In this document: positions 1 through 64,000 of the stretch, one piece after another | How the letters are laid out: the number at the start of each line of letters is the position of its first letter | Position numbering within the stretch: position 1 is the stretch's first letter | From: Oscillospiraceae bacterium | GTDB taxonomy: Bacteria > Bacillota > Clostridia > UMGS1810 | Assembly (NCBI GenBank): GCA_015069095.1 | Contig: SVJH01000011.1 | Location: 1-64,000 of the forward strand | DNA length: 64,000 bases | Direction of reading: 5' to 3' | Position numbers and translations under genes: made by a program | The notes under the pieces: model-generated | Databases searched by the model: none | Told to the model about the DNA's origin: nothing | What the model saw: the letters and a program-made list of their open reading frames with translations, nothing else

Positions 1-118
1 AAGGGAGGGGGACCACTTTAGTGGTGGAGGGATTGTAATTATTAAAATTACTATAGACACAATCCCTCAGTCTCGCATTTGCTCGACAGCTCCCTTTAGG
101 CAGGGGAGCCTTTTTCAA
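1..118. repeat. Palindromic, cloverleaf-like intergenic repeat (5' end may lie outside the window)
   Basis: The stretch folds as several nested arms. AAGGGAG at 1-7 pairs with CTCCCTT at 90-96. ACCAC/GTGGT at 12-25 forms a small hairpin. GAGGGATTGT at 27-36 pairs with ACAATCCCTC at 59-68. GTC/GAC at 70-87 closes a third small arm. A CTCCC...GGGGAG hairpin at 90-108 is followed by T5, so the right edge can act as a plus-strand terminator. It holds no reading frame. Very similar GGGAGGGGGACC / AATCCCTCAG blocks are, from memory, common dispersed intergenic repeats in gut Clostridia; I could not check copy number. Confidence 0.7.
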
Positions 119-155
119 AAATCCCTAACACGTACCAACATAAGTAGGTGTTTTT

Positions 156-1001
156 TCATTCTTCTATAAATCCTTCTCCGTGAACTCTTTTCACATCAGA
201 AATAATTGTAAATGCGTTTTTATCTTTTGATTTTACAATCTGCATAAGAGTTGGAATTTCCTTGCTTTTTACAATGCACATAAGCATTGTGTTATCTTTC
301 CCATTGTAAAAACCTTTACTGTAAATCCCTGTAACTCCTCGCTCCATTTCCTTTAAAATAACATCTGCAATTTCTTTGTTGTTTTTTGAAATTATATAAA
401 CAGATTTTGCAAAATCACCGCTTACCATAATAAAATCGGTTACTTTGCTGCTTATATAAAGTGAGATTACAGAATAAAACATAATGGTGTAGTCTTTAAA
501 TACAATCCCTGAAACAAGAATAACAACTGTATCTATAATGAGAATAAAAGTTGCAATACTTATATGCGGAATTATTTTATTTAGCATAAGTGCAGCAAAA
601 TCACTTCCGCCTGTTGATGCATCTTTAAGTACAGTAAGCCCGACACCAACCCCAACGAGTATACCGCCAAAAACTGAGGCAATTAAAATATCGTCAGAAT
701 AAAACCCGAAATATTTTGTAATTTCTAAAAACAACGAAGAAAATACAATCCCTGCAAGTGTTTTTAAAATGGAAGATTTTTTCAGCGTTTTGTATCCAAA
801 GAAAAACAAAAATATGTTGATTACAAGCGTTGTTAAACTGATTGGAATTTTAAAAACGTAAAAAAGCACCATACCAATACCGCTTACTCCGCCTGTTGAA
901 ATTTTAAGCGGAACTAAAAAGAAGTTAATTCCGAGTGCCAAAATAAATGAGCCCAAAATTATGAAAAAATAATCTATTGCAATTTTTTTGATTTTATCCA
1001 T
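156..1001 (-). CDS. YitT family membrane protein (DUF161 + DUF2179)
   Basis: This 281-residue protein has about five or six hydrophobic segments in the first 200 residues, beginning right after a short basic N-terminus. A soluble C-terminal domain from about residue 205 (AKSVYIISKNNKEIADVI) matches the DUF2179 layout. Glycine-rich stretches such as STGGVSGIGM and DASTGGSDF are typical of YitT proteins. The family is common in Bacillota in several copies per genome; its transport or signalling role is not established. It is transcribed alone, divergently from the GH20-like gene, with about 120 bp between them. Family assignment is confident, function is not. Confidence 0.88.
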   Translation of the reverse strand: MDKIKKIAIDYFFIILGSFILALGINFFLVPLKISTGGVSGIGMVLFYVFKIPISLTTLVINIFLFFFGYKTLKKSSILKTLAGIVFSSLFLEITKYFGFYSDDILIASVFGGILVGVGVGLTVLKDASTGGSDFAALMLNKIIPHISIATFILIIDTVVILVSGIVFKDYTIMFYSVISLYISSKVTDFIMVSGDFAKSVYIISKNNKEIADVILKEMERGVTGIYSKGFYNGKDNTMLMCIVKSKEIPTLMQIVKSKDKNAFTIISDVKRVHGEGFIEE

Positions 1002-1120
1002 TTTTTCTCCTTATCTTATTGACTTTTTATTATTTATACTTTATCCTTATTATATACTGAATTGCGATTAAAATCAATACAATTTGAAGTAATGTTTTAT
1101 AAAATAAAGGTGGTAATCTT

Positions 1121-2599
1121 ATGATTTACGTACTTCCAAACCCTGTTAGTTTAAAAGAAAATGAAGGAGATTTTATAATTGATAAAAAACTTTATTTTAT
1201 CATTCCAAAATCATTTTCAAACGAAGGGTTTATTTCAATTTCAAAAGAACTATTTTCAAATTATACGGCAAATAAGTTTGAACTTGAAATTGTAAAAAGC
1301 GACAACTTAAAAAATGCTGTTATTTCGTATTTATCAAGTGCGAAAATAAGTGATGCTAAAACAGAATATGAATATGAACTTGATGTAAAAAATGACAGAA
1401 TTGACATTATTTCAGATAGCGAAATCGGAATAATCCACGCGTTTTCTTCATTTTTACAACTTATTGGTGCATACAGTTTAAAGAATAACAACTGCAAAGT
1501 AAAATGTGTTACTATAAAAGATAAACCGTCGCTAAAATTTCGCGGTATGCATCTTTGTGTATTTTCAGATACATCAATTTTATTTTTAAGAAAAATGGTA
1601 CGCCTTTTAGGTCTTTTAAAATGTTCGCACGTTATACTTGAATTCTGGGGCACGTTAAAACTTGATTCATTTAAATATTTAGCGTGGGAAAATTCTTATA
1701 CAAAAGACGATATAAAACCGATTATTGAAGACGGAAAATCACTTGGAATTGAGTTTATTCCAATGTTTAACCACTTTGGACATGCAACATATTCACGCTC
1801 TAAAACAGGCAAAAATGTAGTGCTTGATCAGGCAACAGAGTATGAAGAATACTTTTCGGAAGACGGTTGGACATGGAATGTAAAAAATGAAGATGTATTA
1901 AAAATTCATCAAAGTGTAAGAGAAGAATTATGCGACCTTTTTGGAAAAGGTGAGTATTTCCATATTGGATGCGATGAAGTGTTTATGGAAGATTTCAGAT
2001 ACGACCCGTACGACAAAGAAGATAACGATACCTTTGTAAACTTTATAAACAAAAGTGCAAAAAGCGTGTTAGACATGGGCAGAAAACCTATTATCTGGGG
2101 AGATATGTTTCTTATCGAAGATGATTTCCCGTATCCGTTCTGCCGAAATGCGTCGGGAAGATGCTATGACAGAAAGAATATTGACAGATTACTTGACGAA
2201 ATTATCATAGACGACTGGCAGTACAATGTTGAGGAAGATAAAGACGAAACTGTTAAATATTTTATGGAAAAGAAAAAGAGAGAAAATATAATTCTATCGC
2301 CTTGGGACGGAAACGTATGGAAAGGAAATCCAACTATTAAAGGAAGATGCGCACTTGCTAAAAAACATAATCTTTTAGGAGTGCTTGGAACAACGTGGAA
2401 CGGCATATACAAAGAAATCCGTTCAATGCTTTATACCGCTTGTTTAATGTGGGAAGAAGACGAAACAAATGTTGATAAAATTGCACTTGGTGCTCTTACA
2501 TCACTTGGTGCAAAAAACATAAGAAAACTTATGCCTCCAAACGGCGACCCTCAAAAAGCTGGTTTCTACGGCGGAGGAGAAATGCTTAATATTTTTTAA
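1121..2599 (+). CDS. Glycoside hydrolase family 20-like beta-N-acetylhexosaminidase
   Basis: The 492-residue protein has an N-terminal alpha/beta domain (about 1-120) as in GH20 enzymes, then a TIM-barrel region. It carries the GH20 acid/base motif HIGCDEVF with the Asp-Glu pair at residues 285-286; the usual Gly of HxGGDE is Cys here. Other barrel landmarks are KFRGMHLCVF (about 139-148), MFNHFGHATY and the tryptophans near WGDMF and TWNGI. No signal peptide is visible, so it probably acts in the cytoplasm on imported amino sugar oligomers or recycled wall fragments. RBS AAAGGTGG precedes the ATG. Substrate is inferred from family only. It converges on pckG across a shared terminator. Confidence 0.82.
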   Translation: MIYVLPNPVSLKENEGDFIIDKKLYFIIPKSFSNEGFISISKELFSNYTANKFELEIVKSDNLKNAVISYLSSAKISDAKTEYEYELDVKNDRIDIISDSEIGIIHAFSSFLQLIGAYSLKNNNCKVKCVTIKDKPSLKFRGMHLCVFSDTSILFLRKMVRLLGLLKCSHVILEFWGTLKLDSFKYLAWENSYTKDDIKPIIEDGKSLGIEFIPMFNHFGHATYSRSKTGKNVVLDQATEYEEYFSEDGWTWNVKNEDVLKIHQSVREELCDLFGKGEYFHIGCDEVFMEDFRYDPYDKEDNDTFVNFINKSAKSVLDMGRKPIIWGDMFLIEDDFPYPFCRNASGRCYDRKNIDRLLDEIIIDDWQYNVEEDKDETVKYFMEKKKRENIILSPWDGNVWKGNPTIKGRCALAKKHNLLGVLGTTWNGIYKEIRSMLYTACLMWEEDETNVDKIALGALTSLGAKNIRKLMPPNGDPQKAGFYGGGEMLNIF

Positions 2600-2605
2600 A
2601 AAAAC

Positions 2606-2635
2606 AAACCCGAGTGATTTTCACTCGGGTTTTTA
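2606..2635. terminator. Bidirectional terminator between GH20-like gene and pckG
   Basis: AAACCCGAGTGA and TCACTCGGGTTT form a near-perfect stem with a three-base loop; a T run follows on plus and an A run precedes it, so it can serve both convergent genes. Confidence 0.88.
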
Positions 2636-2640
2636 ATTAT

Positions 2641-4392
2641 TTATTTAAGTCTTTCTTCTAAAGCGCTGAGTTCATCTTTAAGTTCTTTTGGAAGTTTATC
2701 TCCAAATCCATCAAAGAATTCTTTAATTCCGCTAAGTTCTTCTGACCAGATTGCTTTATCAACTGTAAGAAGTTCTTTCATTGTATCTTTGTCAATATCA
2801 AGTCCTTCAACATTGATATCATCTGCTTCAGGAAGATAACCGATAGCAGTTTTTGTAGCGTCAACTTCGCCTTCACATCTTTTGATAATCCATTCAAGAA
2901 CACGTAGGTTGTCGCCAAATCCAGGCCACATGAAGTTGCCTTCATCATCAAGTCTGAACCAGTTAACGTGGAAGATTTTTGGAGGGTTAGGAATCTTTTT
3001 ACCCATTTCAATCCAGTGTGCAAAGTAGTCGCAAATATGGTAACCGATAAATGGTCTCATAGCCATTGGGTCACGTCTTACAACACCAACTGCACCTGTA
3101 GCAGCAGCTGTTGTTTCACTCGCCATTGTAGCACCAACAAATACACCATGGTTCCAGTCAAATGCCTGATATACAAGCGGAGCAGTTTTTGCTCTTCTGC
3201 CACCGAAAATCATAGCAGAGATTGGCACACCGTTTGGATTTTCCCATTCACTTGAAATGCAAGGACATTGAGAAGCAGGAGCTGTAAATCTTGAGTTTGG
3301 ATGAGCAGCTTTTTCTGTGCTTGTTTCTTTGTACCAGTCATTACCTTTCCATTCAATCATATGGTCAGCAGGATTTTTGTCAAGTCCTTCCCACCATACT
3401 GTACCATCGTCTTTTAGGGCAACGTTTGTAAATATTGTATTGCTCATTGTTGTATGAAGAGCATTTGGATTTGTTTTTTCGCTTGTTCCAGGAGCAACAC
3501 CGAAGAAACCTGCTTCAGGGTTAACTGCCCAAAGTCTGCCGTCATCGCCAATTCTTAGCCATGCAATGTCATCGCCGACAGTCCATACTTTATAGCCTTT
3601 GTATTCCTTTGGAGGAATAAGCATAGCAAGATTTGTTTTACCACAAGCAGATGGGAATGCAGCAGAAACATATTTAACTTCGCCTTTTGGATTTTCAAGA
3701 CCAAGAATAAGCATATGTTCAGCCATCCAGCCTTCTTGTTTACCCATGTAACTTGCAATTCTTAGTGCAAGACATTTTTTACCAAGTAAAACGTTACCGC
3801 CGTAACCTGAGTTAATAGACCAAATTGTGTTGTCTTCTGGGAAATGAACGATGTATTTTTCATCATCGTTTAAATCTTTTCTTGCGTGTAAGCATTTTGT
3901 AAAATCGCCGTCATCGCCGATTTCTTCAAGAGCAATTTTACCTGCTCTTGTCATAATAAGCATATTAAGAACAACGTATATGCTGTCTGTAAGTTCAATA
4001 CCAACTTTGCTAAATGGAGATTTAGCAGGTCCCATAATAAATGGAACAACATACATTTTTCTGCCTTTCATTGAACCGGCATATAGTTTTGAAAGTTTTT
4101 CGTAAGCAACGCTTGGAGCCATCCAGTTGTTTGTTGGACCTGCATCTTCTTCTTTTGTTGTGCAGATAAATGTTTTGTCTTCAACTCTGGCAACGTCGTT
4201 TGTAGCTGTTCTATGTAGGAAACAGCCAGGTAGTTTTTCCTCGTTAAGTCTGATCATTTCACCTGTTGAAACGGCTTCATCTTCAAGTGCGTGTTTTTGC
4301 TCATCACTGCCGTCAATCCAGATAACTTCATCAGGCTGTGTAAGTTTAACCATTTCATCAAGCCAGTTTAAAACTTTCTTGTTGTTAGTCAT
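2641..4392 (-). CDS. pckG: Phosphoenolpyruvate carboxykinase (GTP)
   Basis: This enzyme interconverts oxaloacetate and GTP with PEP, CO2 and GDP, a gluconeogenic or anaplerotic step. The 583-residue length fits the GTP-dependent class, not the ATP class of about 530. The P-loop-like FPSACGKTNLAMLIPP lies near residues 244-258, followed by the metal-binding TVGDDIAWL and the late RRDPMAMRPFIGYH stretch, all hallmark GTP-PEPCK motifs. The ATG is preceded by AAAGGAGA in the minus sense. It stands alone between rsmA upstream and the GH20-like gene downstream. In anaerobes it often links PEP to C4 acid fermentation; that role here is inference. Confidence 0.96.
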   Translation of the reverse strand: MTNNKKVLNWLDEMVKLTQPDEVIWIDGSDEQKHALEDEAVSTGEMIRLNEEKLPGCFLHRTATNDVARVEDKTFICTTKEEDAGPTNNWMAPSVAYEKLSKLYAGSMKGRKMYVVPFIMGPAKSPFSKVGIELTDSIYVVLNMLIMTRAGKIALEEIGDDGDFTKCLHARKDLNDDEKYIVHFPEDNTIWSINSGYGGNVLLGKKCLALRIASYMGKQEGWMAEHMLILGLENPKGEVKYVSAAFPSACGKTNLAMLIPPKEYKGYKVWTVGDDIAWLRIGDDGRLWAVNPEAGFFGVAPGTSEKTNPNALHTTMSNTIFTNVALKDDGTVWWEGLDKNPADHMIEWKGNDWYKETSTEKAAHPNSRFTAPASQCPCISSEWENPNGVPISAMIFGGRRAKTAPLVYQAFDWNHGVFVGATMASETTAAATGAVGVVRRDPMAMRPFIGYHICDYFAHWIEMGKKIPNPPKIFHVNWFRLDDEGNFMWPGFGDNLRVLEWIIKRCEGEVDATKTAIGYLPEADDINVEGLDIDKDTMKELLTVDKAIWSEELSGIKEFFDGFGDKLPKELKDELSALEERLK

Positions 4393-4489
4393 TTTTTTAT
4401 CTCCTTTGCTAATAGATTTTCTTGATTATTTATTAAAAATTAACCTAATCCATATTAAATAGATTTCGATACAAACATTTAAACTCCTT

Positions 4490-5356
4490 TTATTTTAAGG
4501 AAATTTTTTCTATTTCGTCCGATAGCGCACAAAACTCTTCGATTGATAGAGTTTCGCCACGTCTTTTTTCATCAATACCCAAATTTTTAAAAGCTTGATA
4601 TAGTTTATCTTTTGGTGCAATGCCAAAGTTTGAAAGTGCGTTAAGCATTGTTTTTCTTCTTTGCGAAAAAGCGCCTTTTATAACAGCAAAAAACAGTTTT
4701 TCGTTTTTTGGATTAACTTTTTTATCTTTTCGCATTGTAAGTTTTACAACAGAAGATGTAACCTTTGGCGGTGGCATAAATGAAGTAGGGGGAACGTGCG
4801 TAATAATTTCGGCTTTTGCGTAGTAATCTACCGAAAGCGAAATTGCCCCAAAATCTTTTGTGCCTTCTTTTGCACAAAGTCGCTCTGCCACTTCCTTTTG
4901 AACCATAATAACAATACTTTCAAAATCAAGGCCCGATTCAAGAAGCATCATTATTATAGGAGTAGTAATATAATAAGGAAGGTTTGCCGCTACTTTTACA
5001 TTATAACCAGAAAACTCAGTTTCTATTAAATTTTTTAAATCAATTTTCATAACATCTTCGTTTATAACTTTGAAGTTTGAAAATTCGCTTAAGTTTTCAT
5101 TAAGAACAGGAATAACTGTTTTGTCAATTTCAACGCTTACAACTTTTCCGGCATTTTCACAAAGTGCTTGAGTAAGAGTTCCAAATCCGGGACCAATTTC
5201 AAGCACACCATCGTCTTTACAAATATCCGATGCCTGTGTAATGCTTAAAAGTGCATCGTCGTCGATTAAAAAATTCTGTCCCAGAGATTTTGAAAATCTA
5301 AACTCATATTCTTTTAAAAGTTCTTTTAAAACTTTGGGAGAAGTTAACTTTCTCAT
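4490..5356 (-). CDS. rsmA: 16S rRNA dimethyladenosine transferase RsmA (KsgA)
   Basis: RsmA dimethylates the two adjacent adenines in helix 45 near the 3' end of 16S rRNA during small-subunit maturation. The 288-residue protein shows QNFL near the N-terminus, the SAM site VLEIGPGFGTLTQAL (about residues 46-60), and the catalytic NLPYYITTP motif (about 125-133). Its ATG overlaps the stop codon of the upstream oxidoreductase gamma gene as ATGA, so the two are probably translationally coupled. This puts a ribosome maturation gene at the 3' end of a 2-oxoacid oxidoreductase operon, an arrangement I would not have predicted. Confidence 0.96.
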   Translation of the reverse strand: MRKLTSPKVLKELLKEYEFRFSKSLGQNFLIDDDALLSITQASDICKDDGVLEIGPGFGTLTQALCENAGKVVSVEIDKTVIPVLNENLSEFSNFKVINEDVMKIDLKNLIETEFSGYNVKVAANLPYYITTPIIMMLLESGLDFESIVIMVQKEVAERLCAKEGTKDFGAISLSVDYYAKAEIITHVPPTSFMPPPKVTSSVVKLTMRKDKKVNPKNEKLFFAVIKGAFSQRRKTMLNALSNFGIAPKDKLYQAFKNLGIDEKRRGETLSIEEFCALSDEIEKISLK

Positions 5357-5883
5357 AGATTGTATCCTGTATCGAATGCTTTCATATTGTTTTCAAGTAG
5401 TTCAGGCTTAGAAGCAGGAACCATTTTTGTGATTGCTTTTTTAATTTCATCGTATGTGAAAATTCCTGTTTCTTTTACAAGTTTACCAACCATAATAATG
5501 TTGGCAAGTTTTGGAAGTCCCATTTTTTGAGCAAGATGTGTTGCATCTATTTTGTAAACTTCAACATCGCTTCTTTTAACATCTCTTGTAACAAGAGTTG
5601 AATCGATAAAAATTTTACCGCCAGGTACAACGTTATCTTCAAATTTATCAAGTGAAGGCCCGTTCATAACAACCAAACTTGTAGGGTCAATAATAACAGG
5701 AGAAGCAACGCTTTCATCTGAAACGATAACAGAACAGTTAGCAGTACCGCCACGCATTTCAGGTCCGTAAGAAGGAAGATGAGAAACATTTTTTTCTTCA
5801 ATCATACCTGCGTATGCAATAACTTTACCTGCAAAAAGAATACCCTGTCCGCCGAAACCTGCAAAAATAATTTCGTGTGTCAT
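5353..5883 (-). CDS. 2-oxoacid:ferredoxin oxidoreductase, gamma subunit
   Basis: The protein starts MTHEIIFAGFGGQGILFAG, the family's N-terminal GGQG motif. I take the ATG at 5883 because GAGGAGG lies just upstream, within the end of the beta gene; an upstream in-frame extension would run into the beta coding sequence. The 176-residue length fits POR/KOR/VOR gamma subunits. With the alpha, beta and ferredoxin subunits next door it forms a four-subunit enzyme that oxidatively decarboxylates a 2-oxoacid to the acyl-CoA, passing electrons to ferredoxin. It overlaps rsmA by four bases (ATGA). Confidence 0.93.
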   Translation of the reverse strand: MTHEIIFAGFGGQGILFAGKVIAYAGMIEEKNVSHLPSYGPEMRGGTANCSVIVSDESVASPVIIDPTSLVVMNGPSLDKFEDNVVPGGKIFIDSTLVTRDVKRSDVEVYKIDATHLAQKMGLPKLANIIMVGKLVKETGIFTYDEIKKAITKMVPASKPELLENNMKAFDTGYNL

Positions 5884-5884
5884 A

Positions 5885-6637
5885 TTATTTAGCCTCCTCG
5901 TTTGATTTATCTTTATATACACCTAAAGGATAATGCGGAAGCATATTTTCTCTTAACCAGTCCATAGCTTCTGTTGGGCTCATACCCCAGTTTGTAGGAC
6001 AAGTTGAAACAACTTCTACAAGTGAGAAGCCTTTGCCGTCAACCTGATTCTGGAAAGCTTTTTTAATAGCAGCTTTTGCAGCTTTAATATTTTTAACGCT
6101 GTCAACTGTTACTCTTTCAAGATATGTTGCGCCTTCAAGTTGAGAAAGCATTTCGCAAACTTTAATAGGCATACCCTGAGTTTTTGCATCTCTTCCGTAA
6201 GGAGAAGTCTGTGTTACCTGACCAACAAGTGTTGTAGGCGCCATCTGTCCGCCTGTCATACCGTAAATAGCGTTGTTTATGAAAATAATTGTAATATTTT
6301 CGCCTCTTGCAGCTGCGTGAACTGTTTCTGCAGTACCAATAGCAGCAAGGTCGCCATCACCCTGATATGTAAATACAATAGAATCAGGGAGTGCTCTTTT
6401 AATACCTGTTGCAACAGCAGGTGCTCTTCCGTGTGCAGCTTCCTGCATATCGCAGTTAAAATAGTTGTATGCAAATACGCTGCATCCAACAGGAGCAACG
6501 CCTATTGTTCTTCCTTCTATACCAAGTTCATCTATTACCTCTGCAACAAGACGGTGAACAATACCGTGTGTGCAACCAGGGCAATAGTGAAATTCTACAT
6601 CGCATAAAGCGTGAGGTCTTTTAAATACCTTTTCCAT
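5885..6637 (-). CDS. 2-oxoacid:ferredoxin oxidoreductase, beta (thiamine pyrophosphate) subunit
   Basis: This 250-residue TPP-binding subunit carries HYCPGCTHGI near residue 20, then the TPP/Mg motif GDGDLAAIG with downstream NNAIYGMTGGQMAPTT, all diagnostic for POR/KOR/VOR beta subunits. The CPGC and further cysteines (GCSV, CDMQ) are those expected near the cofactor or cluster. Its ATG shares one base with the alpha subunit stop (TAATG), showing tight coupling. It catalyses decarboxylation of the 2-oxoacid and acyl transfer to CoA together with alpha. Confidence 0.94.
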   Translation of the reverse strand: MEKVFKRPHALCDVEFHYCPGCTHGIVHRLVAEVIDELGIEGRTIGVAPVGCSVFAYNYFNCDMQEAAHGRAPAVATGIKRALPDSIVFTYQGDGDLAAIGTAETVHAAARGENITIIFINNAIYGMTGGQMAPTTLVGQVTQTSPYGRDAKTQGMPIKVCEMLSQLEGATYLERVTVDSVKNIKAAKAAIKKAFQNQVDGKGFSLVEVVSTCPTNWGMSPTEAMDWLRENMLPHYPLGVYKDKSNEEAK

Positions 6638-7704
6638 TATTTTGCACCTCCGGCCATTTCTTCAATTTTTGCTAAAATTTCGTTTGGAGTAGGAACTACG
6701 CCGCCTGTTCTTCCAAAGAACTCAACTTCGCCTCTGCCGTTAACACTAAGTTTAACGTCTTCAACCATTTGTCCCATACTCATTTCAACTGTTAAAAATT
6801 TCTTTTTGCCATCGCATACTTTGTCAAATGCCACTGTTGGGAAAGGCCAAAGTGTAATAGGACGGATAAGACCTACTTTAATGCCTTTTTCTCTTGCTTT
6901 TGCCATAGCAGTTTTACAAATTCTTGCAGTTGTACCATATGCAACAAGGATTATATCAGCATCTTTAGTATCAACTTCTTCGTACATAACTTCTTCTTTA
7001 GCAATTATGTCATATTTTTTCTGACGTTCAATAACTGTATTTTCAAGTGTGTTAGGATCAATGTAAAGAGAGTTTATAATATTATGTTTTCTTTCCATTT
7101 TTGTACCGGTTGTAGCCCAGTCTTCTTTAGATGCATAAACTGCATTTTCTTCTTCCTCTGGGAATTCAACAGGTTCCATCATCTGACCAAGCATACCATC
7201 GCCCATAATCATAACAGGCATTCTGTATTCATCTGCTTTGTTAAATGCGTGAGATGTAAGGTCAACCATTTCCTGAATTGAAGATGGAGCAAGAACAAGT
7301 AGATGATAATCGCCGTGTCCGCCACCTTTAACTGCCTGGAAGTAGTCAGACTGAGCAGGCTGAATACCGCCAAGACCAGGGCCACCTCTTACAATGTTAA
7401 CAATAACGCAAGGAACGTCTGCTCCTGCTATGTACGAAATACCTTCGCTTTTCAAACTGATTCCGGGACTTGAAGAACTTGTCATAACTCTTGACCCTGT
7501 TCCGCCTGCGCCGTAAACCATGTTAATTGCGGCAACTTCACTTTCTGCCTGAAGGAATGTTCCTCCGATTTTAGGCATTTTCTTTGCCATGTATGCACTT
7601 ACCTCTGTCTGAGGTGTTATAGGATATCCAAAAAACAATCTGCAGCCTGCTCTTATAGCAGCTTCGGCAATTGCTTCATTTCCTTTTACCAATACTTTTG
7701 CCAT
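6637..7704 (-). CDS. vorB: 3-methyl-2-oxobutanoate (2-oxoisovalerate) ferredoxin oxidoreductase-like alpha subunit, VorB type
   Basis: The 355-residue protein reads GNEAIAEAAIRAGCRLFFGYPITPQTE at its start, then AESEVAAINMVYGAGG and SSSSPGISLKSEGISY, the core of the pyrimidine domain of 2-oxoacid oxidoreductases. The particular wording (GGPGLGGIQPAQSDYFQA, VKGGGHGDY) is what is usually annotated as VorB, acting on branched-chain 2-oxoacids, although 2-oxoglutarate specificity cannot be excluded. A C-terminal transketolase-like domain ends near TGGVVPTPNEI. It lies between the ferredoxin subunit and the beta subunit in a minus-strand operon. Confidence 0.9.
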   Translation of the reverse strand: MAKVLVKGNEAIAEAAIRAGCRLFFGYPITPQTEVSAYMAKKMPKIGGTFLQAESEVAAINMVYGAGGTGSRVMTSSSSPGISLKSEGISYIAGADVPCVIVNIVRGGPGLGGIQPAQSDYFQAVKGGGHGDYHLLVLAPSSIQEMVDLTSHAFNKADEYRMPVMIMGDGMLGQMMEPVEFPEEEENAVYASKEDWATTGTKMERKHNIINSLYIDPNTLENTVIERQKKYDIIAKEEVMYEEVDTKDADIILVAYGTTARICKTAMAKAREKGIKVGLIRPITLWPFPTVAFDKVCDGKKKFLTVEMSMGQMVEDVKLSVNGRGEVEFFGRTGGVVPTPNEILAKIEEMAGGAK

Positions 7705-7732
7705 TTTTATTTCTTCCTTTCATAACTTTTAA

Positions 7733-7939
7733 TTATCTTTCTACCTCGATTACAACATCAGGGCATATTGTTGCACAAAATGCACAACCGATACATTCAT
7801 CCTGCTTAATTACTGTTGCTGGATTAAATCCTTTTACGTTAATTCTGTCTTTTGCAATAACAACAATTTGTTTAGGACAAACACTCACGCAAAGCTGACA
7901 GCCTTTGCATTTGTCTTCATTAAATGTAACTCTTGCCAT
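7733..7939 (-). CDS. 2[4Fe-4S] ferredoxin subunit of the 2-oxoacid oxidoreductase
   Basis: The 68-residue protein has two classic CxxCxxCxxxCP clusters: CKGCQLCVSVCP near residues 11-22 and CIGCAFCATICP near residues 49-60, so it should bind two 4Fe-4S clusters. It is the delta subunit that relays electrons from the TPP subunit to external ferredoxin. GGAGGTAA precedes its ATG. It is separated from vorB by only 28 bases. Confidence 0.94.
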   Translation of the reverse strand: MARVTFNEDKCKGCQLCVSVCPKQIVVIAKDRINVKGFNPATVIKQDECIGCAFCATICPDVVIEVER

Positions 7940-7972
7940 GTTTATTACCTCCTTGCATAGTTAAAAATTGGT

Positions 7973-8629
7973 TTAAAACGGCATTTTTAAATAAATGTCT
8001 AAATTAAATCTCTTATTTTGTAATCCTTGGGGAAGATTATCTAAAATTTCTTTCTTACCCGAAATGTATTTCACATTGACTCCAAGCATTTTTGCTGCTT
8101 CGTCAACGATTTTTATACTTTTAACAATATCTTCTGCCTTAGTAAGACCTTGAAGATTTGTATTGTTTACAATATCTGTTATTTTAAGACGCGATGCTGC
8201 TTCAATATTTCTTGCCATTTCGTAAATTTCTTCTTTTGTGCTTGTCATAGGACGAAGAGTATTTACAACAAAGTACATATTGTATGGCTCTTTTGAGATG
8301 TAGTGAAAATATGTTCCGAGTGCAATAGCACCATCGTCATCTCCACCTACGTCAAATATTTTATAAGTTTCTTTGTCTGCAAAAACAGACAGGACTTCTC
8401 CTGGCAAAACAGGGATATCTACATTTGTATTTGCAAATTGTGAAGAAATAACCTTTATGCCATTTTCTTCAAGAAGTTTCCTTGCATCGTTTGTACGGAA
8501 ATACGGATTTACAATGTCAAGGTCGCAAATAGAAACCTTTTTATTTTCTTTTTTTAAGTTCATTGCAAGGTTTAATGCAAATTCTGTTTTACCGCTTCCG
8601 TAATGCCCTGTAACAATGTTTGTTTTCAT
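7973..8629 (-). CDS. P-loop ATP-binding protein (MinD/CobQ-like)
   Basis: This 218-residue protein starts with a Walker A GHYGSGKTEFAL (residues 7-18), followed by a SICDLDIVNPYFR segment typical of SIMIBI-class P-loop proteins and DVGGDDDGA as the Walker B-like element. No DNA-binding or membrane segment is seen. It overlaps the upstream RseC-like gene by ATGA and precedes the ferredoxin subunit. From general knowledge, such ATPases often accompany VOR/KOR operons in Clostridia; a role in cofactor or Fe-S loading is a guess. The exact function is unknown. Confidence 0.82.
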   Translation of the reverse strand: MKTNIVTGHYGSGKTEFALNLAMNLKKENKKVSICDLDIVNPYFRTNDARKLLEENGIKVISSQFANTNVDIPVLPGEVLSVFADKETYKIFDVGGDDDGAIALGTYFHYISKEPYNMYFVVNTLRPMTSTKEEIYEMARNIEAASRLKITDIVNNTNLQGLTKAEDIVKSIKIVDEAAKMLGVNVKYISGKKEILDNLPQGLQNKRFNLDIYLKMPF

Positions 8630-9012
8630 TTGCGAATCACCTCCGCTATTTCACATGCAGGTGCTTTTGACTTTTTTAGTATAAAAAACCAAAACACACA
8701 GATTACCGGTATTAAAAATGCTAATATGTAGGGTGAAAAATGGTACTTTTCATTTAAAATTAAAACTGTAAGAAGCAATATGAGAGGTAAAATGTAAAGT
8801 TTGAATGCAAGATAAAGCGTTTTTTTAGTATCGGAAAAAATAACAACGTCATCACCGCATTTTGCCCCGATTTCGTTTTTTACTTCAACTGTAATTTTTT
8901 TCTCATCACAGCCTGAGCAACTTTTGCAGTTCCCCGAACACGCACTTGTTCTTTTAACAAGAACAAACGTCTTACCATTTTCGATTTTAACAACTTTTGC
9001 ATCTTGTAACAT
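8626..9012 (-). CDS. RseC/MucC-family (SoxR-reducing system) membrane protein
   Basis: The 128-residue protein has a soluble N-terminal domain with a cysteine cluster CSGNCKSCSGC at about residues 24-34, followed by two adjacent transmembrane helices (about 72-112) and a short tail. This matches RseC, known from proteobacterial redox signalling and Rnf-associated loci; in Clostridia its partner is unknown. It is the first gene of the operon that continues through the ATPase, VOR subunits and rsmA, so a redox or Fe-S related role is plausible. Confidence 0.83.
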   Translation of the reverse strand: MLQDAKVVKIENGKTFVLVKRTSACSGNCKSCSGCDEKKITVEVKNEIGAKCGDDVVIFSDTKKTLYLAFKLYILPLILLLTVLILNEKYHFSPYILAFLIPVICVFWFFILKKSKAPACEIAEVIRK

Positions 9013-9036
9013 TATATCACCTACTATATTTTATAC

Positions 9037-9065
9037 ATTATAGCAAACTTTGAGCTATTTTTCAA
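9037..9065 (-). promoter_or_regulatory. Promoter of the rseC-VOR-rsmA operon
   Basis: Read on the minus strand: TTGAAA, 17 bases, then TATAAT preceded by TGC (extended -10). It sits 25 bases before the first ATG of the operon. Confidence 0.75.
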
Positions 9066-9117
9066 CATTTTTTTATTAAAATTATACTTTTTTTAATATG
9101 TAATTTATTTTTAACTT

Positions 9118-9161
9118 AAAATGTCAATATAGAACTGGTAAAATGTCAAAACAGAACTTGT
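9118..9161 (+). repeat. Two tandem 22-bp direct repeats abutting the first xylanase promoter
   Basis: Copies at 9118-9139 and 9140-9161 both begin AAAATGTCAA and differ at three positions. The second copy overlaps the -35 element. The two-helical-turn spacing would put both copies on the same DNA face, as expected for a regulator site. Binding protein unknown. Confidence 0.65.
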
Positions 9162-9186
9162 TGCACAGCAAAAATTTTGTTATAAT
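9158..9186 (+). promoter_or_regulatory. Promoter of first GH10 gene
   Basis: TTGTTG, 17-base spacer, TATAAT; about 46 bases before the ATG and directly downstream of the direct repeats. Confidence 0.7.
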
Positions 9187-9232
9187 TATAGTGTGTTATT
9201 TATAACATTTTTAAAATGAAAGGAAGAAAATT

Positions 9233-11980
9233 ATGAAAAAAGTTTTATGTTTAATTTTATCTGTGTTAATGCTTATTTCATGCTTTTCATTCAGTGTATT
9301 TGCACAGGATGAAATAAGTATTGTAATCAATGGTAAAAAACTTACAATGGACCAAAATCCTGTAATTATTGACGGAAGAACACTTGTTCCACTTCGTGCA
9401 ATATTTGAAGGACTTGGTGCACAGGTAGAATGGGACGATTCAGTTAAAACTGCAATCGGCAAAAGAGACGGAAAAGAAATAAAAATCCAGATTAACAATA
9501 CGTTAGCAAAAGTAAACGGAGCTGGCGTTACACTTGATGTTCCTGCACAGCTTATAAACTCAAGAACAATGGTGCCTGTAAGATTTATCTCAGAAGCACT
9601 TGGCGAAAAAGTGGATTGGGACGATGCTACAAAAACAGTTATAATTACAAGTAACAACGCATTAAAAGAATGGAATTTTGATAATATTTCATCTTTTGAA
9701 CTTAACAAAGACTTTGTAATGGGTGCATCTTACGACGCCAAAAATGTTTCATTATCAAAAGATGTTGACCACACTACAGGTAGCGGTCAGTCGTTAAAAA
9801 TGGCAAATAGAACAATTGGCGATTACAGAGTTAAATTTGTAGATGCTTTCTCAAATGCAGATTTAGGGAAAACATTTACCATTTCTGCTTATGTTTACGG
9901 AGAAACTAACGGAACAAATGTTTCGCTTGGTGTATATGGTGCACAAGGCACACCATCTGCATTTACACCTGCTGCAGCAAGCAAAGTAAACATAAATGCT
10001 AAAGAGTGGACTATAATTGAAATTACATATAAACACGAAAATGCTGAAATTACACAAATCGGTATTTGTCAGGCAGGTAAAGATGCAACTGTTATTGAAA
10101 CACTTTACATTGACGATATAAAAATTACAGAAGGCGGAAAAACCGGAGGTAGTGAAGAATACAGAGCAGTAAAAGTTACTGACGGACACAGACCTGTTCC
10201 AACCAGTTTTACAACAGGTAAAGGATATGATGACCTTATTTATTATTCATATGGAACAAAAACAAACGACGAACTGCTTGCCGCACTACCCGAAGGAGAA
10301 ACTATCGTTACAAACGATGACCTTATAAATGCAGTTGCAACAGTTAAAATGAGTGAATATGGAACAATTGAAGTTGTAGATGTAGAAGGTATGCCGTTTA
10401 AAAAAGCGGTAAGGGCAACGACATCAAAAATGCCTGAAAATTCGTACGGATTCCAACTTGAACTTGGTACACCGCTTGAAGGAAAAGCCGAAAGTGGCGA
10501 TACACTTCTTTTAAAAGTATATATGAGAACATTATCTGGCGGAGATAATGAAGCGCAAAATGGTAAAATTCAGGTTGTAGTTGAAGAAAACGGCGGTGCT
10601 CACGCAAAATCGCTTACAGGTGATGTTTCAAACGGATTATACTGGAAAGAATTTTATTTTCCGCTTAAATTTACAAATAACTATACAAGAGCAACTGTTC
10701 GTTTAGGTTTTTATCTTCAGACGGTTGAATTTGGCGGATATGAAATTATAAACTATAAAGACAAAGCCGCAACGGGTGACCTTCCTTCTGATAAAACATC
10801 AAATTATCCGGGCCTTGAAAAAGATGCCGCATGGAGAAGAGAAGCGTGGGACAGAATTGAAAAAATAAGAAAAGGCGATTTTAAAGTTATCGTTAAAGAT
10901 AAAGATGGAAACATTGTTCCAAATGCTAAAGTCGACGTTAATATGTACGAACACGAATTTGAGTTTGGTACGGCAGTAAACGATTTGATTTTAAAAGACG
11001 AGCGTTACAAACAAGTTGTTCAAACAAACTTTAATACTGCAGTTTCAGAATCTAACACAAAATGGGCACAGTACGAAAAAGATAAAGACCACGCAAGAAA
11101 TATGCTTCAAATGGCAAAAGATATAGGAATTAAAAACCTTAGAGGCCATGTTCTTATGTGGGATAGAGCCGATGTAAAAGACGGCTGGGTTGACAACACT
11201 TGTATTCCAAAATATCTACGTGATGTTTACGATGATAAAGATAAAGTTCAATCACTTGTAAAAGAACATATCGATTCAATCACAGGCGAACTTAAAGATT
11301 TAATCCCTGATGAATGGGACGTTATGAACGAAGCGTGCTCACACAGAGTACTTCTTGATATGTACGGCGACGAGCTTATCACAGAATGGTTTAAAATGGC
11401 GCGTGAGGCAATGGGTGAAGACGCCGATCTTTACTACAATGATTTTAAAACAAACGAAGAAATATTCAACATTTTAGATGTTATGGTTAAAAACAATACA
11501 GATTTTGACGGCATCGGACTTCAGTCTCATTTTAAAGCAATAACACATCCCGAAAATGTAATTGATTTTTATAAAAATATAGCAAAATATGGCAAAAAAA
11601 TAAAAATTACAGAATTTGACGTTGCAACAAATGACGAACTTGCACAGGCAGGTTTCTTAAGAGATATGCTTATTGCGGCATTCAGTATGGAAGAAATAGA
11701 AGGGTTTATTGTCTGGGGATTTAAAGGCGGTGCAGGAGATAAATACGTTCTTTACTATAGCGACTTTCAGGAAAAAGCAGGTCTTAGCGCTTGGCAGGAT
11801 TTAATTTACAATAAATGGTGGACAAAAGAATCTGGCACAACAGATGCAACCGGAACTTTTGCAACAAGAGGTTACTATGGCGATTACGACATCACAGTAA
11901 GTGCAAACGGAAAAACCAAAACAGTTTCTGCTCCTTTCTACAAAGGAAATGACAATACACTTGTAATTACATTAGATTAA
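9233..11980 (+). CDS. Secreted GH10 endo-beta-1,4-xylanase with stalk domain (xylanase 1)
   Basis: The 915-residue protein is predicted to cut the beta-1,4-xylan backbone outside the cell. Order: signal peptide (1-24; LISC at 14-17 is also a possible lipobox), copper-amine-oxidase-N-like stalk domain (27-140, with GRTLVPLRAIFE and SRTMVPVRFISEALGE), CBM4/9/22-like beta-sandwich (143-298, ending LYIDDIKI), a second beta-sandwich (316-510), GH10 barrel (531-862), C-terminal beta domain (865-915). Acid/base is E700 in WDVMNEA, nucleophile E794 in ITEFDV; RGHVLMW and GIGLQSH are further GH10 landmarks. RBS AAAGGAAG precedes the ATG. First of five consecutive GH10 genes; its catalytic and middle domains resemble xylanase 4 most. 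Confidence 0.93.
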   Translation: MKKVLCLILSVLMLISCFSFSVFAQDEISIVINGKKLTMDQNPVIIDGRTLVPLRAIFEGLGAQVEWDDSVKTAIGKRDGKEIKIQINNTLAKVNGAGVTLDVPAQLINSRTMVPVRFISEALGEKVDWDDATKTVIITSNNALKEWNFDNISSFELNKDFVMGASYDAKNVSLSKDVDHTTGSGQSLKMANRTIGDYRVKFVDAFSNADLGKTFTISAYVYGETNGTNVSLGVYGAQGTPSAFTPAAASKVNINAKEWTIIEITYKHENAEITQIGICQAGKDATVIETLYIDDIKITEGGKTGGSEEYRAVKVTDGHRPVPTSFTTGKGYDDLIYYSYGTKTNDELLAALPEGETIVTNDDLINAVATVKMSEYGTIEVVDVEGMPFKKAVRATTSKMPENSYGFQLELGTPLEGKAESGDTLLLKVYMRTLSGGDNEAQNGKIQVVVEENGGAHAKSLTGDVSNGLYWKEFYFPLKFTNNYTRATVRLGFYLQTVEFGGYEIINYKDKAATGDLPSDKTSNYPGLEKDAAWRREAWDRIEKIRKGDFKVIVKDKDGNIVPNAKVDVNMYEHEFEFGTAVNDLILKDERYKQVVQTNFNTAVSESNTKWAQYEKDKDHARNMLQMAKDIGIKNLRGHVLMWDRADVKDGWVDNTCIPKYLRDVYDDKDKVQSLVKEHIDSITGELKDLIPDEWDVMNEACSHRVLLDMYGDELITEWFKMAREAMGEDADLYYNDFKTNEEIFNILDVMVKNNTDFDGIGLQSHFKAITHPENVIDFYKNIAKYGKKIKITEFDVATNDELAQAGFLRDMLIAAFSMEEIEGFIVWGFKGGAGDKYVLYYSDFQEKAGLSAWQDLIYNKWWTKESGTTDATGTFATRGYYGDYDITVSANGKTKTVSAPFYKGNDNTLVITLD

Positions 11981-11990
11981 AAAACATTCC

Positions 11991-12028
11991 AAAAACATCT
12001 CATTTCTATGAGATGTTTTTGCTTTTTT
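11991..12028 (+). terminator. Terminator of xylanase 1
   Basis: AAAAACATCTCAT and ATGAGATGTTTTT form a stem followed by a T-rich run. Confidence 0.85.
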
Positions 12029-12035
12029 CGCAAAA

Positions 12036-12104
12036 TATGTCCATATGCTCTATGAATTTGTCCATTTACTTTTTTGCGCGGATATGGTATCATTTAAGTA
12101 TACT
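12036..12104 (+). promoter_or_regulatory. Upstream region of xylanase 2: repeated TGTCCAT sites and probable promoter
   Basis: TGTCCAT occurs at 12038-12044 and again at 12059-12065, a 21-base step. A possible promoter follows: TTGCGC at 12074, a long 19-base spacer, TATACT at 12099-12104. The whole block is nearly identical to that before xylanase 3, which supports function or recent duplication. Confidence 0.5.
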
Positions 12105-12127
12105 AAATAAAAAAAGGAGACAAAAAA

Positions 12128-14983
12128 ATGAAAAAAATAATATCATTGGTATTGTGCCTTGTAATGCTTGTTTCATGTTTTTCATTCAGTGCATTTGCGC
12201 AGGATGAAATAAGTATTATAATCAACGGCAAAAAACTTACAATGGACCAAAACCCCGTAATTATTGACGGAAGAACACTTGTTCCTGTTCGTGCAATATT
12301 TGAAGGACTTGGTGCACAGGTAGAATGGGACGATTCGGTTAAAACTGCAATCGGCAAAAGAGATGGAAAAGAAATAAAAATCCAGATTAACAACACAGTA
12401 GCAAAAGTAAACGGAGCTGATATTACACTTGATGTTCCTGCACAGCTTATAAACTCAAGAACAATGGTGCCTGTAAGATTTATATCAGAAGCACTTGGCG
12501 AAAAAGTTGACTGGGATGGCAACACAAAAACAGTAATCATTACAAGCGAAGAAAAAGTACTTTTTGAGCAAAACTTTGATGCTAAAACAGAAATGGTCGA
12601 AAATAAAGATTATGTTGCAGGTGCAGCATATCCTGTTTCAGGACTTAGCATAACAAACGAAGTTGACCATACAACAGGAAACGGTAAATCTTTAAAATTT
12701 GCAGGCAGACAGAAGAAAGAACACAGAATTAAATTTAAAAATGCATTTGAAGGTGCTATAGTTGGCGAAACTTATGTATTTAGCGCATGGGTTTACACAG
12801 GTGTTGACGGCCACGTTGCTATCAATGCTTACGGCGATACAGGTACAGAATATGCATATAAATCTGCTGCAGGAAAAAGCGCAGAAGTTAAAGCAAAAAC
12901 ATGGACAAAAGTTGAGGCTGAATACACATACGACAATACAGAAATTGTTCAGGTTGGTATTGAACAGCCACTTGGAGCAAGTCTTATAGATACTATCTAC
13001 ATAGACGATGTTAAAGTAGAAAAAAAATCTACTGCTGCAAAACCTGAAAAAACAACACTTGTTCCTGTAATAGAAAAAGAAGGCAGACGTCCTATTCCGG
13101 CACCTCAGGTAGAAGGAAAAGGCTATGACGATTTGATTTTCTACGAAAGAGAATTTGAAACAGAAGACGCATCAAAAAAACTTACAAGTGAAGAAATGTT
13201 TGCACTTTTACCAACAGATGCGCAGGTAATGGCTGATCACAGTGATATGGTTAATGCAAGTGTTATGGGTAAAGAATATATGACTATAGAAACTGTAAAA
13301 GCGGAAGGTATGCCGTTTAGTGAAGCAATAAATGCAAAAGTTTCTGTAATTCCAACAGTTCCTTATCATTCACAACTTGTTCTTAAATCACTTGACGATA
13401 ACTCATTTGAAGATGGCGACAATATGCTTGTTACTTTTTATATGAGAACTATTAAATCACAAAATGAGTTTAACATAGGTAGGGTTCAACTTATCGTTGA
13501 ACAGGAACAAGCGCCAAACGATAAAGTACTTAAAGAAGATGTTAAAACAAATGCAAACGGACAATGGAAAAAAGTTTACCTTCCGTTTACTGCAAAAAAA
13601 GGGCACACACGTCTTTGTATCCGTCTTGGATACTACATTCAGGAAGTTGAATTTGGCGGATACGAAATAAGAAATTACAAAGATGTTCCGATTGAAAATC
13701 TTCCAACAGACACAGTTATGGAAACATATGATAAAAAAGAACTTTTCGACAAAAATGTTCAGTGGAGACATGATGCGTGGAACAGAATTGAACAGATTAG
13801 AAAAGGCGATTTCAAAGTTGTTGTAAAAGATGCATCAGGAAATGTAATTGAGAATGCAAAAGTTAACGTCAATATGTATGACCACGAATTTAAATGGGGT
13901 ACAGCAATTAACGGAACTTATAAAAAAGGCGATGCCACAGGCGAAAAATATAAAGAAGCAATTTCAACATTCTTTAATACAGGTGTTGCAGAAAGTGCAC
14001 ATAAACCGGTTGAATATATGACAAAACCTGATCATGCAAAAGATAAAGTAAGAGTTGCGAAAGAAGAACTTGGACTTAAGTATTTTAGAGGTCATACATT
14101 TGTATGGGATCAGCACCTTGTAAGAACATATAATGTAGAAAAAGGCGAATGGATTAAAAATACAAAAGTTTCTGAAGAACTTGCGCTTTTAACTATTGCC
14201 AATGACGAAGCAGGTGTTGATAAATATATTGAAAATTCAATCAAAACCGTTGCAGAAGGGCTAAAAGGTCAAATGATTGAATGGGACGTTGTTAATGAAC
14301 CGCTTGATAACAGAGAAATAAGATCAAGATTTGGAAACGGCGTATTTAACAAATGGTTTGCATGGGCTAAAAAATATGTTCCGGATGCAAAACTTTATAT
14401 CAACGAAACAGGTATTGTAGGTGATCCCGGCAATAACAGAAATCAGGGATTTATGCAACTTCTTGATTATATGGTAGAATCGGGTGTTGAATTTGACGGT
14501 ATAGGTTCGCAAGGACATTTTGGTGCATATGTATCTCCAAAAGCATTCTATGATGAAATGATGCTCCTTGCAAAGTATGGAAAAGAAATGAAAATCACAG
14601 AATTTGATATGGACCTTCCAATGCACGACGATGAAGAAGCAGAAGCAAGTTTTATGCGTGATATAATGATTCTTATGTTCTCAATTGAACAGATGGACGG
14701 ATTTGTTATGTGGGGATTCTGGGACGGCTCACATTGGCTAAACAATGCACCGCTATTTACAAAAGACTGGAAACTTAAAAAGAGCGGTGAGCAGTATATT
14801 GACCTTGTTTATAACAAATGGCTTACAAAAGAAGAAGGTATAACAGGTAAAGACGGCGCATACAATGTACGTGGATTCTACGGCGATTACGATGTAACAG
14901 TAAGTGCAAACGGTAAAACTAAAACTGTAACTGCGTCTTTTAACAAAAATTCAAACAATACATTAGAAGTTGTTATCGACTAA
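12128..14983 (+). CDS. Secreted GH10 endo-beta-1,4-xylanase with stalk domain (xylanase 2)
   Basis: The 951-residue protein has the same order as its neighbours: signal peptide (cleavage after AFA at 26, or LVSC at 14-17 as a lipobox), stalk domain (27-140), CBM (144-298), second beta-sandwich (319-516), GH10 (544-892), C-terminal beta domain. Acid/base E724 lies in WDVVNEP, the canonical GH10 wording; nucleophile E825 lies in ITEFDM. RGHTFVWDQ and DGIGSQGHF complete the active-site signature. The RBS is AAAGGAG. The stalk is nearly identical to that of xylanases 1 and 5, whereas the middle and catalytic domains resemble xylanases 3 and 6. Confidence 0.93.
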   Translation: MKKIISLVLCLVMLVSCFSFSAFAQDEISIIINGKKLTMDQNPVIIDGRTLVPVRAIFEGLGAQVEWDDSVKTAIGKRDGKEIKIQINNTVAKVNGADITLDVPAQLINSRTMVPVRFISEALGEKVDWDGNTKTVIITSEEKVLFEQNFDAKTEMVENKDYVAGAAYPVSGLSITNEVDHTTGNGKSLKFAGRQKKEHRIKFKNAFEGAIVGETYVFSAWVYTGVDGHVAINAYGDTGTEYAYKSAAGKSAEVKAKTWTKVEAEYTYDNTEIVQVGIEQPLGASLIDTIYIDDVKVEKKSTAAKPEKTTLVPVIEKEGRRPIPAPQVEGKGYDDLIFYEREFETEDASKKLTSEEMFALLPTDAQVMADHSDMVNASVMGKEYMTIETVKAEGMPFSEAINAKVSVIPTVPYHSQLVLKSLDDNSFEDGDNMLVTFYMRTIKSQNEFNIGRVQLIVEQEQAPNDKVLKEDVKTNANGQWKKVYLPFTAKKGHTRLCIRLGYYIQEVEFGGYEIRNYKDVPIENLPTDTVMETYDKKELFDKNVQWRHDAWNRIEQIRKGDFKVVVKDASGNVIENAKVNVNMYDHEFKWGTAINGTYKKGDATGEKYKEAISTFFNTGVAESAHKPVEYMTKPDHAKDKVRVAKEELGLKYFRGHTFVWDQHLVRTYNVEKGEWIKNTKVSEELALLTIANDEAGVDKYIENSIKTVAEGLKGQMIEWDVVNEPLDNREIRSRFGNGVFNKWFAWAKKYVPDAKLYINETGIVGDPGNNRNQGFMQLLDYMVESGVEFDGIGSQGHFGAYVSPKAFYDEMMLLAKYGKEMKITEFDMDLPMHDDEEAEASFMRDIMILMFSIEQMDGFVMWGFWDGSHWLNNAPLFTKDWKLKKSGEQYIDLVYNKWLTKEEGITGKDGAYNVRGFYGDYDVTVSANGKTKTVTASFNKNSNNTLEVVID

Positions 14984-14995
14984 TTTAAAACTTTT

Positions 14996-15032
14996 AAAAA
15001 GTCAGGTGAATTTAATTCACTTGGCTTTTTTG
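14996..15032 (+). terminator. Terminator of xylanase 2
   Basis: Stem GTCAGGTGAATT / AATTCACTTGGC (with G-U pairs) and a T run. The same sequence ends xylanase 4 at 21412. Confidence 0.85.
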
Positions 15033-15052
15033 CTTTTAGCAGATATGTCCAT

Positions 15053-15112
15053 GTATTCTATGAATTTGTCCATTTACTTTTTTGCACGGATATGGTATCA
15101 TTTAAGTATACT
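15053..15112 (+). promoter_or_regulatory. Upstream region of xylanase 3: repeated TGTCCAT sites and probable promoter
   Basis: Two TGTCCAT copies with the same step as upstream of xylanase 2, then TTGCAC at 15082-15087, a 19-base spacer and TATACT at 15107-15112. Nearly base-for-base copy of the 12036-12104 block. Confidence 0.5.
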
Positions 15113-15133
15113 AAATAAAAAAGGAGACAAAAA

Positions 15134-17977
15134 ATGAAAAAAATAATATCATTGGTATTGTGCCTTGTAATGCTTGTTTCATGCTTTTCATTCAGTGCAT
15201 TTGCGCAGGATGAAATAAGTATTATAATCAACGGCAAAAAACTTACAATGGACCAAAGTCCAATTATTGTAGAGGGCAGAACACTTGTTCCGCTTCGTGC
15301 AATTTTTGAAGCACTTGGTGCAAAGGTAGAGTGGGACGACTTAAGTAAAACAGCAACAGGCATTAAAGATGGAAATGAAATAAAAATTCAGATAAACAAT
15401 GCGGTTGCAAAAGTAAACGGAAAAGACGTTACACTTGACGTTCCTGCACAAATTGTAAATAGCAGAACGCTTGTTCCTGTAAGATTTATTTCAGAATCTT
15501 TAGGTCTTAAAGTTGACTGGGATGATGCAACAAAAACTGTAATTATAACAGGTGGAAAAATAATCACTTTTGACGATGTAGAAAGTCTTACAGCAGAAAA
15601 AGATTTTCAGGCAGGCGGTGGCACAGGTGCTAAAAATATTGCGCTTACAACCGAAAAAGACCATACAACCGGAAACGGTAAAAGTGTTAAGGTGTCAAAC
15701 AGAACAAGCACAAGCCACAGAGTTAAATTTATGGGCGATTACGGTATAAATGCAAATGTTGGCGATACACTTACAATTTCTGCTTATGTTTTGGTAGATG
15801 AAGATTCAACAATAAGAATGGGAACATATACAGCGACAGGCGGTAAATACTCTACAAGTGCAAAAGCAAGAAGTGAAAAAGACGCAAAAAAAGGCGAATG
15901 GACATATATTGAACTTACATTTAAAAACGATAACAGCGCAACAATGATAGGTTTTGACCAGGTTAACGGCTCAAATGTATCTAAAGAAATGTACATAGAT
16001 GACATTAAAATTGAAGTTGGCAAAGCGGCAGAACCAATACTTGAAAATGAGTATAACCTACCTTACGATGTGAAAAAAATTGAAGGTAAAAGACCTACAC
16101 CAATTGTTACTGGTGGAAAAACATACGACGATTTAATTTTCTACGAAAGAACATTTAAAGATCCATCAGAAATTAAAACAAGTCAGCAATTGTTTGATGC
16201 TTTGCCAAAAAATCCTGAAAAAATTGCAGATAACAACGTAATGCTTAGTGCAACACTCACGGGCAAGGAATATGCATCTTTTGAAAAAATAGTTGTAGAT
16301 GACGCAACTGTTCCTTTTAAAGAAGGAATAAGAGCAACTGTTACAAAAATTCCTGAACAGCCATATCACGCACAACTTGTTCTTCCAAGTTTAAAAGAAG
16401 GAACATATAAAACAGGCGACAATATGCTTGCAGTTTTTTACTTAAGAACAATTAAAGGCGAAAACGATTCTGGTATGGGAAGAGTTCAGCTTATTGTTGA
16501 ACAGGAAGTTTCTCCTAATGCAAAAGCACTTAAAGAAGACGTTACAACAGTACAGGGCGCACCTTGGAAAAAGGTTTATCTTCCATTTATTGCAAAAGAA
16601 GGCTATGGAAGACTATGTGTACGTCTTGGCTACAACGTTCAGACTGTTGAATTTGGCGGATATGAAATTTTAAATTACAAAGATACAGTAAAATACGAAG
16701 ACCTTCCTTCAGATACTCAGATGACTGATTACGACAAACGTGATATCTTTACAAAAGATGAACAGTGGCGAAAAGAAGCGTGGGCAAGAATTGAAAATAT
16801 AAGACGTGGCGATATTAACGTTATTGTTAAAGATAAAAACGGAAATGTTATCGAAAATGCCGATGTAAAAGTTAATATGTACGACCACGAATTTAAATTT
16901 GGTGCTCCAGTTAAAACAACTGCAGACAATTCGCAAAATGCAAATGCGCACATAACACTTTTCAATACAGGTGTAAACGAATCTTCAATGAAATGGGTAT
17001 ACCTAATAGATGACGGTGGCGAAAAGGCACAGGCAGATATTGATTTTGCTAAGAAAAACGGTCAAAAATATTTCAGAGGACACGCTCTTGTATGGGACAG
17101 AGATTATGCACTTACATATGATAAAGAAACAGATAAGTGGATATACAACACATCTACTCCTGAAACACTTGTAAGAGCAACACTAAAAGGCGACAAAGCA
17201 GAAATTGACCGACTAATAAAAGAACACGTAGAAAATACTGTAGGTAAGTTTAAAGATTACATTGACGAATGGGACGTTGCAAATGAAATTATGCAACATA
17301 ACCTTATTCGTAAAACATACGGAAACGAAGTTTTGAAACAGTGGTTTACATGGGCAAAACAGGTAGACCCAAAAGCAAAAATGTATATCAACGAAAATGG
17401 TATTATAGGTGTTGGCGATTACACAAAATATGATAACTTCAGACGCGTTTTAGATGAAATGGTTGCTATGGATGTTCCGTTTGACGGAATAGGACTTCAG
17501 GCACATATTGACGGCTGGTCATCAATGGAAAGTATTTATGATAAACTTTCTGGCCTTGCATCTTACGGAAAAGAACTTAAAATTACAGAATTTGACGTAA
17601 ATAAATCACTTCACATGGAAGATGAAGAAGCAGAAGCAAGTATGCTAAGAGACCTTTTAATTATCTGTTACAGTATTCAAAATATGGACGGTTTTGTAAT
17701 GTGGAATTACAAAGAAACAGGCGCAACTTCAAGACGTGATGGTCCTATATTTAACGCAGATTGGACACTAAAACTTTCTGGCGAGCAGTTTTTAGACCTT
17801 GTTTACAATAAATGGTGGACACAAGAAGAAGGAAAAACAGACGCAAACGGTGCATTTACAACAAAAGGATACTACGGCGATTATTTAATTACAGCAACAG
17901 CAAATGGAAAAAGCAAAACTGTTGATGTTAAACATTATAAAGGAAATACTGATACAATAGAAATAGTTTTGGATTAA
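15134..17977 (+). CDS. Secreted GH10 endo-beta-1,4-xylanase with stalk domain (xylanase 3)
   Basis: The 947-residue protein contains signal peptide with LVSC/AFA as in xylanase 2, stalk (27-140), CBM (142-294), second beta-sandwich (317-515), GH10 (542-890) and C-terminal beta domain. Acid/base E718 sits in WDVANEI, nucleophile E819 in ITEFDV; RGHALVWDR is intact. The gene is a clear mosaic: promoter, signal peptide and the first ~40 codons are almost identical to xylanase 2, then from the codons for MDQSPIIVEG onward the stalk becomes almost identical to xylanase 4. RBS AAAGGAGA precedes the ATG. Confidence 0.93.
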   Translation: MKKIISLVLCLVMLVSCFSFSAFAQDEISIIINGKKLTMDQSPIIVEGRTLVPLRAIFEALGAKVEWDDLSKTATGIKDGNEIKIQINNAVAKVNGKDVTLDVPAQIVNSRTLVPVRFISESLGLKVDWDDATKTVIITGGKIITFDDVESLTAEKDFQAGGGTGAKNIALTTEKDHTTGNGKSVKVSNRTSTSHRVKFMGDYGINANVGDTLTISAYVLVDEDSTIRMGTYTATGGKYSTSAKARSEKDAKKGEWTYIELTFKNDNSATMIGFDQVNGSNVSKEMYIDDIKIEVGKAAEPILENEYNLPYDVKKIEGKRPTPIVTGGKTYDDLIFYERTFKDPSEIKTSQQLFDALPKNPEKIADNNVMLSATLTGKEYASFEKIVVDDATVPFKEGIRATVTKIPEQPYHAQLVLPSLKEGTYKTGDNMLAVFYLRTIKGENDSGMGRVQLIVEQEVSPNAKALKEDVTTVQGAPWKKVYLPFIAKEGYGRLCVRLGYNVQTVEFGGYEILNYKDTVKYEDLPSDTQMTDYDKRDIFTKDEQWRKEAWARIENIRRGDINVIVKDKNGNVIENADVKVNMYDHEFKFGAPVKTTADNSQNANAHITLFNTGVNESSMKWVYLIDDGGEKAQADIDFAKKNGQKYFRGHALVWDRDYALTYDKETDKWIYNTSTPETLVRATLKGDKAEIDRLIKEHVENTVGKFKDYIDEWDVANEIMQHNLIRKTYGNEVLKQWFTWAKQVDPKAKMYINENGIIGVGDYTKYDNFRRVLDEMVAMDVPFDGIGLQAHIDGWSSMESIYDKLSGLASYGKELKITEFDVNKSLHMEDEEAEASMLRDLLIICYSIQNMDGFVMWNYKETGATSRRDGPIFNADWTLKLSGEQFLDLVYNKWWTQEEGKTDANGAFTTKGYYGDYLITATANGKSKTVDVKHYKGNTDTIEIVLD

Positions 17978-17981
17978 GTTT

Positions 17982-18014
17982 AAAAAGCATCTTCTTTGGG
18001 AAGATGCTTTTTTT
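17982..18014 (+). terminator. Terminator of xylanase 3
   Basis: AAAAAGCATCTTC / GAAGATGCTTTTT stem with a short loop and long T run. Confidence 0.88.
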
Positions 18015-18139
18015 ATGCGCAACGTGCTGTGCTTTAAAAAAATATTTGTTTTTTATAATTTTTGGTTTGTTTTTTGTATTTACAACATATAAAAAATTTG
18101 ATAAAACAAAAAATGTATTAAAATTGTGGAGGTAAGAAA

Positions 18140-21100
18140 ATGAAAAAACTAATATCATTGGTATTATGCCTTATTATGATTGTTTCTTGCTTTTCGTGCG
18201 TTTCATTTGCCGAAAGCGAAATTCAAATTGTAGTAGATGGTAGTTATTTAACAATGGACCAAAGTCCAATTATTGTAGAGGGCAGAACACTTGTTCCTCT
18301 TCGTGCAATTTTTGAAGCACTTGGTGCAACAGTTACTTGGGATGATACTACAAAAACAGCAACAGGTGTTTTGGGCACAACAACAGTATCACTTCAAATT
18401 GACAATACTCAAGCAAAAGTAAACGGAAAAGACGTTACACTTGACGTTCCTGCACAAATTGTAAATAGCAGAACGCTTGTTCCTGTAAGATTTATTTCAG
18501 AATCTTTAGGTCTTAAAGTTGACTGGGACGATGCTACAAAAACTGTAATTATTACAACTCCTTTAAAACTTATAAAGGAATGGAATTTTGAAGATAAAAC
18601 TATTCTTAAAGAAAACGAAGATTTTATTGCAGGCGGCGGAATAAGTGCTAAAAACATTGCAATTTCTACTGAGCAAAATGCAACAGATAACGGGAGTAAA
18701 TCGCTTAAAATGGCAGAGAGAACAAGCTCTAACCACAGAGTTAAACTAATGAATGCATTTAGCGAAGATATGATTGGAAAAACATATACAATCACTGCAA
18801 AAGCATATTTAAGCGATGCATCGGGCTCTGTAAGAATGGGGCTTTACAGTACAACAAATACCGAGTATGCAACAAAACCGATTGCCGAAGTAAGCGTTAA
18901 AGCCGAAAAAGGCAAATGGGTAGATTTAAAACTTACATACAAACACGAAAACACAATTATTACACAAATTGGGTTTGACCAGTATCAAAGTGCAAGAAGC
19001 GATAATATTTTTATCGATGATGTGAAAATTTTCTTAGGTACAGATGAGGTTTTCAAACCTACAAAATATGGCGATCTTACACTTATTAAAGAATGGACAT
19101 TCAACGACACAGAAACTTTTAAAAATAATACAGACTTTATCACAGGTGGCGGCTACAATGCCGATGGCGTATCTGTTTCTGCCGATTTTGATGCAAACGG
19201 AAACGGTAAAAGTTTAAAACTTGACAAAAGAACAAACTTAGCTCACAGAATTAAATTTAAAAATGTATTTACAAAAGAAAACATCGGAAAAGTTTATACA
19301 GTTAAAGCGAAAGTTTATGTTCCTGACTATGATATGATTTCAGTAGTGGGTGCATATTCAGATGTAAATACAATTTATGCAATGAGCCCTATAAGTTATA
19401 CTTCTACACCAATTAAAAAGAATACATGGACGGAAGTTGAATATTCATTTTTACACGAAAAGGAAATGATAACTCAACTTGGATTTGGTCAGGCAGATGG
19501 TAAAACAGTACCGCTCTTCTACATAGACGATGTACAAGTTTTTGAAGGCGGAGTTGTAAAGGAAGAAGTACTTGAAGATTTAACTGTAACTGACGGCCAC
19601 AGACCTGTTCCGACTGAATTTTCAAACGGCAAAGGGTATGATGATTTAATATACTTTGGCGAAGGCAAAAAAACAGCAGACGAACTACTTAAAGCCCTTC
19701 CTGAAGGAAAAGAAGTAGTAGGCGGAAACTATATAGCCGAATACTTACAAAAAAATCTTGAAAAACAGGACAGATACAATCCTGAACACGGAAAACTTGA
19801 AGTAATAGATGTTTCTGGCATGCCTTTTACAAAAGCAGTAAGAGCAACGGTTTATAATCCTTTAGACCCTGCATACGCATTCCAACTCGGTCTTGGAACT
19901 CCTCTTGAGGGCAAAGCAGAAGAAGGCGATGTTTGCCTTTTAAGACTTTGGATGAGAACGGAAAAAGGCGGTCAGGGCGAAGCTCAAATGGGAAATGTTA
20001 TGGTTGTTATTGAAGAAAATGGCGGTGGATATGCCAAAACAATAACAGCAAACGTAACAAATGCAAGTGAATGGAAAGAATTTTACTTCCCGTTTAAATT
20101 CAAAGACAACTATACTCATGCAACAATCCGTCTTGCATACTATACTCAGGTTGTAGATATTGGCGGTTACACAATTACAAATTACGGAAAAGATGTTGAT
20201 ATTGATTCTTTGCCAACCGATACAAACTCTTCTCCTTACCTTGCGCGTGATGCAGCGTGGAGAAAAGAGGCGTGGGAAAGAATTGAAAATATAAGAAAAG
20301 ATAACTTTAGCATAGTTGTAAAAGATAAAAATGGAAATTTGGTAAACGATGCAGATATTAAAGTTAATATGTATGAACACGAATTTGAATGGGGTGTGGC
20401 AATACATTCATCAATTTTAAAAGATGATTTTTACAGAAAAGAACTTCAGAAAAACTTTAATGCAGCGGTATGTGAAAATCATTGCAAATGGAATATTTAC
20501 GATCAGGATCCATCTCTTACAGAAGATATACTTAAAGAGGCAAAAAACATAGGCATTAAATACATAAGAGGTCATCTTTTAGCTCCGCCTGCACCATTTG
20601 TATATACAGAAGGAAATACAACAACACCAAAAGATTTGCCTGAAATATACAACGATAAAGATGCACTTTTAAAAAGAATTAAAGACCATGTAGATGAAAT
20701 TACAACTCATCTTAAAGAGTATATTCCTTATGAATGGGATGTTGTTAACGAAGCTGCAAGACGTCATGATATAAGAGACGAATATGGTCTTGAAATTATA
20801 AAACAGACATACGATATTGCACGTCAGGCAATGGGCGAAACAGGAAGACTTTATTATAACGATTTTACACTTGACCAGACATTTTATGATATGATGGACG
20901 GTTTTGTAGAAGCAGGAATCGACATTGATGGTATAGGACTTCAGTCGCATTACGGCTCTCCTTTAAATCCGGAATCGATTTATAACATATATGAAAAAAT
21001 GGCTGCATACGGAAAACGTCTTAAAGTTACAGAATACGATTTTTCAACAACCGATTTTGAACTTCAGGCAAACTTTACACGTGATTTTATGATAACTACG

Positions 21101-21400
21101 TTTTCACATCCTTCAATGGACGGACTTATTATGTGGGGTTTCAGAGGAGGTGCATCTAATCAGTATGTTCTTTTTGACAGAAACAATAATCCAAAACCGG
21201 CACTCACCGTATGGCAGGATTTAATTTACAATAAATGGTGGACAGACAAAGAAGGAAAAACAGATTCAAATGGTACATTTAATGTAGATGCTTATTTTGG
21301 AGATTATGATATCACAGTAACAAAAGACGGAAAAACATATAAAACGACAGCAAAACTTTATAAAAATTCAGACAGAACATTGGAAGTTGTTATTGACTGA
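18140..21400 (+). CDS. Secreted GH10 xylanase with two CBMs and an altered RGH motif (xylanase 4)
   Basis: The 1086-residue protein has a signal peptide (IVSC at 14-17; SFA at about 24-26), stalk (28-140), two related CBMs in tandem (147-298 and 313-470), second beta-sandwich (485-683), GH10 (705-1033) and C-terminal beta domain. Catalytic glutamates are present: E871 in WDVVNEA and E965 in VTEYDF. The conserved RGHxxxW stretch reads RGHLLAPPA (R810-), so proline 816 replaces the tryptophan of the -1/-2 subsite seen in the other five. Substrate range may differ. RBS GGAGGTAA precedes the ATG. Body resembles xylanase 1, stalk resembles xylanase 3. Confidence 0.91.
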   Translation: MKKLISLVLCLIMIVSCFSCVSFAESEIQIVVDGSYLTMDQSPIIVEGRTLVPLRAIFEALGATVTWDDTTKTATGVLGTTTVSLQIDNTQAKVNGKDVTLDVPAQIVNSRTLVPVRFISESLGLKVDWDDATKTVIITTPLKLIKEWNFEDKTILKENEDFIAGGGISAKNIAISTEQNATDNGSKSLKMAERTSSNHRVKLMNAFSEDMIGKTYTITAKAYLSDASGSVRMGLYSTTNTEYATKPIAEVSVKAEKGKWVDLKLTYKHENTIITQIGFDQYQSARSDNIFIDDVKIFLGTDEVFKPTKYGDLTLIKEWTFNDTETFKNNTDFITGGGYNADGVSVSADFDANGNGKSLKLDKRTNLAHRIKFKNVFTKENIGKVYTVKAKVYVPDYDMISVVGAYSDVNTIYAMSPISYTSTPIKKNTWTEVEYSFLHEKEMITQLGFGQADGKTVPLFYIDDVQVFEGGVVKEEVLEDLTVTDGHRPVPTEFSNGKGYDDLIYFGEGKKTADELLKALPEGKEVVGGNYIAEYLQKNLEKQDRYNPEHGKLEVIDVSGMPFTKAVRATVYNPLDPAYAFQLGLGTPLEGKAEEGDVCLLRLWMRTEKGGQGEAQMGNVMVVIEENGGGYAKTITANVTNASEWKEFYFPFKFKDNYTHATIRLAYYTQVVDIGGYTITNYGKDVDIDSLPTDTNSSPYLARDAAWRKEAWERIENIRKDNFSIVVKDKNGNLVNDADIKVNMYEHEFEWGVAIHSSILKDDFYRKELQKNFNAAVCENHCKWNIYDQDPSLTEDILKEAKNIGIKYIRGHLLAPPAPFVYTEGNTTTPKDLPEIYNDKDALLKRIKDHVDEITTHLKEYIPYEWDVVNEAARRHDIRDEYGLEIIKQTYDIARQAMGETGRLYYNDFTLDQTFYDMMDGFVEAGIDIDGIGLQSHYGSPLNPESIYNIYEKMAAYGKRLKVTEYDFSTTDFELQANFTRDFMITTFSHPSMDGLIMWGFRGGASNQYVLFDRNNNPKPALTVWQDLIYNKWWTDKEGKTDSNGTFNVDAYFGDYDITVTKDGKTYKTTAKLYKNSDRTLEVVID

Positions 21401-21411
21401 TTTAAAACTTA

Positions 21412-21448
21412 TAAAAAGTCAGGTGAATTTAATTCACTTGGCTTTTTT
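21412..21448 (+). terminator. Terminator of xylanase 4
   Basis: Same hairpin as at 14996 (GTCAGGTGAATT / AATTCACTTGGC, T run); the preceding gene end and spacer are also alike. Confidence 0.85.
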
Positions 21449-21527
21449 GTTTTTAACAAATGTGTTATTTATAAAAAAGAGTTCAATATTTGAAATATAA
21501 AAAGTCAATAAAGTAAAAGAATAAGTA

Positions 21528-21556
21528 TTTACTTTTTATGATAAATAGTGTAAAAT
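21528..21556 (+). promoter_or_regulatory. Probable promoter of xylanase 5
   Basis: TTTACT, 17 bases, TAAAAT. It ends five bases before an in-frame GTG at 21561, which therefore is unlikely to be the start. Confidence 0.5.
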
Positions 21557-21587
21557 TAAAGTGTATCAAAATTATGGAGGTAAGAAA

Positions 21588-24500
21588 ATGAAAAAACTAA
21601 TATCATTAGCATTGTGCCTTGTTATGCTTGTTTCATGTTTTTCATTTAATGCATTTGCAGAAACAGAAATAAGTATTATAATCAACGGCAAAAAACTTAC
21701 AATGGACCAAAATCCTGTAATTATTGACGGAAGAACACTTGTTCCTCTTCGTGCAATATTTGAAGGACTTGGTGCACAGGTAGAATGGGACGATTCAGTT
21801 AAAACTGCAATCGGCAAAAGAGATGGAAAAGAAATAAAAATCCAGATTAACAACACAGTAGCAAAAGTAAACGGAAAAGACGTTACACTTGATGTTCCTG
21901 CTCAGCTTATAAACAGCCGAACAATGGTGCCTGTAAGATTTATCTCAGAAGCACTTGGCGAAAAAGTTGACTGGGACGATGCTACAAAAACTGTTATTAT
22001 TACAAGCGAAAATGGTGCAAAAGTAATCACTTTTGACGATGTTACTTCTTTTGTATCCGGAACAGATTTTCAGGTTGGTGGCGCGTATTCCAACAATAAT
22101 ATTGCACTTTCAAATGAAAAAGACCACACAACTGGAAATGGTAAAAGTATACTTGTAGGTAATAGAACACAAACAAGCCAAAGAATTAAATTTATGGGAG
22201 AATATGGCGCAGATTCTTCAATGAATGAATATGTATTTTCTGCTTACATTTACTCTCCTAATGATGCAACTGTAAGATTTGGTACATACGGAACAACAGG
22301 CAGCGAGTTTTCTACAGCCGCAAAACAGAGTTACACTGCAAATGTTAAAGCAAACGAGTGGACACTTATTTCGGGCGAATTTGTATACGATAAAGATGCT
22401 TGTATGATTGGTATTGACCAGCCAGGTGGTTCAAAAACAATTTTGCCTGAATTTTATGTAGATGACATTACTATTGCTGCAAAGGCGCCTAAGCAGGCGG
22501 GTCTTTTAACTTTTGATGATTTAACAGAATTCGTTTCTGAAAAAGATTTTCAGGTTGGCGGTGGTGCTTCTAACGCAAACATTTTCTTGTCTGACGAAAA
22601 AGACCACACTCAAGGAAATGGTAAAAGTATAAAATTCTTTAACAGAAAAGCCGATAATCACAGAATTAAATTTATAAATATTTTAGACGGTATCGAAGGT
22701 GCTGCTAAAATAACAATGTGGGTTTATCCTGATATTGATGCAACTGTAAGAATTGGAGCATATGGCACAACAGGAACAAAATATGCTACACTTGCAAAAG
22801 AAAGCACAACAGTAAATATTAAAGCAAATCAGTGGAACGAAGTTTCGTTTGTTTACACAAAAATAGATAAAGAAGCACTTATGATTGGTATTGACCAGGC
22901 AAAAGGTGCAGATAAAGTTATAAACACAATGTACATTGATGATGTTAAAGCAGAAAAAACAGATCCAAACACTGCTGTAACACTTCAGGGTGTGCCTTGG
23001 CAAGAAACAAGATACTTAAACGCTGACGGAACAAGACCTGTTCCTACAGAATTTAAAAAATCAAGCGATTTAAGAGATTTAATTTATTATGATGAACTTC
23101 CTACAATGGAAGAAGTAATTCCAAAAATTATGCCGCTTGGCGAAGTTGTATTTTCACTTGACGACTTAAAAGACGCTCAGATTATGGGCGAAAGCAAATA
23201 CGGTAAAGTAGAACTTGTAAATATTGAAGATGCAAAATACGATAAAGTTTACAGAGCAACTGTAACAGAATTGCCACAGTATCCATATAATTTTCAGTTC
23301 AAGAAAAAAATTCCTGATAACACATTTTCTACCGGCGATGTTGTAATGGTAAAAATTGTTGCAAGAACAACAGATGGCGGTATTCCTGAATCAAAAACAG
23401 GTCTTGTAGAATTTAATATTGAAAGCAGCGCAGATTCATCTTCATCTAAAATTCTTATCGGCGACTGCTATGCAACAAGCGACTGGACAACAACTTATGC
23501 AACAACAACAATTTCAAATGCATATACAAAAGATATAGACACTAATATCCGTCTTGGATATTATCTTCAGACTGTAGAAATTGCTGAATACGAAATTATA
23601 AACTTCAAAGACAAAGTCAGCATTTCAGACATTCCTTCAAGAGGCATATATCCTAACATGGAAAAAGGTGCCGCATGGAGAGAAGAAGCACTCCAAAGAA
23701 TTGAAAAAATCAGAAAAGAAGACGTTAAAGTTATTGTAAAAGATGCCGCAGGCAACACAGTTGATGCAAAAGTTGATGTAAATATGTACGAACATACATT
23801 CAAATGGGGTACAGTACTTAATCACACAGCAAATAACATTGCCGAAAAAGGCGAACAATACCGTTCAAATATCGTTAAATATTTTAACACAGTAACACTT
23901 GAAAATGACCACAAATGGAAAGCTATTGCTGAAAATCCGGAAGTTGCAAAAGAATATGTTCAGTGGGCACAGGATAACGGTCTTGCGGTAAGAGGACATA
24001 CACTTGTATGGCCAAGTTACAACAGTACATATGCTGTTCCTGAATTTGTAAGAGAAGCTGTTGCAAAAGGCGACAGAGCAAAATTTGATGAACTTGTTAA
24101 AAACCATATTCAAAATACACTTAAAGATTGGAAAGGCAAACTTTCTGACTGGGATTTAACAAACGAACTTGCAAATAACACAGCATTTGTTGATGCATTC
24201 GGTAAAGAAGTATATATTGACTGGCTAAAATGGGCAAAAGAAGCAGACCCTGATACACCGATGTATTTAAGTGAAACTGCAATTGTTGGTATTGAAGACA
24301 AAACACTTAATGTAATGAAAGATTATCTTGAATATATGAACGAAAACAATGCGCCGTACGACGGTATTGCAATTCACGCACATATGTCAAGTTTAATCGA
24401 CCCTGAAAACTTCTATCGCCAACTTACAAGTGTACTTGAAAGTGCTCCTGGCAAAAAAATGCAGATTACAGAGTTTGACCTAAGAAGCCGTGATGTGTAC

Positions 24501-24845
24501 TCAGGTGCTGAATTTATAAGAGATATGCTTATTCTTTTCTACAGCATCGAGCAGATGGAAGGCGTTCATTGTTGGGGATTCTGGGATGGAAGCCATTGGT
24601 TTAATAACGCTCCTTTATTTGATATGAACTGGGAATTAAAACCTTGCGGCGAGCAGTATATTGATATTATTTATAATAAATTCTGGACAAGAGATTCAGG
24701 TAACACTGCAAATGGAGAATATAACCTAAGAGCATTCCACGGTTTATATAACATTACAGCAACAACTGCTGACGGAAAAACAAAAACAATTAAAACAGAA
24801 GTTAAAAAAGGTGCAGACAACACGTTTGTAATTACACTTGACTAA
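21588..24845 (+). CDS. Secreted GH10 xylanase with two CBMs (xylanase 5, divergent)
   Basis: The ATG at 21588 is chosen over an upstream GTG because GGAGGTAA lies right before it and the encoded MKKLISLALCLVMLVSC is the family signal peptide. The 1085-residue protein has stalk (to 142, of the type in xylanases 1 and 2), CBMs at 145-297 and 304-459, second beta-sandwich (477-674), GH10 (695-1030), C-terminal beta domain. Acid/base E860 sits in WDLTNEL and nucleophile E962 in ITEFDL. The barrel is the most divergent of the set: GIAIHAHM replaces GIGLQSHF, although RGHTLVW is intact. It closes the tandem array, converging on a LysR gene. Confidence 0.91.
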   Translation: MKKLISLALCLVMLVSCFSFNAFAETEISIIINGKKLTMDQNPVIIDGRTLVPLRAIFEGLGAQVEWDDSVKTAIGKRDGKEIKIQINNTVAKVNGKDVTLDVPAQLINSRTMVPVRFISEALGEKVDWDDATKTVIITSENGAKVITFDDVTSFVSGTDFQVGGAYSNNNIALSNEKDHTTGNGKSILVGNRTQTSQRIKFMGEYGADSSMNEYVFSAYIYSPNDATVRFGTYGTTGSEFSTAAKQSYTANVKANEWTLISGEFVYDKDACMIGIDQPGGSKTILPEFYVDDITIAAKAPKQAGLLTFDDLTEFVSEKDFQVGGGASNANIFLSDEKDHTQGNGKSIKFFNRKADNHRIKFINILDGIEGAAKITMWVYPDIDATVRIGAYGTTGTKYATLAKESTTVNIKANQWNEVSFVYTKIDKEALMIGIDQAKGADKVINTMYIDDVKAEKTDPNTAVTLQGVPWQETRYLNADGTRPVPTEFKKSSDLRDLIYYDELPTMEEVIPKIMPLGEVVFSLDDLKDAQIMGESKYGKVELVNIEDAKYDKVYRATVTELPQYPYNFQFKKKIPDNTFSTGDVVMVKIVARTTDGGIPESKTGLVEFNIESSADSSSSKILIGDCYATSDWTTTYATTTISNAYTKDIDTNIRLGYYLQTVEIAEYEIINFKDKVSISDIPSRGIYPNMEKGAAWREEALQRIEKIRKEDVKVIVKDAAGNTVDAKVDVNMYEHTFKWGTVLNHTANNIAEKGEQYRSNIVKYFNTVTLENDHKWKAIAENPEVAKEYVQWAQDNGLAVRGHTLVWPSYNSTYAVPEFVREAVAKGDRAKFDELVKNHIQNTLKDWKGKLSDWDLTNELANNTAFVDAFGKEVYIDWLKWAKEADPDTPMYLSETAIVGIEDKTLNVMKDYLEYMNENNAPYDGIAIHAHMSSLIDPENFYRQLTSVLESAPGKKMQITEFDLRSRDVYSGAEFIRDMLILFYSIEQMEGVHCWGFWDGSHWFNNAPLFDMNWELKPCGEQYIDIIYNKFWTRDSGNTANGEYNLRAFHGLYNITATTADGKTKTIKTEVKKGADNTFVITLD

Positions 24846-24881
24846 TAAAAAACGATGCAGAGTAATCTGCATCGTTTTTTT
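24846..24881. terminator. Bidirectional terminator, xylanase 5 / LysR gene
   Basis: AAAACGATGCAGA / TCTGCATCGTTTT stem with T run on plus and A run on the other side, between convergent stops. Confidence 0.88.
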
Positions 24882-25719
24882 ATTCATTTATAAGTATTTC
24901 AAGAAATGAATTTATACATTTTTTTGTGTATCTGTTTTTTGGTATATATGCATTTGTATTTCTTTTAAAATCGCAAACATTTTTTAAGACTACATTTTCT
25001 GAAAAAAGTCCTTCCCACGATTTTGCCGGTGCAAATGCAACGCCAAGACCGTATTCAACACATTTTCTTATGTAAAACGGGTCATCGCTGTAAATTGCAA
25101 TATTAGGCTTGAAATTTAACTTTTCGCCAATTTTTTGAGTTGTATTATATAAACTTGTGCCTTCGTTCATACAAACAAACGGTTCTTTTTTTAGATCTTC
25201 TGTCAAAATTTTTTCTTTTCTTGCAATTGGATTATCTTTTTTTATAGCCAACATAATATCTTCAGTAAGAATAAGTTTTTTTAGAAAGTTCGAATTTGAA
25301 AATTCATCGTCTGCGATTATGATATCAAAATCATTTGTGTTTTCAAAAATTTTATGGCTTATTTCAAAACTTGTATTGGGATAAAGTTTTTTATACTTTT
25401 CAATTTTATTCATAATTGTATTTCTGTTTGTTAAAATTGCAATTTTTATAAGACCTGACAAAGATAAGTCTTTTATCTCCAAAACAGCGTCGTCAATAAG
25501 GTTTATTGCTCTTTTTATTTTTTCGTAAAACTTTTTTCCATGTTCGCTAAGCGAAATACTGTTTGCACTGCGGATAAAAAGTTTAATATCAAGTTCGTTT
25601 TCAAGACGTTTAATGCACTGAGATATATCTGACGGCGGCACAGAAAAAAGCGATGCCGTTTTTGAAAAATTCTCTGTTTTTGCGGCTGATAAAAAGTATT
25701 TAAGTTGTAAAATTTCCAT
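24880..25719 (-). CDS. LysR-family transcriptional regulator
   Basis: The 279-residue protein has an N-terminal winged helix-turn-helix (about 1-60: LQLKYFLSAAKTENFSKTAS and RLENELDIKLFIRS) and a periplasmic-binding-protein-like effector domain (about 90-275). LysR regulators usually control a divergent neighbour; here that is the PQ-loop/alpha-beta hydrolase pair 131 bases away. Control of the xylanase array is possible but not supported by anything in the sequence. The ATG has AGGTGAG upstream. Confidence 0.92.
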   Translation of the reverse strand: MEILQLKYFLSAAKTENFSKTASLFSVPPSDISQCIKRLENELDIKLFIRSANSISLSEHGKKFYEKIKRAINLIDDAVLEIKDLSLSGLIKIAILTNRNTIMNKIEKYKKLYPNTSFEISHKIFENTNDFDIIIADDEFSNSNFLKKLILTEDIMLAIKKDNPIARKEKILTEDLKKEPFVCMNEGTSLYNTTQKIGEKLNFKPNIAIYSDDPFYIRKCVEYGLGVAFAPAKSWEGLFSENVVLKNVCDFKRNTNAYIPKNRYTKKCINSFLEILINE

Positions 25720-25850
25720 TTTCTCACCTCAAAGTTAATTGTATACCAATTTACTATAACTGTCAAGTTATAGCAGAATACTTTAGAATGTTATTTACAA
25801 TATAATAAATTCGTGGTAAAATTTAAAAAAATGATGTTTGGAGGATAATT

Positions 25851-26144
25851 ATGGGACAGTTAGCAGAAATACTTGAAATTATTATGATTGTAAGTTTTGG
25901 TGCGTCGTGGCCGCTTAATGTTATAAAATCATATAAAGCGCGCACAACAAAAGGCAAAAGTTTAGGTTTTTTACTTCTTATTTTCTTTGGGTACATAGCA
26001 GGGATTGCATCTAAACTTGTTTCGCCTTCGTATAAATGGTATGTGCTTTTCTTTTATGTTTTAAATCTTGTTATGGTTGGCGCAGACCTTATTTTATATG
26101 TAAGAAATAAAAAACTTGATAAATTAAAGGAGAATGTACAGTGA
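25851..26144 (+). CDS. Small PQ-loop/SemiSWEET-like membrane protein
   Basis: The 97-residue protein has three hydrophobic segments (about 7-24, 38-58, 64-84). WPLNVIKSYKARTTKGKSL (about 24-42) resembles the PQ-loop pattern of SemiSWEET-type sugar transporters, with PL in place of PQ. Three helices and this length fit a half-transporter that would dimerise. Substrate is unknown. It overlaps the next gene by four bases (GTGA), so it is coupled to the hydrolase. RBS GGAGGATA. Confidence 0.68.
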   Translation: MGQLAEILEIIMIVSFGASWPLNVIKSYKARTTKGKSLGFLLLIFFGYIAGIASKLVSPSYKWYVLFFYVLNLVMVGADLILYVRNKKLDKLKENVQ

Positions 26145-26884
26145 AAATTATAAAAGATATACCTTATGTAGAAAACGGGCACAAAAGACAAAAATTTGAT
26201 ATTTATCTTCCTGATGCTGACACGTTTAAAGTATTTATTTACTTTCACGGCGGCGGATTTAGAACGGGCAGCAAAGATAACGAATTAAACAAAATTTTTG
26301 GTGAGTTTATGACAGATAACGGCTATGCTCTTGTTTGTGCAAATTACCGTCTTTCGCCTGAAGCAAGATATCCTGATTACGTATATGACGCCGCAGCGTG
26401 TGTTGCGCATGTAAAGAAAAATATTGAAAACCACGGAAAATGCGAACGAATATATGTTGGCGGAAGCAGTGCGGGAGCATATCTTTCAATGATGCTTTGC
26501 TTTGATGAAAAATATTTAAAATGGTACGATGTAAATCCTATTGAAATTGACGGTTGGTTCCACGATGCAGGTCAGCCGACATCCCACTTTGGAATAATGC
26601 GCGAAAGAGGATTTGAAAGATATAAAGTTGTTGTTGATGAATCTGCACCAATGTATCACGTTGGCGACCAGAAAGAATATTCTCCAATGCGATTTATTGT
26701 TTCCGATAACGATATGCCCGCAAGATATGAACAGACTATGCTTATGATTGCAACAATGAAAAGTTTTAATTACGATATGGATAAAGTATCGCTTAAAGTT
26801 ATGAATGGTACACACGGTGCATATGCAAAAGACAGAAAACTACTCGGCAGTATGATTTGTGAATTTTTAGATTCGCTAAAGTAA
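26141..26884 (+). CDS. Alpha/beta hydrolase, HSL-type esterase family
   Basis: The 247-residue protein begins with GTG overlapping the upstream stop (GTGA); GGAGAATG lies just before. It carries the oxyanion-hole motif HGGGF (about residues 36-40), ANYRLSPEARYPD, and the nucleophile elbow GGSSAGAYLS (about 106-115), all typical of hormone-sensitive-lipase/acetyl esterase enzymes. The late DND and GTHG stretches provide the likely Asp and His. No signal peptide, so cytoplasmic. Deacylation of imported sugar esters such as acetyl-xylo-oligomers would fit the neighbourhood but is inference. Confidence 0.85.
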   Translation: MKIIKDIPYVENGHKRQKFDIYLPDADTFKVFIYFHGGGFRTGSKDNELNKIFGEFMTDNGYALVCANYRLSPEARYPDYVYDAAACVAHVKKNIENHGKCERIYVGGSSAGAYLSMMLCFDEKYLKWYDVNPIEIDGWFHDAGQPTSHFGIMRERGFERYKVVVDESAPMYHVGDQKEYSPMRFIVSDNDMPARYEQTMLMIATMKSFNYDMDKVSLKVMNGTHGAYAKDRKLLGSMICEFLDSLK

Positions 26885-26887
26885 AAA

Positions 26888-26925
26888 ACAACCCGAACAT
26901 TTTAAAGTGTTCGGGTTTGTTTTTA
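26888..26925 (+). terminator. Terminator after the alpha/beta hydrolase gene
   Basis: AACCCGAACA...TGTTCGGGTT stem followed by a T-rich run. Confidence 0.85.
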
Positions 26926-26933
26926 TTAAATAC

Positions 26934-26962
26934 TTGCAATTATCGGTTTAAAATAGTATAAT
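26934..26962 (+). promoter_or_regulatory. Promoter of the free stalk-domain protein
   Basis: TTGCAA, 17 bases, TATAAT; 33 bases before the ATG. Confidence 0.7.
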
Positions 26963-26994
26963 GTATGTATACATAAATTTTATGGAGGAATAAA

Positions 26995-27723
26995 ATGAAA
27001 AAAATTATAAGTTTGTTATTATGCACGATAATGATTTTAAGTGCAACATCTGTTTTTGCAGATCCTCAGTTTTACGTTGAATTTGAATATGGCGATTATA
27101 CATACAGTTTGGATTACGATTTTCCAAAAGAAACAAGTACAAAAAAAGAAATTATACTTAAAGTTGTAAAATACAACGGCGCAGATGAAGCAAATGCTAC
27201 ACCTGTAAAAAGTATTCCTGCAACAGAACTTATTAAAATAATTTACAACGGCGAGGTAACAAACGAACTTTCTGAAAGATTAAACATTGCCGCTCAAGAA
27301 GGAAGATCAATGTATGTAAGAAAAGCGCTTACTGTTGTTGATAATCTTGTTGTAGATGTTCCAAAAAAAGACCCTAATGAAATTACAGTTATAGTAAACG
27401 GAAAAGTTGTTGCATTTGACCAGACACCTATAATTTCTGAAGGAAGAACACTTGTTCCGCTTCGCGCAATATTTGAAGCATTAAATGCAACTGTACAGTG
27501 GGATGATGCTACAAAAACTGTAAGTGCAATACGCGGCGAAACAAAAATTGCACTTCAGATAGGAAGTACAAATATGTACGTTGGAAGCGAAGTAAAAGTA
27601 CTTGATGTGCCGGCACAAATTATAAATAGCCGTACACTTGTTCCTGTCCGTGCAATAAGTGAAGCATTCGGTTGCACAGTAGGCTGGGACGGAAATACAA
27701 AAACAGTTACAATTACAGAATAA
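26995..27723 (+). CDS. Secreted protein with C-terminal copper-amine-oxidase-N-like stalk domain
   Basis: The 242-residue protein has a signal peptide (1-21, cleavage after VFA), an uncharacterised region (22-125) with YVEFEYGDYTYSLDYDF, and the same stalk domain as the xylanases (about 130-242: VNGKVVAFDQTPI, GRTLVPLRAIFE, NSRTLVPVRAISEAFG), here C-terminal and without any enzyme. Unlike the xylanases, its signal peptide has Ala in place of the lipobox Cys (MILSA). It may be a minimal surface protein that pairs with other stalk domains; function unknown. RBS GGAGGAAT. Confidence 0.82.
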   Translation: MKKIISLLLCTIMILSATSVFADPQFYVEFEYGDYTYSLDYDFPKETSTKKEIILKVVKYNGADEANATPVKSIPATELIKIIYNGEVTNELSERLNIAAQEGRSMYVRKALTVVDNLVVDVPKKDPNEITVIVNGKVVAFDQTPIISEGRTLVPLRAIFEALNATVQWDDATKTVSAIRGETKIALQIGSTNMYVGSEVKVLDVPAQIINSRTLVPVRAISEAFGCTVGWDGNTKTVTITE

Positions 27724-27727
27724 TTTT

Positions 27728-27757
27728 TAAAACCGAGTAATCTTACTCGGTTTTTTG
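27728..27757 (+). terminator. Terminator after the free stalk-domain gene
   Basis: AAAACCGAGTAA / TTACTCGGTTTT stem and T run. Confidence 0.88.
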
Positions 27758-27949
27758 CTTTTTAAGTGGTAATATTAAGCGAAAACACGAGAAAAATGAA
27801 ATGAAACAGGAAAAATAATGTATTTTTTTCAAAAAAATGCATATTGTAATCAAAATTTAATCAAAATTACATTATAATGTATAATAAAGTGTTTGATTTT
27901 AATAAAAAAATGTGATATGATGCAAATGGCGGGAGGTGTAACTTCTATT

Positions 27950-30268
27950 ATGGCTGAAAAGATGAAAAAGAAAAAAGATGGAAAAGCAATAACAAAAAAG
28001 ATACTTAAAATTTCTTTAAATTCATTTATAGCACTTATGACAGTGCTTACTATGCTTGTTTCCATTTTTATAATATGGGTTTTTTCAGGTGCAGATTATG
28101 AATTTATAAGTAACGTTCACGAACTTATAAACTTAAAACTCAATACAACCATATACTGCATGGATAACGCTACGGGAAAATATGTAGTGTATGATATGAT
28201 AAAAGCAGACGAAAACAGAATATGGGTAGATATTGAAAATATTACACCTGATATGCAAAATGCTATTGTAGCAATAGAAGATGAAAGGTTTTATGTTCAC
28301 TCAGGCGTTGACTTAAAGCGTACAACAGGTGCTGTTATAAATGAACTTAAAGGCGGTTCAACGTACGGCGGAAGTACACTTACTCAACAACTTGTAAAAA
28401 ACCTTACAGGAGATAACGAACATTCAAGACTTAGAAAAGTAAGGGAAATTCTGCGTGCAATTTCACTTGAAACAAAACTTTCAAAAAGTGAGATTTTAGA
28501 ACTTTACCTTAATACAATATATCTTGGTCAGAACTGCTACGGAATTGAAACTGCAGCAAACAGATATTTCGATAAAAGCGCATCTGAACTTACACTTGCA
28601 GAATCTGCTTGTATTGCGGGTATTACACAGTTCCCTTCAGAATATGACCCAATTGTAAATCCTGAAAAAAATGAGCAGAAAAGACTGCTTGTTCTTAAAA
28701 AAATGTACGAACTTGGGTATATAACAAAAGACCAGTACGACGAGGCTAAGGAAACTGAGTTGAAATTCAGCGATAAACTGCCTATATACAGCGACGGAAA
28801 AACATCGTATTTTACAGACTTTGTAATCGAACAGGCAATCGGCGATTTAATGGAAAAGAATAAATGTACAAGAGCAGAGGCAACTGTACTTCTTTATAAT
28901 GGCGGATATAAAATCTATGCCACAATCGATACAAAAGTCCAAAATGCTATGGATAAAGTATATAGTGATCCAAACAACCGTGATTATTTTATAAAAAACT
29001 ATAACGGTGTTGGTGTTCAGTCATCTATGGTAATCTGCGACCCATATACTGGTCAGGTTAAAGGTATGGTCGGCGGAGTAGGGCAAAAACAGTCCCAACT
29101 TGAACTTAATCGTGCTACACAAACAAAAAGGCAACCCGGTTCATCTATAAAACCGCTTTCTGTTTATGCTCCTGCTATTGATACAGGAACATTTTCGGCA
29201 GCGTCTTTAGTAAGAGATAATCCGATAAAAATAGGAAACTGGACTCCAAAAAATGATAATGGTAAATTCAATGGTCATACAACTGTAAGAAATGCAATAA
29301 TGTGGTCAAGAAATATTCCTGCCATAAATATTGTAAATGAACTTTCGCCAACAGTTTCGAGCGATTATTTAACAAGAAAGTTCCATATGACAACTATTAC
29401 AAAAGATGATATAAATCTTTCGGCTATGGCACTTGGCGGTATGACAAACGGCGTAACTGTACTTGAAATGACAGCGGCATACAATGCTTTTGTAAATGAT
29501 GGTAATTATTTAAGACCTATAGCATACACAAAAATAGAAAATACGCGTGGCGAGGTAATAATAGATAATACATCAATTGCACCTGTTCGTGCAATCGGCG
29601 AAGATACTGCATTTATTATGCGTGATATGATGAAGGGCGTAGTAAGTTCGGGCACCGGTGCAGGCGCAAAAATTGATGGTATGGCTACTGCAGGTAAAAC
29701 AGGTACAACAGACCAAAGCCAGAACAGATGGTTTGCAGGTTATACTCCATACTACTGCGGTGTAACATGGTATGGTTACGATAAGCCGGAAGCCGTAAGA
29801 TATAGCGCAACAGGAAGAAATTATAGCAGAACATCTAACCCTGCACTTAATATATGGAAAGCCGTAATGGCTGAAATCCATGAGGATTTGCCGGATAAAG
29901 AATTCAAAGATGTTCCCGGTGTGGAAAAAAGGTCAACGTGTCCTTATTCAGGAAAACTTGCATCTTCAAGATGCCCTGGTGCGGGATATGATTATGTAAC
30001 TAAACAAGCTGCATCATCTTCATACTGTACACTTTCGAGCCACTATTTGCCAAAACTTGATTATGAAACAGAAATAATCGAGGAAGAGGACGAAGAAGAC
30101 GAAGAAGGTAATGAAGGCGAAGAAGGCGAAGAAACAGGAGAAAACACAGAAGGCGATACACCATCATCAGATGAGCCTACAGAATCTCCATCCGCTCCAC
30201 CGGTAACGATTCCGTCCGTTCCGCCTGCTCCTTCAAATGAAGATAACAAACCTACAATAGAGTTTTGA
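27950..30268 (+). CDS. Class A penicillin-binding protein (PBP1A-type, bifunctional)
   Basis: It polymerises and crosslinks peptidoglycan at the outer face of the membrane. I place the start at the ATG at 27950, 11 bases after GGGAGGTG, giving 772 residues; longer frames have no RBS. A cytoplasmic KKKKDGK tail and one helix (about 25-50) are followed by the GT51 transglycosylase domain (E110 in EDERFYVHSG; GGSTLTQQLVKN) and the transpeptidase domain with S398-xxK in QPGSSIKP, SRN, and K583-TGTT. The C-terminus is an acidic Glu-rich tract (about 690-725) then a Pro/Ser-rich tail, unstructured wall-spanning or low-complexity sequence. Confidence 0.95.
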   Translation: MAEKMKKKKDGKAITKKILKISLNSFIALMTVLTMLVSIFIIWVFSGADYEFISNVHELINLKLNTTIYCMDNATGKYVVYDMIKADENRIWVDIENITPDMQNAIVAIEDERFYVHSGVDLKRTTGAVINELKGGSTYGGSTLTQQLVKNLTGDNEHSRLRKVREILRAISLETKLSKSEILELYLNTIYLGQNCYGIETAANRYFDKSASELTLAESACIAGITQFPSEYDPIVNPEKNEQKRLLVLKKMYELGYITKDQYDEAKETELKFSDKLPIYSDGKTSYFTDFVIEQAIGDLMEKNKCTRAEATVLLYNGGYKIYATIDTKVQNAMDKVYSDPNNRDYFIKNYNGVGVQSSMVICDPYTGQVKGMVGGVGQKQSQLELNRATQTKRQPGSSIKPLSVYAPAIDTGTFSAASLVRDNPIKIGNWTPKNDNGKFNGHTTVRNAIMWSRNIPAINIVNELSPTVSSDYLTRKFHMTTITKDDINLSAMALGGMTNGVTVLEMTAAYNAFVNDGNYLRPIAYTKIENTRGEVIIDNTSIAPVRAIGEDTAFIMRDMMKGVVSSGTGAGAKIDGMATAGKTGTTDQSQNRWFAGYTPYYCGVTWYGYDKPEAVRYSATGRNYSRTSNPALNIWKAVMAEIHEDLPDKEFKDVPGVEKRSTCPYSGKLASSRCPGAGYDYVTKQAASSSYCTLSSHYLPKLDYETEIIEEEDEEDEEGNEGEEGEETGENTEGDTPSSDEPTESPSAPPVTIPSVPPAPSNEDNKPTIEF

Positions 30269-30272
30269 AAAT

Positions 30273-30303
30273 AAAGCCAAGTGAATTTCACTTGGCTTTT
30301 TAA
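30273..30303. terminator. Bidirectional terminator, PBP1A / YtxH-like gene
   Basis: AAAGCCAAGTGAA / TTCACTTGGCTTT perfect stem with T run between convergent genes. Confidence 0.88.
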
Positions 30304-30307
30304 TTTG

Positions 30308-30484
30308 TTAAAACATATCCATAATGTTGTCTATTGCCTGACCTACCATTTTAAACATTTCGTTTTTCTTTTTAGTAAGTTTTTTGTGGTCTTTATCTTT
30401 TAGTGGGTCAATTATCATACCAACGGCTGCACCTATTACCATTCCCGAAAAAAGTCCTACTGAGAATTTATACATATTATTCAT
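30308..30484 (-). CDS. Small YtxH-like protein (58 residues)
   Basis: Reading the minus strand from the ATG at 30484 gives a 58-residue protein: a short start, one glycine-rich hydrophobic helix (KFSVGLFSGMVIGAAVGMII, residues 6-25), then a highly basic stretch (KDKDHKKLTKKKNEM) and an amphipathic end (MVGQAIDNIMDMF). GAAVG followed by D-P-x-x-D/K is the YtxH pattern seen in small Bacillota envelope proteins of unknown role. AAAGGATG precedes the start. It is convergent with PBP1A and divergent from ylmC. Confidence 0.75.
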   Translation of the reverse strand: MNNMYKFSVGLFSGMVIGAAVGMIIDPLKDKDHKKLTKKKNEMFKMVGQAIDNIMDMF

Positions 30485-30579
30485 CCTTTCTTTTGAAGTT
30501 TATAATATTATTTGCATTAAACATAAAATTATCATAAAAAAACAAAAAAATCATAGTAATAAAAAGAGGTGATAATATA

Positions 30580-30807
30580 ATGTTTAAAGCATCGCAGTTT
30601 GGAAAAAGAGAGATAATAAATCTTACAGATGGCGAAAGAATGGGTTATGTATGTGATTTGGAAATAGACGAGGAAACAGGGAAAATAAATGCACTTATAG
30701 TTCCCGCAAAAGAAAAAGTTTCCGTTTTTTCAAAAGGCTCAAAAATTACAATTCCGTGGCAGTCAATTAAAAAAATAGGCGATGATATTATACTTGTAAA
30801 CTTATAA
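30580..30807 (+). CDS. YlmC/YmxH-family PRC-barrel protein
   Basis: The 75-residue protein is a single PRC-barrel-like domain: INLTDGERMGYVCDLEID near residues 13-30 and IPWQSIKKIGDDIILV at the end are characteristic of the YlmC/YmxH sporulation family. The family is conserved in spore-formers and is found near sporulation or cell-division genes; its molecular role is unknown. RBS AGAGGTGA. It is followed by the CapA-like gene after 36 bases. Confidence 0.88.
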   Translation: MFKASQFGKREIINLTDGERMGYVCDLEIDEETGKINALIVPAKEKVSVFSKGSKITIPWQSIKKIGDDIILVNL

Positions 30808-30843
30808 AAATGTGGTATACTTAAGATAAAGGGGCGATATATA

Positions 30844-31992
30844 ATGAAAAGAATAATTTGTTTATTTATGTGTTTATTTATTGTGTTTAATGTTGGCTGT
30901 ACAAAAAAAGAAGAACAACAACTTGAAAATACAAAACAGGTAAGTTCTAAGATAGAAAAAATTGACGAAACAATAGGTCTTATTGCACTTGGCGACAATC
31001 TTCTTCATATGCCTGTTATAAACGATGGAAAAAAAGAAGACGGCTCGTACGATTATTCTCATATTTTTAAAAATCTTCAGCCTATGATAAAAGATGCAGA
31101 TGTTGCAATTATCGGTCAGGAAACAGTTTTTGGCGGACAGGATTTGGGATACAGCGGATATCCTTTATTTAACTCGCCGTCAGATATGGGTAAAACACTC
31201 GTTAATGAAGGATTTGACATTGTTCTTCATGCGTCAAATCACGTTCTTGACAAAGGCAAAAAAGGTCTTTTAAATACTATAAATTTCTGGAAAGATTATC
31301 CGTCTGTTACTGTGCTTGGCGTAAATGAAACTGAAGAAGAATATAACGATGTTGAAATTATAGAAGTAAAAGGTGCACGTATTGCAGTTTTGAATTATAC
31401 TTACAGTACAAACGGCATACCGATTCCTTCCGATATGCCGTATATGGTAAATATGATAGACAGACAAAAAATTGAAAAAGACGTAATTTTTGCAAATGAA
31501 AATGCAGATTTTACAATTGCCTTTATGCATTGGGGAACAGAATACTCAACAAAACCTGATTCAATGCAAAAAGAACTTTCTTCTCTTATGTGCTCATGGG
31601 GTGTAGACCTTATTATTGGCTCACATCCTCATGTTATTGAGCCTGTGGAATGGATAGAAAGTGAAAACGGCAATAAAATGCTCGTTTATTATTCTCTTGG
31701 CAATTTTGTATCGCGTCAGCTTGAGGCAATAAATCTTTTGGGCGGTATTGCAAAAATAAATTTACATTATGACGGTGAAAAAGTAACTATAAAAGATGAT
31801 GCGTTTATGCCTATTGTTACTCATTACGACAGCAATTACTCATCGTTTGGAGTATATCCTTTAAAAGAATATAGCGACGATTTAGCAAAAGACCACGGCG
31901 TGAGATTTCATAACGGAAACGTAAGCGTAAAAAGATACCGCGATATGGTTGACAAAGTTTTTGACGGATATAGTGCAAACATCGATTACTAA
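30844..31992 (+). CDS. CapA/PgsA-like metallophosphatase-fold protein
   Basis: The 382-residue protein belongs to the poly-gamma-glutamate capsule synthesis CapA family, with a calcineurin-like fold: LIALGDNLLH, IGQETVFGG, ASNHVLDKG, FMHWGTEY and GSHPHVIEPVE supply the metal-binding Asp, Asn and His residues in the usual order. The N-terminus is a signal peptide ending FNVGC, an imperfect lipobox (Asn at -3), so it may be a lipoprotein. No other capsule genes (capB, capC) are nearby, so poly-gamma-glutamate synthesis is not implied. Its stop overlaps that of the convergent tspO gene. Confidence 0.86.
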   Translation: MKRIICLFMCLFIVFNVGCTKKEEQQLENTKQVSSKIEKIDETIGLIALGDNLLHMPVINDGKKEDGSYDYSHIFKNLQPMIKDADVAIIGQETVFGGQDLGYSGYPLFNSPSDMGKTLVNEGFDIVLHASNHVLDKGKKGLLNTINFWKDYPSVTVLGVNETEEEYNDVEIIEVKGARIAVLNYTYSTNGIPIPSDMPYMVNMIDRQKIEKDVIFANENADFTIAFMHWGTEYSTKPDSMQKELSSLMCSWGVDLIIGSHPHVIEPVEWIESENGNKMLVYYSLGNFVSRQLEAINLLGGIAKINLHYDGEKVTIKDDAFMPIVTHYDSNYSSFGVYPLKEYSDDLAKDHGVRFHNGNVSVKRYRDMVDKVFDGYSANIDY

Positions 31993-32456
31993 TTCAAAAA
32001 GAATATAGCACCATTTAAATATGTGGCAAATAATATCCAGATTAGCAGCGGGACAAGAAGCAGTCCTGCTGTTTTATTTTGCCTGTAAAACTTAATAACA
32101 GTTATAAAGCAAACGATTAAAGTTAAAACAATCCACAAAAATGAAAAAGATAAACTTTTAAAAACAAAAAATATTATCGGCCATAAAAAAAGACATAAAA
32201 GAAGCAGTGCAAAAGAAAGTTTAGCATCTTTTGTAAGCGGCTTTGCAAGATAAAGCGAAATACCCATAAGCACATAAAGTATAGTCCACACTATTGGGAA
32301 AACAATTGGCGGTGGTGCGAGTGGCGGAAGAATTAAAGTTTCATAAAAAGAGTTTTCGCCTCTTGTTAAAATTGCACTAAGACCTCCAACTGCAAGTGTC
32401 AGGGCAAGGCTTTTTAAAAAACTTAAAAATTTTTTTGCATTTATTGCTTTTATCAT
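31989..32456 (-). CDS. TspO/MBR family membrane protein
   Basis: This 155-residue protein has five hydrophobic helices and the family signature PPLAPPPIVFPIVWTILYVLMG (about residues 43-64), including the WTILY segment. TspO proteins bind porphyrins and other small molecules and act in tetrapyrrole or stress responses; the role here is unknown. The stop codon overlaps the convergent CapA-like gene by four bases, and no separate terminator is visible. Upstream (32457-32719) is 260 bases of AT-rich sequence with no gene. Confidence 0.9.
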   Translation of the reverse strand: MIKAINAKKFLSFLKSLALTLAVGGLSAILTRGENSFYETLILPPLAPPPIVFPIVWTILYVLMGISLYLAKPLTKDAKLSFALLLLCLFLWPIIFFVFKSLSFSFLWIVLTLIVCFITVIKFYRQNKTAGLLLVPLLIWILFATYLNGAIFFLN

Positions 32457-32719
32457 TTAAAAATCACCTTTCTTTGTAATTTCTACTATTTTATGCATTT
32501 TCAAAAATGAATATAACAAACAAAATTGTAAAAATATGTTATGCGGTAATTATTTTTAGTATTTAAAAGTAATTTTATACATAAATAAGACATTTTGCCC
32601 TTATTGTATGTTAGTCTTTGTAAGAAAATGATACAAGAATATACAAAGTTTGAGAAAAACGAGTATTTTTGCTATAATAGGACAGGTGAAGGGGAGATGA
32701 AAAGAAAGGAAGAGAAAAA

Positions 32720-33373
32720 ATGAAAAAGAAAATTTTACTTTTTATTATGACATTTTTATGTACTTTTCAAGTATCATTTGCTTCTCCATTAAAACTTGGA
32801 AGCACATCGCATGATGTATCCGACCTTCAGACGCGACTAAAAAACAAAGGATATTACTCTCATTATGTAACAGGGTACTACGGCGAAATTACAAAAAACG
32901 CCGTTACAAAATTCCAAAGAGCAAATGGACTTAAAGATGACGGTATAGCAGGGCATATGACGTTTAATAAACTTTATAATTTCCCAAAAGAAACTGTAAA
33001 ATCATATGATGACAATGACCTTTACTGGCTTTCAAGGCTGATTGAGGCAGAAGCAAGTGGCGAGGGGTACATTGGAAAAGTTGCGGTAGGAAACTGTGTT
33101 TTAAACAGAGTTTTATCAAAAGACTATCCTAATAATGTTGTTAAAGTAATTTTTGATAGAAATTATGGTGTACAGTATCAGCCTGTTGCAAACGGAAAAA
33201 TTTACAACACACCATCAGTATCAAGTGTCCAAGCGGCAATAGCGGCACTTGAAGGTGCAAAACCGGTTGGAAACAGTATGTTTTTCTACAATCCTAAAAA
33301 AAGTACAAGCAGTTGGATTAAAAACAACAGACAGTACTACTTAACAATCGGAAATCATAATTTCCATCTTTAA
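32720..33373 (+). CDS. sleB: SleB/CwlJ-type cortex-lytic cell-wall hydrolase
   Basis: The 217-residue protein has a signal peptide (1-21, VSFA), a peptidoglycan-binding type 1 domain (about 25-90: LGSTSHDVSDLQTRLKNKGYY, DGIAGHMT) and a Hydrolase_2 domain (about 100-217) with the catalytic Glu in SRLIEAEASGEGY. This is the SleB architecture that breaks spore cortex peptidoglycan at germination. SleB-type enzymes are a good marker for a spore-former, although related domains exist in vegetative hydrolases. RBS GGAAGAG. Gene symbol is by architecture. Confidence 0.85.
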   Translation: MKKKILLFIMTFLCTFQVSFASPLKLGSTSHDVSDLQTRLKNKGYYSHYVTGYYGEITKNAVTKFQRANGLKDDGIAGHMTFNKLYNFPKETVKSYDDNDLYWLSRLIEAEASGEGYIGKVAVGNCVLNRVLSKDYPNNVVKVIFDRNYGVQYQPVANGKIYNTPSVSSVQAAIAALEGAKPVGNSMFFYNPKKSTSSWIKNNRQYYLTIGNHNFHL

Positions 33374-33376
33374 GAA

Positions 33377-33417
33377 AAAGAGTATCTTCAAAATAAATGA
33401 AGATACTCTTAATTTTT
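33377..33417 (+). terminator. Terminator of the sleB-like gene
   Basis: AAGAGTATCTTCA / TGAAGATACTCTT stem, seven-base loop, then a T-rich run. Confidence 0.85.
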
Positions 33418-33429
33418 GACAAAAAAGTG

Positions 33430-33458
33430 TTGAATTTTACTTGAAAAAGGTGTACAAT
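33430..33458 (+). promoter_or_regulatory. Promoter of module-only secreted protein A
   Basis: TTGAAT, 17 bases, TACAAT. The bases before it (AAAAAAGTG) are the same as before the paralogue's promoter at 35631. Confidence 0.7.
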
Positions 33459-33502
33459 TGAAATATATAACCATTTTTAGATGGTAAATGGAGGAGAAAG
33501 AT

Positions 33503-35566
33503 ATGAAAAAACTATTAGCATTACTTCTTACCGTATTGATGATAACTTCGCTAATGCCAACAGTTACTTTTGCGGCAAACTTTGGTGAAGTTGTACTTTG
33601 GGAAGAAGATTTTGAAAGCGTAGAACAAGTATCCGATGTTGCTGCAGCAGGCGGAACTTGTACAGGAAATTTGTTTATACAAAAGAGTTCAATTTCGGCT
33701 TATGGAGCATTAAGTGATAACATTTTAGCAGCAAAAAGGAACGTAAATGCTACTGCCTCAGCAAACAACTCAGAGGTTGTTATAAGAATGAAAGTTCCTT
33801 ATACTGACCTTAAAGAAGGGCACAAATATGTATTTACAGCAAGAGTTATGCACAAAGACAGTGCAGGCGCAAAAGCAATAAAAACTCAGGTAGTTAAAGA
33901 TAACTTTAATGCATATGATAATAATGCATCAACGAAGACATATAACAATGTTCCTGAACTTAAATGGATAAGTGTAAAAACAGGTGTATTTACATATGAC
34001 CCTACAAAAGATGATGCAACAACAGGTGTAAATGTAAGAATACTACTTTCTTCAGGAAATGTTGCAACAACAGCGCAGCGTTTGTATGTTGATGATGTAA
34101 AATTTATTGAAGTGCCTACAGAAACAATTGTGCCAAGTGAATCATCTTCAGTATTTGCAAATTACAAACTTGGCGAAACATTTGATTTTGAAGACCTTGA
34201 ATATAACGCATTAAGAACATATAAAGCAAGTGATGCATCAGCAGTATATGATACTGATTCAAATGGTGTAAAATATCTTACAGCCGACCCTGTAGATGCA
34301 GATAATACTGTTTTAAGACTTTCAGGAAGTTTGGATTATGCTTCAAACACACCAAGAAATGAACTTGCAGGATTTTTAGCAGGCGAAGAAAATCTTAAAG
34401 CTGCAATATATAAAGTAAGTTATAAATTATATCCAATGGGTATATCTACTCAAAATATACGAACAGGTATTAAAGGTGAAATCGGCAGTGCCACGGCAGT
34501 AGGTTCGTTGTCTGGTGTACAACTTGTAAACGGAGAAGATTTTAAAGCAAATCAGTGGAATGATATTTCATTTGAAGTTCAGACAATTTCTGATATAAGC
34601 AAAAACCTATTTGTTGACCAGAGAGTTGGCGTAGCCGGCGATTCAACTACAGAATTTATAATTACAGATTCGTTTGAATGGCTGTTTATTGACGACATTA
34701 AAATTGAACTTATAAAAGAGGGCGAAGGCTCATATTTTGCTGATATGGCAAGTGATGAGGCGGTTATAAAAGATTTTGAAGAAAACCCAACTCTTCAAAC
34801 CGGCAGCGATTACAAATCAGGTTCAGAAGGTTTTGGTACTTTATCTATTGCAAATGAAGGTTATAACAGTAATTATTCACTAAAAATTTCAGGCAGAACA
34901 CAAACAACAGGCAGATATAAACTTTTAGACGCATTTAAAAATGCTCAGCTTGGCTCAATGTGGAAAATAAGTGCATATGTAAAAATTGCGGGTGCAAATA
35001 CAGATGTAACACCGCTTGTATCACTTAGTGCAATGAGTAATGAAACTTATTATGATATGCAGATTGCCAGAGTTGAAGCAAAAACAGATGAGTGGACAAA
35101 AGTTGAACTTATATATATTGTAAGCGAAGATTACCAAGGCAATAAAATGGATGAAATTGCAATTTCACAGGAGCTTTACGGTGGGGATGACCAGAAAAAA
35201 GCAGTAGATACAATTTATATTGACGATTTGTGCGTTGAACCTGTAGATGATTCAGTTGCTGCAGTAAATAAAGGATCAAAGCATACTAAAGGCAGTAATG
35301 GTGCAAATACATCATACAGATATAATGCAATGTCTGTTAAATTCAGCGTTCCAACTGCACTTAGCGAAGGCACAATAATTATTGTTGCTGCATATGATAA
35401 AGATAACAATCTTATCGGAAACGATGCATTTACATATGACGGCGAAACAACATCTTATTGCTACTACATAGATAACCTTTCTACTTTAGACATGGCAAAA
35501 GCAAAAGTGTTTACATTTGACGGTACAAATCTTTCAGCTCTTAACACAGCAATAAATCTTAAATAA
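33503..35566 (+). CDS. Secreted multi-module binding protein A, no catalytic domain recognised
   Basis: Start at 33503, because GGAGGAGA lies just before it and MKKLLALLLTVLM begins the signal peptide. The 687-residue protein has three beta-sandwich modules of the CBM4/9/22-like type: 31-204 (ending LYVDDVKF), 220-410 (LFIDDIKI) and 420-580 (IYIDDLCV), the last close to the xylanase CBMs (ISGRTQTTGRYKLLDAF). A different C-terminal beta domain (585-687) ends AKVFTFDGTNLSAL. No hydrolase motif, stalk, anchor, dockerin or cohesin was found. It probably binds polysaccharide; a scaffold or display role is inference. Unlike the xylanases its signal peptide has no Cys. Confidence 0.78.
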   Translation: MKKLLALLLTVLMITSLMPTVTFAANFGEVVLWEEDFESVEQVSDVAAAGGTCTGNLFIQKSSISAYGALSDNILAAKRNVNATASANNSEVVIRMKVPYTDLKEGHKYVFTARVMHKDSAGAKAIKTQVVKDNFNAYDNNASTKTYNNVPELKWISVKTGVFTYDPTKDDATTGVNVRILLSSGNVATTAQRLYVDDVKFIEVPTETIVPSESSSVFANYKLGETFDFEDLEYNALRTYKASDASAVYDTDSNGVKYLTADPVDADNTVLRLSGSLDYASNTPRNELAGFLAGEENLKAAIYKVSYKLYPMGISTQNIRTGIKGEIGSATAVGSLSGVQLVNGEDFKANQWNDISFEVQTISDISKNLFVDQRVGVAGDSTTEFIITDSFEWLFIDDIKIELIKEGEGSYFADMASDEAVIKDFEENPTLQTGSDYKSGSEGFGTLSIANEGYNSNYSLKISGRTQTTGRYKLLDAFKNAQLGSMWKISAYVKIAGANTDVTPLVSLSAMSNETYYDMQIARVEAKTDEWTKVELIYIVSEDYQGNKMDEIAISQELYGGDDQKKAVDTIYIDDLCVEPVDDSVAAVNKGSKHTKGSNGANTSYRYNAMSVKFSVPTALSEGTIIIVAAYDKDNNLIGNDAFTYDGETTSYCYYIDNLSTLDMAKAKVFTFDGTNLSALNTAINLK

Positions 35567-35578
35567 TCAACTTACATT

Positions 35579-35614
35579 AAAAAGCATTTTCCTTTTGGAA
35601 GATGCTTTTTTAAT
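35579..35614 (+). terminator. Terminator of module-only gene A
   Basis: AAAAGCATTTTCC / GGAAGATGCTTTTT imperfect stem and T run. Confidence 0.8.
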
Positions 35615-35630
35615 TTATGGCAAAAAAGTG

Positions 35631-35659
35631 TTGAATTTATTTTTTAAAAGTTATATAAT
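35631..35659 (+). promoter_or_regulatory. Promoter of module-only secreted protein B
   Basis: TTGAAT, 17 bases, TATAAT; flanked upstream by the same AAAAAAGTG as gene A's promoter. Confidence 0.72.
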
Positions 35660-35702
35660 AAAAGTGTAACTATTTTTGAAATAGTGATTGGAGGAGAAAA
35701 AT

Positions 35703-37649
35703 ATGAAAAAACTAATGTCAGTTATACTTATTATGACAATGTGTTTATCACTTTTGTCGGTTAACGTTTTTGCAAAAACGGAAGTTTCTGACAACGTAGT
35801 GTTTGAACAGGATTTTACAAATGCACAAAGTTCTGATTATTCTCAGGCGTCAGCAGGATACGCAGGACTTGGAGAAACTAATGGCGATAAACACCTTAGA
35901 ATTTCTGCAAACACAAGTGCCTCGCAAACAAAGACTGCTCAGGCAGGCGGAAAAGTGTTTATTGACAACTCAAAAATGGAAGTTGGAAAAACATATGCTA
36001 TTTATGCAGATATAAAATTTACACCTCAAAGTTCAGATGCAGCTACTGTAACAAGCCGTAATGTAAATATGAAACCGCTAAACGGTACAGGCTCAACAGT
36101 TCTAAGTACAAGAACAATTAGCGTACCTGCTGGAGAAACTGTAACTTTAGCAACAGCAACTTTTGAGTATACAGAAGCTTTAAAAACAGCTACTGTAAAC
36201 TTACGAGTAGATTTTTTAGGTTACAGAACAAGCGATACAGATAAAGACGTTGTAACAGTTGATAATGTTAAAGTTATTGAAATTATAGGTGTATCTGTAT
36301 TCAGTAAATTAAGAAATGTAACTTTTGACGATTTTGAAGAAGGATATAGCTTTGATGCATTTGATTTTGACAAAAACAAAGGTAATACACCTCAGATTGT
36401 ATCAAGTCCATCATACAGTGGTAACAGTTTAAAAATTACACCTACAGCTAATGACAACAGACATACTCTAAAAGGATTTTTTGATAAATCAGATGTTGGA
36501 AAAACATTCAAATTTACAATGAAGGTTTATCCTACAAGTGTTTCTGCAAAAGGTATAAGAATTGGCTCTAAACCATACATACCTTCAAGTAACAGCGGTT
36601 GGAACAATGATTACTTCTTTACTGTAGGTGAAGAAGGTTCATCATGTGATATGATAGTAAATACATGGAATACAATAACCTTTACTGCTCAGATAGGAGA
36701 ATACACAGAAAACGGTGTTACATATGTAGATGACAGTATTGCTTTTGTTCAGACTGGATCTTCAACACTTATTGATGAATTCTATGTTGATGATATAGTA
36801 ATCAGCGAAGTTATTGCAAGAACAGATTCATACTTTAAAGGTATGGTAGAGGATAGTGCTGTTACAAAATCATTTGAAGAAGAAGACTTAGAACTTTTAA
36901 AAGGTGTTGACGTAAAAGACGGGTCAACAGGTTATGGTGCAATAGGTATTACATCAGAAACTGCACGCACAGGCTCAAAATGTCTTAAAATTTCAGGAAG
37001 AACAAATCTTTCAGGAAGATTTAAATTACTTGATGCCCTAAATGGTGCAAAAACTGGCGATATGTACAAAATAAGCGCATATGTTAAAGTTGCAGGTGCA
37101 AACAGTGAAGATGCCAGAGTTTCAATGGCAGCAATGAGTAACGAAAACTATACAGAAATGTATTTTGCTCATGTTACTGCATCAACATCAGAATGGAAAA
37201 AAGTATCACTTATATACATTGTAGACACTGACAGCAAAGGAAATATTATGGATGAAATCGCTTTTGCACAGGAAGGACTTGGCGAAGGCGCACAAGCAGT
37301 AGATACAATATACGTAGATGATATAACAGTTGAACCAGTAACTGAAGATACTGTAGCAGCGGTTGAAGTTGTTGTAGAAGATAATATATCATCGCCTTGT
37401 GTAGCTGTTAAATATACTGTTGATGCTGCTACATTTGATGGTGTAGATGCTCCGTTTATGTTTATCGTAGTAACTAATACAGATGGTGAAATTGTGAAGG
37501 TAGACATTGCACAGTATGATGCTGACAAAACAGAATACATATACTATGTAAAAGGGATAAAAAATGGAACAACAATCGGTTCTGTTAAACTATTTAAATG
37601 GAATGCTTCAAACCTTTATCCACTAAGCGACGTAACAGTTTTAAAATAA
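35703..37649 (+). CDS. Secreted multi-module binding protein B, paralogue of A
   Basis: Start at 35703 after GGAGGAGA; MKKLMSVILIMTM opens the signal peptide (about 1-24, VFA). The 648-residue protein mirrors protein A: module 1 at 32-194, module 2 at 202-372 (FYVDDIVI), module 3 at 384-544 (ISGRTNLSGRFKLLDAL, IYVDDITV) and a C-terminal beta domain (545-648) ending VKLFKWNASNLYPL. The C-terminal pattern VKxFxW...LxPL is, from memory, a recurrent domain at the end of clostridial secreted glycosidases and binding proteins. No catalytic site recognised. A and B arose by tandem duplication including promoter. Confidence 0.78.
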   Translation: MKKLMSVILIMTMCLSLLSVNVFAKTEVSDNVVFEQDFTNAQSSDYSQASAGYAGLGETNGDKHLRISANTSASQTKTAQAGGKVFIDNSKMEVGKTYAIYADIKFTPQSSDAATVTSRNVNMKPLNGTGSTVLSTRTISVPAGETVTLATATFEYTEALKTATVNLRVDFLGYRTSDTDKDVVTVDNVKVIEIIGVSVFSKLRNVTFDDFEEGYSFDAFDFDKNKGNTPQIVSSPSYSGNSLKITPTANDNRHTLKGFFDKSDVGKTFKFTMKVYPTSVSAKGIRIGSKPYIPSSNSGWNNDYFFTVGEEGSSCDMIVNTWNTITFTAQIGEYTENGVTYVDDSIAFVQTGSSTLIDEFYVDDIVISEVIARTDSYFKGMVEDSAVTKSFEEEDLELLKGVDVKDGSTGYGAIGITSETARTGSKCLKISGRTNLSGRFKLLDALNGAKTGDMYKISAYVKVAGANSEDARVSMAAMSNENYTEMYFAHVTASTSEWKKVSLIYIVDTDSKGNIMDEIAFAQEGLGEGAQAVDTIYVDDITVEPVTEDTVAAVEVVVEDNISSPCVAVKYTVDAATFDGVDAPFMFIVVTNTDGEIVKVDIAQYDADKTEYIYYVKGIKNGTTIGSVKLFKWNASNLYPLSDVTVLK

Positions 37650-37662
37650 AATAAGTTAAATT

Positions 37663-37691
37663 AAGCCGGATGTTTTTATCCGGTTTTTTTT
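37663..37691 (+). terminator. Terminator of module-only gene B
   Basis: AAGCCGGAT / ATCCGGTTT stem and T run. Confidence 0.85.
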
Positions 37692-37713
37692 ATGTGATGC
37701 GAAAATAAAATAC

Positions 37714-37742
37714 TTGTTTTTATAAGATAAATGTGTTATCAT
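37714..37742 (+). promoter_or_regulatory. Promoter of xylanase 6
   Basis: TTGTTT, 17 bases, TATCAT; 37 bases before the ATG. Confidence 0.65.
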
Positions 37743-37779
37743 AAAGAAGGTATTTTATAAACCAAAAGGAGAGGAAAAT

Positions 37780-40608
37780 ATGAAAAAAACACTAAGTTTA
37801 ATTTTATCTTTTATTATGATTATTTCTTGCTTTTCGTGTGTTTCATTTGCCGATAGCGAAATAAAAATCATAGTAGACGGAAATGCACTTACAATGGACC
37901 AAAATCCAATTATTGTAGAAGGAAGAACACTTGTTCCGCTTCGTGCAATATTTGAAGCACTTGGTGCAAAAGTAGAATGGGACGATGCTACAAAAACAGC
38001 AACCGGAGTTTTGGGAGCAACAACAGTATCACTTCAAATTAACAATACTGTAGCAAAAGTAAACGGAAAAGACGTAACACTTGACGTTCCTGCACAAATT
38101 GTAAACTCAAGAACACTTGTACCTGTAAGATTTATTTCTGAATCTTTAGGTTGCAAAGTTGACTGGGAAGACGCAACAAAAACAGTTACAATCGCAAGCG
38201 TAGGCGAAACAGTTTTTGAACTTAATTTTGATGACAAAACATCTTTTGAAGAAAACAAAGATTTCATAATCGGAGGTCTTTACAAAGGCGAAAATGTATC
38301 TTTGTCAAGTGATTTAGACCACACAACATCAGTCGGTAAATCACTAAAAATAGGAAAAAGAACAGCATCAAACGACCGTGTTAAAATTGTAAATGCATTT
38401 AGTGACGCTAAAATAGGCGAAACATATGTTATATCTGCATGGGCTTATTTAGATACAGACACACAGAAAATGTCTATAGCAGTATTTGGTGATAAAGGCA
38501 CATCTTTCGCATATACTGCACCTGCAAGAAAAACATATCCTGCAAAAGCAAATACATGGACTTATCTTGAAGTTGAATATACATACGATAACGAAGAAAT
38601 TACACAAATCGGTTTTGACCAGGGCGATGTAAAAGAAGGTATTGCATCTACAATTTACATTGACGATATCAAAATCACTAAAAAGAAAGTGGCAGAAAAT
38701 ACACTTTTACCTGTTGTTACAAGAGAAGGTAAACGTCCTACTCCTGTTGCAAAAGATACAGGAAAAACATATGACGATTTAATTTTCTACGACAGAGAAT
38801 TTAAAGATAACGTTTCACTTGACGAAGTATTTAATTCACTTCCAAAAGACCCTAAAGTACTTTCAACTAATGAAAAAATGCTTAATGCATCTTTAATGGG
38901 TCAAAAATACGCAACAGTTGAAAAAATAAAAGTTGACGGTATGCCTTTTAGCGAAGCATTAAGAGCAGATGTTAAAATTGTTCCTGCAAAACCTTACGAT
39001 GCGCAGATTGTAATAGATTCACTTGGTCAAGACGGATTTAAAACAGGCGATAATATGCTTTGCATATTCTATATGAGAACAGTATCTTCTGCAAATGAAA
39101 TTGCACAGGGACAGGTTCAGCTTATTGTTGAACAGGAAGTTTCTCCTAACAACAAAACACTTCAGGAAGACGTAAAAACACTTATGGGCCCTACATGGAA
39201 GAAAGTATACGTTCCATTTGCTGCAAAAGAAGGTTATACACGTCTTTGCATACGTCTTGGCTACAACGTTCAGACAGTTGAATTTGGTGGATACGAAATT
39301 CTAAACTATGAAAACAAAGTTGACTTTATGGATCTTCCATCATCTACAACAATGGAAGTTTACGATAAAAAAGAACTTTTCCAAAAAGATGTTGAATGGC
39401 GAAAAGAAGCATGGGCAAGAATTGAAGAAATCAGACGTGGCGATATTAAAGTTATTGTAAAAGATGAAAACGGAAATGTAATTCCTGATGCTGATGTAAA
39501 AATTGATATGTATGACCACGAATTTAAGTGGGGCGCTGCTATTAACGGTACAATTATGAAAGAAGATACATTCGGCAAAAACTACCGTCAGGCAATTGCG
39601 GCACTTTACAATACAGCAGTTGAAGAAACATCACACAAACCTGTAGAATACATTAACCATCCTGAAGTTGGCAGAAGAGATATGGAAAAAGCATTTGAAC
39701 TTGGACTTAAAAACTTTAGAGGTCATACTCTTGTTTGGGACAGATCAAACACATTCGATCCTGAAACAGGCGTATGGAAAGAAAACACATCTGTATCAGA
39801 AGAACTTTCAAAACTTATTTATGCAGGCGATAAAGAAAAAATTGATGCTTACATGAAAAACACAATTCAGACAACAGTTACAGATTTCAAAGATGAAATA
39901 TGCGAATGGGACGTTGCAAACGAAGTGTTGTCAAACAAAGAAATACGTTCAAAATATGGCAACGAAGTTCTTGTTAACTGGTTTAAATGGGCAAGAGAAG
40001 CCGATCCTGACACAAAACTTTACATCAACGAAACCGGTATTGTCGGTAACAGCGAAAACGGCAAAATGGCTGATTTCAAAAAAGTGCTTGATGATATGGT
40101 AAAACTTGGCGTTGATTTTGATGGTATAGGTATTCAGGGACATATCGGAACATATGTTTCTCCATATGATTTCTATAAAGAAATTATGGAACTTGTTCCT
40201 TATAATAAACAAATAAAAATTACAGAATATGACACATCAATACTTATGGCAAAAGATAAAGAAGCTGATGCAAGTTTCATGCGTGATATTATGATACTTA
40301 TGTTCTCTATTGAAAATATGGACGGATTTTTATCTTGGGGTATTATAGATAACACAAGCGGTACAAAAAATTATCCTATATTTGATAAAGAATGGAACTT
40401 GAAACTTTCAGGCGAGCAGTATATCGACCTTGTTTACAATAAATGGTGGACACAGGAAGATGGCAAAACAGATGCAAACGGCACATATGCATTAAAAGGC
40501 TACTACGGCGATTATTTAATTACAGCAACAGCAAACGGAAAAAGCGCAACTGTAGATGTTAAATGCTACAAAGGTAACGATAACGTAGTTGAAATTGTAC
40601 TTAAATAA
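37780..40608 (+). CDS. Secreted GH10 endo-beta-1,4-xylanase with stalk domain (xylanase 6)
   Basis: The 942-residue protein lies 13 kb from the tandem array but has the same order: signal peptide (IISC at 14-17; SFA cleavage near 26), stalk (28-140, type of xylanases 3 and 4), CBM (143-301), second beta-sandwich (317-510), GH10 (538-886), C-terminal beta domain. Acid/base E715 sits in WDVANEV, nucleophile E816 in ITEYDT; RGHTLVWDR and DGIGIQGHI are intact. Body resembles xylanases 2 and 3. RBS AAGGAGAGG. The gene is followed by a hairpin-rich repeat (40624-40710) rather than a simple terminator. Confidence 0.93.
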   Translation: MKKTLSLILSFIMIISCFSCVSFADSEIKIIVDGNALTMDQNPIIVEGRTLVPLRAIFEALGAKVEWDDATKTATGVLGATTVSLQINNTVAKVNGKDVTLDVPAQIVNSRTLVPVRFISESLGCKVDWEDATKTVTIASVGETVFELNFDDKTSFEENKDFIIGGLYKGENVSLSSDLDHTTSVGKSLKIGKRTASNDRVKIVNAFSDAKIGETYVISAWAYLDTDTQKMSIAVFGDKGTSFAYTAPARKTYPAKANTWTYLEVEYTYDNEEITQIGFDQGDVKEGIASTIYIDDIKITKKKVAENTLLPVVTREGKRPTPVAKDTGKTYDDLIFYDREFKDNVSLDEVFNSLPKDPKVLSTNEKMLNASLMGQKYATVEKIKVDGMPFSEALRADVKIVPAKPYDAQIVIDSLGQDGFKTGDNMLCIFYMRTVSSANEIAQGQVQLIVEQEVSPNNKTLQEDVKTLMGPTWKKVYVPFAAKEGYTRLCIRLGYNVQTVEFGGYEILNYENKVDFMDLPSSTTMEVYDKKELFQKDVEWRKEAWARIEEIRRGDIKVIVKDENGNVIPDADVKIDMYDHEFKWGAAINGTIMKEDTFGKNYRQAIAALYNTAVEETSHKPVEYINHPEVGRRDMEKAFELGLKNFRGHTLVWDRSNTFDPETGVWKENTSVSEELSKLIYAGDKEKIDAYMKNTIQTTVTDFKDEICEWDVANEVLSNKEIRSKYGNEVLVNWFKWAREADPDTKLYINETGIVGNSENGKMADFKKVLDDMVKLGVDFDGIGIQGHIGTYVSPYDFYKEIMELVPYNKQIKITEYDTSILMAKDKEADASFMRDIMILMFSIENMDGFLSWGIIDNTSGTKNYPIFDKEWNLKLSGEQYIDLVYNKWWTQEDGKTDANGTYALKGYYGDYLITATANGKSATVDVKCYKGNDNVVEIVLK

Positions 40609-40623
40609 GCATAATAAATAATA

Positions 40624-40710
40624 CTTCTTTTTAAAAAAGAAGCAAAAGCGTTGCTTTTTTGAAAAAAAGCAACACAAAAAACTTACAATATGCAAAACAT
40701 TCGTTTTGCA
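40624..40710 (-). repeat. Three-hairpin repeat, copy 1 (after xylanase 6)
   Basis: Three hairpins in a row: CTTCTTTTT/AAAAAAGAAG (40624-40642), GTTGCTTTTTT/AAAAAAGCAAC (40650-40673) and TGCAAAAC/GTTTTGCA (40691-40710). Its reverse complement lines up with 42525-42616, hairpin by hairpin, with alignable spacers such as TGTAA. Read from the adjacent gene end the hairpins come in the same order in both copies. Confidence 0.7.
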
Positions 40711-40713
40711 AAG

Positions 40714-40749
40714 AAAAAAAGGTATCTCAAAAAAAGAGATGCCTTTTTT
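40714..40749 (+). terminator. Terminator-like hairpin before the beta-helix gene
   Basis: AAAGGTATCTC / GAGATGCCTTTTTT stem (one G-U pair) and T run. It is the last of four hairpins in the 40.61-40.87 kb gap, which holds no gene. Confidence 0.75.
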
Positions 40750-40875
40750 GTTTTATGTGCAAAAAATGAATATAAATTGTACTTTTTTTGGTCAAATAAA
40801 GAGTATCTTTTTAAATTTTTTTGTGTTATTATAGTAAAGGACAGTTTTTTTTATAAAAAAGAAAGGATGATAAAA

Positions 40876-42297
40876 ATGAAAAAATTATTAGCATCTTTGA
40901 TTATGCTCACATTAATTGTTTCTTCGTTTTCAGTTGTAGCATTTGCAGATGCGGCTACACCGGTTGAAGTTGCTTCGTGGGATGCACTTGAAACAGCATT
41001 CGCAGCTGCACCAGCAGACGGAACAGAGTACACAATTAAATTTACTAAAGACATTTCAAATGGAGTAAGCTCAGCAGGTACTAGTTGGTCTTCTGATATG
41101 TTAGCCCCTTATGGTACAAACATTGTTATTGATCTTAATGGTCATACTTTAAAATATGGCGGACGAGGAATACGAAATACAGGTACAATTACAATCAAAA
41201 ATGGTAACCTCAATTATATAAGTTCAACAAGTAGTTACTATGCAATAAATTTTAATAGTACATCATCAACTGCCAGAGCAAAATTAACTTTGCAAGATGT
41301 TAACCTTACTACTGAATATGCAAAAGGTATAACAATGCTGGGTTCTAGCAACTATGGCGACTTAGTTCTTGAAAACACAAATATCACTTCAAAAGGAATA
41401 GTTTTATATAGTGCAGGCACTTCAAAAAATAACACAATTAACATTAATGGTGGTAATCACACAACTTATGACCCTAATGGATATGTTGTTAAATTTCAAG
41501 GTGGCATAATTACTGTAAATGATGGAACATTCAAAAACAATAATGTAACTCCAACATCGTATAAAGTGTTTAATGCAGGGCAAACTTCATCAGGTAACTC
41601 TGCTACAAGTTCTAATAGACGAATATTCTTCTATGGTGGCACATATCCGGTAGACCTTACAGGTGCTGCTAGTTCAGTTCTAAAAAGTGGTTATTATTGT
41701 TTAAAATCTAACGTAAACGAATACGTGGTAGAAAAATCAGTAGGTGCTGCTAAAATTGGAAGCACTCGTTATAAAACACTTGCATTTGCTGTAAGCGATG
41801 TAGCTGAAAACGGCGAAGTAGTTCTTTTAGCAAACAACACAGAAGCAGTTGAAGTTAGCAAATTAGCTACAATTACTAAAAACGGATTTACAGCAAACGT
41901 AACAGCAGGCGAAGGTTATGTGCTTAAAGAAACAGAAACAGCATATGTTGTTGAAGAAGCTCCATCAGAAGTTACAGTTGCCGAAAATATTACTGCATCT
42001 TACGATGATGGAAAAGGCGCAGGCACAAAAACTTCAAGATTCTTTGCAGATATCAATACACTTGATGTAGCAGAAGCAGGTTTTGAAGTTTCAGCAACAG
42101 TTGAAGGCGTTAAGTACACATGGACAATTGCACTAAACGAAGTTTACAGTACAGTTGTTGCAAATGATGTTACATACAATGCAACAAACTACATTATAAC
42201 AGGTGCAATCGGTGATATTCCAAATAGTTTCGAAGGCGAATTTGATGTAAAAGTTTACACAAAAGACTTTGAAGGCAATACAAAATATATAGGTTAA
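40876..42297 (+). CDS. Secreted beta-helix-like surface protein of unknown function
   Basis: Start at 40876, after GAAAGGATG, where MKKLLASLIMLTLIV begins a signal peptide (about 1-24, AFADA). The 473-residue protein has a long region (about 40-270) with short repeating strands rich in Asn, Gly, Thr and Ser (ITIKNGNLNYIS, KLTLQDVNLT, NTININGGNHTTY, IITVNDGTFKNNN) that looks like a right-handed parallel beta-helix of the pectate-lyase/adhesin type. A second domain (about 291-361: AKIGSTRYKTLAFAVSD) is common in gut surface proteins. The C-terminal 110 residues are Ala/Val/Asp-rich. No lyase active site or anchor recognised. It is 15 bases upstream of a 53-residue peptide gene. Confidence 0.78.
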   Translation: MKKLLASLIMLTLIVSSFSVVAFADAATPVEVASWDALETAFAAAPADGTEYTIKFTKDISNGVSSAGTSWSSDMLAPYGTNIVIDLNGHTLKYGGRGIRNTGTITIKNGNLNYISSTSSYYAINFNSTSSTARAKLTLQDVNLTTEYAKGITMLGSSNYGDLVLENTNITSKGIVLYSAGTSKNNTININGGNHTTYDPNGYVVKFQGGIITVNDGTFKNNNVTPTSYKVFNAGQTSSGNSATSSNRRIFFYGGTYPVDLTGAASSVLKSGYYCLKSNVNEYVVEKSVGAAKIGSTRYKTLAFAVSDVAENGEVVLLANNTEAVEVSKLATITKNGFTANVTAGEGYVLKETETAYVVEEAPSEVTVAENITASYDDGKGAGTKTSRFFADINTLDVAEAGFEVSATVEGVKYTWTIALNEVYSTVVANDVTYNATNYIITGAIGDIPNSFEGEFDVKVYTKDFEGNTKYIG

Positions 42298-42312
42298 GGG
42301 AGGATTTTTAAG

Positions 42313-42474
42313 ATGATAAAATACGAAAGCCCAAAGGCGGAAATTACAAATTTTATGTCTGAAGATGTTGTTACAACATCAGGTACAACAGCAAACAATC
42401 CTTTAACAGCACTTGCAACTAAAACATTTAATGTTTCCGATGCAAACGTTAGTTGGAAAGATAAAGTTAACTAA
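42313..42474 (+). CDS. 53-residue peptide of unknown function, operonic with the beta-helix protein
   Basis: The frame runs from the ATG at 42313, seven bases after GGGAGGA, to TAA at 42474. The N-terminal half (MIKYESPKAEITNFMSED, then VVTTSG) is highly patterned: a KYExP start, alternating hydrophobics and an acidic turn before VVTTSG. The rest is Thr/Ala/Asn-rich and ends WKDKVN. It has no signal peptide or membrane helix. I recall similar small proteins beginning KYExPxxE and carrying EDVxTxSG in many gut Clostridia and, in variant form, Bacteroidales, with no assigned function. Whether it is a secreted partner, a processed peptide or an intracellular protein is unknown. Confidence 0.72.
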   Translation: MIKYESPKAEITNFMSEDVVTTSGTTANNPLTALATKTFNVSDANVSWKDKVN

Positions 42475-42477
42475 TTA

Positions 42478-42507
42478 AAAACCCGAGTGAAAATTCACTC
42501 GGGTTTA
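42478..42507 (+). terminator. Terminator of the beta-helix/peptide operon
   Basis: AAACCCGAGTGA / TCACTCGGGTTT stem followed by a T-rich run. Confidence 0.85.
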
Positions 42508-42524
42508 GTTTTTTTATATTTCCC

Positions 42525-42616
42525 AAGCAAAACGTAGTTTTGCTTAATGTAAATTCTTTGCTAAGCTTTCTTTTAAGAAAGCGTGCTTTTTTGGTTCTTT
42601 TTTCACGAAAAAAGAA
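42525..42616 (+). repeat. Three-hairpin repeat, copy 2 (after murC)
   Basis: Hairpins AAGCAAAAC/GTTTTGCTT (42525-42545), GCTTTCTT/AAGAAAGC (42565-42582) and TTCTTTTTT/AAAAAAGAA (42595-42616). It is the inverse-oriented counterpart of 40624-40710. Read from the murC stop (minus strand) it could act as a transcription terminator. Confidence 0.7.
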
Positions 42617-42627
42617 TTATAGTATTC

Positions 42628-43965
42628 TTATCTTTTAATTAAACTTTCGCCGATTTTGTACACATCGCCTGCGCCCATTGTGATTATAACGTCGCCTTCT
42701 TTGGCATTTTTAGCAACATAATCTTCTATTTCCGAAAACGAAGGAAGATATATTGCATTATCCATTTTATCTGCCAAATCTTTTGCGCTAACAAGTCCCG
42801 TGTCTTTTTCCCTTGCAGCATAAATATCTGCAACTATTACGTTGTCGGCATATTTTAGTGCGCTTATAAACTCGTTAAATAACGCTTTTGTTCTTGTGTA
42901 TGTGTGAGGCTGGAAAATACACCAAATTTTATTTATATCCATTTTAGATGCAGTTTTAAGCGTCGCTTTTATTTCTGTAGGATGATGCGCATAATCGTCA
43001 ATAACAGGGATGTTATTAAAATACCCTTTCTTTTCAAATCTGCGTTTTGTTCCGCCAAAACTTTCAATACCGTCTTTTATTTTTTTAGTGTCAATACCAA
43101 GTATTCTTCCGCACGCAAATGCCGAGAGTGCATTGTAAACATTATGTGTACCTATTACATTAAGTGTGATGTCGGTTATTTTTTCGCCTTTATGATAAAT
43201 ATCAAAATATGCTTTTCCGTATGCATCAAAAACAATATTTTTTGCAACATAGTCAGCATCATGTCTTCCAATTGTAATTATATTACAAGTTGCACCTTTT
43301 GCCGCTTTTACACTGTTAGGGTCATCGTTTGAAACGATAAGATATCCGTCTTTTTCAATTTTTTTTGCAAAATCAGAAAATGTGTCTATAATTTCGTCTA
43401 TATCTTTAAAATAGTCAAGATGATCTGCATCAACGTTTAAAATAATACCTATTTTATAGAAAAATTCAAGGAAACTTCTGTGGTATTCACAAGCCTCAGT
43501 AAGAAAATACTCTTTTCCGCCTTTCCTTAAATTTCCTCCTATAATATCAAGTTCTCCGCCAACCATAATAGTAGGGTCTGTTTCGCCAGATAAAAGAACG
43601 TGTGAAATCATTGATGTTGTGGTAGTTTTTCCGTGTGTGCCTGCAACTGCAATTGCAGTTTTGTACTCTTTCATAATTTCGCCAAGCATAACGGCTCTTT
43701 CAACACATTTTATGCCTTTTTCTTTTGCAGCCATAAGTTCTTCATTGTCATCTTTAACAGCGGCTGTGTAAACAACAAGGTCGGGATTTTCAATATTTTC
43801 TGCCCTTTGACCAATAGTAATTTTTGCGCCGTTTTTTTCTAAATCGTCTGTAAGATGTGAACTTCTTATATCGGAACCCGAAACCTTTACACCATTATGC
43901 AAAAGTATTTGAGCAATACCACTCATACTGATACCGCCAATTCCTATAAAGTGGATGTGTTTCAT
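42628..43965 (-). CDS. murC: UDP-N-acetylmuramate--L-alanine ligase
   Basis: MurC adds L-alanine to UDP-MurNAc, the first peptide step of cytoplasmic peptidoglycan precursor synthesis. The 445-residue protein has the N-terminal HFIGIGGISMSGIA dinucleotide-like motif, the ATP loop AGTHGKTTTTSMI (about 108-120), the middle-domain EACEYHRSFLEF and NVDADHLDYF, and the DDYAHHPTEI signature of the MurC C-terminal domain. It is a single-gene unit here, transcribed away from uvrB with about 150 bases between. Confidence 0.97.
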   Translation of the reverse strand: MKHIHFIGIGGISMSGIAQILLHNGVKVSGSDIRSSHLTDDLEKNGAKITIGQRAENIENPDLVVYTAAVKDDNEELMAAKEKGIKCVERAVMLGEIMKEYKTAIAVAGTHGKTTTTSMISHVLLSGETDPTIMVGGELDIIGGNLRKGGKEYFLTEACEYHRSFLEFFYKIGIILNVDADHLDYFKDIDEIIDTFSDFAKKIEKDGYLIVSNDDPNSVKAAKGATCNIITIGRHDADYVAKNIVFDAYGKAYFDIYHKGEKITDITLNVIGTHNVYNALSAFACGRILGIDTKKIKDGIESFGGTKRRFEKKGYFNNIPVIDDYAHHPTEIKATLKTASKMDINKIWCIFQPHTYTRTKALFNEFISALKYADNVIVADIYAAREKDTGLVSAKDLADKMDNAIYLPSFSEIEDYVAKNAKEGDVIITMGAGDVYKIGESLIKR

Positions 43966-44057
43966 ATTTTAAATTCCCCCAAGAATGGATAGTTATATGT
44001 TCTTTTTTATATTATACTACAAATAATTCCAAATTAAAATAGATATTTATAATTTTA

Positions 44058-44086
44058 TTGAAAAATTTTTACTGTTTTGATATAAT
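44058..44086 (+). promoter_or_regulatory. Promoter of uvrBA
   Basis: TTGAAA, 17 bases, TATAAT; about 34 bases before the uvrB ATG. No LexA/DinR box was recognised. Confidence 0.7.
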
Positions 44087-44119
44087 AATATAGTAAATAC
44101 AAGATAAGGAGGGATATAG

Positions 44120-46084
44120 ATGGAAAAATTCAAATTAGTTTCGCCTTTTAAGCCGATGGGCGACCAGATTGATGCAATTGACACACTTACAAAAGGCATT
44201 ATTCGTGGCGACAAGGGTCAGACACTACTCGGTGTTACAGGAAGCGGGAAAACATTTACGATTGCAAATGTTATTGCAAATGTAAACAAGCCTACACTTG
44301 TGCTTGCACACAATAAAATTCTTGCAGCACAGCTTTGTAGTGAGTTTAAAGAATTTTTCCCTGAAAATGCGGTTGAATATTTTGTATCGTACTACGATTA
44401 TTATCAGCCGGAAGCATATATTCCTCAAAGTGATACTTATATTGAAAAAGACTCGTCAATTAACGATGAAATAGACAAACTAAGACACAGTGCAACAAGT
44501 TCTCTTTTTGAAAGACGAGATGTTATAATTGTTGCCAGTGTTTCGTGTATTTATGGTCTTGGCGACCCTGACGATTACCGAAATCTTATTGTGTCGGTAC
44601 GTGTAGGAAATCAGCTCGAAAGAGATACACTTCTTAGAAAACTTGTAGATATTCAGTACACAAGAAATGATATTGACTTTTCGCGTGGCTCGTTTAGGGT
44701 GCGCGGAGACGTTGTTGAAGTTTTTCCTGCATCGTCAAATGAGCACGCCATAAGAATAGAATTTTTTGGCGACGAAGTAGAAAGAATTTGTGAAATAGAC
44801 GTTTTAACGGGCGAAGTTTTAGGATTTCGCTCATATGTTGCAATATTTCCGGCATCGCACTATGCAACAACAAAAGAAAAAATGAAACGTGCTATTGTTA
44901 CAATAGAAGAAGAACTTAATGAAAGATGCGCTTACCTTAAAGAAAACGATAAAATTCTTGAAATGCAACGACTTATGCAAAGAACAAATTACGATCTTGA
45001 AATGATGCAGGAAATAGGATTTTGTCAGGGGATTGAAAACTATTCAAGACATATAAGCGGAAGAGAGCCGGGGAGCAGACCATACACACTTATAGACTAT
45101 TTTCCTGACGATTTTTTGCTTGTTGTTGACGAATCGCACGTTACAATTCCACAGGTAAGGGCAATGTATGCAGGCGATCGTTCAAGAAAAGAAACACTTG
45201 TTGAATACGGATTTCGACTTCCTTCGGCATTTGATAACAGACCGCTTAATTTTAACGAATTTGAACAACTTGTAAATCAGGCAATTTATGTAAGTGCAAC
45301 ACCTGCTATGTACGAAAAAGAAAAAAGTACATCTATTGCCGAGCAGGTAATTCGTCCGACAGGACTTCTTGACCCTGAAATTTTTGTACGTCCTATAAAA
45401 GGACAGATTGATAATTTAATTTCTGAAATAAAATCGGTTATAGAAAAAGAGGGAAGGGTACTTGTTACAACTCTTACAAAAAAACAGGCGGAGAGCCTTA
45501 CAGATTTTATTCGTGATGTTGGCATAAAAGTAAGATATTTACATTCTGATATTGACACAATAGAAAGAATGGAAATCGTGCGAGATTTACGCCTTGGCGT
45601 ATTTGATGTACTTGTTGGAATTAACCTTTTAAGAGAGGGCCTTGATATTCCTGAAACAATGCTTGTTGCTATACTTGATGCGGACAAAGAAGGATTTTTA
45701 CGAAGTGAAACATCACTTATCCAGACAATCGGACGTGCTGCAAGAAACAAAGATAGCCGTGTTATTATGTATGCAGATAACATTACACGTTCAATGCAAG
45801 TTGCAATAGATGAAACAAACCGTCGCCGTGAAATACAAATGGCGTACAATAAAGAGCATAACATCACTCCAAAGACCATTAAAAAGGACATAAGAGATGT
45901 TATAATGACATATACCGAAGATACAAAACCGGTTAAACAAACAAGTGAAAAATCAGAAATTTCAAAAGAAGACAAAATTACAGCGCTTACTCATCTTATG
46001 CGTGAAGCTGCAAGTAAACTTGAATTTGAAAGAGCGGCTCGCTTCAGAGATGAAATTGAAAAACTTAAAAAGGAGCTCATTTAA
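44120..46084 (+). CDS. uvrB: Excinuclease ABC subunit B
   Basis: UvrB is the damage-verifying helicase-like subunit of nucleotide excision repair. The 654-residue protein shows Walker [15 protein letters not shown] (about 37-50), the beta-hairpin segment [12 protein letters not shown] (about 92-103), the VDESH box, helicase motifs ([28 protein letters not shown]) and a C-terminal UVR domain (about 620-654) that contacts UvrC. RBS AAGGAGGG. uvrA follows after three bases, so they form one operon. Confidence 0.98.
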
Positions 46085-46087
46085 AAA

Positions 46088-48895
46088 ATGGCAAAAGATA
46101 TCATCATAAAAGGTGCAAAAGAGCATAACCTTAAAAATATAGATATAACTATTCCGCGTGATAAATTTATTGTTTTTACAGGGCTTAGCGGTTCGGGTAA
46201 ATCTTCTCTTGCATTTGATACAATATATGCAGAAGGTCAAAGAAGATATGTAGAATCTTTATCATCGTACGCGCGTCAGTTTTTAGGACAGATGGAAAAA
46301 CCTGATGTAGACTATATTGAAGGACTTTCTCCTGCAATAAGTATTGACCAGAAAACAACAAGTAAAAATCCGCGTTCAACTGTTGGAACAGTTACAGAAA
46401 TTTACGATTATTTAAGGCTTATATTTGCAAGAATTGGTATTCCGCACTGTCCAAATTGCGGAAAAGTTATAAAACAACAGTCAATAGACGAAATTACGGA
46501 TAAGATTATGTCTTTTGACGAAGGCACTAAAATACAGATTTTAGCGCCTGTAATCCGTGCAAAAAAAGGTGAACATGTTAAAATTTTTGAAGATGCAAAA
46601 AAGAACGGATACGTTCGTGTTCGTGTTGATGGCGAAACACGTGATTTGTATGAAGAAATAAAACTTGAAAAAACAAAAAAACATTCAATTGAAATTGTAA
46701 TTGACCGTCTTGTTGTAAAAGACGGAATTATGCAACGTCTTACAGATTCTTGCGAAACAGCGATTAAACTTGGCAAAGGACTTGTAATTGTAGATGTAAT
46801 CGGCGATAAGGAAATAATGTTTAGTACAAATTACGCTTGTCCTGATTGTAATATAAATATCGAGGAATTATCGCCAAGAATGTTTTCGTTTAACTCTCCG
46901 TTTGGTGCGTGTTCTTCATGCGCAGGACTTGGAACTCTTATGGAAATTGACCCTGATATCATAATTCCCGATAAAACACTTTCAATAAATGAAGGCGCAA
47001 TAAAAGCAACGGGCTGGTCTGTAAATGACCCTGATTCAATTGCAGTAGCGGTATTTAATGGTCTTGCAAAAACGTATAATTTTAGTCTTGATACACCAAT
47101 AGGTGAACTTGATGAAAAAATTTACAACATACTTTTGTACGGAACGGGCAAAGAAGCAATAAGGTATTTTTATAAATATGATATTCATAAGCCTTTTGAA
47201 GGTATTATTAAAAATCTTGAAAGACGTCACAAAGAGTCATTTTCAAGTTATGTGCGTGCAGAAATAGAAACTTATATGGGAAACCGAGTTTGTCCTGAAT
47301 GCCACGGGCACAGGCTTAAAAAAGAAGTTCTTGCAGTAAAAATCGGCGGTAAAAATATTTACGAAGTTACCCAAATGCCAATACGAGATTGTAAAGAATT
47401 TTTTGATAACCTTGTTTTATCAGAAAAAGAAAAAGCAATAGCGCATCAGGTTTTAAAAGAAATAAATGCACGTCTTACATTCCTTTTAGATGTAGGTCTT
47501 GACTATCTTACACTTTCAAGAAGTTCAGGTACACTTTCAGGCGGCGAGGCACAAAGAATCCGTCTTGCAACACAAATCGGCTCGGGTCTTACAGGTGTTT
47601 TATATATTCTTGATGAACCAAGTATAGGACTTCATCAGCGTGATAATGACCGCCTACTTAAAACACTTAAAAATTTAAGAGATTTAGGTAATACCCTGAT
47701 AGTTGTAGAACATGACGAAGACACAATGTATGCGGCAGACCACATAGTTGATATTGGCCCCGGTGCAGGTATTCATGGAGGATACGTTGTTGCCGAGGGT
47801 GATGTAAGCAAAATTATAAATACTAAAGAAAGCATTACAGGTCAGTATTTAAGCGGTAAAAAGAAAATAGAAATTCCAAAAGAAACAAGAGAAGGAAACG
47901 GCAAATATTTAGAAGTAATAGGTGCATGCCAGAACAATTTAAAAAATATAGATGTTAAAATTCCTCTTGGAAAATTTGTTGCTGTAACAGGCGTTTCAGG
48001 AAGCGGAAAAAGTAGTCTTGTAAATGAAATAATTTACAAAAAACTTGCAACAAAACTTAACGGCGCAAGAAAGAAGAGCGGTGCGCATAAAAAAATCAAC
48101 GGAATTGAGCATCTTGATAAAGTTATAAATATTGACCAGTCGCCAATTGGAAGAACTCCGCGTTCTAATCCTGCAACATATACAGGTGTGTTTACTGATA
48201 TACGTGATGTTTTTGCAAACACAAATGAAGCAAAAATACGTGGCTATAAATCAGGAAGATTTAGTTTTAATGTGGCGGGCGGAAGATGTGAAGCGTGTCA
48301 GGGAGACGGAATACTTAAAATTGAAATGCACTTTTTATCTGACGTGTATGTGCCGTGTGAAGTTTGTAAAGGCAAACGCTACAACAGAGAAACTCTTGAA
48401 GTAAAATACAAAGACAAAACGATATCTGATGTACTTGATATGACAGTTGAAGAAGGACTTGAATTTTTCAAAAATCATCCTAAAATAAAAAGAAAACTTC
48501 AAACACTTTACGATGTTGGCTTAGGTTATATTAAAATCGGTCAGTCATCAACTACACTTTCAGGCGGAGAAGCTCAAAGGGTAAAACTTGCAACTGAACT
48601 TAGCAAAAAAAGTACAGGAAAAACTGTGTATATTTTAGATGAACCTACAACAGGACTTCATATTGCAGACGTTCATAAACTTATTGAAGTTTTAAACCGT
48701 CTTGCAGATAGCGGAAATACAATAATTGTAATTGAGCACAATTTAGACATAATAAAAACTGCCGATTATATCATCGATTTAGGTCCTGAAGGCGGAGATA
48801 AAGGCGGATTAGTAGTTTGTACAGGAACGCCTATGGAAGTTTCAAAAAACAAAAAATCGTACACAGGAAAATATCTTAAAAAGTATTTTGAATAA
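46088..48895 (+). CDS. uvrA: Excinuclease ABC subunit A
   Basis: UvrA is the dimeric ABC-type ATPase that finds DNA lesions and loads UvrB. The 935-residue protein has two ABC halves: Walker [14 protein letters not shown] (about 31-43) and [13 protein letters not shown] (about 636-648), with two LSGGEAQR signatures. Cysteine pairs for zinc modules are present ([33 protein letters not shown]). The ATG is three bases after the uvrB stop, with AGGAG inside the end of uvrB. Confidence 0.98.
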
Positions 48896-48900
48896 CAAAT

Positions 48901-48930
48901 AAAACCGAGTGAAATTTCACTCGGTTTTTT
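48901..48930. terminator. Bidirectional terminator, uvrA / glutaminase-like gene
   Basis: AAAACCGAGTGAAA and its exact complement TTTCACTCGGTTTT form a perfect palindrome, followed by T residues, between convergent stops. Confidence 0.9.
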
Positions 48931-48932
48931 AA

Positions 48933-50957
48933 TTAAAGCATATTTATAAATACGCCGCCAAGAACTGTTCTGTTCTGGAACCCTATTGTGTGTCCCGGCA
49001 TATTTGGATGTACGTGAGTTCTTTGGTCGCCGCTTGTTGTGTAGTACCAGTCAGTAATAGGAACTCTTGTTTCAGATTCGTTTAGCATATTCCAGATAGA
49101 TTTGTAAATCTTATCTGTATATTCTTTATCATCTGTCATAACGGTTGTCCAAGCAAGCCAGTCAATTTTTGTATAATCTTCCCTTGAATCAAGCGGAACA
49201 CCATATCTGTTAAGTTTTGTAAGGTAGAACGCCTGTTCTCTTTTAGATACTTCCTTATCAAAAATGTTTATATCTAACAATCTGTCCCAAACGATGTTGT
49301 ATTTTAAACTCCATGTATCTTTTGTATCAAATGTAAGAGCGCTTGATTTTTCTGTTTTTGTATCTTCAATCCATCTTTTAGCGTAATCTTTTGCGATATC
49401 TAAATATTTTTCATCTCCAAACATTTTTGCGTACGCTGCAATACCAAGAATTGCTTTTAAACTTAGGTTGCAGTTGTGTGCAAGTTTACCTGCAAAATCG
49501 TCTGTGCAAAGTTGGAATTCAGGGTTATATCCGTATTCTACAAGGTAATCAACCCATATTTTTAATGTTTCTTTATATTTTGTTGCGTATTCAAGTGAGT
49601 TTTCCCATTTTGATATAGCAGCAAATATTAAAAGCATATTTCCGCATTCTTCAACAGGCATCTGACCAAGTTCGTTTGCACTGTTTACGTCATCAATGTT
49701 TTTAATAATTTCGTCGTTATCTGCTCTTTTCATACCAATTTTATATCTCATAGAATATACCTGTGCATTACATTTTGGATATGTACCGCAGTCGTGTGGA
49801 GCATATTTATATGGCCAAAGTCCAGAATTATAATATCTCATAATCGGTCTTATCATGCCTTTAACAAGTTCAGTGTTGTATTTTAAAAACATCGGAATTG
49901 AAGGATATGTAACGTCAACAGTAGCAATACATCCGTTTGAATAACATTCTTTTGAAAGGAAAAGTACATCGCCTTTGTCGTCTGTTACTATTTTGTGAGC
50001 CGCAATTGCCTGTCTGTATGAAAGGGCAATAAGATCTGCGTATTCTTCTGACACTTTTTTAGCATCATCAAGAATTTCTTTTTCGGCTTTGTAAACTTCT
50101 TTTTTAATATCTTCAAAATCTTCAACTGCACATTTAAGCATATTTTCAAATGTTTTATAGTGCTTTTTATAGTAAGCATCCATATGCTCATTAAAATATT
50201 CAATAGATTTTATATCGTCGTAAGCAAGAACAATAACATCGCTTAATTTATCTGTAATTGTAAATGTAACAGGGCCCTTGGCCATTGCATCATATACGGC
50301 ATCTTTGTCAAATTTAGAATGGAACGGATCTGTTTCGCGTCCTCTTGTAAACTGATATCTTAAGTTAAGGCTGTTTACATCAGCATTTTTGTGTATAAAG
50401 TAAAAATAACCCCAGTCAATTCTTAAATCATCGCCTGATTTTGCAAGAATGTTTTGCTCAACATTTCCAACACGAGCCCAGCCGTCGCCGTATTCAAATT
50501 TAACTTTTTGTCCTGCTTTGTCAACACAAACTTCTGACTGAACGTCAAAGTAAAGTTCTATTTTATGTTCTTTGTTATCTTTTATTTCAACATCGTAGTA
50601 AATGTAAGATACAGGTCTTGATGCAATTTCAAGTCTATTTAAAAGAAGAGGTGTTAAAAAGTTAAGATTAAGTTTTACAATATCATTTTCAAATACATAT
50701 TCTGTATGCATAGGGTAAACTTTTACGCTTGTTTGTTTAATATTTTTTGGTTCTTGGGTGTAGTAAACATCGTTTAAGTTTCTTTTTCCCATAAATTTGT
50801 ATGTATCGCCGTCAATTCTTATCATACCGCACATATTCATACTTCTGCCTGTCCAGTGGCGTGTGTAGTCATCATAAAGATTGTCTGCACAAGACCATAT
50901 ACTAAAGTACGGGTCAACTGTAACAAGAGGTACAGCGACTGGTCTTAAATTTTCCAT
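48933..50957 (-). CDS. GtaA-type glutaminase-like protein (DUF4965/DUF5127/DUF1793)
   Basis: The 674-residue protein begins LRPVAVPLVTVDPYFSIWS and continues DDYTRHWTGRSMNMCGMIRIDG, the typical N-terminal beta-domain of this family. The C-terminal half (about 300-674) resembles the (alpha/alpha)6 barrel of DUF4965/DUF1793, with VTYPSIPMFLKYN, RPIMRYYNSGLWPYKYAPHDCGTYP and ADNDE. Fungal GtaA gives the glutaminase name, but many bacterial members are next to sugar-use genes and could be glycosidases. No signal peptide is visible. It is transcribed divergently from an AraC regulator, which probably controls it. Confidence 0.85.
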   Translation of the reverse strand: MENLRPVAVPLVTVDPYFSIWSCADNLYDDYTRHWTGRSMNMCGMIRIDGDTYKFMGKRNLNDVYYTQEPKNIKQTSVKVYPMHTEYVFENDIVKLNLNFLTPLLLNRLEIASRPVSYIYYDVEIKDNKEHKIELYFDVQSEVCVDKAGQKVKFEYGDGWARVGNVEQNILAKSGDDLRIDWGYFYFIHKNADVNSLNLRYQFTRGRETDPFHSKFDKDAVYDAMAKGPVTFTITDKLSDVIVLAYDDIKSIEYFNEHMDAYYKKHYKTFENMLKCAVEDFEDIKKEVYKAEKEILDDAKKVSEEYADLIALSYRQAIAAHKIVTDDKGDVLFLSKECYSNGCIATVDVTYPSIPMFLKYNTELVKGMIRPIMRYYNSGLWPYKYAPHDCGTYPKCNAQVYSMRYKIGMKRADNDEIIKNIDDVNSANELGQMPVEECGNMLLIFAAISKWENSLEYATKYKETLKIWVDYLVEYGYNPEFQLCTDDFAGKLAHNCNLSLKAILGIAAYAKMFGDEKYLDIAKDYAKRWIEDTKTEKSSALTFDTKDTWSLKYNIVWDRLLDINIFDKEVSKREQAFYLTKLNRYGVPLDSREDYTKIDWLAWTTVMTDDKEYTDKIYKSIWNMLNESETRVPITDWYYTTSGDQRTHVHPNMPGHTIGFQNRTVLGGVFINML

Positions 50958-50990
50958 AAAAACAACTCCTTTTTTTATTGCTTTTCTTAT

Positions 50991-51019
50991 ATTATAATGT
51001 TATAATTAAGTAAATACAA
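50991..51019 (-). promoter_or_regulatory. Promoter of the glutaminase-like gene
   Basis: On the minus strand TTGTAT, 17 bases, TATAAT, inside the 99-base gap shared with the divergent AraC gene. Confidence 0.7.
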
Positions 51020-51056
51020 TGTAATATATTATGAAAAAGATGAGGAATACACGCAT

Positions 51057-51839
51057 ATGACGGAAGAAAAATTCTATACTCTTAAAAAAGATGATCCAAA
51101 AATGCCGGTATGTTTTGATTTAATCGGTATTTCATACTGCGATGAAACATATTACATACGCCGCAGAAAATCTTCGCAATATATACTTGAATATATAATA
51201 GAAGGCGAGGGCACCGTTGAAGTTGAAGGCCATGTTTATCATCCTAAAAAGGGTGATGTATATTTTTTGCCGAGGGATATTCCGCATATATATTATTCTT
51301 CAAAAAACGATCCATGGACAAAAATATGGGCTAATATTCGCGGTCCTTTGGTTGATTATCTTGCATCAAATTACGAACTTGGGTACTATTTTGAAAATTT
51401 AGATATCTACAATGAAATGAAAAGTATAATTGCAATAGCAAAAAACAGCAAAGATGTTCTTGCTGCATCTGAAGTTGTGTTTAAGATATTTAACAAAATG
51501 TACTCAAGTGTACAAAACAGAAAAAAATATGCTCTTTCAGATATGCTTAAAGATTATATCGACGCAAATATTACTGCAAAAATAACAATAGAAGATATGG
51601 CATCATTTATAGGAAAATCGCCTTCACAGGTAACAAAAATTTTTAAATCGGCTTATAATACAACACCATACGAATATCTTATAAAAACAAAAATAAACCT
51701 TGCAAAAAATCTCCTTAAAAATACAAGTCTTTCTATTAAAGAGATTTCAACAAGGCTATCATTTACAGATGAATACTATTTTTCAAATACATTTAAAAAA
51801 CGAGTCGGAACTTCGCCAAAGTTTTACAGAAATTCATAA
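51057..51839 (+). CDS. AraC-family transcriptional regulator with cupin sensor domain
   Basis: The 260-residue protein has an N-terminal cupin-like sugar-sensing domain (about 25-100: YILEYIIEGEGTVEVEG, YFLPRDIPHIYYSS) and two C-terminal helix-turn-helix motifs (about 160-258: ITIEDMASFIGKSPSQVTKIF and SIKEISTRLSFTDEYYFSNTF, then KRVGTSPKFYR). This layout fits regulators of carbohydrate use. Its divergent position makes the glutaminase-like gene the first candidate target. Confidence 0.92.
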   Translation: MTEEKFYTLKKDDPKMPVCFDLIGISYCDETYYIRRRKSSQYILEYIIEGEGTVEVEGHVYHPKKGDVYFLPRDIPHIYYSSKNDPWTKIWANIRGPLVDYLASNYELGYYFENLDIYNEMKSIIAIAKNSKDVLAASEVVFKIFNKMYSSVQNRKKYALSDMLKDYIDANITAKITIEDMASFIGKSPSQVTKIFKSAYNTTPYEYLIKTKINLAKNLLKNTSLSIKEISTRLSFTDEYYFSNTFKKRVGTSPKFYRNS

Positions 51840-51870
51840 AAAAACGGATTGCTTTTGCAATCCGTTTTTT
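51840..51870. terminator. Bidirectional terminator, AraC / symporter
   Basis: AAAAACGGATTGC / GCAATCCGTTTTT stem with a short loop, between convergent stops. Confidence 0.88.
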
Positions 51871-51876
51871 AAATTA

Positions 51877-53295
51877 TTATTTGTTTTTCTTGTTTTTGGC
51901 ATTTTTTGCAACTACTTTTCCAAGTGCAAAAAGTGCGATGGCATTAGGAATTACCATTAAGTAGTTAAAGAAGTCTGTAAGTTCCCAAACGAGATCGTTT
52001 TTAAGAAGTGAACCTAAGAATATAAATCCAACTGCAATTATTGAGTAAACAACAACTGCAACTTTGTCGTTTTTAAATAAGTACTGCATATTGACTTTAC
52101 CAAAGAAGTTCCAGCCGATAATTGTTGAAAATGCAAAGAATAAAAGGCAAATTGCAACAAAAGAATTACCTAAACTATTACCAAAAACACTTGAAACAGC
52201 CATTTGCATTGCACTTGTTTTTGAAACAACTGCGGCTTCACCTGCTGTAGCAGCAAGATATGCATTACCTGAAAGGTTAGCAAGAGGGCCGTTTCCTGTA
52301 TATAGACAAGTAATAACAACAAGTGCTGTCATTGTAAGAACCACGAATGTGTCGATAAACACACCAACCATAGCTGCAACACCCTGATCATGTGGTTTTT
52401 CAACGTTTGCCTGAGCGTGAGCATGAGGTGTAGAACCCATACCTGCTTCGTTAGAGAAAAGACCTCTTTTTGCACCCTGACTGATAGCAGTTTTAAGTGC
52501 AGCACCAATACCGCCACCGATTAAAGCGTTTGGAGTAAATGCATATTTGAATATCATACCGATTGTTTCAGGAACGAATTTAATTTTTGCAATAAGAATT
52601 ACAAGTCCGCTAAGTAGGAATATACCAGCCATAATAGGAACAAGTTTTTCTGTAACAGATGCAATTCTCTGAATACCGCCGATGAATATAAATGCAGCGA
52701 TAACAGCAACAATAATACCAATAGCCCAAACAGGAATGCCAAATGCTGTGTTGCAAGATTCAGCAATTGAGTTAGACTGAACCATACTTCCCATAAATCC
52801 GAGAGCAAGAATTGCTGCTATTGAGAAGAAATAAGCAAGAAAAGTACCAAATCCGTTAGGAAATGCTTTTTTTATGTAGTAAACAGGACCGCCGTGAATT
52901 TCCCCGTCATCGCCTTTAACTTTTGTTTCCTGAGCAAGTACTGCTTCGGCATAGTTAGTAGCCATACCCAAAAACGCAATAACCCACATCCAAAAAATAG
53001 CACCCGGACCACCTGTTAAAATAGCACCTGATGCACCAACTATGTTACCTGTACCAACCTGTGCGGCAATGGCAGTAGCAAGTGCCTGGAATGATGTTAA
53101 TCCCGATGCATTTTTTCCGCCGCTTAGTTTAAAACCGCCAAATACTTTTTTCATGCCTTCACCAAAACAACGAATCTGAACAAAACGTGTTTTAAATGTG
53201 AAATAAAGACCAACACCTACAAGAAGAATAATCAAAATGTAGTCAGCAAGGTATGAATTTGCTTTTGCGACAAATTTTAAAATTTGTTCTTGCAT
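51877..53295 (-). CDS. Sodium:alanine/glycine symporter (AGCS family)
   Basis: The ATG at 53295 is chosen: GGAGGTTT precedes it and MQEQILKFVAKANSYLADYI is the family's usual start; any longer frame would run through the riboswitch leader. The 472-residue protein has about 10-11 membrane helices and the AGCS core (FQALATAIAAQVGTGNIVG, GGPGAIFWMW, LFSNEAGMGSTPHAHA). It imports alanine or glycine with sodium. The upstream glycine riboswitch supports glycine as the relevant substrate. Confidence 0.95.
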   Translation of the reverse strand: MQEQILKFVAKANSYLADYILIILLVGVGLYFTFKTRFVQIRCFGEGMKKVFGGFKLSGGKNASGLTSFQALATAIAAQVGTGNIVGASGAILTGGPGAIFWMWVIAFLGMATNYAEAVLAQETKVKGDDGEIHGGPVYYIKKAFPNGFGTFLAYFFSIAAILALGFMGSMVQSNSIAESCNTAFGIPVWAIGIIVAVIAAFIFIGGIQRIASVTEKLVPIMAGIFLLSGLVILIAKIKFVPETIGMIFKYAFTPNALIGGGIGAALKTAISQGAKRGLFSNEAGMGSTPHAHAQANVEKPHDQGVAAMVGVFIDTFVVLTMTALVVITCLYTGNGPLANLSGNAYLAATAGEAAVVSKTSAMQMAVSSVFGNSLGNSFVAICLLFFAFSTIIGWNFFGKVNMQYLFKNDKVAVVVYSIIAVGFIFLGSLLKNDLVWELTDFFNYLMVIPNAIALFALGKVVAKNAKNKKNK

Positions 53296-53325
53296 AATAA
53301 AAAACCTCCAATAAATTTTTTCAAT

Positions 53326-53352
53326 AAAAAAAGCTGCATGTTTAAAAAACAG
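53326..53352 (-). terminator. Terminator-like hairpin between glycine aptamer and symporter
   Basis: On the minus strand GCTG...CAGC closes a hairpin with an inner TTT/AAA pairing, followed by T7. It lies between the aptamer and the RBS, so it may be the riboswitch expression platform. The stem is short, hence moderate confidence. Confidence 0.5.
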
Positions 53353-53389
53353 CAACTCTGAAAACAAAGAATAAACATTCTTTTTAAAT

Positions 53390-53480
53390 TCCTCTATCCT
53401 TTTGCCTGAGAGATTCGGCATTTCTACCTTGCACCTTCGGCACTCAAATAAATGAGATTCTCCAGAGTCCCCTCAGCTTC
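53390..53480 (-). promoter_or_regulatory. Glycine riboswitch (single aptamer)
   Basis: The minus strand contains the glycine aptamer hallmarks in order: GGAGAATCTC, TGCCGAAGGTGCAAGG, ATGCCGAATCTCTCAGGC and AAAAGGATAGAGG, which are the GCCGAAGG and CUCUCAGGCAAAAGGA cores. Only one aptamer is visible between the promoter and the gene. It controls the AGCS symporter, a known pairing for this class. Whether glycine turns the gene on or off cannot be read with certainty. Confidence 0.92.
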
Positions 53481-53532
53481 CAGTCCGATTTGTTCTAAAA
53501 GTTTCAATGGGTAATATTTCATTGTCCGGATT

Positions 53533-53561
53533 ATTGTAACACATAATATTTAAAAATGCAA
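53533..53561 (-). promoter_or_regulatory. Promoter of the riboswitch-symporter transcript
   Basis: On the minus strand TTGCAT, 17 bases, TACAAT, placing the transcript start just before the aptamer. Confidence 0.68.
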
Positions 53562-53603
53562 CAAAAAATTACAAAACAAAGTAAAAAAATTGAAAAAAAC
53601 TTC

Positions 53604-53632
53604 TTGACAATTATATTTTTATTTGGTATTAT
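53604..53632 (+). promoter_or_regulatory. Promoter of tRNA-Gln
   Basis: TTGACA, 17 bases, TATTAT; about 20 bases before the tRNA. Confidence 0.8.
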
Positions 53633-53652
53633 ATTAGATGTTCTAATAATAT

Positions 53653-53729
53653 TGGGGTATAGCCAAGTCGGTAAGGCACCGGATTCTGATTCCGGCATTT
53701 CCTAGGTTCGAGTCCTAGTACCCCAGCCA
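53653..53729 (+). tRNA. tRNA-Gln (anticodon CUG)
   Basis: Acceptor TGGGGTA/TACCCCA, D-stem GCC/GGC, anticodon stem CCGGA/TCCGG with loop TTCTGAT (anticodon CTG at 34-36), T-arm CTAGG-TTCGAGT-CCTAG, discriminator G and encoded CCA. It reads CAG codons. It has its own promoter and terminator. Confidence 0.97.
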
Positions 53730-53730
53730 G

Positions 53731-53769
53731 AAAAAGCATCAATCTTGTATCAAGATTGATGCTTTTTTT
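53731..53769 (+). terminator. Terminator of tRNA-Gln
   Basis: AAAAAGCATCAATCTTG / CAAGATTGATGCTTTTT long perfect stem and T run. Confidence 0.92.
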
Positions 53770-53843
53770 CATTGAAATACGCCTGTGGCGTGTGAAAAAG
53801 GATTTATTTTATTTCACAGAAAACGAAGTTGATATTTCACTTA

Positions 53844-53872
53844 TGGACAAGAATAATCATATGTGCTATAAT
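53844..53872 (+). promoter_or_regulatory. Promoter of the 154-residue lipoprotein gene
   Basis: TGGACA, 17 bases, TATAAT with TGC just before it (extended -10). It decides the start: translation begins downstream at 53894. Confidence 0.72.
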
Positions 53873-53893
53873 AATTTTAAGGAGTGTGATATT

Positions 53894-54358
53894 ATGAAAA
53901 AGTTAATGGCAATCATATTTACCATAGTATGTGTATTTAGTTTTACAGGATGTGAAAAAACACCAATCAGCACAGAAGTGGAGACAGAAACAAAAACAGA
54001 AATAAGCAATAAACCAGTTTTCTGTTATATAAAAGAAATTCATAATAAAACGATGGCGTTTGATGAAATTGAATGGGTAGAGGTACCCGGCGAACGTGCA
54101 ACAGAATTGAATGTAACAGATGAAGACGCCCCAAATGGATATTATATTCATAATGAAGAAAATGTTATAACAGAAATTGATATTGCAGATGATTGTAAGA
54201 TTTTTATTTTGGATTGGGAAAACAGTTTTACAGAAAAGCAGGTAGAACTTACCGATTTTATTGATATACTTGACCAGAGAGACGGTGCCTTAATCCCATA
54301 TATGCTTACTATTAAAGATGGTAAGATAATTAACATTAAAGAACACTACATTCCCTAA
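53894..54358 (+). CDS. Putative lipoprotein of unknown function (154 residues)
   Basis: The ATG at 53894 follows AAGGAGTG and lies 22 bases after a good -10 box, which excludes longer frames. The signal peptide MKKLMAIIFTIVCVFSFTGC ends in a lipobox-like FTGC, predicting a membrane-anchored lipoprotein with mature Cys20. The rest is acidic and contains KEIHNKTMAFDEIEWVEVPG, DEDAPNGYYIHNEE and ITEIDIADDCKIFILD, features I associate with small secreted clostridial proteins but cannot name. Function unknown. It is a single-gene unit ending before the hairpin at 54470. Confidence 0.75.
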   Translation: MKKLMAIIFTIVCVFSFTGCEKTPISTEVETETKTEISNKPVFCYIKEIHNKTMAFDEIEWVEVPGERATELNVTDEDAPNGYYIHNEENVITEIDIADDCKIFILDWENSFTEKQVELTDFIDILDQRDGALIPYMLTIKDGKIINIKEHYIP

Positions 54359-54469
54359 AAGTATTGGCACGATGAAGAAATGCGACTGCTGATAACCCAA
54401 AAATGCTGCTTAGTATTTCACTTATAAATAATAAAATACGGAAAATTTAAATAGAATTGATGTTTTATA

Positions 54470-54499
54470 CCGCCACAAAAGTGGCGGTTTTCTTTTTTT
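54470..54499 (+). terminator. Terminator-like hairpin downstream of the lipoprotein gene
   Basis: ACCGCCAC-AAAA-GTGGCGGT stem, then a T-rich run. It lies 110 bases after the stop. Confidence 0.85.
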
Positions 54500-54605
54500 C
54501 TAAATTCTATTGATAAAAAATAAAAAATGTGATAAACTGATTATGCCAAATAAACTCAATAGAATAGATGAAAAAGGGTATTTTTGTTTTTTAAAAAAGT
54601 ATAAT

Positions 54606-54684
54606 ATACCTTTTTTTGACGTACTCTAATTTTATAAATTTTGTTAAAAACGCAAATTTAAATGAATTAGAGTATTTAAGGTAT
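54606..54684. repeat. Imperfect long inverted repeat
   Basis: ATACCTT (54606-54612) pairs with AAGGTAT (54678-54684) and TACTCTAATT (54622-54631) with AATTAGAGTA (54665-54674), with unpaired bases between and an AT-rich loop. It lies in the 490-base gap before the LRR/stalk gene; no reading frame is present. Confidence 0.6.
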
Positions 54685-54737
54685 CCTTTTTATTCTAACT
54701 TGAGTTTGTTTGGCGACAATCGGAGTTTGCGTTTTTT

Positions 54738-54766
54738 ATGCGTCGACTACGGTTGGCGCATTTTTT
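54738..54766 (+). terminator. Hairpin with T run in the leader of the LRR/stalk gene
   Basis: ATGCGTCGA / TTGGCGCAT (two G-U pairs) closes a CTACGG loop and is followed by T6. It looks like an intrinsic terminator placed about 85 bases before the ATG, so it may be an attenuator if transcription begins upstream. Confidence 0.55.
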
Positions 54767-54851
54767 AATTTGTAAATAATTTAAAAGGAGGAAATTAAAA
54801 ACCGGTACAAGTTGGAACTTGCGCAAATAATAACAAAACGGAGTGATAAAA

Positions 54852-56096
54852 ATGAAAAAAATAACAAGTGTATTGTTAGTATTTGTCATGATGCTTTCAA
54901 TGGCAACGTTTTCGGTAAGTGCGCTTACTGAAGGTGATTGGGAGTATAAAATATTAGATAATGAAATACATATAACTCGTTATTTAGGAAAAGATACAAA
55001 TGTTGTCGTTCCTGATACAATACGAGGGTGCCCTGTTGTAAGTATTGCGGTTAATAAAGCAGATTACACAAGACACATAAAAACGTTGATACTTCCTGAT
55101 ACATTAAAAGAACTTGGAGTTGGCGCTTTTTATGGCAGTTCAAGTTTGGAAACTGTTAGAATTCCAAATGATGTGAAAATAGGAAGAGAAGCTTTTGCAA
55201 ACTGTAAATCACTTAAATCTATTGATTTATCTAATGTGTTGATACTGGAAACTGGGGCATTTTCTGATTGCGAAAATTTAGAAAATGTAATACTAAGCGA
55301 AAACTTACAAGAAATACCAATGAATGCATTTAGAAATACAAAATTAAGTCATATTGATATACCGCGTTCTGTTAAGAAAATTGGGCAGGGGGCTTTTCAT
55401 AACACTGCATTGGAAAGTGTTATAATACCAGGCACTGTAGAAATAATAGGGCAAGGTGCTTTCAGCACATGTCAAAAACTTAAAAGTGTAGTTATTTCAT
55501 ATGGAACTAAGGTTTTAGATTATGACAGATATAGTGACCTAAATGGAGCATTTGGAACATTTTCATATTGTCCGTTGCTCGAAGAAATATATATTCCTGA
55601 TACTGTAACAAAGCTGATAGATACTTTTGTTATTCCAAAATATTCTCCTAATGCAATAGTTTTTTGTGGGGAAAATTCTCATGCTGCCGAAATATGTAAG
55701 AAAAAAGAAATATCTTATATTACAGATAATTCAGTAAATACAAAAATAAATGTTATGTACAATGGCAAAAGAGTATCATTCCATAAATATGGTCAAAATC
55801 CAGAAATTATAGATGGCAGAACACTTGTTCCGCTTCGTGCAATTTTCGAGGCACTTGGTGCATCGGTAGAGTGGGATGAAAACACACAAACAGTTACTGC
55901 AAACAGAGATGACACAGAAATTTCACTTCAGATTGGTTCAAATAAGATGTATGTAAATGGTCAGGAAAAATTATTGGATGTTCCTGCAAGAATTATAAAT
56001 TCAAGAACGCTTGTTCCTGTTCGTGCTATTTCAGAAGCATTTGGATGCAATGTTGGCTGGAATGAGAATACACAAACAGTTACAATAACTCAATAA
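54852..56096 (+). CDS. Secreted BspA-type leucine-rich-repeat protein with C-terminal stalk domain
   Basis: ATG at 54852 is preferred to a GTG three codons upstream; CGGAGTG lies just before. The 414-residue protein has a signal peptide (about 1-24), BspA-like LRR_5 repeats (about 30-290: LILPDTLKELGVGAFYGSS, IDIPRSVKKIGQGAFHN, VIIPGTVEIIGQGAFST), and the same copper-amine-oxidase-N-like stalk as the xylanases (298-414: QNPEIIDGRTLVPLRAIFEA, NSRTLVPVRAISEAFG). BspA repeats often mediate protein or host-cell contact. The stalk fused to a non-enzyme supports a general display or linker role for that domain. Confidence 0.88.
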   Translation: MKKITSVLLVFVMMLSMATFSVSALTEGDWEYKILDNEIHITRYLGKDTNVVVPDTIRGCPVVSIAVNKADYTRHIKTLILPDTLKELGVGAFYGSSSLETVRIPNDVKIGREAFANCKSLKSIDLSNVLILETGAFSDCENLENVILSENLQEIPMNAFRNTKLSHIDIPRSVKKIGQGAFHNTALESVIIPGTVEIIGQGAFSTCQKLKSVVISYGTKVLDYDRYSDLNGAFGTFSYCPLLEEIYIPDTVTKLIDTFVIPKYSPNAIVFCGENSHAAEICKKKEISYITDNSVNTKINVMYNGKRVSFHKYGQNPEIIDGRTLVPLRAIFEALGASVEWDENTQTVTANRDDTEISLQIGSNKMYVNGQEKLLDVPARIINSRTLVPVRAISEAFGCNVGWNENTQTVTITQ

Positions 56097-56162
56097 TCAA
56101 TTTTTCATTTGACACCATTTTAAAAAAGTTATATAATGAATAAAAAATAAGGTGGTGTAAAA

Positions 56163-56417
56163 ATGGGACTTTTTGATCTATTTAAAAAGAAAGAAAACGA
56201 TTATACATTTAAATGTGTTGTTTACATAAACGGTATGAGCTGCTCACATTGCTCGTCAAGTGTGGAAAATGCATTTAATTCACTTGAAGGAGTAAGTGCA
56301 AAAGTAGATTTAGATAAAAAATGTGCTTTTGTTTCTTCAAATAAAGAACTTTCAGATGAAATGATAAAAGATACTGTCGAAAAAACAGGTTTTGAATTTG
56401 TAAAAATCGAAAGATAA
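56163..56417 (+). CDS. Heavy-metal-associated (HMA) domain protein
   Basis: This 84-residue protein has a 15-residue basic/aromatic start (MGLFDLFKKKENDYT) and an HMA domain (18-84) with the metal-binding NGMSCSHCSSSVENAF (CxxC at about 31-34). It resembles the copper chaperone CopZ, but no copper ATPase is nearby, so metal and partner are unknown. RBS AAGGTGG. It ends at a hairpin shared with the next, convergent gene. Confidence 0.88.
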   Translation: MGLFDLFKKKENDYTFKCVVYINGMSCSHCSSSVENAFNSLEGVSAKVDLDKKCAFVSSNKELSDEMIKDTVEKTGFEFVKIER

Positions 56418-56418
56418 A

Positions 56419-56454
56419 ATAAAATCCCGTCATAAATTATGACGGGATTTTTAT
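56419..56454. terminator. Bidirectional terminator after the HMA gene
   Basis: AAAATCCCGTCATAA / TTATGACGGGATTTTT stem with T run between convergent genes. Confidence 0.88.
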
Positions 56455-56464
56455 GTATTTTAAA

Positions 56465-56854
56465 TTATTCTTCTATATCGTCGCCTGCTTTACTTAATTC
56501 GCAGAAAAGAACTGTTAGACCAGCAGATACAAGTCTTAAAACAGCAACAACAATCACAAATGTGTTAATGCCGCCTAAACCTGCTACCCAATTTACTGCA
56601 AACGGAGCAATATGACTAATTACAGATTTAAACCAAATAAATGTAATTAAAGATTCAACAAGTCTTAATCCTAAAAATACATAAGCACCAGTTTTGTTTA
56701 ATTTAAATATTTGTACAATTGCAAATACAGAAGCGATACTGATAAGAGCATATACTAAACCGAGAAGATTTTCAACGCATATAAACTCCATAACAACACT
56801 TGCTGCAAATGATACAATAAGTACCCATAACCACAATTTTAATGATTTACCCAC
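56465..56854 (-). CDS. Four-helix membrane protein of unknown function
   Basis: I take the GTG at 56854 as the start because AAGGAGGAAA lies about eight bases upstream; longer frames have no RBS. The 129-residue protein has four hydrophobic segments (about 8-25, 32-50, 57-80, 92-115) and an acidic C-terminus (GDDIEE). No family was recognised. It is a single gene divergent from the membrane-anchored LRR protein. Confidence 0.7.
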   Translation of the reverse strand: MGKSLKLWLWVLIVSFAASVVMEFICVENLLGLVYALISIASVFAIVQIFKLNKTGAYVFLGLRLVESLITFIWFKSVISHIAPFAVNWVAGLGGINTFVIVVAVLRLVSAGLTVLFCELSKAGDDIEE

Positions 56855-56930
56855 TTTATATTTCCTCCTTGATAAACATAATACTGTTTTTATGATTATA
56901 ACATATATTTTTTTATTTGACAAGATATAT

Positions 56931-56959
56931 TTGACAAAAGTTTGAATAATTTATATAAT
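56931..56959 (+). promoter_or_regulatory. Promoter of the membrane-anchored LRR gene
   Basis: TTGACA, 17 bases, TATAAT; 34 bases before the ATG. Confidence 0.8.
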
Positions 56960-56992
56960 TTAATTAACTTATATTTAAAGATGAGGTAATTT

Positions 56993-58210
56993 ATGAAATC
57001 TAAAAATTTAAAATTGATAATCACCGTATCTGTTATATGTCTTATAATTTTAACTGTGATTATTGCATCAGTTATTACTTTTTTTAAGACTGTTGAAGGC
57101 GAGTACACATTTAAACCGTTTACCGGAGAAATTATAAAATATAACGGAACAGAAAAAAATGTTGTAATCCCGGAAAAAATAATGGGTGCAAAAGTTAAAA
57201 AAATCAGCCCGAAAGCATTTTACAATTCGGGTGTTGAAAGTGTAATTTTGCCTGAAGGGATAATGTCAATTGAAAACAGTGCTTTTGAAAATACAGTAAA
57301 TTTAAAAAAAGTTGTTTTAAATAAAAATCTCAAAAAAATAGGCGACAGAGCATTTTATAACAGCGGTGTTGAAGATATTATTTTGACAACTGAAATTGTA
57401 TATATCGGCGAAAGTGCATTTTCAAATTCTAATGTTAAAAAAATAATGATTCCATCAAAGGTAAAAACAATTTTTCCGTCTACTTTTAAATCGTGCCATA
57501 ATTTAGAAAGTGTATTTTTTAGTGATAATTTAGCGGCAGTATATGACGGTGCATTTGCAGATTGCATAAAACTTGAAAGCGTAGTTTTTCCGGAAAAACT
57601 TACTTATTTAGGCTCAGGCATTTTTTCGGGATGCACAAATCTAAAAAAAGTAGAAATTGGCGATATGGCAAAAATGATAATGCCGGAAAAAGACAAATCA
57701 TATATAGACGGTATGTTTTCCGGATGCGTAAGTTTAAGAGAAGTAAAACTTCCAAATAATCTTAACGAAATAGGCGAAAGAATGTTTTACGACTGTAAAA
57801 AACTTGAAAAAATACAAATTCCGTCAACTGTTGTAAGTATAGGAAAAGAAGCATTTTGTATGTGTGAGTCTTTAAAAGAAGTTACAATAGGAAAAAACGT
57901 AAAGAAAATAGCATTTTCAAATGAAACAGAAAACAAAGAAGGTCCGTTTTCAGGGTGTATATCACTTGAAAAAGTTGTGATAGAAGAAGGAATAGACGAA
58001 ATAGGTTTTAAAATGTTTTACGGATGTGTTAACTTAAAAGAAATAACTATTCCAAAAAGTGTTAAAAACATTTCAAAATGGGCGTTTTTAGATTGTTATT
58101 TGCTTGATAAAGTAGTGCTTTTAAATCCTGAAACGACAATAGATGAACACTCATTTGACAACTGCGATAGTGTTATAGTTGAAAGAGTAAACAAAGAAAA
58201 GATGCCTTAA
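56993..58210 (+). CDS. Membrane-anchored BspA-type leucine-rich-repeat protein
   Basis: The 405-residue protein has one N-terminal membrane helix (about 9-31, IITVSVICLIILTVIIASVI) with no clear cleavage site, then about ten LRR_5 repeats (45-395) of the type VILPEGIMSIENSAFENT, KNLKKIGDRAFYNSG and ITIPKSVKNISKWAFLDC. It should face outward as a type II membrane protein. It has no stalk domain, unlike the other LRR protein 1 kb away. Its last codons lie inside the palindrome that also encodes the end of the convergent rqcH. Confidence 0.87.
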   Translation: MKSKNLKLIITVSVICLIILTVIIASVITFFKTVEGEYTFKPFTGEIIKYNGTEKNVVIPEKIMGAKVKKISPKAFYNSGVESVILPEGIMSIENSAFENTVNLKKVVLNKNLKKIGDRAFYNSGVEDIILTTEIVYIGESAFSNSNVKKIMIPSKVKTIFPSTFKSCHNLESVFFSDNLAAVYDGAFADCIKLESVVFPEKLTYLGSGIFSGCTNLKKVEIGDMAKMIMPEKDKSYIDGMFSGCVSLREVKLPNNLNEIGERMFYDCKKLEKIQIPSTVVSIGKEAFCMCESLKEVTIGKNVKKIAFSNETENKEGPFSGCISLEKVVIEEGIDEIGFKMFYGCVNLKEITIPKSVKNISKWAFLDCYLLDKVVLLNPETTIDEHSFDNCDSVIVERVNKEKMP

Positions 58211-58224
58211 GGCATCTTTTTTAA
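58198..58224. terminator. Bidirectional terminator containing both stop codons
   Basis: AAAAGATGCCTTAAGGCATCTTTT is self-complementary about its centre (58201-58216 core GATGCCTTAAGGCATC). T runs leave on either strand. Both convergent genes stop inside the TTAA centre. Confidence 0.85.
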
Positions 58225-59952
58225 TTTTTCTATTAAGTTTTCGTCGGGTGTAACGACACACGTTTTGTTGTTATCGTAAATTACCATACCGGGTTTTGCG
58301 CCTGAAGGCTTTCTTACATTTTTAATAAATGTATAATCTACATTTATATTTGAGCCGTTTTTACCCTTGCTGTAATATGCAGCAATCATTGCCGCCTGCG
58401 TTAGTGTTGTATCGGGAACATCTTTTCCGTTCGTTTTTACAATAACATGTGATCCGTGGATGTCTTTTGTATGAAACCATATGTCAGTTGAACGTGCAAG
58501 TTTAAGTGTAACGTAATCGTTTTGTTTGTTGTTTTTACCTGCATATATTTCAAATCCGTCGCTTGATATAAATAAATTCGGTTTCGGAGCAGAATCTTTC
58601 TTTTTTAATTTCTGACGTTTTTTAAGATATCCCTCATCTGTAAGTTCATCACGAATTTGCATAATATCGTCTTTTGTTTCAACATTTGAAAGTGCTTCAA
58701 GTACAGAATTAAGATATTCAATTTCCTTTTCGTTTAATTCCTTTTGCTTTATTGTTTCTTCTTCGGCAGTTTTTGCTTTGTTGTATTTTGCATAGTATTT
58801 TTGTGCATTCTTAGAAGGAGAAAGGTCTGTCTGAAGTGTAATTTTTATTATTTCGTTGTTGTTGTAAAAGTTTTCTGCTTCAATAAACGAAGCACCCTTT
58901 TCTATTCTGTAAATATTTGCAGTAATTAAATCGCCTTTTATTTTGTAAATCTCACGTTTTTTGCTTTTTTCAAGAATTTCTTCTTCGAGTTGTCTTTTTC
59001 TTAAGCATCTTTCAAGATTTGTAGATACAATTTTGGTTAAATCAGATGTTTTTTGTTTTATACTCTCGCGGTTTGCCTTTTTTAAGTAAAACTGATTGAC
59101 GCATTCGTTTGCACTGTCAAAATACTCTTTTTTTAGTGAGTTTCCGTATTGGGAAATATCAATCATACAAAATTCGCGGTATTTTTCATCATCAAATAAA
59201 ATGATATATTTAAAGTCATTTTCTTTAATTGTGCTTGCAAACTTAAAACATTCTTTTGCAACAAGATTTGTTGCATTTTCATCAGTACCATATTTATTTT
59301 CGTCGCCCGTTGCATTAAACACAATTTCTCTTGCAAGAATCGGGCTTATTCCCATAAAATTATCCATAATCTGTTTTGAAAGTGGAGTTTCGTTATATGC
59401 AAATTTTTCTTTTATTTCGTTCTCGTTAAGATTTAAAATATTTGTTTTTCCCTGACTTGGCGGATTTTCATACATAAGGCCGGGCATAACTTGCCTTATG
59501 CTACTTATAGTTAAATCAACATGGAAAATACTGTCTATAATTTTGCCTTCCTGATTTGTTAAAATGATGTTTGAGTGTTTTCCCATTATTTCGATAATAA
59601 GTGTTTTAATACTTAAATCGCCAAGTTCATCGTAACTTTCAATTTTAAATTTTACAATTCTTTCAAAATCGTCCTGACATACATCAACGATTTTTCCGCC
59701 TTGAATGTGTTTTCTAAGAAGCATACAAAACATAGGCGGCGATGATGGATTATCTTTGTTTATATCTGTAAAGTGAACTCTTGGAAAGGAAGGATTTGCG
59801 CAAAGCAAAAGTTTGTAATTTTCTTTGAAGCATCTTACAGTCATAGTGATTTCATCACGTTCAGGCTGATGAATTTTATCAATTCTTCCGCCGATTAACT
59901 TTTCTTTAAATTCGTATGTTAAAGCATAAATTGCCAAACCGTCAAAAGCCAT
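58207..59952 (-). CDS. rqcH: NFACT-family ribosome quality control factor RqcH (FbpA/Rqc2-like)
   Basis: RqcH binds obstructed 50S subunits and drives C-terminal alanine tailing of stalled chains; homologues were first named fibronectin-binding proteins. I start at the ATG at 59952 (MAFDGLAIYALTYEFK), after CGAGGAAC. The 581-residue protein has NFACT-N (1-230: GGRIDKIHQPERDEI, HFTDINKDNPSSPPMFCMLLRKH), a coiled-coil middle (about 270-440) and the NFACT-R domain (about 455-560: GFEIYAGKNNKQNDYVTLKLA, DIWFHTKDIHGSHVIVK). Its stop overlaps the LRR gene's stop. Confidence 0.95.
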   Translation of the reverse strand: MAFDGLAIYALTYEFKEKLIGGRIDKIHQPERDEITMTVRCFKENYKLLLCANPSFPRVHFTDINKDNPSSPPMFCMLLRKHIQGGKIVDVCQDDFERIVKFKIESYDELGDLSIKTLIIEIMGKHSNIILTNQEGKIIDSIFHVDLTISSIRQVMPGLMYENPPSQGKTNILNLNENEIKEKFAYNETPLSKQIMDNFMGISPILAREIVFNATGDENKYGTDENATNLVAKECFKFASTIKENDFKYIILFDDEKYREFCMIDISQYGNSLKKEYFDSANECVNQFYLKKANRESIKQKTSDLTKIVSTNLERCLRKRQLEEEILEKSKKREIYKIKGDLITANIYRIEKGASFIEAENFYNNNEIIKITLQTDLSPSKNAQKYYAKYNKAKTAEEETIKQKELNEKEIEYLNSVLEALSNVETKDDIMQIRDELTDEGYLKKRQKLKKKDSAPKPNLFISSDGFEIYAGKNNKQNDYVTLKLARSTDIWFHTKDIHGSHVIVKTNGKDVPDTTLTQAAMIAAYYSKGKNGSNINVDYTFIKNVRKPSGAKPGMVIYDNNKTCVVTPDENLIEKLKKMP

Positions 59953-60042
59953 TTTTTGTTCCTCGCATTTTATATAATAACAATATAATACCACAAATGA
60001 GTAAAAGTTTTCAAGTATTCATAAAAGTTTTAAATAAAAAAC

Positions 60043-60071
60043 TTGACATTGAAGGTCGTTATATGTATAAT
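60043..60071 (+). promoter_or_regulatory. Promoter of rpsU-yqeY
   Basis: TTGACA, 17 bases, TATAAT; the strongest consensus match in the window, fitting a ribosomal protein gene. Confidence 0.88.
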
Positions 60072-60170
60072 TAGTATGTATAACTTTTGTCTAATCCCAA
60101 ACAAATGGTGCCAAAGTTTCATTTTATTTTTACAAAATGGCACAAGTGTAGTACGGAGGGAGGGGATTTG

Positions 60171-60347
60171 ATGTCAGAAATTAGAATTAAAGAAAACGAG
60201 TCTTTAGATAGCGCACTTAGAAGATTTAAACGTCAGTGTGCAAAGGCAGGCGTTCTTTCGGAAATCCGCAAAAGAGAACACTATGAGAAACCAAGTGTAA
60301 AACGTAAAAAGAAATCTGAAGCGGCAAGAAAGAGAAGTTTTAGATAA
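60171..60347 (+). CDS. rpsU: 30S ribosomal protein S21
   Basis: The 58-residue S21 begins at the ATG at 60171, after [33 protein letters not shown] is the standard N-terminus and the basic [15 protein letters not shown] tail is typical. S21 assists initiation on the 30S subunit. The leader from the promoter to the ATG is about 95 bases. yqeY follows after 35 bases, a common pairing in Bacillota. Confidence 0.97.
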
Positions 60348-60382
60348 GACTTTTGATATTAGAAGATAAGGGAGGGTTTAAA

Positions 60383-60826
60383 ATGCCAATTAAAGACAAG
60401 CTTATGGAAGATTTAAAGCTCTCTATGAAAGAAAAAGATATAATCCGTAAAAATACTGTTCAAAGCGTAAGAGCTTCAGTATTACAGGTTGAAAAAGACA
60501 CAAAAGTAACACTTGACGATGAAGGTGTTATCGGTGTTATAGCAAAAGAAGTTAAAAAGCGTAAGGACGTGCTTCCTGAATATGAAAAAAGCGGGAGAGA
60601 AGACCTTATTGCAGATTTAAAAAGAGAAATTGATATTTTAATGGAATATTTACCTTCTCAATTAAGTCAAGAGGAATTAGACGAAATAGTTTTAAATTCC
60701 ATAAAAGAAGTCGGTGCTACATCGATGAAAGATATGGGAAAAATTATGGCTGATGTTATGCCTAAAATCAAAGGCAGAGCAGATGGCAAAGCAGTAAATG
60801 AAATAGTTAAAAAATATTTTTCATAA
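60383..60826 (+). CDS. yqeY: GatB/YqeY domain protein
   Basis: ATG at 60383 after GGGAGGGT gives a 147-residue protein matching YqeY: MPIKDKLMEDLKLSMKEKD at the start, EKSGREDLIADLKREIDIL and MEYLPSQLSQEELDEIV in the middle, GKAVNEIVKKYFS at the end. The fold is shared with the tail of the GatB amidotransferase subunit and may contact tRNA; the role is not settled. It is co-transcribed with rpsU. Confidence 0.95.
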   Translation: MPIKDKLMEDLKLSMKEKDIIRKNTVQSVRASVLQVEKDTKVTLDDEGVIGVIAKEVKKRKDVLPEYEKSGREDLIADLKREIDILMEYLPSQLSQEELDEIVLNSIKEVGATSMKDMGKIMADVMPKIKGRADGKAVNEIVKKYFS

Positions 60827-60835
60827 AATCTGTGA

Positions 60836-60858
60836 GGCGGTCAATTTGGCCGCCTTTT
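60836..60858 (+). terminator. Terminator of rpsU-yqeY
   Basis: GGCGGTC / GGCCGCC stem (one G-U pair), AATTT loop, TTTT tail. Confidence 0.78.
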
Positions 60859-60889
60859 AAATTTAGCCGAAAGTGGTAATGGTGATAAA

Positions 60890-61375
60890 ATGCTAAATAA
60901 ATTAAAACCTAATTTTATATTTAATAATATATTTGAAATTAAACCGGAAATTTTTGTGAATAATAACATTAAAGCGGTAATTTTTGATATTGACGACACT
61001 CTTGTTGCAAACGATATTAAAGAGCCGACAAAAGAGGTTATTGAGTATTTTGATGCATTAAAAGAAAAGGACATAAAAATATCGCTTATTTCAAACGGCA
61101 AAAAAGAAAGAGTGGAACTTTTTAATAGAAATCTTAAATTTCACGCAACGTATAAAGCATTAAAACCTAAAAAAGGTCCTATAAAAAAGGCGCTTGAGTA
61201 TTTTAAAACAAAACCGGAAAATACTGCGCTTGTAGGGGATCAGTTATTTACTGATATTTATGGCGGAAACAGAATGGGACTTACAACATTTTTAGTTACA
61301 CCTATAAAGAGTGATGAAACAAAATTTATAGTATTTAAACGAAAATTGGAAAATATGGTGCTTAACCGAAAATAA
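60890..61375 (+). CDS. yqeG: YqeG family HAD-IIIA phosphatase
   Basis: The 161-residue protein carries the HAD nucleophile motif VIFDIDDTLVAND (DxDxT, about residues 33-45), motif II ISLISNGKK, the lysine/motif III region KPKKGPIKKALEYF and the acidic motif ALVGDQLFTDIYGG. It matches YqeG, a predicted phosphatase conserved in Bacillota, often near ribosome or shikimate genes; the substrate is not known to me. The GTGATAAAATG start region has AATGGTGA as a modest RBS. Confidence 0.92.
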   Translation: MLNKLKPNFIFNNIFEIKPEIFVNNNIKAVIFDIDDTLVANDIKEPTKEVIEYFDALKEKDIKISLISNGKKERVELFNRNLKFHATYKALKPKKGPIKKALEYFKTKPENTALVGDQLFTDIYGGNRMGLTTFLVTPIKSDETKFIVFKRKLENMVLNRK

Positions 61376-61440
61376 ATAGCACTTTACATATAAAATAAAA
61401 TATGTTAAAATAATAAAAAATAAATTAGGGAAGTGATAGT

Positions 61441-61725
61441 ATGGCTAAAAAGAAAGAAGAAGCAAAAGCACTTTTATACAAAGGCCGTCAACTTGTAAAA
61501 CGTGGCAACGTAATAATTTACGGTGATGCATGTGATAAGTATTATTTAAGAATGACAATTTTAAAAACAAAAATGGTCGAAGATGTTGAAGTAGCAACAT
61601 ATATTTATATTGAACTTATTTCATCAGCAGATGACAAAACAGTAAAAAAAGCAGAACGTCAGGATATGTACGAAGCACTTGACATCGGCGGTTTCTGGCT
61701 TGAAGAAGCACTTGGTGCTAACTGA
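61441..61725 (+). CDS. Conserved-looking hypothetical protein (94 residues)
   Basis: The protein starts MAKKKEEAKALLYKGRQLVKRGNV and continues with strands (VIIYGDACDKYYLRMTIL, VEVATYIYIELIS), ending in an acidic helix DMYEALDIGGFWLEEALGAN. It is soluble with a basic N-terminus. I do not recognise a family. GGGAAGTGAT precedes the ATG. It is 17 bases upstream of the nicotinate phosphoribosyltransferase gene, so probably co-transcribed; nothing else hints at function. Confidence 0.72.
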   Translation: MAKKKEEAKALLYKGRQLVKRGNVIIYGDACDKYYLRMTILKTKMVEDVEVATYIYIELISSADDKTVKKAERQDMYEALDIGGFWLEEALGAN

Positions 61726-61742
61726 GTTTGAAGGTGATTTTT

Positions 61743-63182
61743 ATGACAGATTATAATTTGACAATGCTTACTGACTTTTATGAAATAACAATGGCAAACG
61801 GTTATTTTAAGCATAATCTTAAAGATAAAAAAGTGTGCTTTGAAATGTTTTTTCGTAAAATACCTGATGGTGGCGGATTTGCCATTATGGCAGGAGTTGA
61901 GCAACTTATAAATTATATCAAAGAACTTAATTTTACAAGTGAAGATATTGAATATCTCCGCTCAAAAAATATGTTTTGTGATGAGTTTTTAAACTATCTT
62001 AAAAACTTTAAGTTTTCTTGCGATGTATGGGCTGTAAAAGAAGGAACTCCAATTTTCCCTGGAGAACCTATTGTTAAGGTAAAAGGCCCTGCAATAGAGG
62101 CTCAGTTTGTTGAAACAATGATACTTTTAACAATAAACCATCAAAGTCTTATTGCTACAAAAACAAACAGAATAGTACGTGCTGCAAAGGGCAGACCTGT
62201 TATGGAATTTGGTTCAAGACGTGCTCAGGGCTCAACAGGTGCTGTTGATGGGGCGAGAGCAGCGTATATTGCAGGCTGCGCAGGTACTGCGTGTACACTT
62301 TCTGATAAACTTTACTCTGTTCCTGCACTTGGAACAATGGCACACAGTTGGGTTCAGCTTTTCGATTCTGAATACGAAGCATTTAAAGCATATGCAACAG
62401 TTTATCCCGACAGTTGTACTCTTTTAATAGATACATATAATGTTTTAAAATCTGGACTTCCAAATGCAATAAAAGTGTTTAAAGAAGTACTTTTGCCAAT
62501 GGGAAAACGTCCTAAAGGTGTAAGAATTGATAGCGGAGATATTACATATCTTAGCAAAAAAGTAAGAGCATGCCTTGATGCAGAAGGATTTTCTGACTGC
62601 GGTATTGTTGCATCAAATTCACTTGATGAATATATTATCCGCGACCTTTTAGACCAGGGCGCATGCATAGATTCGTTTGGTGTAGGCGAAAGACTTATAA
62701 CATCAAAATCGGAACCTGTTTTTGGTGGTGTATATAAACTTGTTGCAACTTATGACGATAAAGGAAACGAAATACCAAAAATTAAACTTTCTGAAAATGT
62801 TGCAAAAATTACAACACCTTGTTCAAAGGATTTATTTAGACTTTATGAAAAAGGAACAAATAAAGCAATTGCAGACGTTGTAACACTTGAGGGCGAAAAG
62901 ATTGACGATACAGGTGAATATGAAATTTTTGATCCTGAGCATACATGGAAACGCAAAAAAATAAATGATTTTTACGCAGTTTCGCTTCTTGAAAAAATAT
63001 TTGAAAATGGAAAATGTGTTTATGATTTACCGAAAATACAGGAAATTAAAGCTCATTGCCAAAAAGAAGTAGAAAATCTTTGGGACGAAGTAAAACGTCT
63101 TGAAAATCCGCATGAGTATTATGTTGACTTGTCGCAGAAACTCTGGGATATTAAAAATAAACTTTTAAATGAAAAAGCATAA
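61743..63182 (+). CDS. pncB: Nicotinate phosphoribosyltransferase
   Basis: The enzyme makes nicotinate mononucleotide from nicotinate and PRPP, the entry of the NAD salvage (Preiss-Handler) pathway. The ATG at 61743 follows GAAGGTGA; 479 residues. Family hallmarks: YNLTMLTDFYEITMANGYF at the start, the phosphoribosyl site EFGSRRAQG (about 156-164), TMAHSWVQ with the conserved His, LIDTYN and VRIDSGD. The C-terminal extension fits the long Bacillota form (about 480-490). Confidence 0.96.
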   Translation: MTDYNLTMLTDFYEITMANGYFKHNLKDKKVCFEMFFRKIPDGGGFAIMAGVEQLINYIKELNFTSEDIEYLRSKNMFCDEFLNYLKNFKFSCDVWAVKEGTPIFPGEPIVKVKGPAIEAQFVETMILLTINHQSLIATKTNRIVRAAKGRPVMEFGSRRAQGSTGAVDGARAAYIAGCAGTACTLSDKLYSVPALGTMAHSWVQLFDSEYEAFKAYATVYPDSCTLLIDTYNVLKSGLPNAIKVFKEVLLPMGKRPKGVRIDSGDITYLSKKVRACLDAEGFSDCGIVASNSLDEYIIRDLLDQGACIDSFGVGERLITSKSEPVFGGVYKLVATYDDKGNEIPKIKLSENVAKITTPCSKDLFRLYEKGTNKAIADVVTLEGEKIDDTGEYEIFDPEHTWKRKKINDFYAVSLLEKIFENGKCVYDLPKIQEIKAHCQKEVENLWDEVKRLENPHEYYVDLSQKLWDIKNKLLNEKA

Positions 63183-63184
63183 TT

Positions 63185-63219
63185 AAAAAGCCAAGTGATT
63201 TAAATCACTTGGCTTTTTT
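63185..63219. terminator. Bidirectional terminator, pncB / binding-module gene
   Basis: AAAAAGCCAAGTGATT / AATCACTTGGCTTTTTT perfect stem and T run between convergent genes. Confidence 0.9.
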
Positions 63220-63224
63220 AGTTT

Positions 63225-64000
63225 TTACATTAAGTCAATTGGTTTTATTGTAATTGCATCTTTTATTTCGCCATCGAATGTAACAATTTTAATTGAGTAT
63301 TCGCCATCTGGTATAGCAATGCTTGTTACAGATTCTGCCGCAGTTGCTTTAACTATTTTTCCGTCTTTATCAAGTGCAATTACAATAACATTTCCTTTTT
63401 GCAATTCATCTTTTATAACTGTTATTTTTCCTTTTTCGTTTGATACTTTAATTTTGTAGTTTCCTTTTGTGATTTCTTTTAATGTATCATCAGTTGAAAT
63501 AACAAGTTTTGGTTTAGTTTTACCTTCTTTTAAATTTGAACCGCTTGTATGTGTAATTACAATATCTGTTGCACTTTCTTCAACTTTGATATTGTCGATA
63601 CAAATGTCCTTTGCACTGTCGCTTGTCTGGATTGTAAGACATAAAATATTATCTTTTACGTTTGTTTCGTCGATTACATAATCAAATGTAACAGTAGTCC
63701 ATTCATTTGCTTTTGCACTTTTACTTATAGTTGTTCTGTACATATTTGTATCATAAGTAAATGCACTATCAGCGTTGTATGAAGCCATAAGACCTGCACT
63801 GAATGTAACATCTTCAACTCCTTTTGCATCAAACGAAATTCTGTATGTTTTACCTATATCGTCTTTTGTAAGAGTTTTTGCTCCAAATGTGTTGTAGAAT
63901 TTAATTCTGTCATAAGAGTTTTTACGTTTTAATACAAGGAAAGAATTATCTCCTTCTTTTTGAATTTCAACGCCAGTAGGAGCACCACCAAATCTTATCA
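63225..64000 (-). CDS. C-terminal part of a secreted carbohydrate-binding-module protein (5' end outside window)
   Basis: The minus-strand frame is open from the stop at 63225 to the window edge, so any internal Met is not the start. At least 257 codons are present. The upstream part (DNSFLVLKRKNSYDRIKF, DDIGKTYRISFDAKG) continues into a module ending ICIDNIKVEES, the same CBM type as in the xylanases (compare NRTIGDYRVKF, LYIDDIKI). A C-terminal beta domain follows (about 120 residues: KGNVIVIALDKDGKIVKATA, KIVTFDGEIKDAITIKPI), resembling the last domain of module-only proteins A and B. Whether an enzyme lies upstream cannot be seen. Confidence 0.82.
   Translation of the reverse strand, partial: IRFGGAPTGVEIQKEGDNSFLVLKRKNSYDRIKFYNTFGAKTLTKDDIGKTYRISFDAKGVEDVTFSAGLMASYNADSAFTYDTNMYRTTISKSAKANEWTTVTFDYVIDETNVKDNILCLTIQTSDSAKDICIDNIKVEESATDIVITHTSGSNLKEGKTKPKLVISTDDTLKEITKGNYKIKVSNEKGKITVIKDELQKGNVIVIALDKDGKIVKATAAESVTSIAIPDGEYSIKIVTFDGEIKDAITIKPIDLM

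Follow-up and report, generated by a model that had tools for sequence, protein, structure and literature searches.

Results

Six GH10 genes share one domain plan

How did five GH10 genes come to lie in an uninterrupted row, and what do their products cut? A sequence-only reading of the 64,000-nucleotide stretch of Oscillospiraceae DNA analysed here (the window) had described the row as a local amplification of probably active xylanases tuned for different forms of xylan. ORF calls over this 64-kb window gave five GH10 ORFs on the plus strand in positions 9233-24845 (X1 to X5), with no further substantial gene between them, and a sixth (X6) at 37780-40608 (Table 1); ORFs and Pfam agree on this inventory, as first described. 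The X5 ORF is open from either ATG 21588 or GTG 21561, and the ATG is probably the start because GGAGG lies just upstream. Judged from the sequences themselves, the row did not arise through misassembly of near-identical copies, since the catalytic parts of the six genes are ~33-54% identical.

Table 1. Features of the array and its surroundings (window positions).
Feature	Position	Strand	Description	Basis
X1	9233..11980	+	signal peptide, PF07833 stalk, CBM4_9-like module, CBM4/22-like module, GH10, C-terminal beta domain	Pfam, alignment
X2	12128..14983	+	plan of X1; AlphaFold pLDDT 87, fold matching GH10 xylanase 7d88	Pfam, model
X3	15134..17977	+	plan of X1; 5' end mosaic, X2-like over the first ~110 bp and X4-like at ~270-390 bp	
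X4	18140..21400	+	plan of X1 with a second CBM4_9-like module; P in place of W85	Pfam, alignment
X5	21588..24845	+	plan of X1 with a second CBM4_9-like module; H in place of Q205; isolated GH10 lineage	
X6	37780..40608	+	plan of X1; clade X2/X3/C12	Pfam, tree
Terminator-like hairpin after X2	14996..15030	+	35 bp identical to hairpin after X4	
Terminator-like hairpin after X4	21413..21447	+	identical to hairpin after X2	
Terminator-like hairpin after X5	24847..24880	+		
LysR-type regulator	24880..25719	-	adjoins array (putative link)	PF03466, PF00126
BD-FAE-type esterase	26141..26884	+	acetylxylan/feruloyl esterase family	PF20434, 72.5 bits
Secreted stalk-only protein	26995..27723	+		PF07833
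Secreted CBM_4_9 protein	33488..35566	+	no catalytic domain recognised	PF02018, 53 bits
Secreted CBM_4_9 protein	35688..37649	+	no catalytic domain recognised; paralogue of 33488..35566 (31-34% identity)	
Secreted protein	40690..42297	+	last ~100 aa also present next to GH10 genes of C12, C3 and C29	

In all six products a signal peptide is followed by a PF07833 stalk at the mature N-terminus (137-142 bits) and, near the C-terminus, a GH10 domain (PF00331, 112-131 bits), both profiles scoring above cut-off throughout, so that the common stalk and the GH10 assignment proposed earlier survive the profile search. Lipobox-like motifs in the signal peptides (LISC, LVSC) were provisionally not read as such: many paralogues have no Cys and an FA-type signal peptidase I site follows. 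PF02018 scored above cut-off in X4 and X6, below it in X1, and was not listed for X2, X3 and X5; the modules nevertheless align throughout, with one CBM_4_9-like module in X1, X2, X3 and X6 and two in X4 and X5. These counts match those first given but are incomplete, as an extra beta-sandwich precedes GH10 in every copy (approximately residues 365-516 of X2). Folded alone (226 aa, pLDDT 86), it is predicted to resemble the CBM4 of cellulosomal enzymes and of a Rhodothermus marinus xylanase, as well as the CBM22 of xylanases. We regard it as a putative CBM4/22-like module, which brings the number of CBMs to two or three. The full X2 model contains a (beta/alpha)8 barrel like that of solved GH10 structures; against 7d88 its TM-score, taken over the target, is 0.85 (E = 4e-24).

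Terminator-like hairpins follow X2, X4 and X5, and a consensus scan placed another in the X1-X2 gap. Because such hairpins are present and upstream regions are unlike between most of the genes, the GH10 genes are probably transcribed singly, as far as consensus scans indicate. The promoter-consensus scan was unspecific (79 promoter-like sites against 69 expected) and a tandem-repeat scan also returned nothing specific. No transporter, beta-xylosidase or xylose catabolism gene is linked to the array, which thus does not have the composition of a xylan-utilisation locus; the earlier remark to this effect holds for the array itself, with the qualification that a LysR-type regulator and, 1.3 kb past the array end, a BD-FAE-type esterase follow. 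Housekeeping genes lie between the array and the X6 group, encoding a PGA_cap protein, a cell-wall hydrolase and a penicillin-binding protein of the transglycosylase/transpeptidase type, where two CBM_4_9 proteins precede X6 and a secreted protein comes after it. PF07833 proteins without an amine oxidase domain are found among the surface proteins of Desulfotomaculum reducens (PMC4137172); by analogy, the stalk probably places the enzymes at or near the cell surface.

The expansion extends over the genome and a sister genus

The genome (2.06 Mb in 46 contigs, 97.9% complete) contains 27 GH10 genes, all above the 22.1-bit cut-off of the profile search, among them groups on C13 (6), C6 (4), C12 (3), C37 (3) and C15, C28 and C29 (2 each). 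Their summed coding length, calculated from protein lengths, is ~77.7 kb, or 3.8% of the genome. PF07833 has 46 matches in the genome, and the stalk is present on 23 of the 27 GH10 proteins. GH10 profile scores range from 88 to 155 bits, compared to 300-400 for typical clostridial xylanases. SIG435 (SVJM01), a metagenome-assembled genome from a sister genus of the same family, has 64 GH10 genes, and the other 14 of the 16 genomes of the order carry 0-9 (11 have none, three have 1, 4 and 9). Among 391 Clostridia genomes, 99 had any GH10 and, besides these two, at most 13 candidates each among the genomes listed, figures that count first-look candidates rather than confirmed genes, with five scored per genome. 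The amplification is thus not local, as had been supposed, but genome-wide, and is paralleled in the sister genus.

The copies are maintained enzymes whose substrate is probably xylan

The acid/base and nucleophile glutamates are intact in X1 to X6, as previously noted. They are kept throughout the 26 plant-type GH10 copies of this genome, and N127, H81, H207 and W266 are likewise invariant there (numbering that we take to follow the Streptomyces lividans enzyme, sites being assigned by motif). The SIG435 copies keep the acid/base in 55 of 56 cases and the nucleophile in all. Since the catalytic residues are invariant and catalytic dN/dS for the genome's most similar pairs is 0.15-0.25, the copies appear to be maintained enzymes under purifying selection, and the prediction that the six are probably active gains support. 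In contrast to these invariant positions, those of the -2/-1 subsites vary: N45 is N, often S, G or others; W85 is missing in 4 of 26 copies; W274 is retained in only 8 of 26; and Q205 is altered in X5. Diversification of the family is supported, and tuning for different xylans is plausible, the better hint being variation at N45, W85 and W274 rather than the number of CBMs to which it had been ascribed.

Elsewhere in the genome, GH10 genes have xylan-linked neighbours, namely GDSL esterases with CBM_4_9 (C12), a stalk-CE2 protein (C37), SASA/CE6-like proteins (C28, C39 and C6) and, on C39, an AXE1/glucuronoyl-esterase-like protein together with GH39 and GH3. Profile searches of the 97.9% complete genome gave no match for GH67, GH115 or a canonical xylose isomerase, and found no intact GH43, only a single 94-aa GH43 fragment. 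At this completeness one missing gene is tolerable as an assembly gap; four jointly are unlikely to be so explained. An FGGY kinase near the xylulokinase cut-off was rejected as a xylose gene, its operon partners being NagA-, aldolase-, ribokinase- and IolB-like genes. Oligosaccharides may be handled by other enzymes (GH39, GH3), xylan may be removed to gain access to another polymer, or part of the copies may act on other substrates.

The joint absences, the altered -2/-1 positions and a kinase that is closest to xylulokinase yet sits in a non-xylose operon would also fit a clade whose GH10s act mainly on something other than ordinary xylan, be it another beta-1,4-glycan or a decorated oligosaccharide. 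We consider this unlikely, as a xylanase is the best match in both structure and sequence, xylanases typically have modules of the CBM4/22-like kind, and the esterases next to GH10 genes come from families linked to xylan, GH39 and GH3 being close by. X1 to X6 would be endo-beta-glycanases, most probably endo-xylanases, to judge from their membership of GH10, the nearest solved structures, the kind of CBM that they carry and the neighbours elsewhere.

The 5' ends appear homogenised by recombination

The stalks are far more alike than the enzymes that they carry. Stalk identity reaches 96% for X1/X5, 95% for X2/X5 and 94% for X1/X2, with synonymous differences of 0.19-0.24. The X1 stalk is nearest to that of X5, whereas its catalytic domain is nearest to a paralogue on C6 (61% identity), and the X1/X5 synonymous difference is 0.19 in the stalk compared to 0.70 in the catalytic domain. 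Across the genome, this difference was lower in the stalk in 245 of 253 pairs. X3 and X4 share an exact DNA run of 116 bp in the stalk despite 38% catalytic identity, and, around the signal peptide, X3 matches X2 exactly over runs of 55 and 73 bp. Sliding identity revealed that X3 starts out X2-like and becomes X4-like within its stalk, and that all pairs fall to background identity at ~400-420 bp, where the stalk ends. In the 218 pairs less than 50% identical in the catalytic domain, exact runs of at least 45 bp occurred in 13 stalks and in one remainder, the remainders being several times longer. Genes on the same contig had stalk similarity above expectation after allowing for catalytic similarity (permutation p = 0.0006).

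Could protein selection and codon usage, rather than recombination, keep the stalks alike? Many proteins that are otherwise unrelated have a conserved stalk, and the stalk/catalytic contrast is weak in SIG435, where the synonymous difference was lower in the stalk in 684 of 946 pairs and no diverged pair gave a strong case. A GENECONV-like permutation of polymorphic sites also failed to separate the stalk from its catalytic control, flagging 29 of 253 stalk pairs against 15-27 per control window, and was dropped as support for conversion. Selection of this kind would, however, hardly account for synonymous differences of 0.19-0.28 in the stalk against ~0.65-0.70 in other parts, for exact runs of 116, 78, 77 and 73 bp, for the switch inside the X3 stalk or for the promoters common to X2 and X3 and the terminators common to X2 and X4, and we judge it improbable. 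Near-identical stalks and shared exact tracts beside diverged catalytic domains lead us to propose recombination homogenising the 5' ends as the best and simplest account of the contrast, with gene conversion as its likely mechanism.

The array combines old lineages

Catalytic identity across the genome's copies spans 30-85%. A tree built from 93 catalytic domains placed X2, X3 and X6 with the C12 trio, with Paenibacillus proteins as sister; X1 and X4 fell into a separate clade with genes of C6, C3, C33, C15 and C28, and X5 stood apart. The nearest catalytic domain to X2 is a C12 paralogue (64% identity), and that to X4 is on C3 by identity and on C15 in the tree. Most SIG435 copies form a clade of their own, so that the tree suggests two lineage-specific expansions, one in this genome and one in SIG435. 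The array mixes at least three old GH10 lineages (X2/X3/X6, X1/X4 and X5), a statement that we prefer to an exact branching order because deep supports are moderate.

Should the copies be functionally redundant and serve gene dosage alone, their shared domain plan and 5' cassette would be expected; the spread of catalytic identity, the differing subsite residues, the purifying selection on the closest pairs and the dissimilarity of most upstream regions make this quite improbable. Recent local tandem amplification of a single xylanase gene, which the head-to-tail, same-strand order, shared modules, near-identical 5' ends and a slightly higher mean catalytic identity within a contig might suggest, is very improbable given the low catalytic identity in the array, near-saturated synonymous differences (0.55-0.70), neighbours that belong to different clades and 21 more copies elsewhere. 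By both identity and tree, adjacent genes are not mutually closest, whether in the catalytic domain or over the whole gene, and their kin often lie elsewhere in the genome, contrary to amplification in place. The five-gene row is instead best seen as a patchwork in which old, diverged enzymes bear near-identical 'handle' ends.

Discussion

Taken together, these data make it fairly likely that the locus belongs to a hyper-expanded family of old, diversified, exported and CBM-bearing GH10 enzymes that were duplicated and relocated, and whose 5' cassette was homogenised by recombination. Each gene would be expressed separately and its product exported via the signal peptide; the N-terminal PF07833 stalk would position the enzyme at or near the cell surface, where one to two CBM4_9-like modules and one CBM4/22-like module would bind polysaccharide and the GH10 domain would cleave it, using two glutamates in a retaining mechanism. 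The family would have grown by repeated duplication and relocation, separately in the two sister genera, and recombination between paralogues would have homogenised the 5' cassette (signal peptide, stalk and, in places, promoter) as the CBM and catalytic parts diverged, yielding one common 'handle' with differing binding clefts and perhaps complementary specificities among copies. Counting against this reading are the lack of matches for xylose isomerase, GH67, GH115 and intact GH43, unexpected in a xylan specialist, the variable xylanase subsite residues and the modest GH10 profile scores.

More tentatively, a clade of gut Clostridia may display 27-64 GH10s from genomes of ~2 Mb on a stalk kept uniform by recombination, with diversifying clefts and without the customary genes for xylose use and xylan debranching, for an as yet undescribed use, either on an unknown glycan or in stripping xylan so that another polymer becomes accessible. 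Separate expansion in two sister genera raises the question of why a microbe should have dozens of enzymes of one family, and opens that of whether the subsite changes map to different plant xylans. Exported enzymes with a uniform stalk and diverged catalytic ends provide a natural example of module-wise evolution, and the GH10 set is a ready panel for enzyme discovery.

GH10 domains, their CBMs and stalk domains are already known; in a partial literature search, we found no description of the stalk-GH10 combination or of a GH10 expansion to 27 or 64 copies. Plant-type GH10 enzymes have a CBM-like module, an Ig-like start before the barrel and a C-terminal end of the GxFxxxGFxGDYxI type, as here, but the present proteins are bacterial, exported and stalk-bearing. 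Xyn10B of Clostridium thermocellum (2w5f), a CBM22-GH10 enzyme, likewise has a CBM module immediately before GH10; its matched structure has no PF07833 stalk and shares ~16% identity over aligned columns. The closest solved structure, 7d88, aligned over the catalytic and C-terminal beta domains, is XynA from Bacillus sp. KW1 (PMC13288935), which has in common with the present enzymes the GH10 barrel, an N-terminal WR-x-EA segment and the C-terminal beta domain, but is a single enzyme with ~23% identity and no PF07833 stalk matched. Several GH10 enzymes per genome are also found in the fibre specialist Bacteroides cellulosilyticus WH2 (PMC3747994), which has seven GH10s, compared to 27 or 64 here; the ones described in that study lie in polysaccharide utilisation loci with susC/D.

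Recurrent proteins and architectures around GH10 genes

The last ~100 amino acids of the product of the window gene at 40690-42297 share 39-50% identity with proteins adjoining GH10 genes on three other contigs of the same genome (C12, C3 and C29), and this C-terminal segment could be an export or anchoring module that has so far gone unrecognised. The Big_5 protein at the right edge of the window has giant CBM96/Big_5 homologues (34-42%), 1368-1897 amino acids long, that adjoin GH10 genes on C28, C29 and C3.

One window protein carries its stalk at the C-terminal rather than the N-terminal end, and its repeats are similar to the leucine-rich repeats of BspA-type proteins. In SIG435, the GH10-rich genome of a sister genus, a 200-aa stalk ORF overlaps a 556-aa GH10 ORF by 4 bp, reflecting either a frameshift or a split gene. 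Elsewhere in SIG435, two GH10 proteins of 1.32 kaa lie side by side, and no stalk was detected in either, an alternative architecture.

Sugar-metabolism genes

An FGGY kinase operon is apparently conserved between this genome and its GH10-rich sister, with gene sizes and the kinase matching between the two copies. The sister contig also holds four GH10 genes. The gene that immediately follows a GH10 gene on C28 encodes a TIM-barrel protein similar to xylose isomerase (PF01261, 100 bits), a candidate unconventional sugar isomerase.

Coordinates of the features described
Location	Positions	Feature
Window	40690-42297	Gene with recurrent C-terminal segment
Window	54843-56096	BspA-like repeats and stalk
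Window	63225-64000	Big_5 protein gene, continuing to 66212 of the contig
L029 (C28)	10937-11863	Xylose-isomerase-like protein
L055 (= L114; SIG435)	4016-6285	Stalk and GH10 ORFs
L129 (SIG435)	9630-17576	Two 1.32-kaa GH10 proteins
L125	573-10309	Operon: NagA-, GlcD-, class II aldolase-, ribokinase-, IolB-like, FGGY kinase and Etf-like genes
L128	5460-19570	Apparently the same operon, gene sizes and kinase matching L125

Follow-up and report, generated by a model that had tools for sequence, protein, structure and literature searches.

The analysed stretch of DNA (64,000 nucleotides in its full length, referred to as the window) contains a two-gene unit flanked by two terminators, in which a gene for a 473-residue secreted protein is followed by a gene for a 53-residue peptide. 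The features of this unit are listed below, where LPP stands for linear polyphosphorylated peptide.

40715..40749, forward strand: terminator-like hairpin that closes the preceding gene; the two-gene unit begins beyond it
40876..42297, forward strand: secreted partner protein, 473 residues, ATG at 40876 (translation of the open reading frame)
40876..40947, forward strand: predicted signal peptide of the partner, 24 residues (plain Sec type by eye, and by a crude signal-peptide rule)
41968..42294, forward strand: C-terminal domain of the partner (type A), which in its own genome adjoins these peptides almost exclusively
42298..42303, forward strand: ribosome-binding site GGGAGG of the peptide gene (from the sequence)
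42313..42474, forward strand: gene for the 53-residue putative LPP-like precursor peptide (open reading frame and homology searches of its own genome)
42313..42375, forward strand: predicted leader M1-T21 with the RRE-binding-type motif Y4-x-x-P7, F14, E17 and D18 (by analogy with PMC13381572); the cut after T21 is a prediction
42376..42471, forward strand: predicted core or tail T22-N53, type A, ending SWKDKVN (by comparison of tails)
42379..42381, forward strand: codon of Ser23, the predicted phospho-acceptor (Ser kept in 88/91 peptides; analogy with S3 of LppA, PMC13381572)
42479..42506, forward strand: intrinsic terminator behind the peptide gene, 12-bp stem and T tract (hairpin search)

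The peptide (MIKYESPKAEITNFMSEDVVTTSGTTANNPLTALATKTFNVSDANVSWKDKVN, open reading frame 42313-42474) begins 15 nucleotides behind the stop of the upstream gene and has no signal peptide; both points, as well as the ribosome-binding site (GGGAGG, 42298-42303) and the terminator (hairpin at 42479-42506) that belong to the peptide gene itself, had been claimed in a first-pass annotation and are confirmed here. Searches of Pfam and NCBIfam gave no match for either the partner or the peptide. The gap between them is in frame in the window, and a read-through fusion of partner and peptide was considered and rejected, since multiples of three account for 28% of 83 such gaps, as in unconstrained spacing. 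The same annotation had called the partner beta-helix-like. Its single-sequence model is of low quality, with a mean pLDDT of 48 and a better stretch over the first ~190 residues (block means 46-91). The best Foldseek match of this model is pectate lyase A (E=0.03, probability 0.96), which lends weak support to a pectate-lyase-like beta-helix fold.

Six other large secreted genes of one layout occupy positions 9233-24845 and 37780-40608 of the window, and none of them has such a peptide behind it; the one of the six that was scanned (37780-40605) encodes a Cu_amine_oxidN1 domain, a CBM_4_9 and a GH10 domain. Positions 40616-40713 are AT-rich with hairpins (CTTCTTTTTAAAAAAGAAG, GCAAAACATTCGTTTTGC), resemble the sequence behind other peptide genes of the genome, and may be an interspersed repeat. 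A dispersed-repeat pattern tried for it was dropped, as it had one match in the window and, as written, none in the loci.

According to our searches the rigid N-terminal pattern, already remarked on at first reading, goes far beyond chance. In its own genome (G000, 2.06 Mb in 46 contigs) the window peptide as a single query gave 16 matches at E<=10, 15 of them with E<=2e-4, and a profile gave 17 matches at E<=0.01 across 15 contigs; by sequence, about 17 dispersed paralogous precursors seem to exist there, the window peptide being one of them. A first profile found matches in 11 genomes (98 relatives searched), and a wider one in 44 of 293 genomes spread over the class. The largest numbers, which are counts of matches and not of curated genes, belong to G208 (21), G114 (19), G000 and G089 (17 each), G031 (15), G065 and G156 (11 each) and G247 (10). 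We collected 92 peptides, 91 of them distinct: 51 in a first batch and 41 in a second, the latter taken from the top of the match lists of six multi-copy genomes, some of them related to first-batch genomes at genus or family level.

These peptides share a leader with fixed spacing, Y-x2-P-x6-F-x2-E-D-[VI]-I-T-x-S, and [YF]xxP occurs near the start of all of them. Counted from the aromatic residue, Pro at +3 is kept in 91/91 distinct peptides, Phe at +10 in 85/91, [VI] at +15 in 89/91, Thr at +17 in 75/91 and Ser at +19 in 88/91. Gly directly follows the conserved Ser in 48/91, and no tail among the 91 contains Cys. Two main tail types occur in G000, type A, to which the window peptide belongs (..NPLTAL..K.F.VSDAN.SW.DKV), and type B (..PTVQELIAKGYSIGTVKNLFKN). 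Between paralogues pN/pS is 0.51 for type A, 0.32 for type B, 0.51 for G031 together with G065 and 0.60 for G089, so that the open reading frame is under coding selection, and in 4/4 sets the tail has a higher pN than the leader half. These ratios and the fixed spacing of the leader rule out a chance or non-coding reading frame. A first scan of public genome contigs with the peptide alignment found no relative, and the one with the kinase alignment described below did. Decayed copies are also present: a peptide pseudogene with an in-frame stop (G000:C20:19816-19947), a broken gene of a C-terminal domain that has no peptide (locus L287) and, in G089, a frame-broken peptide (L080).

The pairing with a secreted protein, which the first-pass annotation had offered as one option, extends well beyond the window. 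With gene and signal-peptide calls made by simple, crude rules, an upstream gene was in view for 49 of the 51 first-batch peptides; in 42 it lay on the same strand within 60 nucleotides, and 35 of these 42 had a signal peptide, most of the first-batch misses being truncated or mis-started genes. All 41 peptides of the second batch had a same-strand gene ending within 60 nucleotides upstream, with a signal peptide in 35/41; in the remaining six the upstream gene is truncated at the contig edge (L134, L137, L144, L160) or lacks a usable start (L149, L157). The background among genes of the same loci is 20/472 (4.2%). The gaps are longer (about 260 nucleotides) in L091 and L060, and in L015 (G000:C9:71500-82000, positions 1-5427) the order is reversed, with the peptide preceding a large secreted gene whose far end carries a type A domain. 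The peptide matches in L073 and L074 have no secreted gene upstream; L074 may be a false match, because the conserved Ser is missing.

While the middles of the partners vary (pectinesterase, BspA repeats, lectin-like, Ig-like, InlB-type repeats or nothing known), most of 79 partner C-termini fall, on profile iteration, into a few families that cross genome boundaries. The largest has 35 members (41 if seeded from G208) and includes G000 type B, G031, G065, G116, G208 and G247; the second has 28, from G114, G089, G287, G156 and G208; the type A family of the window has 6. Among other secreted proteins of the same loci 3/124 match any of these families, and the three extra matches are L091, a partner with a longer gap, L076+5301, directly behind a peptide, and L012+1232, which runs off the contig end. 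In most partners of G031, G065 and G116 (L061-L069, L090-L093, L169, L171) the signal peptide is nearly identical (MRKRRILSLLLAVAV.ATMLVAVPLTASA) and the rest differs, as if new cargo had been exchanged while start and end stayed fixed.

In the genome of the window the type B domain has 6 copies, 6/6 before a type B peptide. The type A domain gives 12 matches: six before type A peptides, one (C9) at the end of the secreted gene behind the reversed-order peptide, two fragments at the starts of contigs C8 and C32, both before type A peptides, copies at C29 and C32 that reach the contig end and leave no room for a peptide, and a broken copy at C28 with no peptide in view. By these tallies a peptide adjoins 13/13 full-length copies that have enough flanking sequence in view, and tail types and domain types show no cross-over. 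Since contigs break in or near such pairs (the end of C29, both ends of C32, the start of C8), further near-identical pairs, unresolved in the assembly, probably exist.

Over ten genomes the similarity of tails correlates with that of the partner C-termini (r 0.47, p 0.0005), the corresponding values being r 0.09 (p 0.06) for the partner middle and r 0.25 (p 0.002) for the signal peptide. Taken genome by genome, this covariation is clear in G000 and G114 and absent in G031, G089 and G208, and duplication of whole pairs could be the source of a part of it. A universal code between tails and domains is unsupported, because type A and G031 tails are alike (Trp near the end) and the C-terminal domain families of their partners differ.

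Because PqqD-like RRE proteins bind motifs of the Y-x-x-P kind, PF05402 was searched. It is present in 17/18 genomes, with and without the peptides, so that its presence alone does not discriminate. In G061 a secreted gene is followed by the peptide, a 139-residue open reading frame, an HprK-like protein, a PqqD/RRE protein (1.5 kb from the peptide), a signal-peptidase-like protein and an ABC exporter. The peptide and its secreted gene also lie within the kinase cluster in G099, G209 and G213 (the RRE of G213 is unflagged by our search rule, and no exporter was seen in G209). Kinase and RRE genes are grouped, with or without the peptidase, in G089, G031, G065, G057 and G000, where contig C33 has all three together. 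An MsbA-like ABC exporter belongs to the clusters of G061, G031, G065 and G099, and none lies beside the C33 module of G000; NTP_transf_5 (PF14907) is confirmed in the clusters of G099, G209 and G116, and its two copies in G000 are at C21, on another contig than the C33 module. None of the 17 peptide matches of G000 lies beside the C33 kinase. The profile search and neighbour survey proposed by the first-pass annotation thus came out positive, with homologues that keep the N-terminus and with maturase or transporter genes near some of them.

Across the 293 genomes the kinase profile has matches in 79, and the kinase accompanies the peptide closely: it is found in 43/44 peptide-positive genomes vs 36/249 negatives (Fisher p 2e-28), and the sole exception, G245, has a congener that carries both. 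As genomes are not independent, the count by genus is fairer, and it gives the kinase in 31/31 peptide genera vs 24/150 others (p 3e-20). Full-length-type matches, which cover most of the profile, occur in 40/44 vs 9/249 genomes (p 7e-36), and in 27 of the 36 kinase-positive, peptide-negative genomes the kinase matches are shorter or partial. In public loci around the best kinase relatives, mostly Clostridia, Oscillospiraceae, Ruminococcus and Eubacterium by record titles, a peptide is in view in 16/80, mostly just upstream of the kinase. Cultured species with the kinase include Acetivibrio alkalicellulosi (L236), where a peptide is in view, and Ruminococcus flavefaciens Y1 (L266).

The C33 RRE protein scores 58.7-59.1 bits against PF05402 (cut-off 23.4), and the RRE profile matches solved lasso RREs (TbiB1, TfuB1), LppB (9x8z) and a paeninodin-type RRE. 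The residues of LppB that hold its leader, N33, D70 and F74 (PMC13381572), align with conserved RRE residues (N in 12/12 rows, D and F in at least 90%). A model of the kinase relative L191, built on a 50-row alignment, has pLDDT 96; its top Foldseek matches are HprK/P (E 1e-5), and VIA-align to PEPCK gives Z 13.3 over 213 residues with rmsd 3.6. By this model the relative, a putative kinase, would belong to the same superfamily, HprK/P-PEPCK. Below the NCBIfam cut-offs, 50/50 kinase relatives match ScmC and 25/50 match HprK-related kinase A. The peptidase-like protein of G000, which adjoins the RRE, matches TIGR02228 with E 2.9e-6 and 27.2 bits, below the curated cut-off of 51.85, and shows by eye the Ser-His-Asp set of an archaeal-type signal peptidase (S7, H46, D61).

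A second, conserved cassette was seen in the same genome (L114, G000:C28:124000-141000, positions 5606-9861), with PqqD, an ABC exporter, a 343-residue secreted protein, a 59-residue YxxP peptide, a longer HprK-like protein and an SLH-like protein. Similar cassettes occur in G003 (L126), G001 (L127) and, roughly, G091 (L129); the cassette appears to be a sister system that uses another leader.

The combination of genes that accompanies the window peptide and its homologues resembles the LPP system, described in Bacilli by Popov et al. 2026 (PMC13381572), which consists of the RRE protein LppB, the kinase LppK, the signal-peptidase-like LppS, the exporter LppD and the NTP transferase LppN. There LppK puts phosphates on Ser3 of the core and LppS cuts after Thr, while the role of LPPs is stated as unknown in the Discussion, and the words "secreted", "surface" and "clostrid" are absent from the main text (PMC13381572). 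Common to both are a discrete RRE, an HprK-like kinase, an archaeal/SipW-type signal peptidase, an MsbA-like ABC exporter (here in some of the clusters, not beside the C33 module) and an NTP transferase, as well as a small precursor with a YxxP leader and a Ser shortly behind it, and a patchy distribution (PMC13381572). In contrast, LPP clusters have 1-3 precursors each and lie in capsule loci of Bacilli (PMC13381572), whereas here, in another class, up to 21 matches are dispersed over a genome, and precursors sit each beside a secreted protein with a common C-terminal domain. The leaders differ too, YxxPxVLxHQxIxFETxxS in LPPs (PMC13381572) against YxxPx6Fx2ED[VI]ITxS here: the Tyr, the Pro and a Ser persist, whereas HQ and FET are missing and the Ser stands at +19 instead of +18. 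Because the published leader consensus is not matched, we file the system as LPP-like and not as a member of the LPPs. The earlier suggestion of an undescribed system thus holds for the dispersal of the precursors and their pairing with secreted proteins, but not for the maturation core, which matches that of the LPP RiPPs (PMC13381572). In open-licence papers the leader motif string had no match, and neither, among the titles listed, had dispersed precursors paired with secreted proteins. As far as these searches go, three traits are new: the dispersal of the precursors, their apparent maturation in trans, and their pairing with secreted partners that have dedicated C-terminal domains in common.

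Other known systems share single traits with this one. Sortase signals and type IX C-terminal domains tie unrelated cargo, through one common C-terminal domain, to a common machinery, and would be alike in working if the tethering considered below is right; here, every cargo protein comes with a peptide from a gene of its own, and no sorting enzyme is identified. The SynChlorMet and HprK-related-A cassettes (TIGR04249, TIGR04352, TIGR04353) also combine an HprK-like with a PqqD-like protein, and the kinases studied here match the corresponding NCBIfam models below cut-off; we know of no peptidase-exporter-precursor arrangement in them. Prochlorosin precursors are dispersed as well, but the chemistry of ProcM is lanthionine and, to our knowledge, no pairing of prochlorosins with secreted proteins has been described. 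What they have in common with the present system is a single maturation enzyme acting on many precursors, which share their leader but differ in their tails (PMC10783134).

Taking this together, we consider it likely that the peptide is an LPP-like precursor whose leader is bound by an RRE protein; the peptide itself would be phosphorylated on Ser23, freed of its leader and exported by an ABC transporter, and would act with the secreted protein made alongside it. Computation establishes the gene pairs, the common leader, its co-occurrence with the module, the fold of the kinase and the linked C-terminal domains; from these we infer the phosphorylation, the cleavage site, the export and any contact of peptide and partner, and picture them as follows. 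The pair would be co-translated and the cargo would leave by Sec. The first ~21 residues of the peptide would serve as the leader, held by the stand-alone PqqD/RRE protein, while the HprK-like kinase would phosphorylate Ser23, just behind it; a SipW/archaeal-type signal-peptidase-like enzyme would remove the leader, NTP_transf_5 enzymes would perhaps modify the product further, and an MsbA-like ABC exporter would carry it out. The LPP analogy would place the cut behind T21 of the window peptide and the phosphate on S23, with more doubt about the former than about the latter. The kinase, RRE and peptidase of C33 would serve about 17 dispersed precursors, which probably are all phosphorylated and cut by this one common enzyme set. 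Since the precursor is co-made with a Sec-secreted protein that ends in a dedicated domain, the mature peptide would most likely act outside the cell, on or with its partner, their meeting there being the step of which we are least sure. Several observations count against this reading: the C33 module lacks an adjoining exporter and is separated from the NTP transferases, which lie on a different contig, the peptidase is below the curated cut-off, 36 kinase-positive genomes have no peptide match, the leader departs from the LPP consensus, PqqD occurs in genomes without the peptide, covariation of tails and partners is patchy, and L073 and L074 have no partner.

Of the three roles proposed in the first-pass annotation, partner and processed leader-type peptide together fit best, ahead of a modifier of export, and the processed peptide in particular proved largely right, its N-terminus being leader-like for a module of PqqD/RRE, HprK-like kinase and signal-peptidase-like protein. 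A related idea, that the peptide is a cytoplasmic chaperone or pilot of the upstream secreted protein which is never matured, would agree with the missing signal peptide, with the tight coupling of the two genes and with the way the tail type tracks the partner C-terminus in G000; we find it unlikely, as the leader carries the RRE-binding YxxP motif, the peptide tracks the kinase across 293 genomes, and its gene is inside the kinase-RRE-peptidase cluster in some of them. The YxxP leader, the Thr near the cleavage site and the Gly/Ser start would also suit a lasso peptide precursor, and the RRE profile does match lasso B1 proteins. Paeninodin-type phosphorylated lasso peptides even share the RRE, the HprK-like kinase, the NTP transferase and the ABC exporter (PMC13381572). 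However, the B2 leader peptidase PF13471 is absent in 14/14 peptide genomes searched and the window tail has no Asp or Glu at core positions 7-9 counted from Gly, which makes such a precursor extremely improbable. Hardly to be expected, too, is a bacteriocin- or pheromone-like peptide of the double-glycine type, cut and exported by a C39 ABC transporter: the conserved block of the window peptide, like that of about half of its relatives, closes with a Ser-Gly pair, but with Gly behind the Ser in 48/91 distinct peptides there is no Gly-Gly or Gly-Ala-type site, and the four linked or nearby ABC proteins scanned consist of ABC_membrane and ABC_tran without a C39 domain.

The main rival as to function accepts a real and matured leader, and takes the product for a signal that reports expression of the secreted protein and does not bind it. 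The diversity of partner middles (from pectinesterase to BspA repeats and lectin-like) and the lack of tail-partner covariation in 3 of the 5 genomes tested singly would speak for it; the dedicated C-terminal domains common to the partners, and the pairing of tails and domains in G000 without cross-over, speak against it, and we regard it as possible, though doubtful. With similar reserve we may suggest, as a tentative extension of the LPP-like precursor reading, a distributed system of delivery or tethering, in which the kinase-matured peptide docks on the partner domain outside the cell and anchors the protein to a polymer or assembly of the surface by an end that is phosphorylated and perhaps nucleotidylated or glycosylated.

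As the precursors lie elsewhere in the genome, cluster searches centred on maturation enzymes would, we suggest, miss most of them. The pairs of precursor and partner provide a direct handle on the role of LPP-type phosphopeptides and would link this recently described peptide family to specific proteins of the cell surface. The system could also explain what a number of small proteins in gut bacteria are that have no annotation so far. If the tethering is true, one enzyme set would dress up to about 20 different surface proteins per cell.
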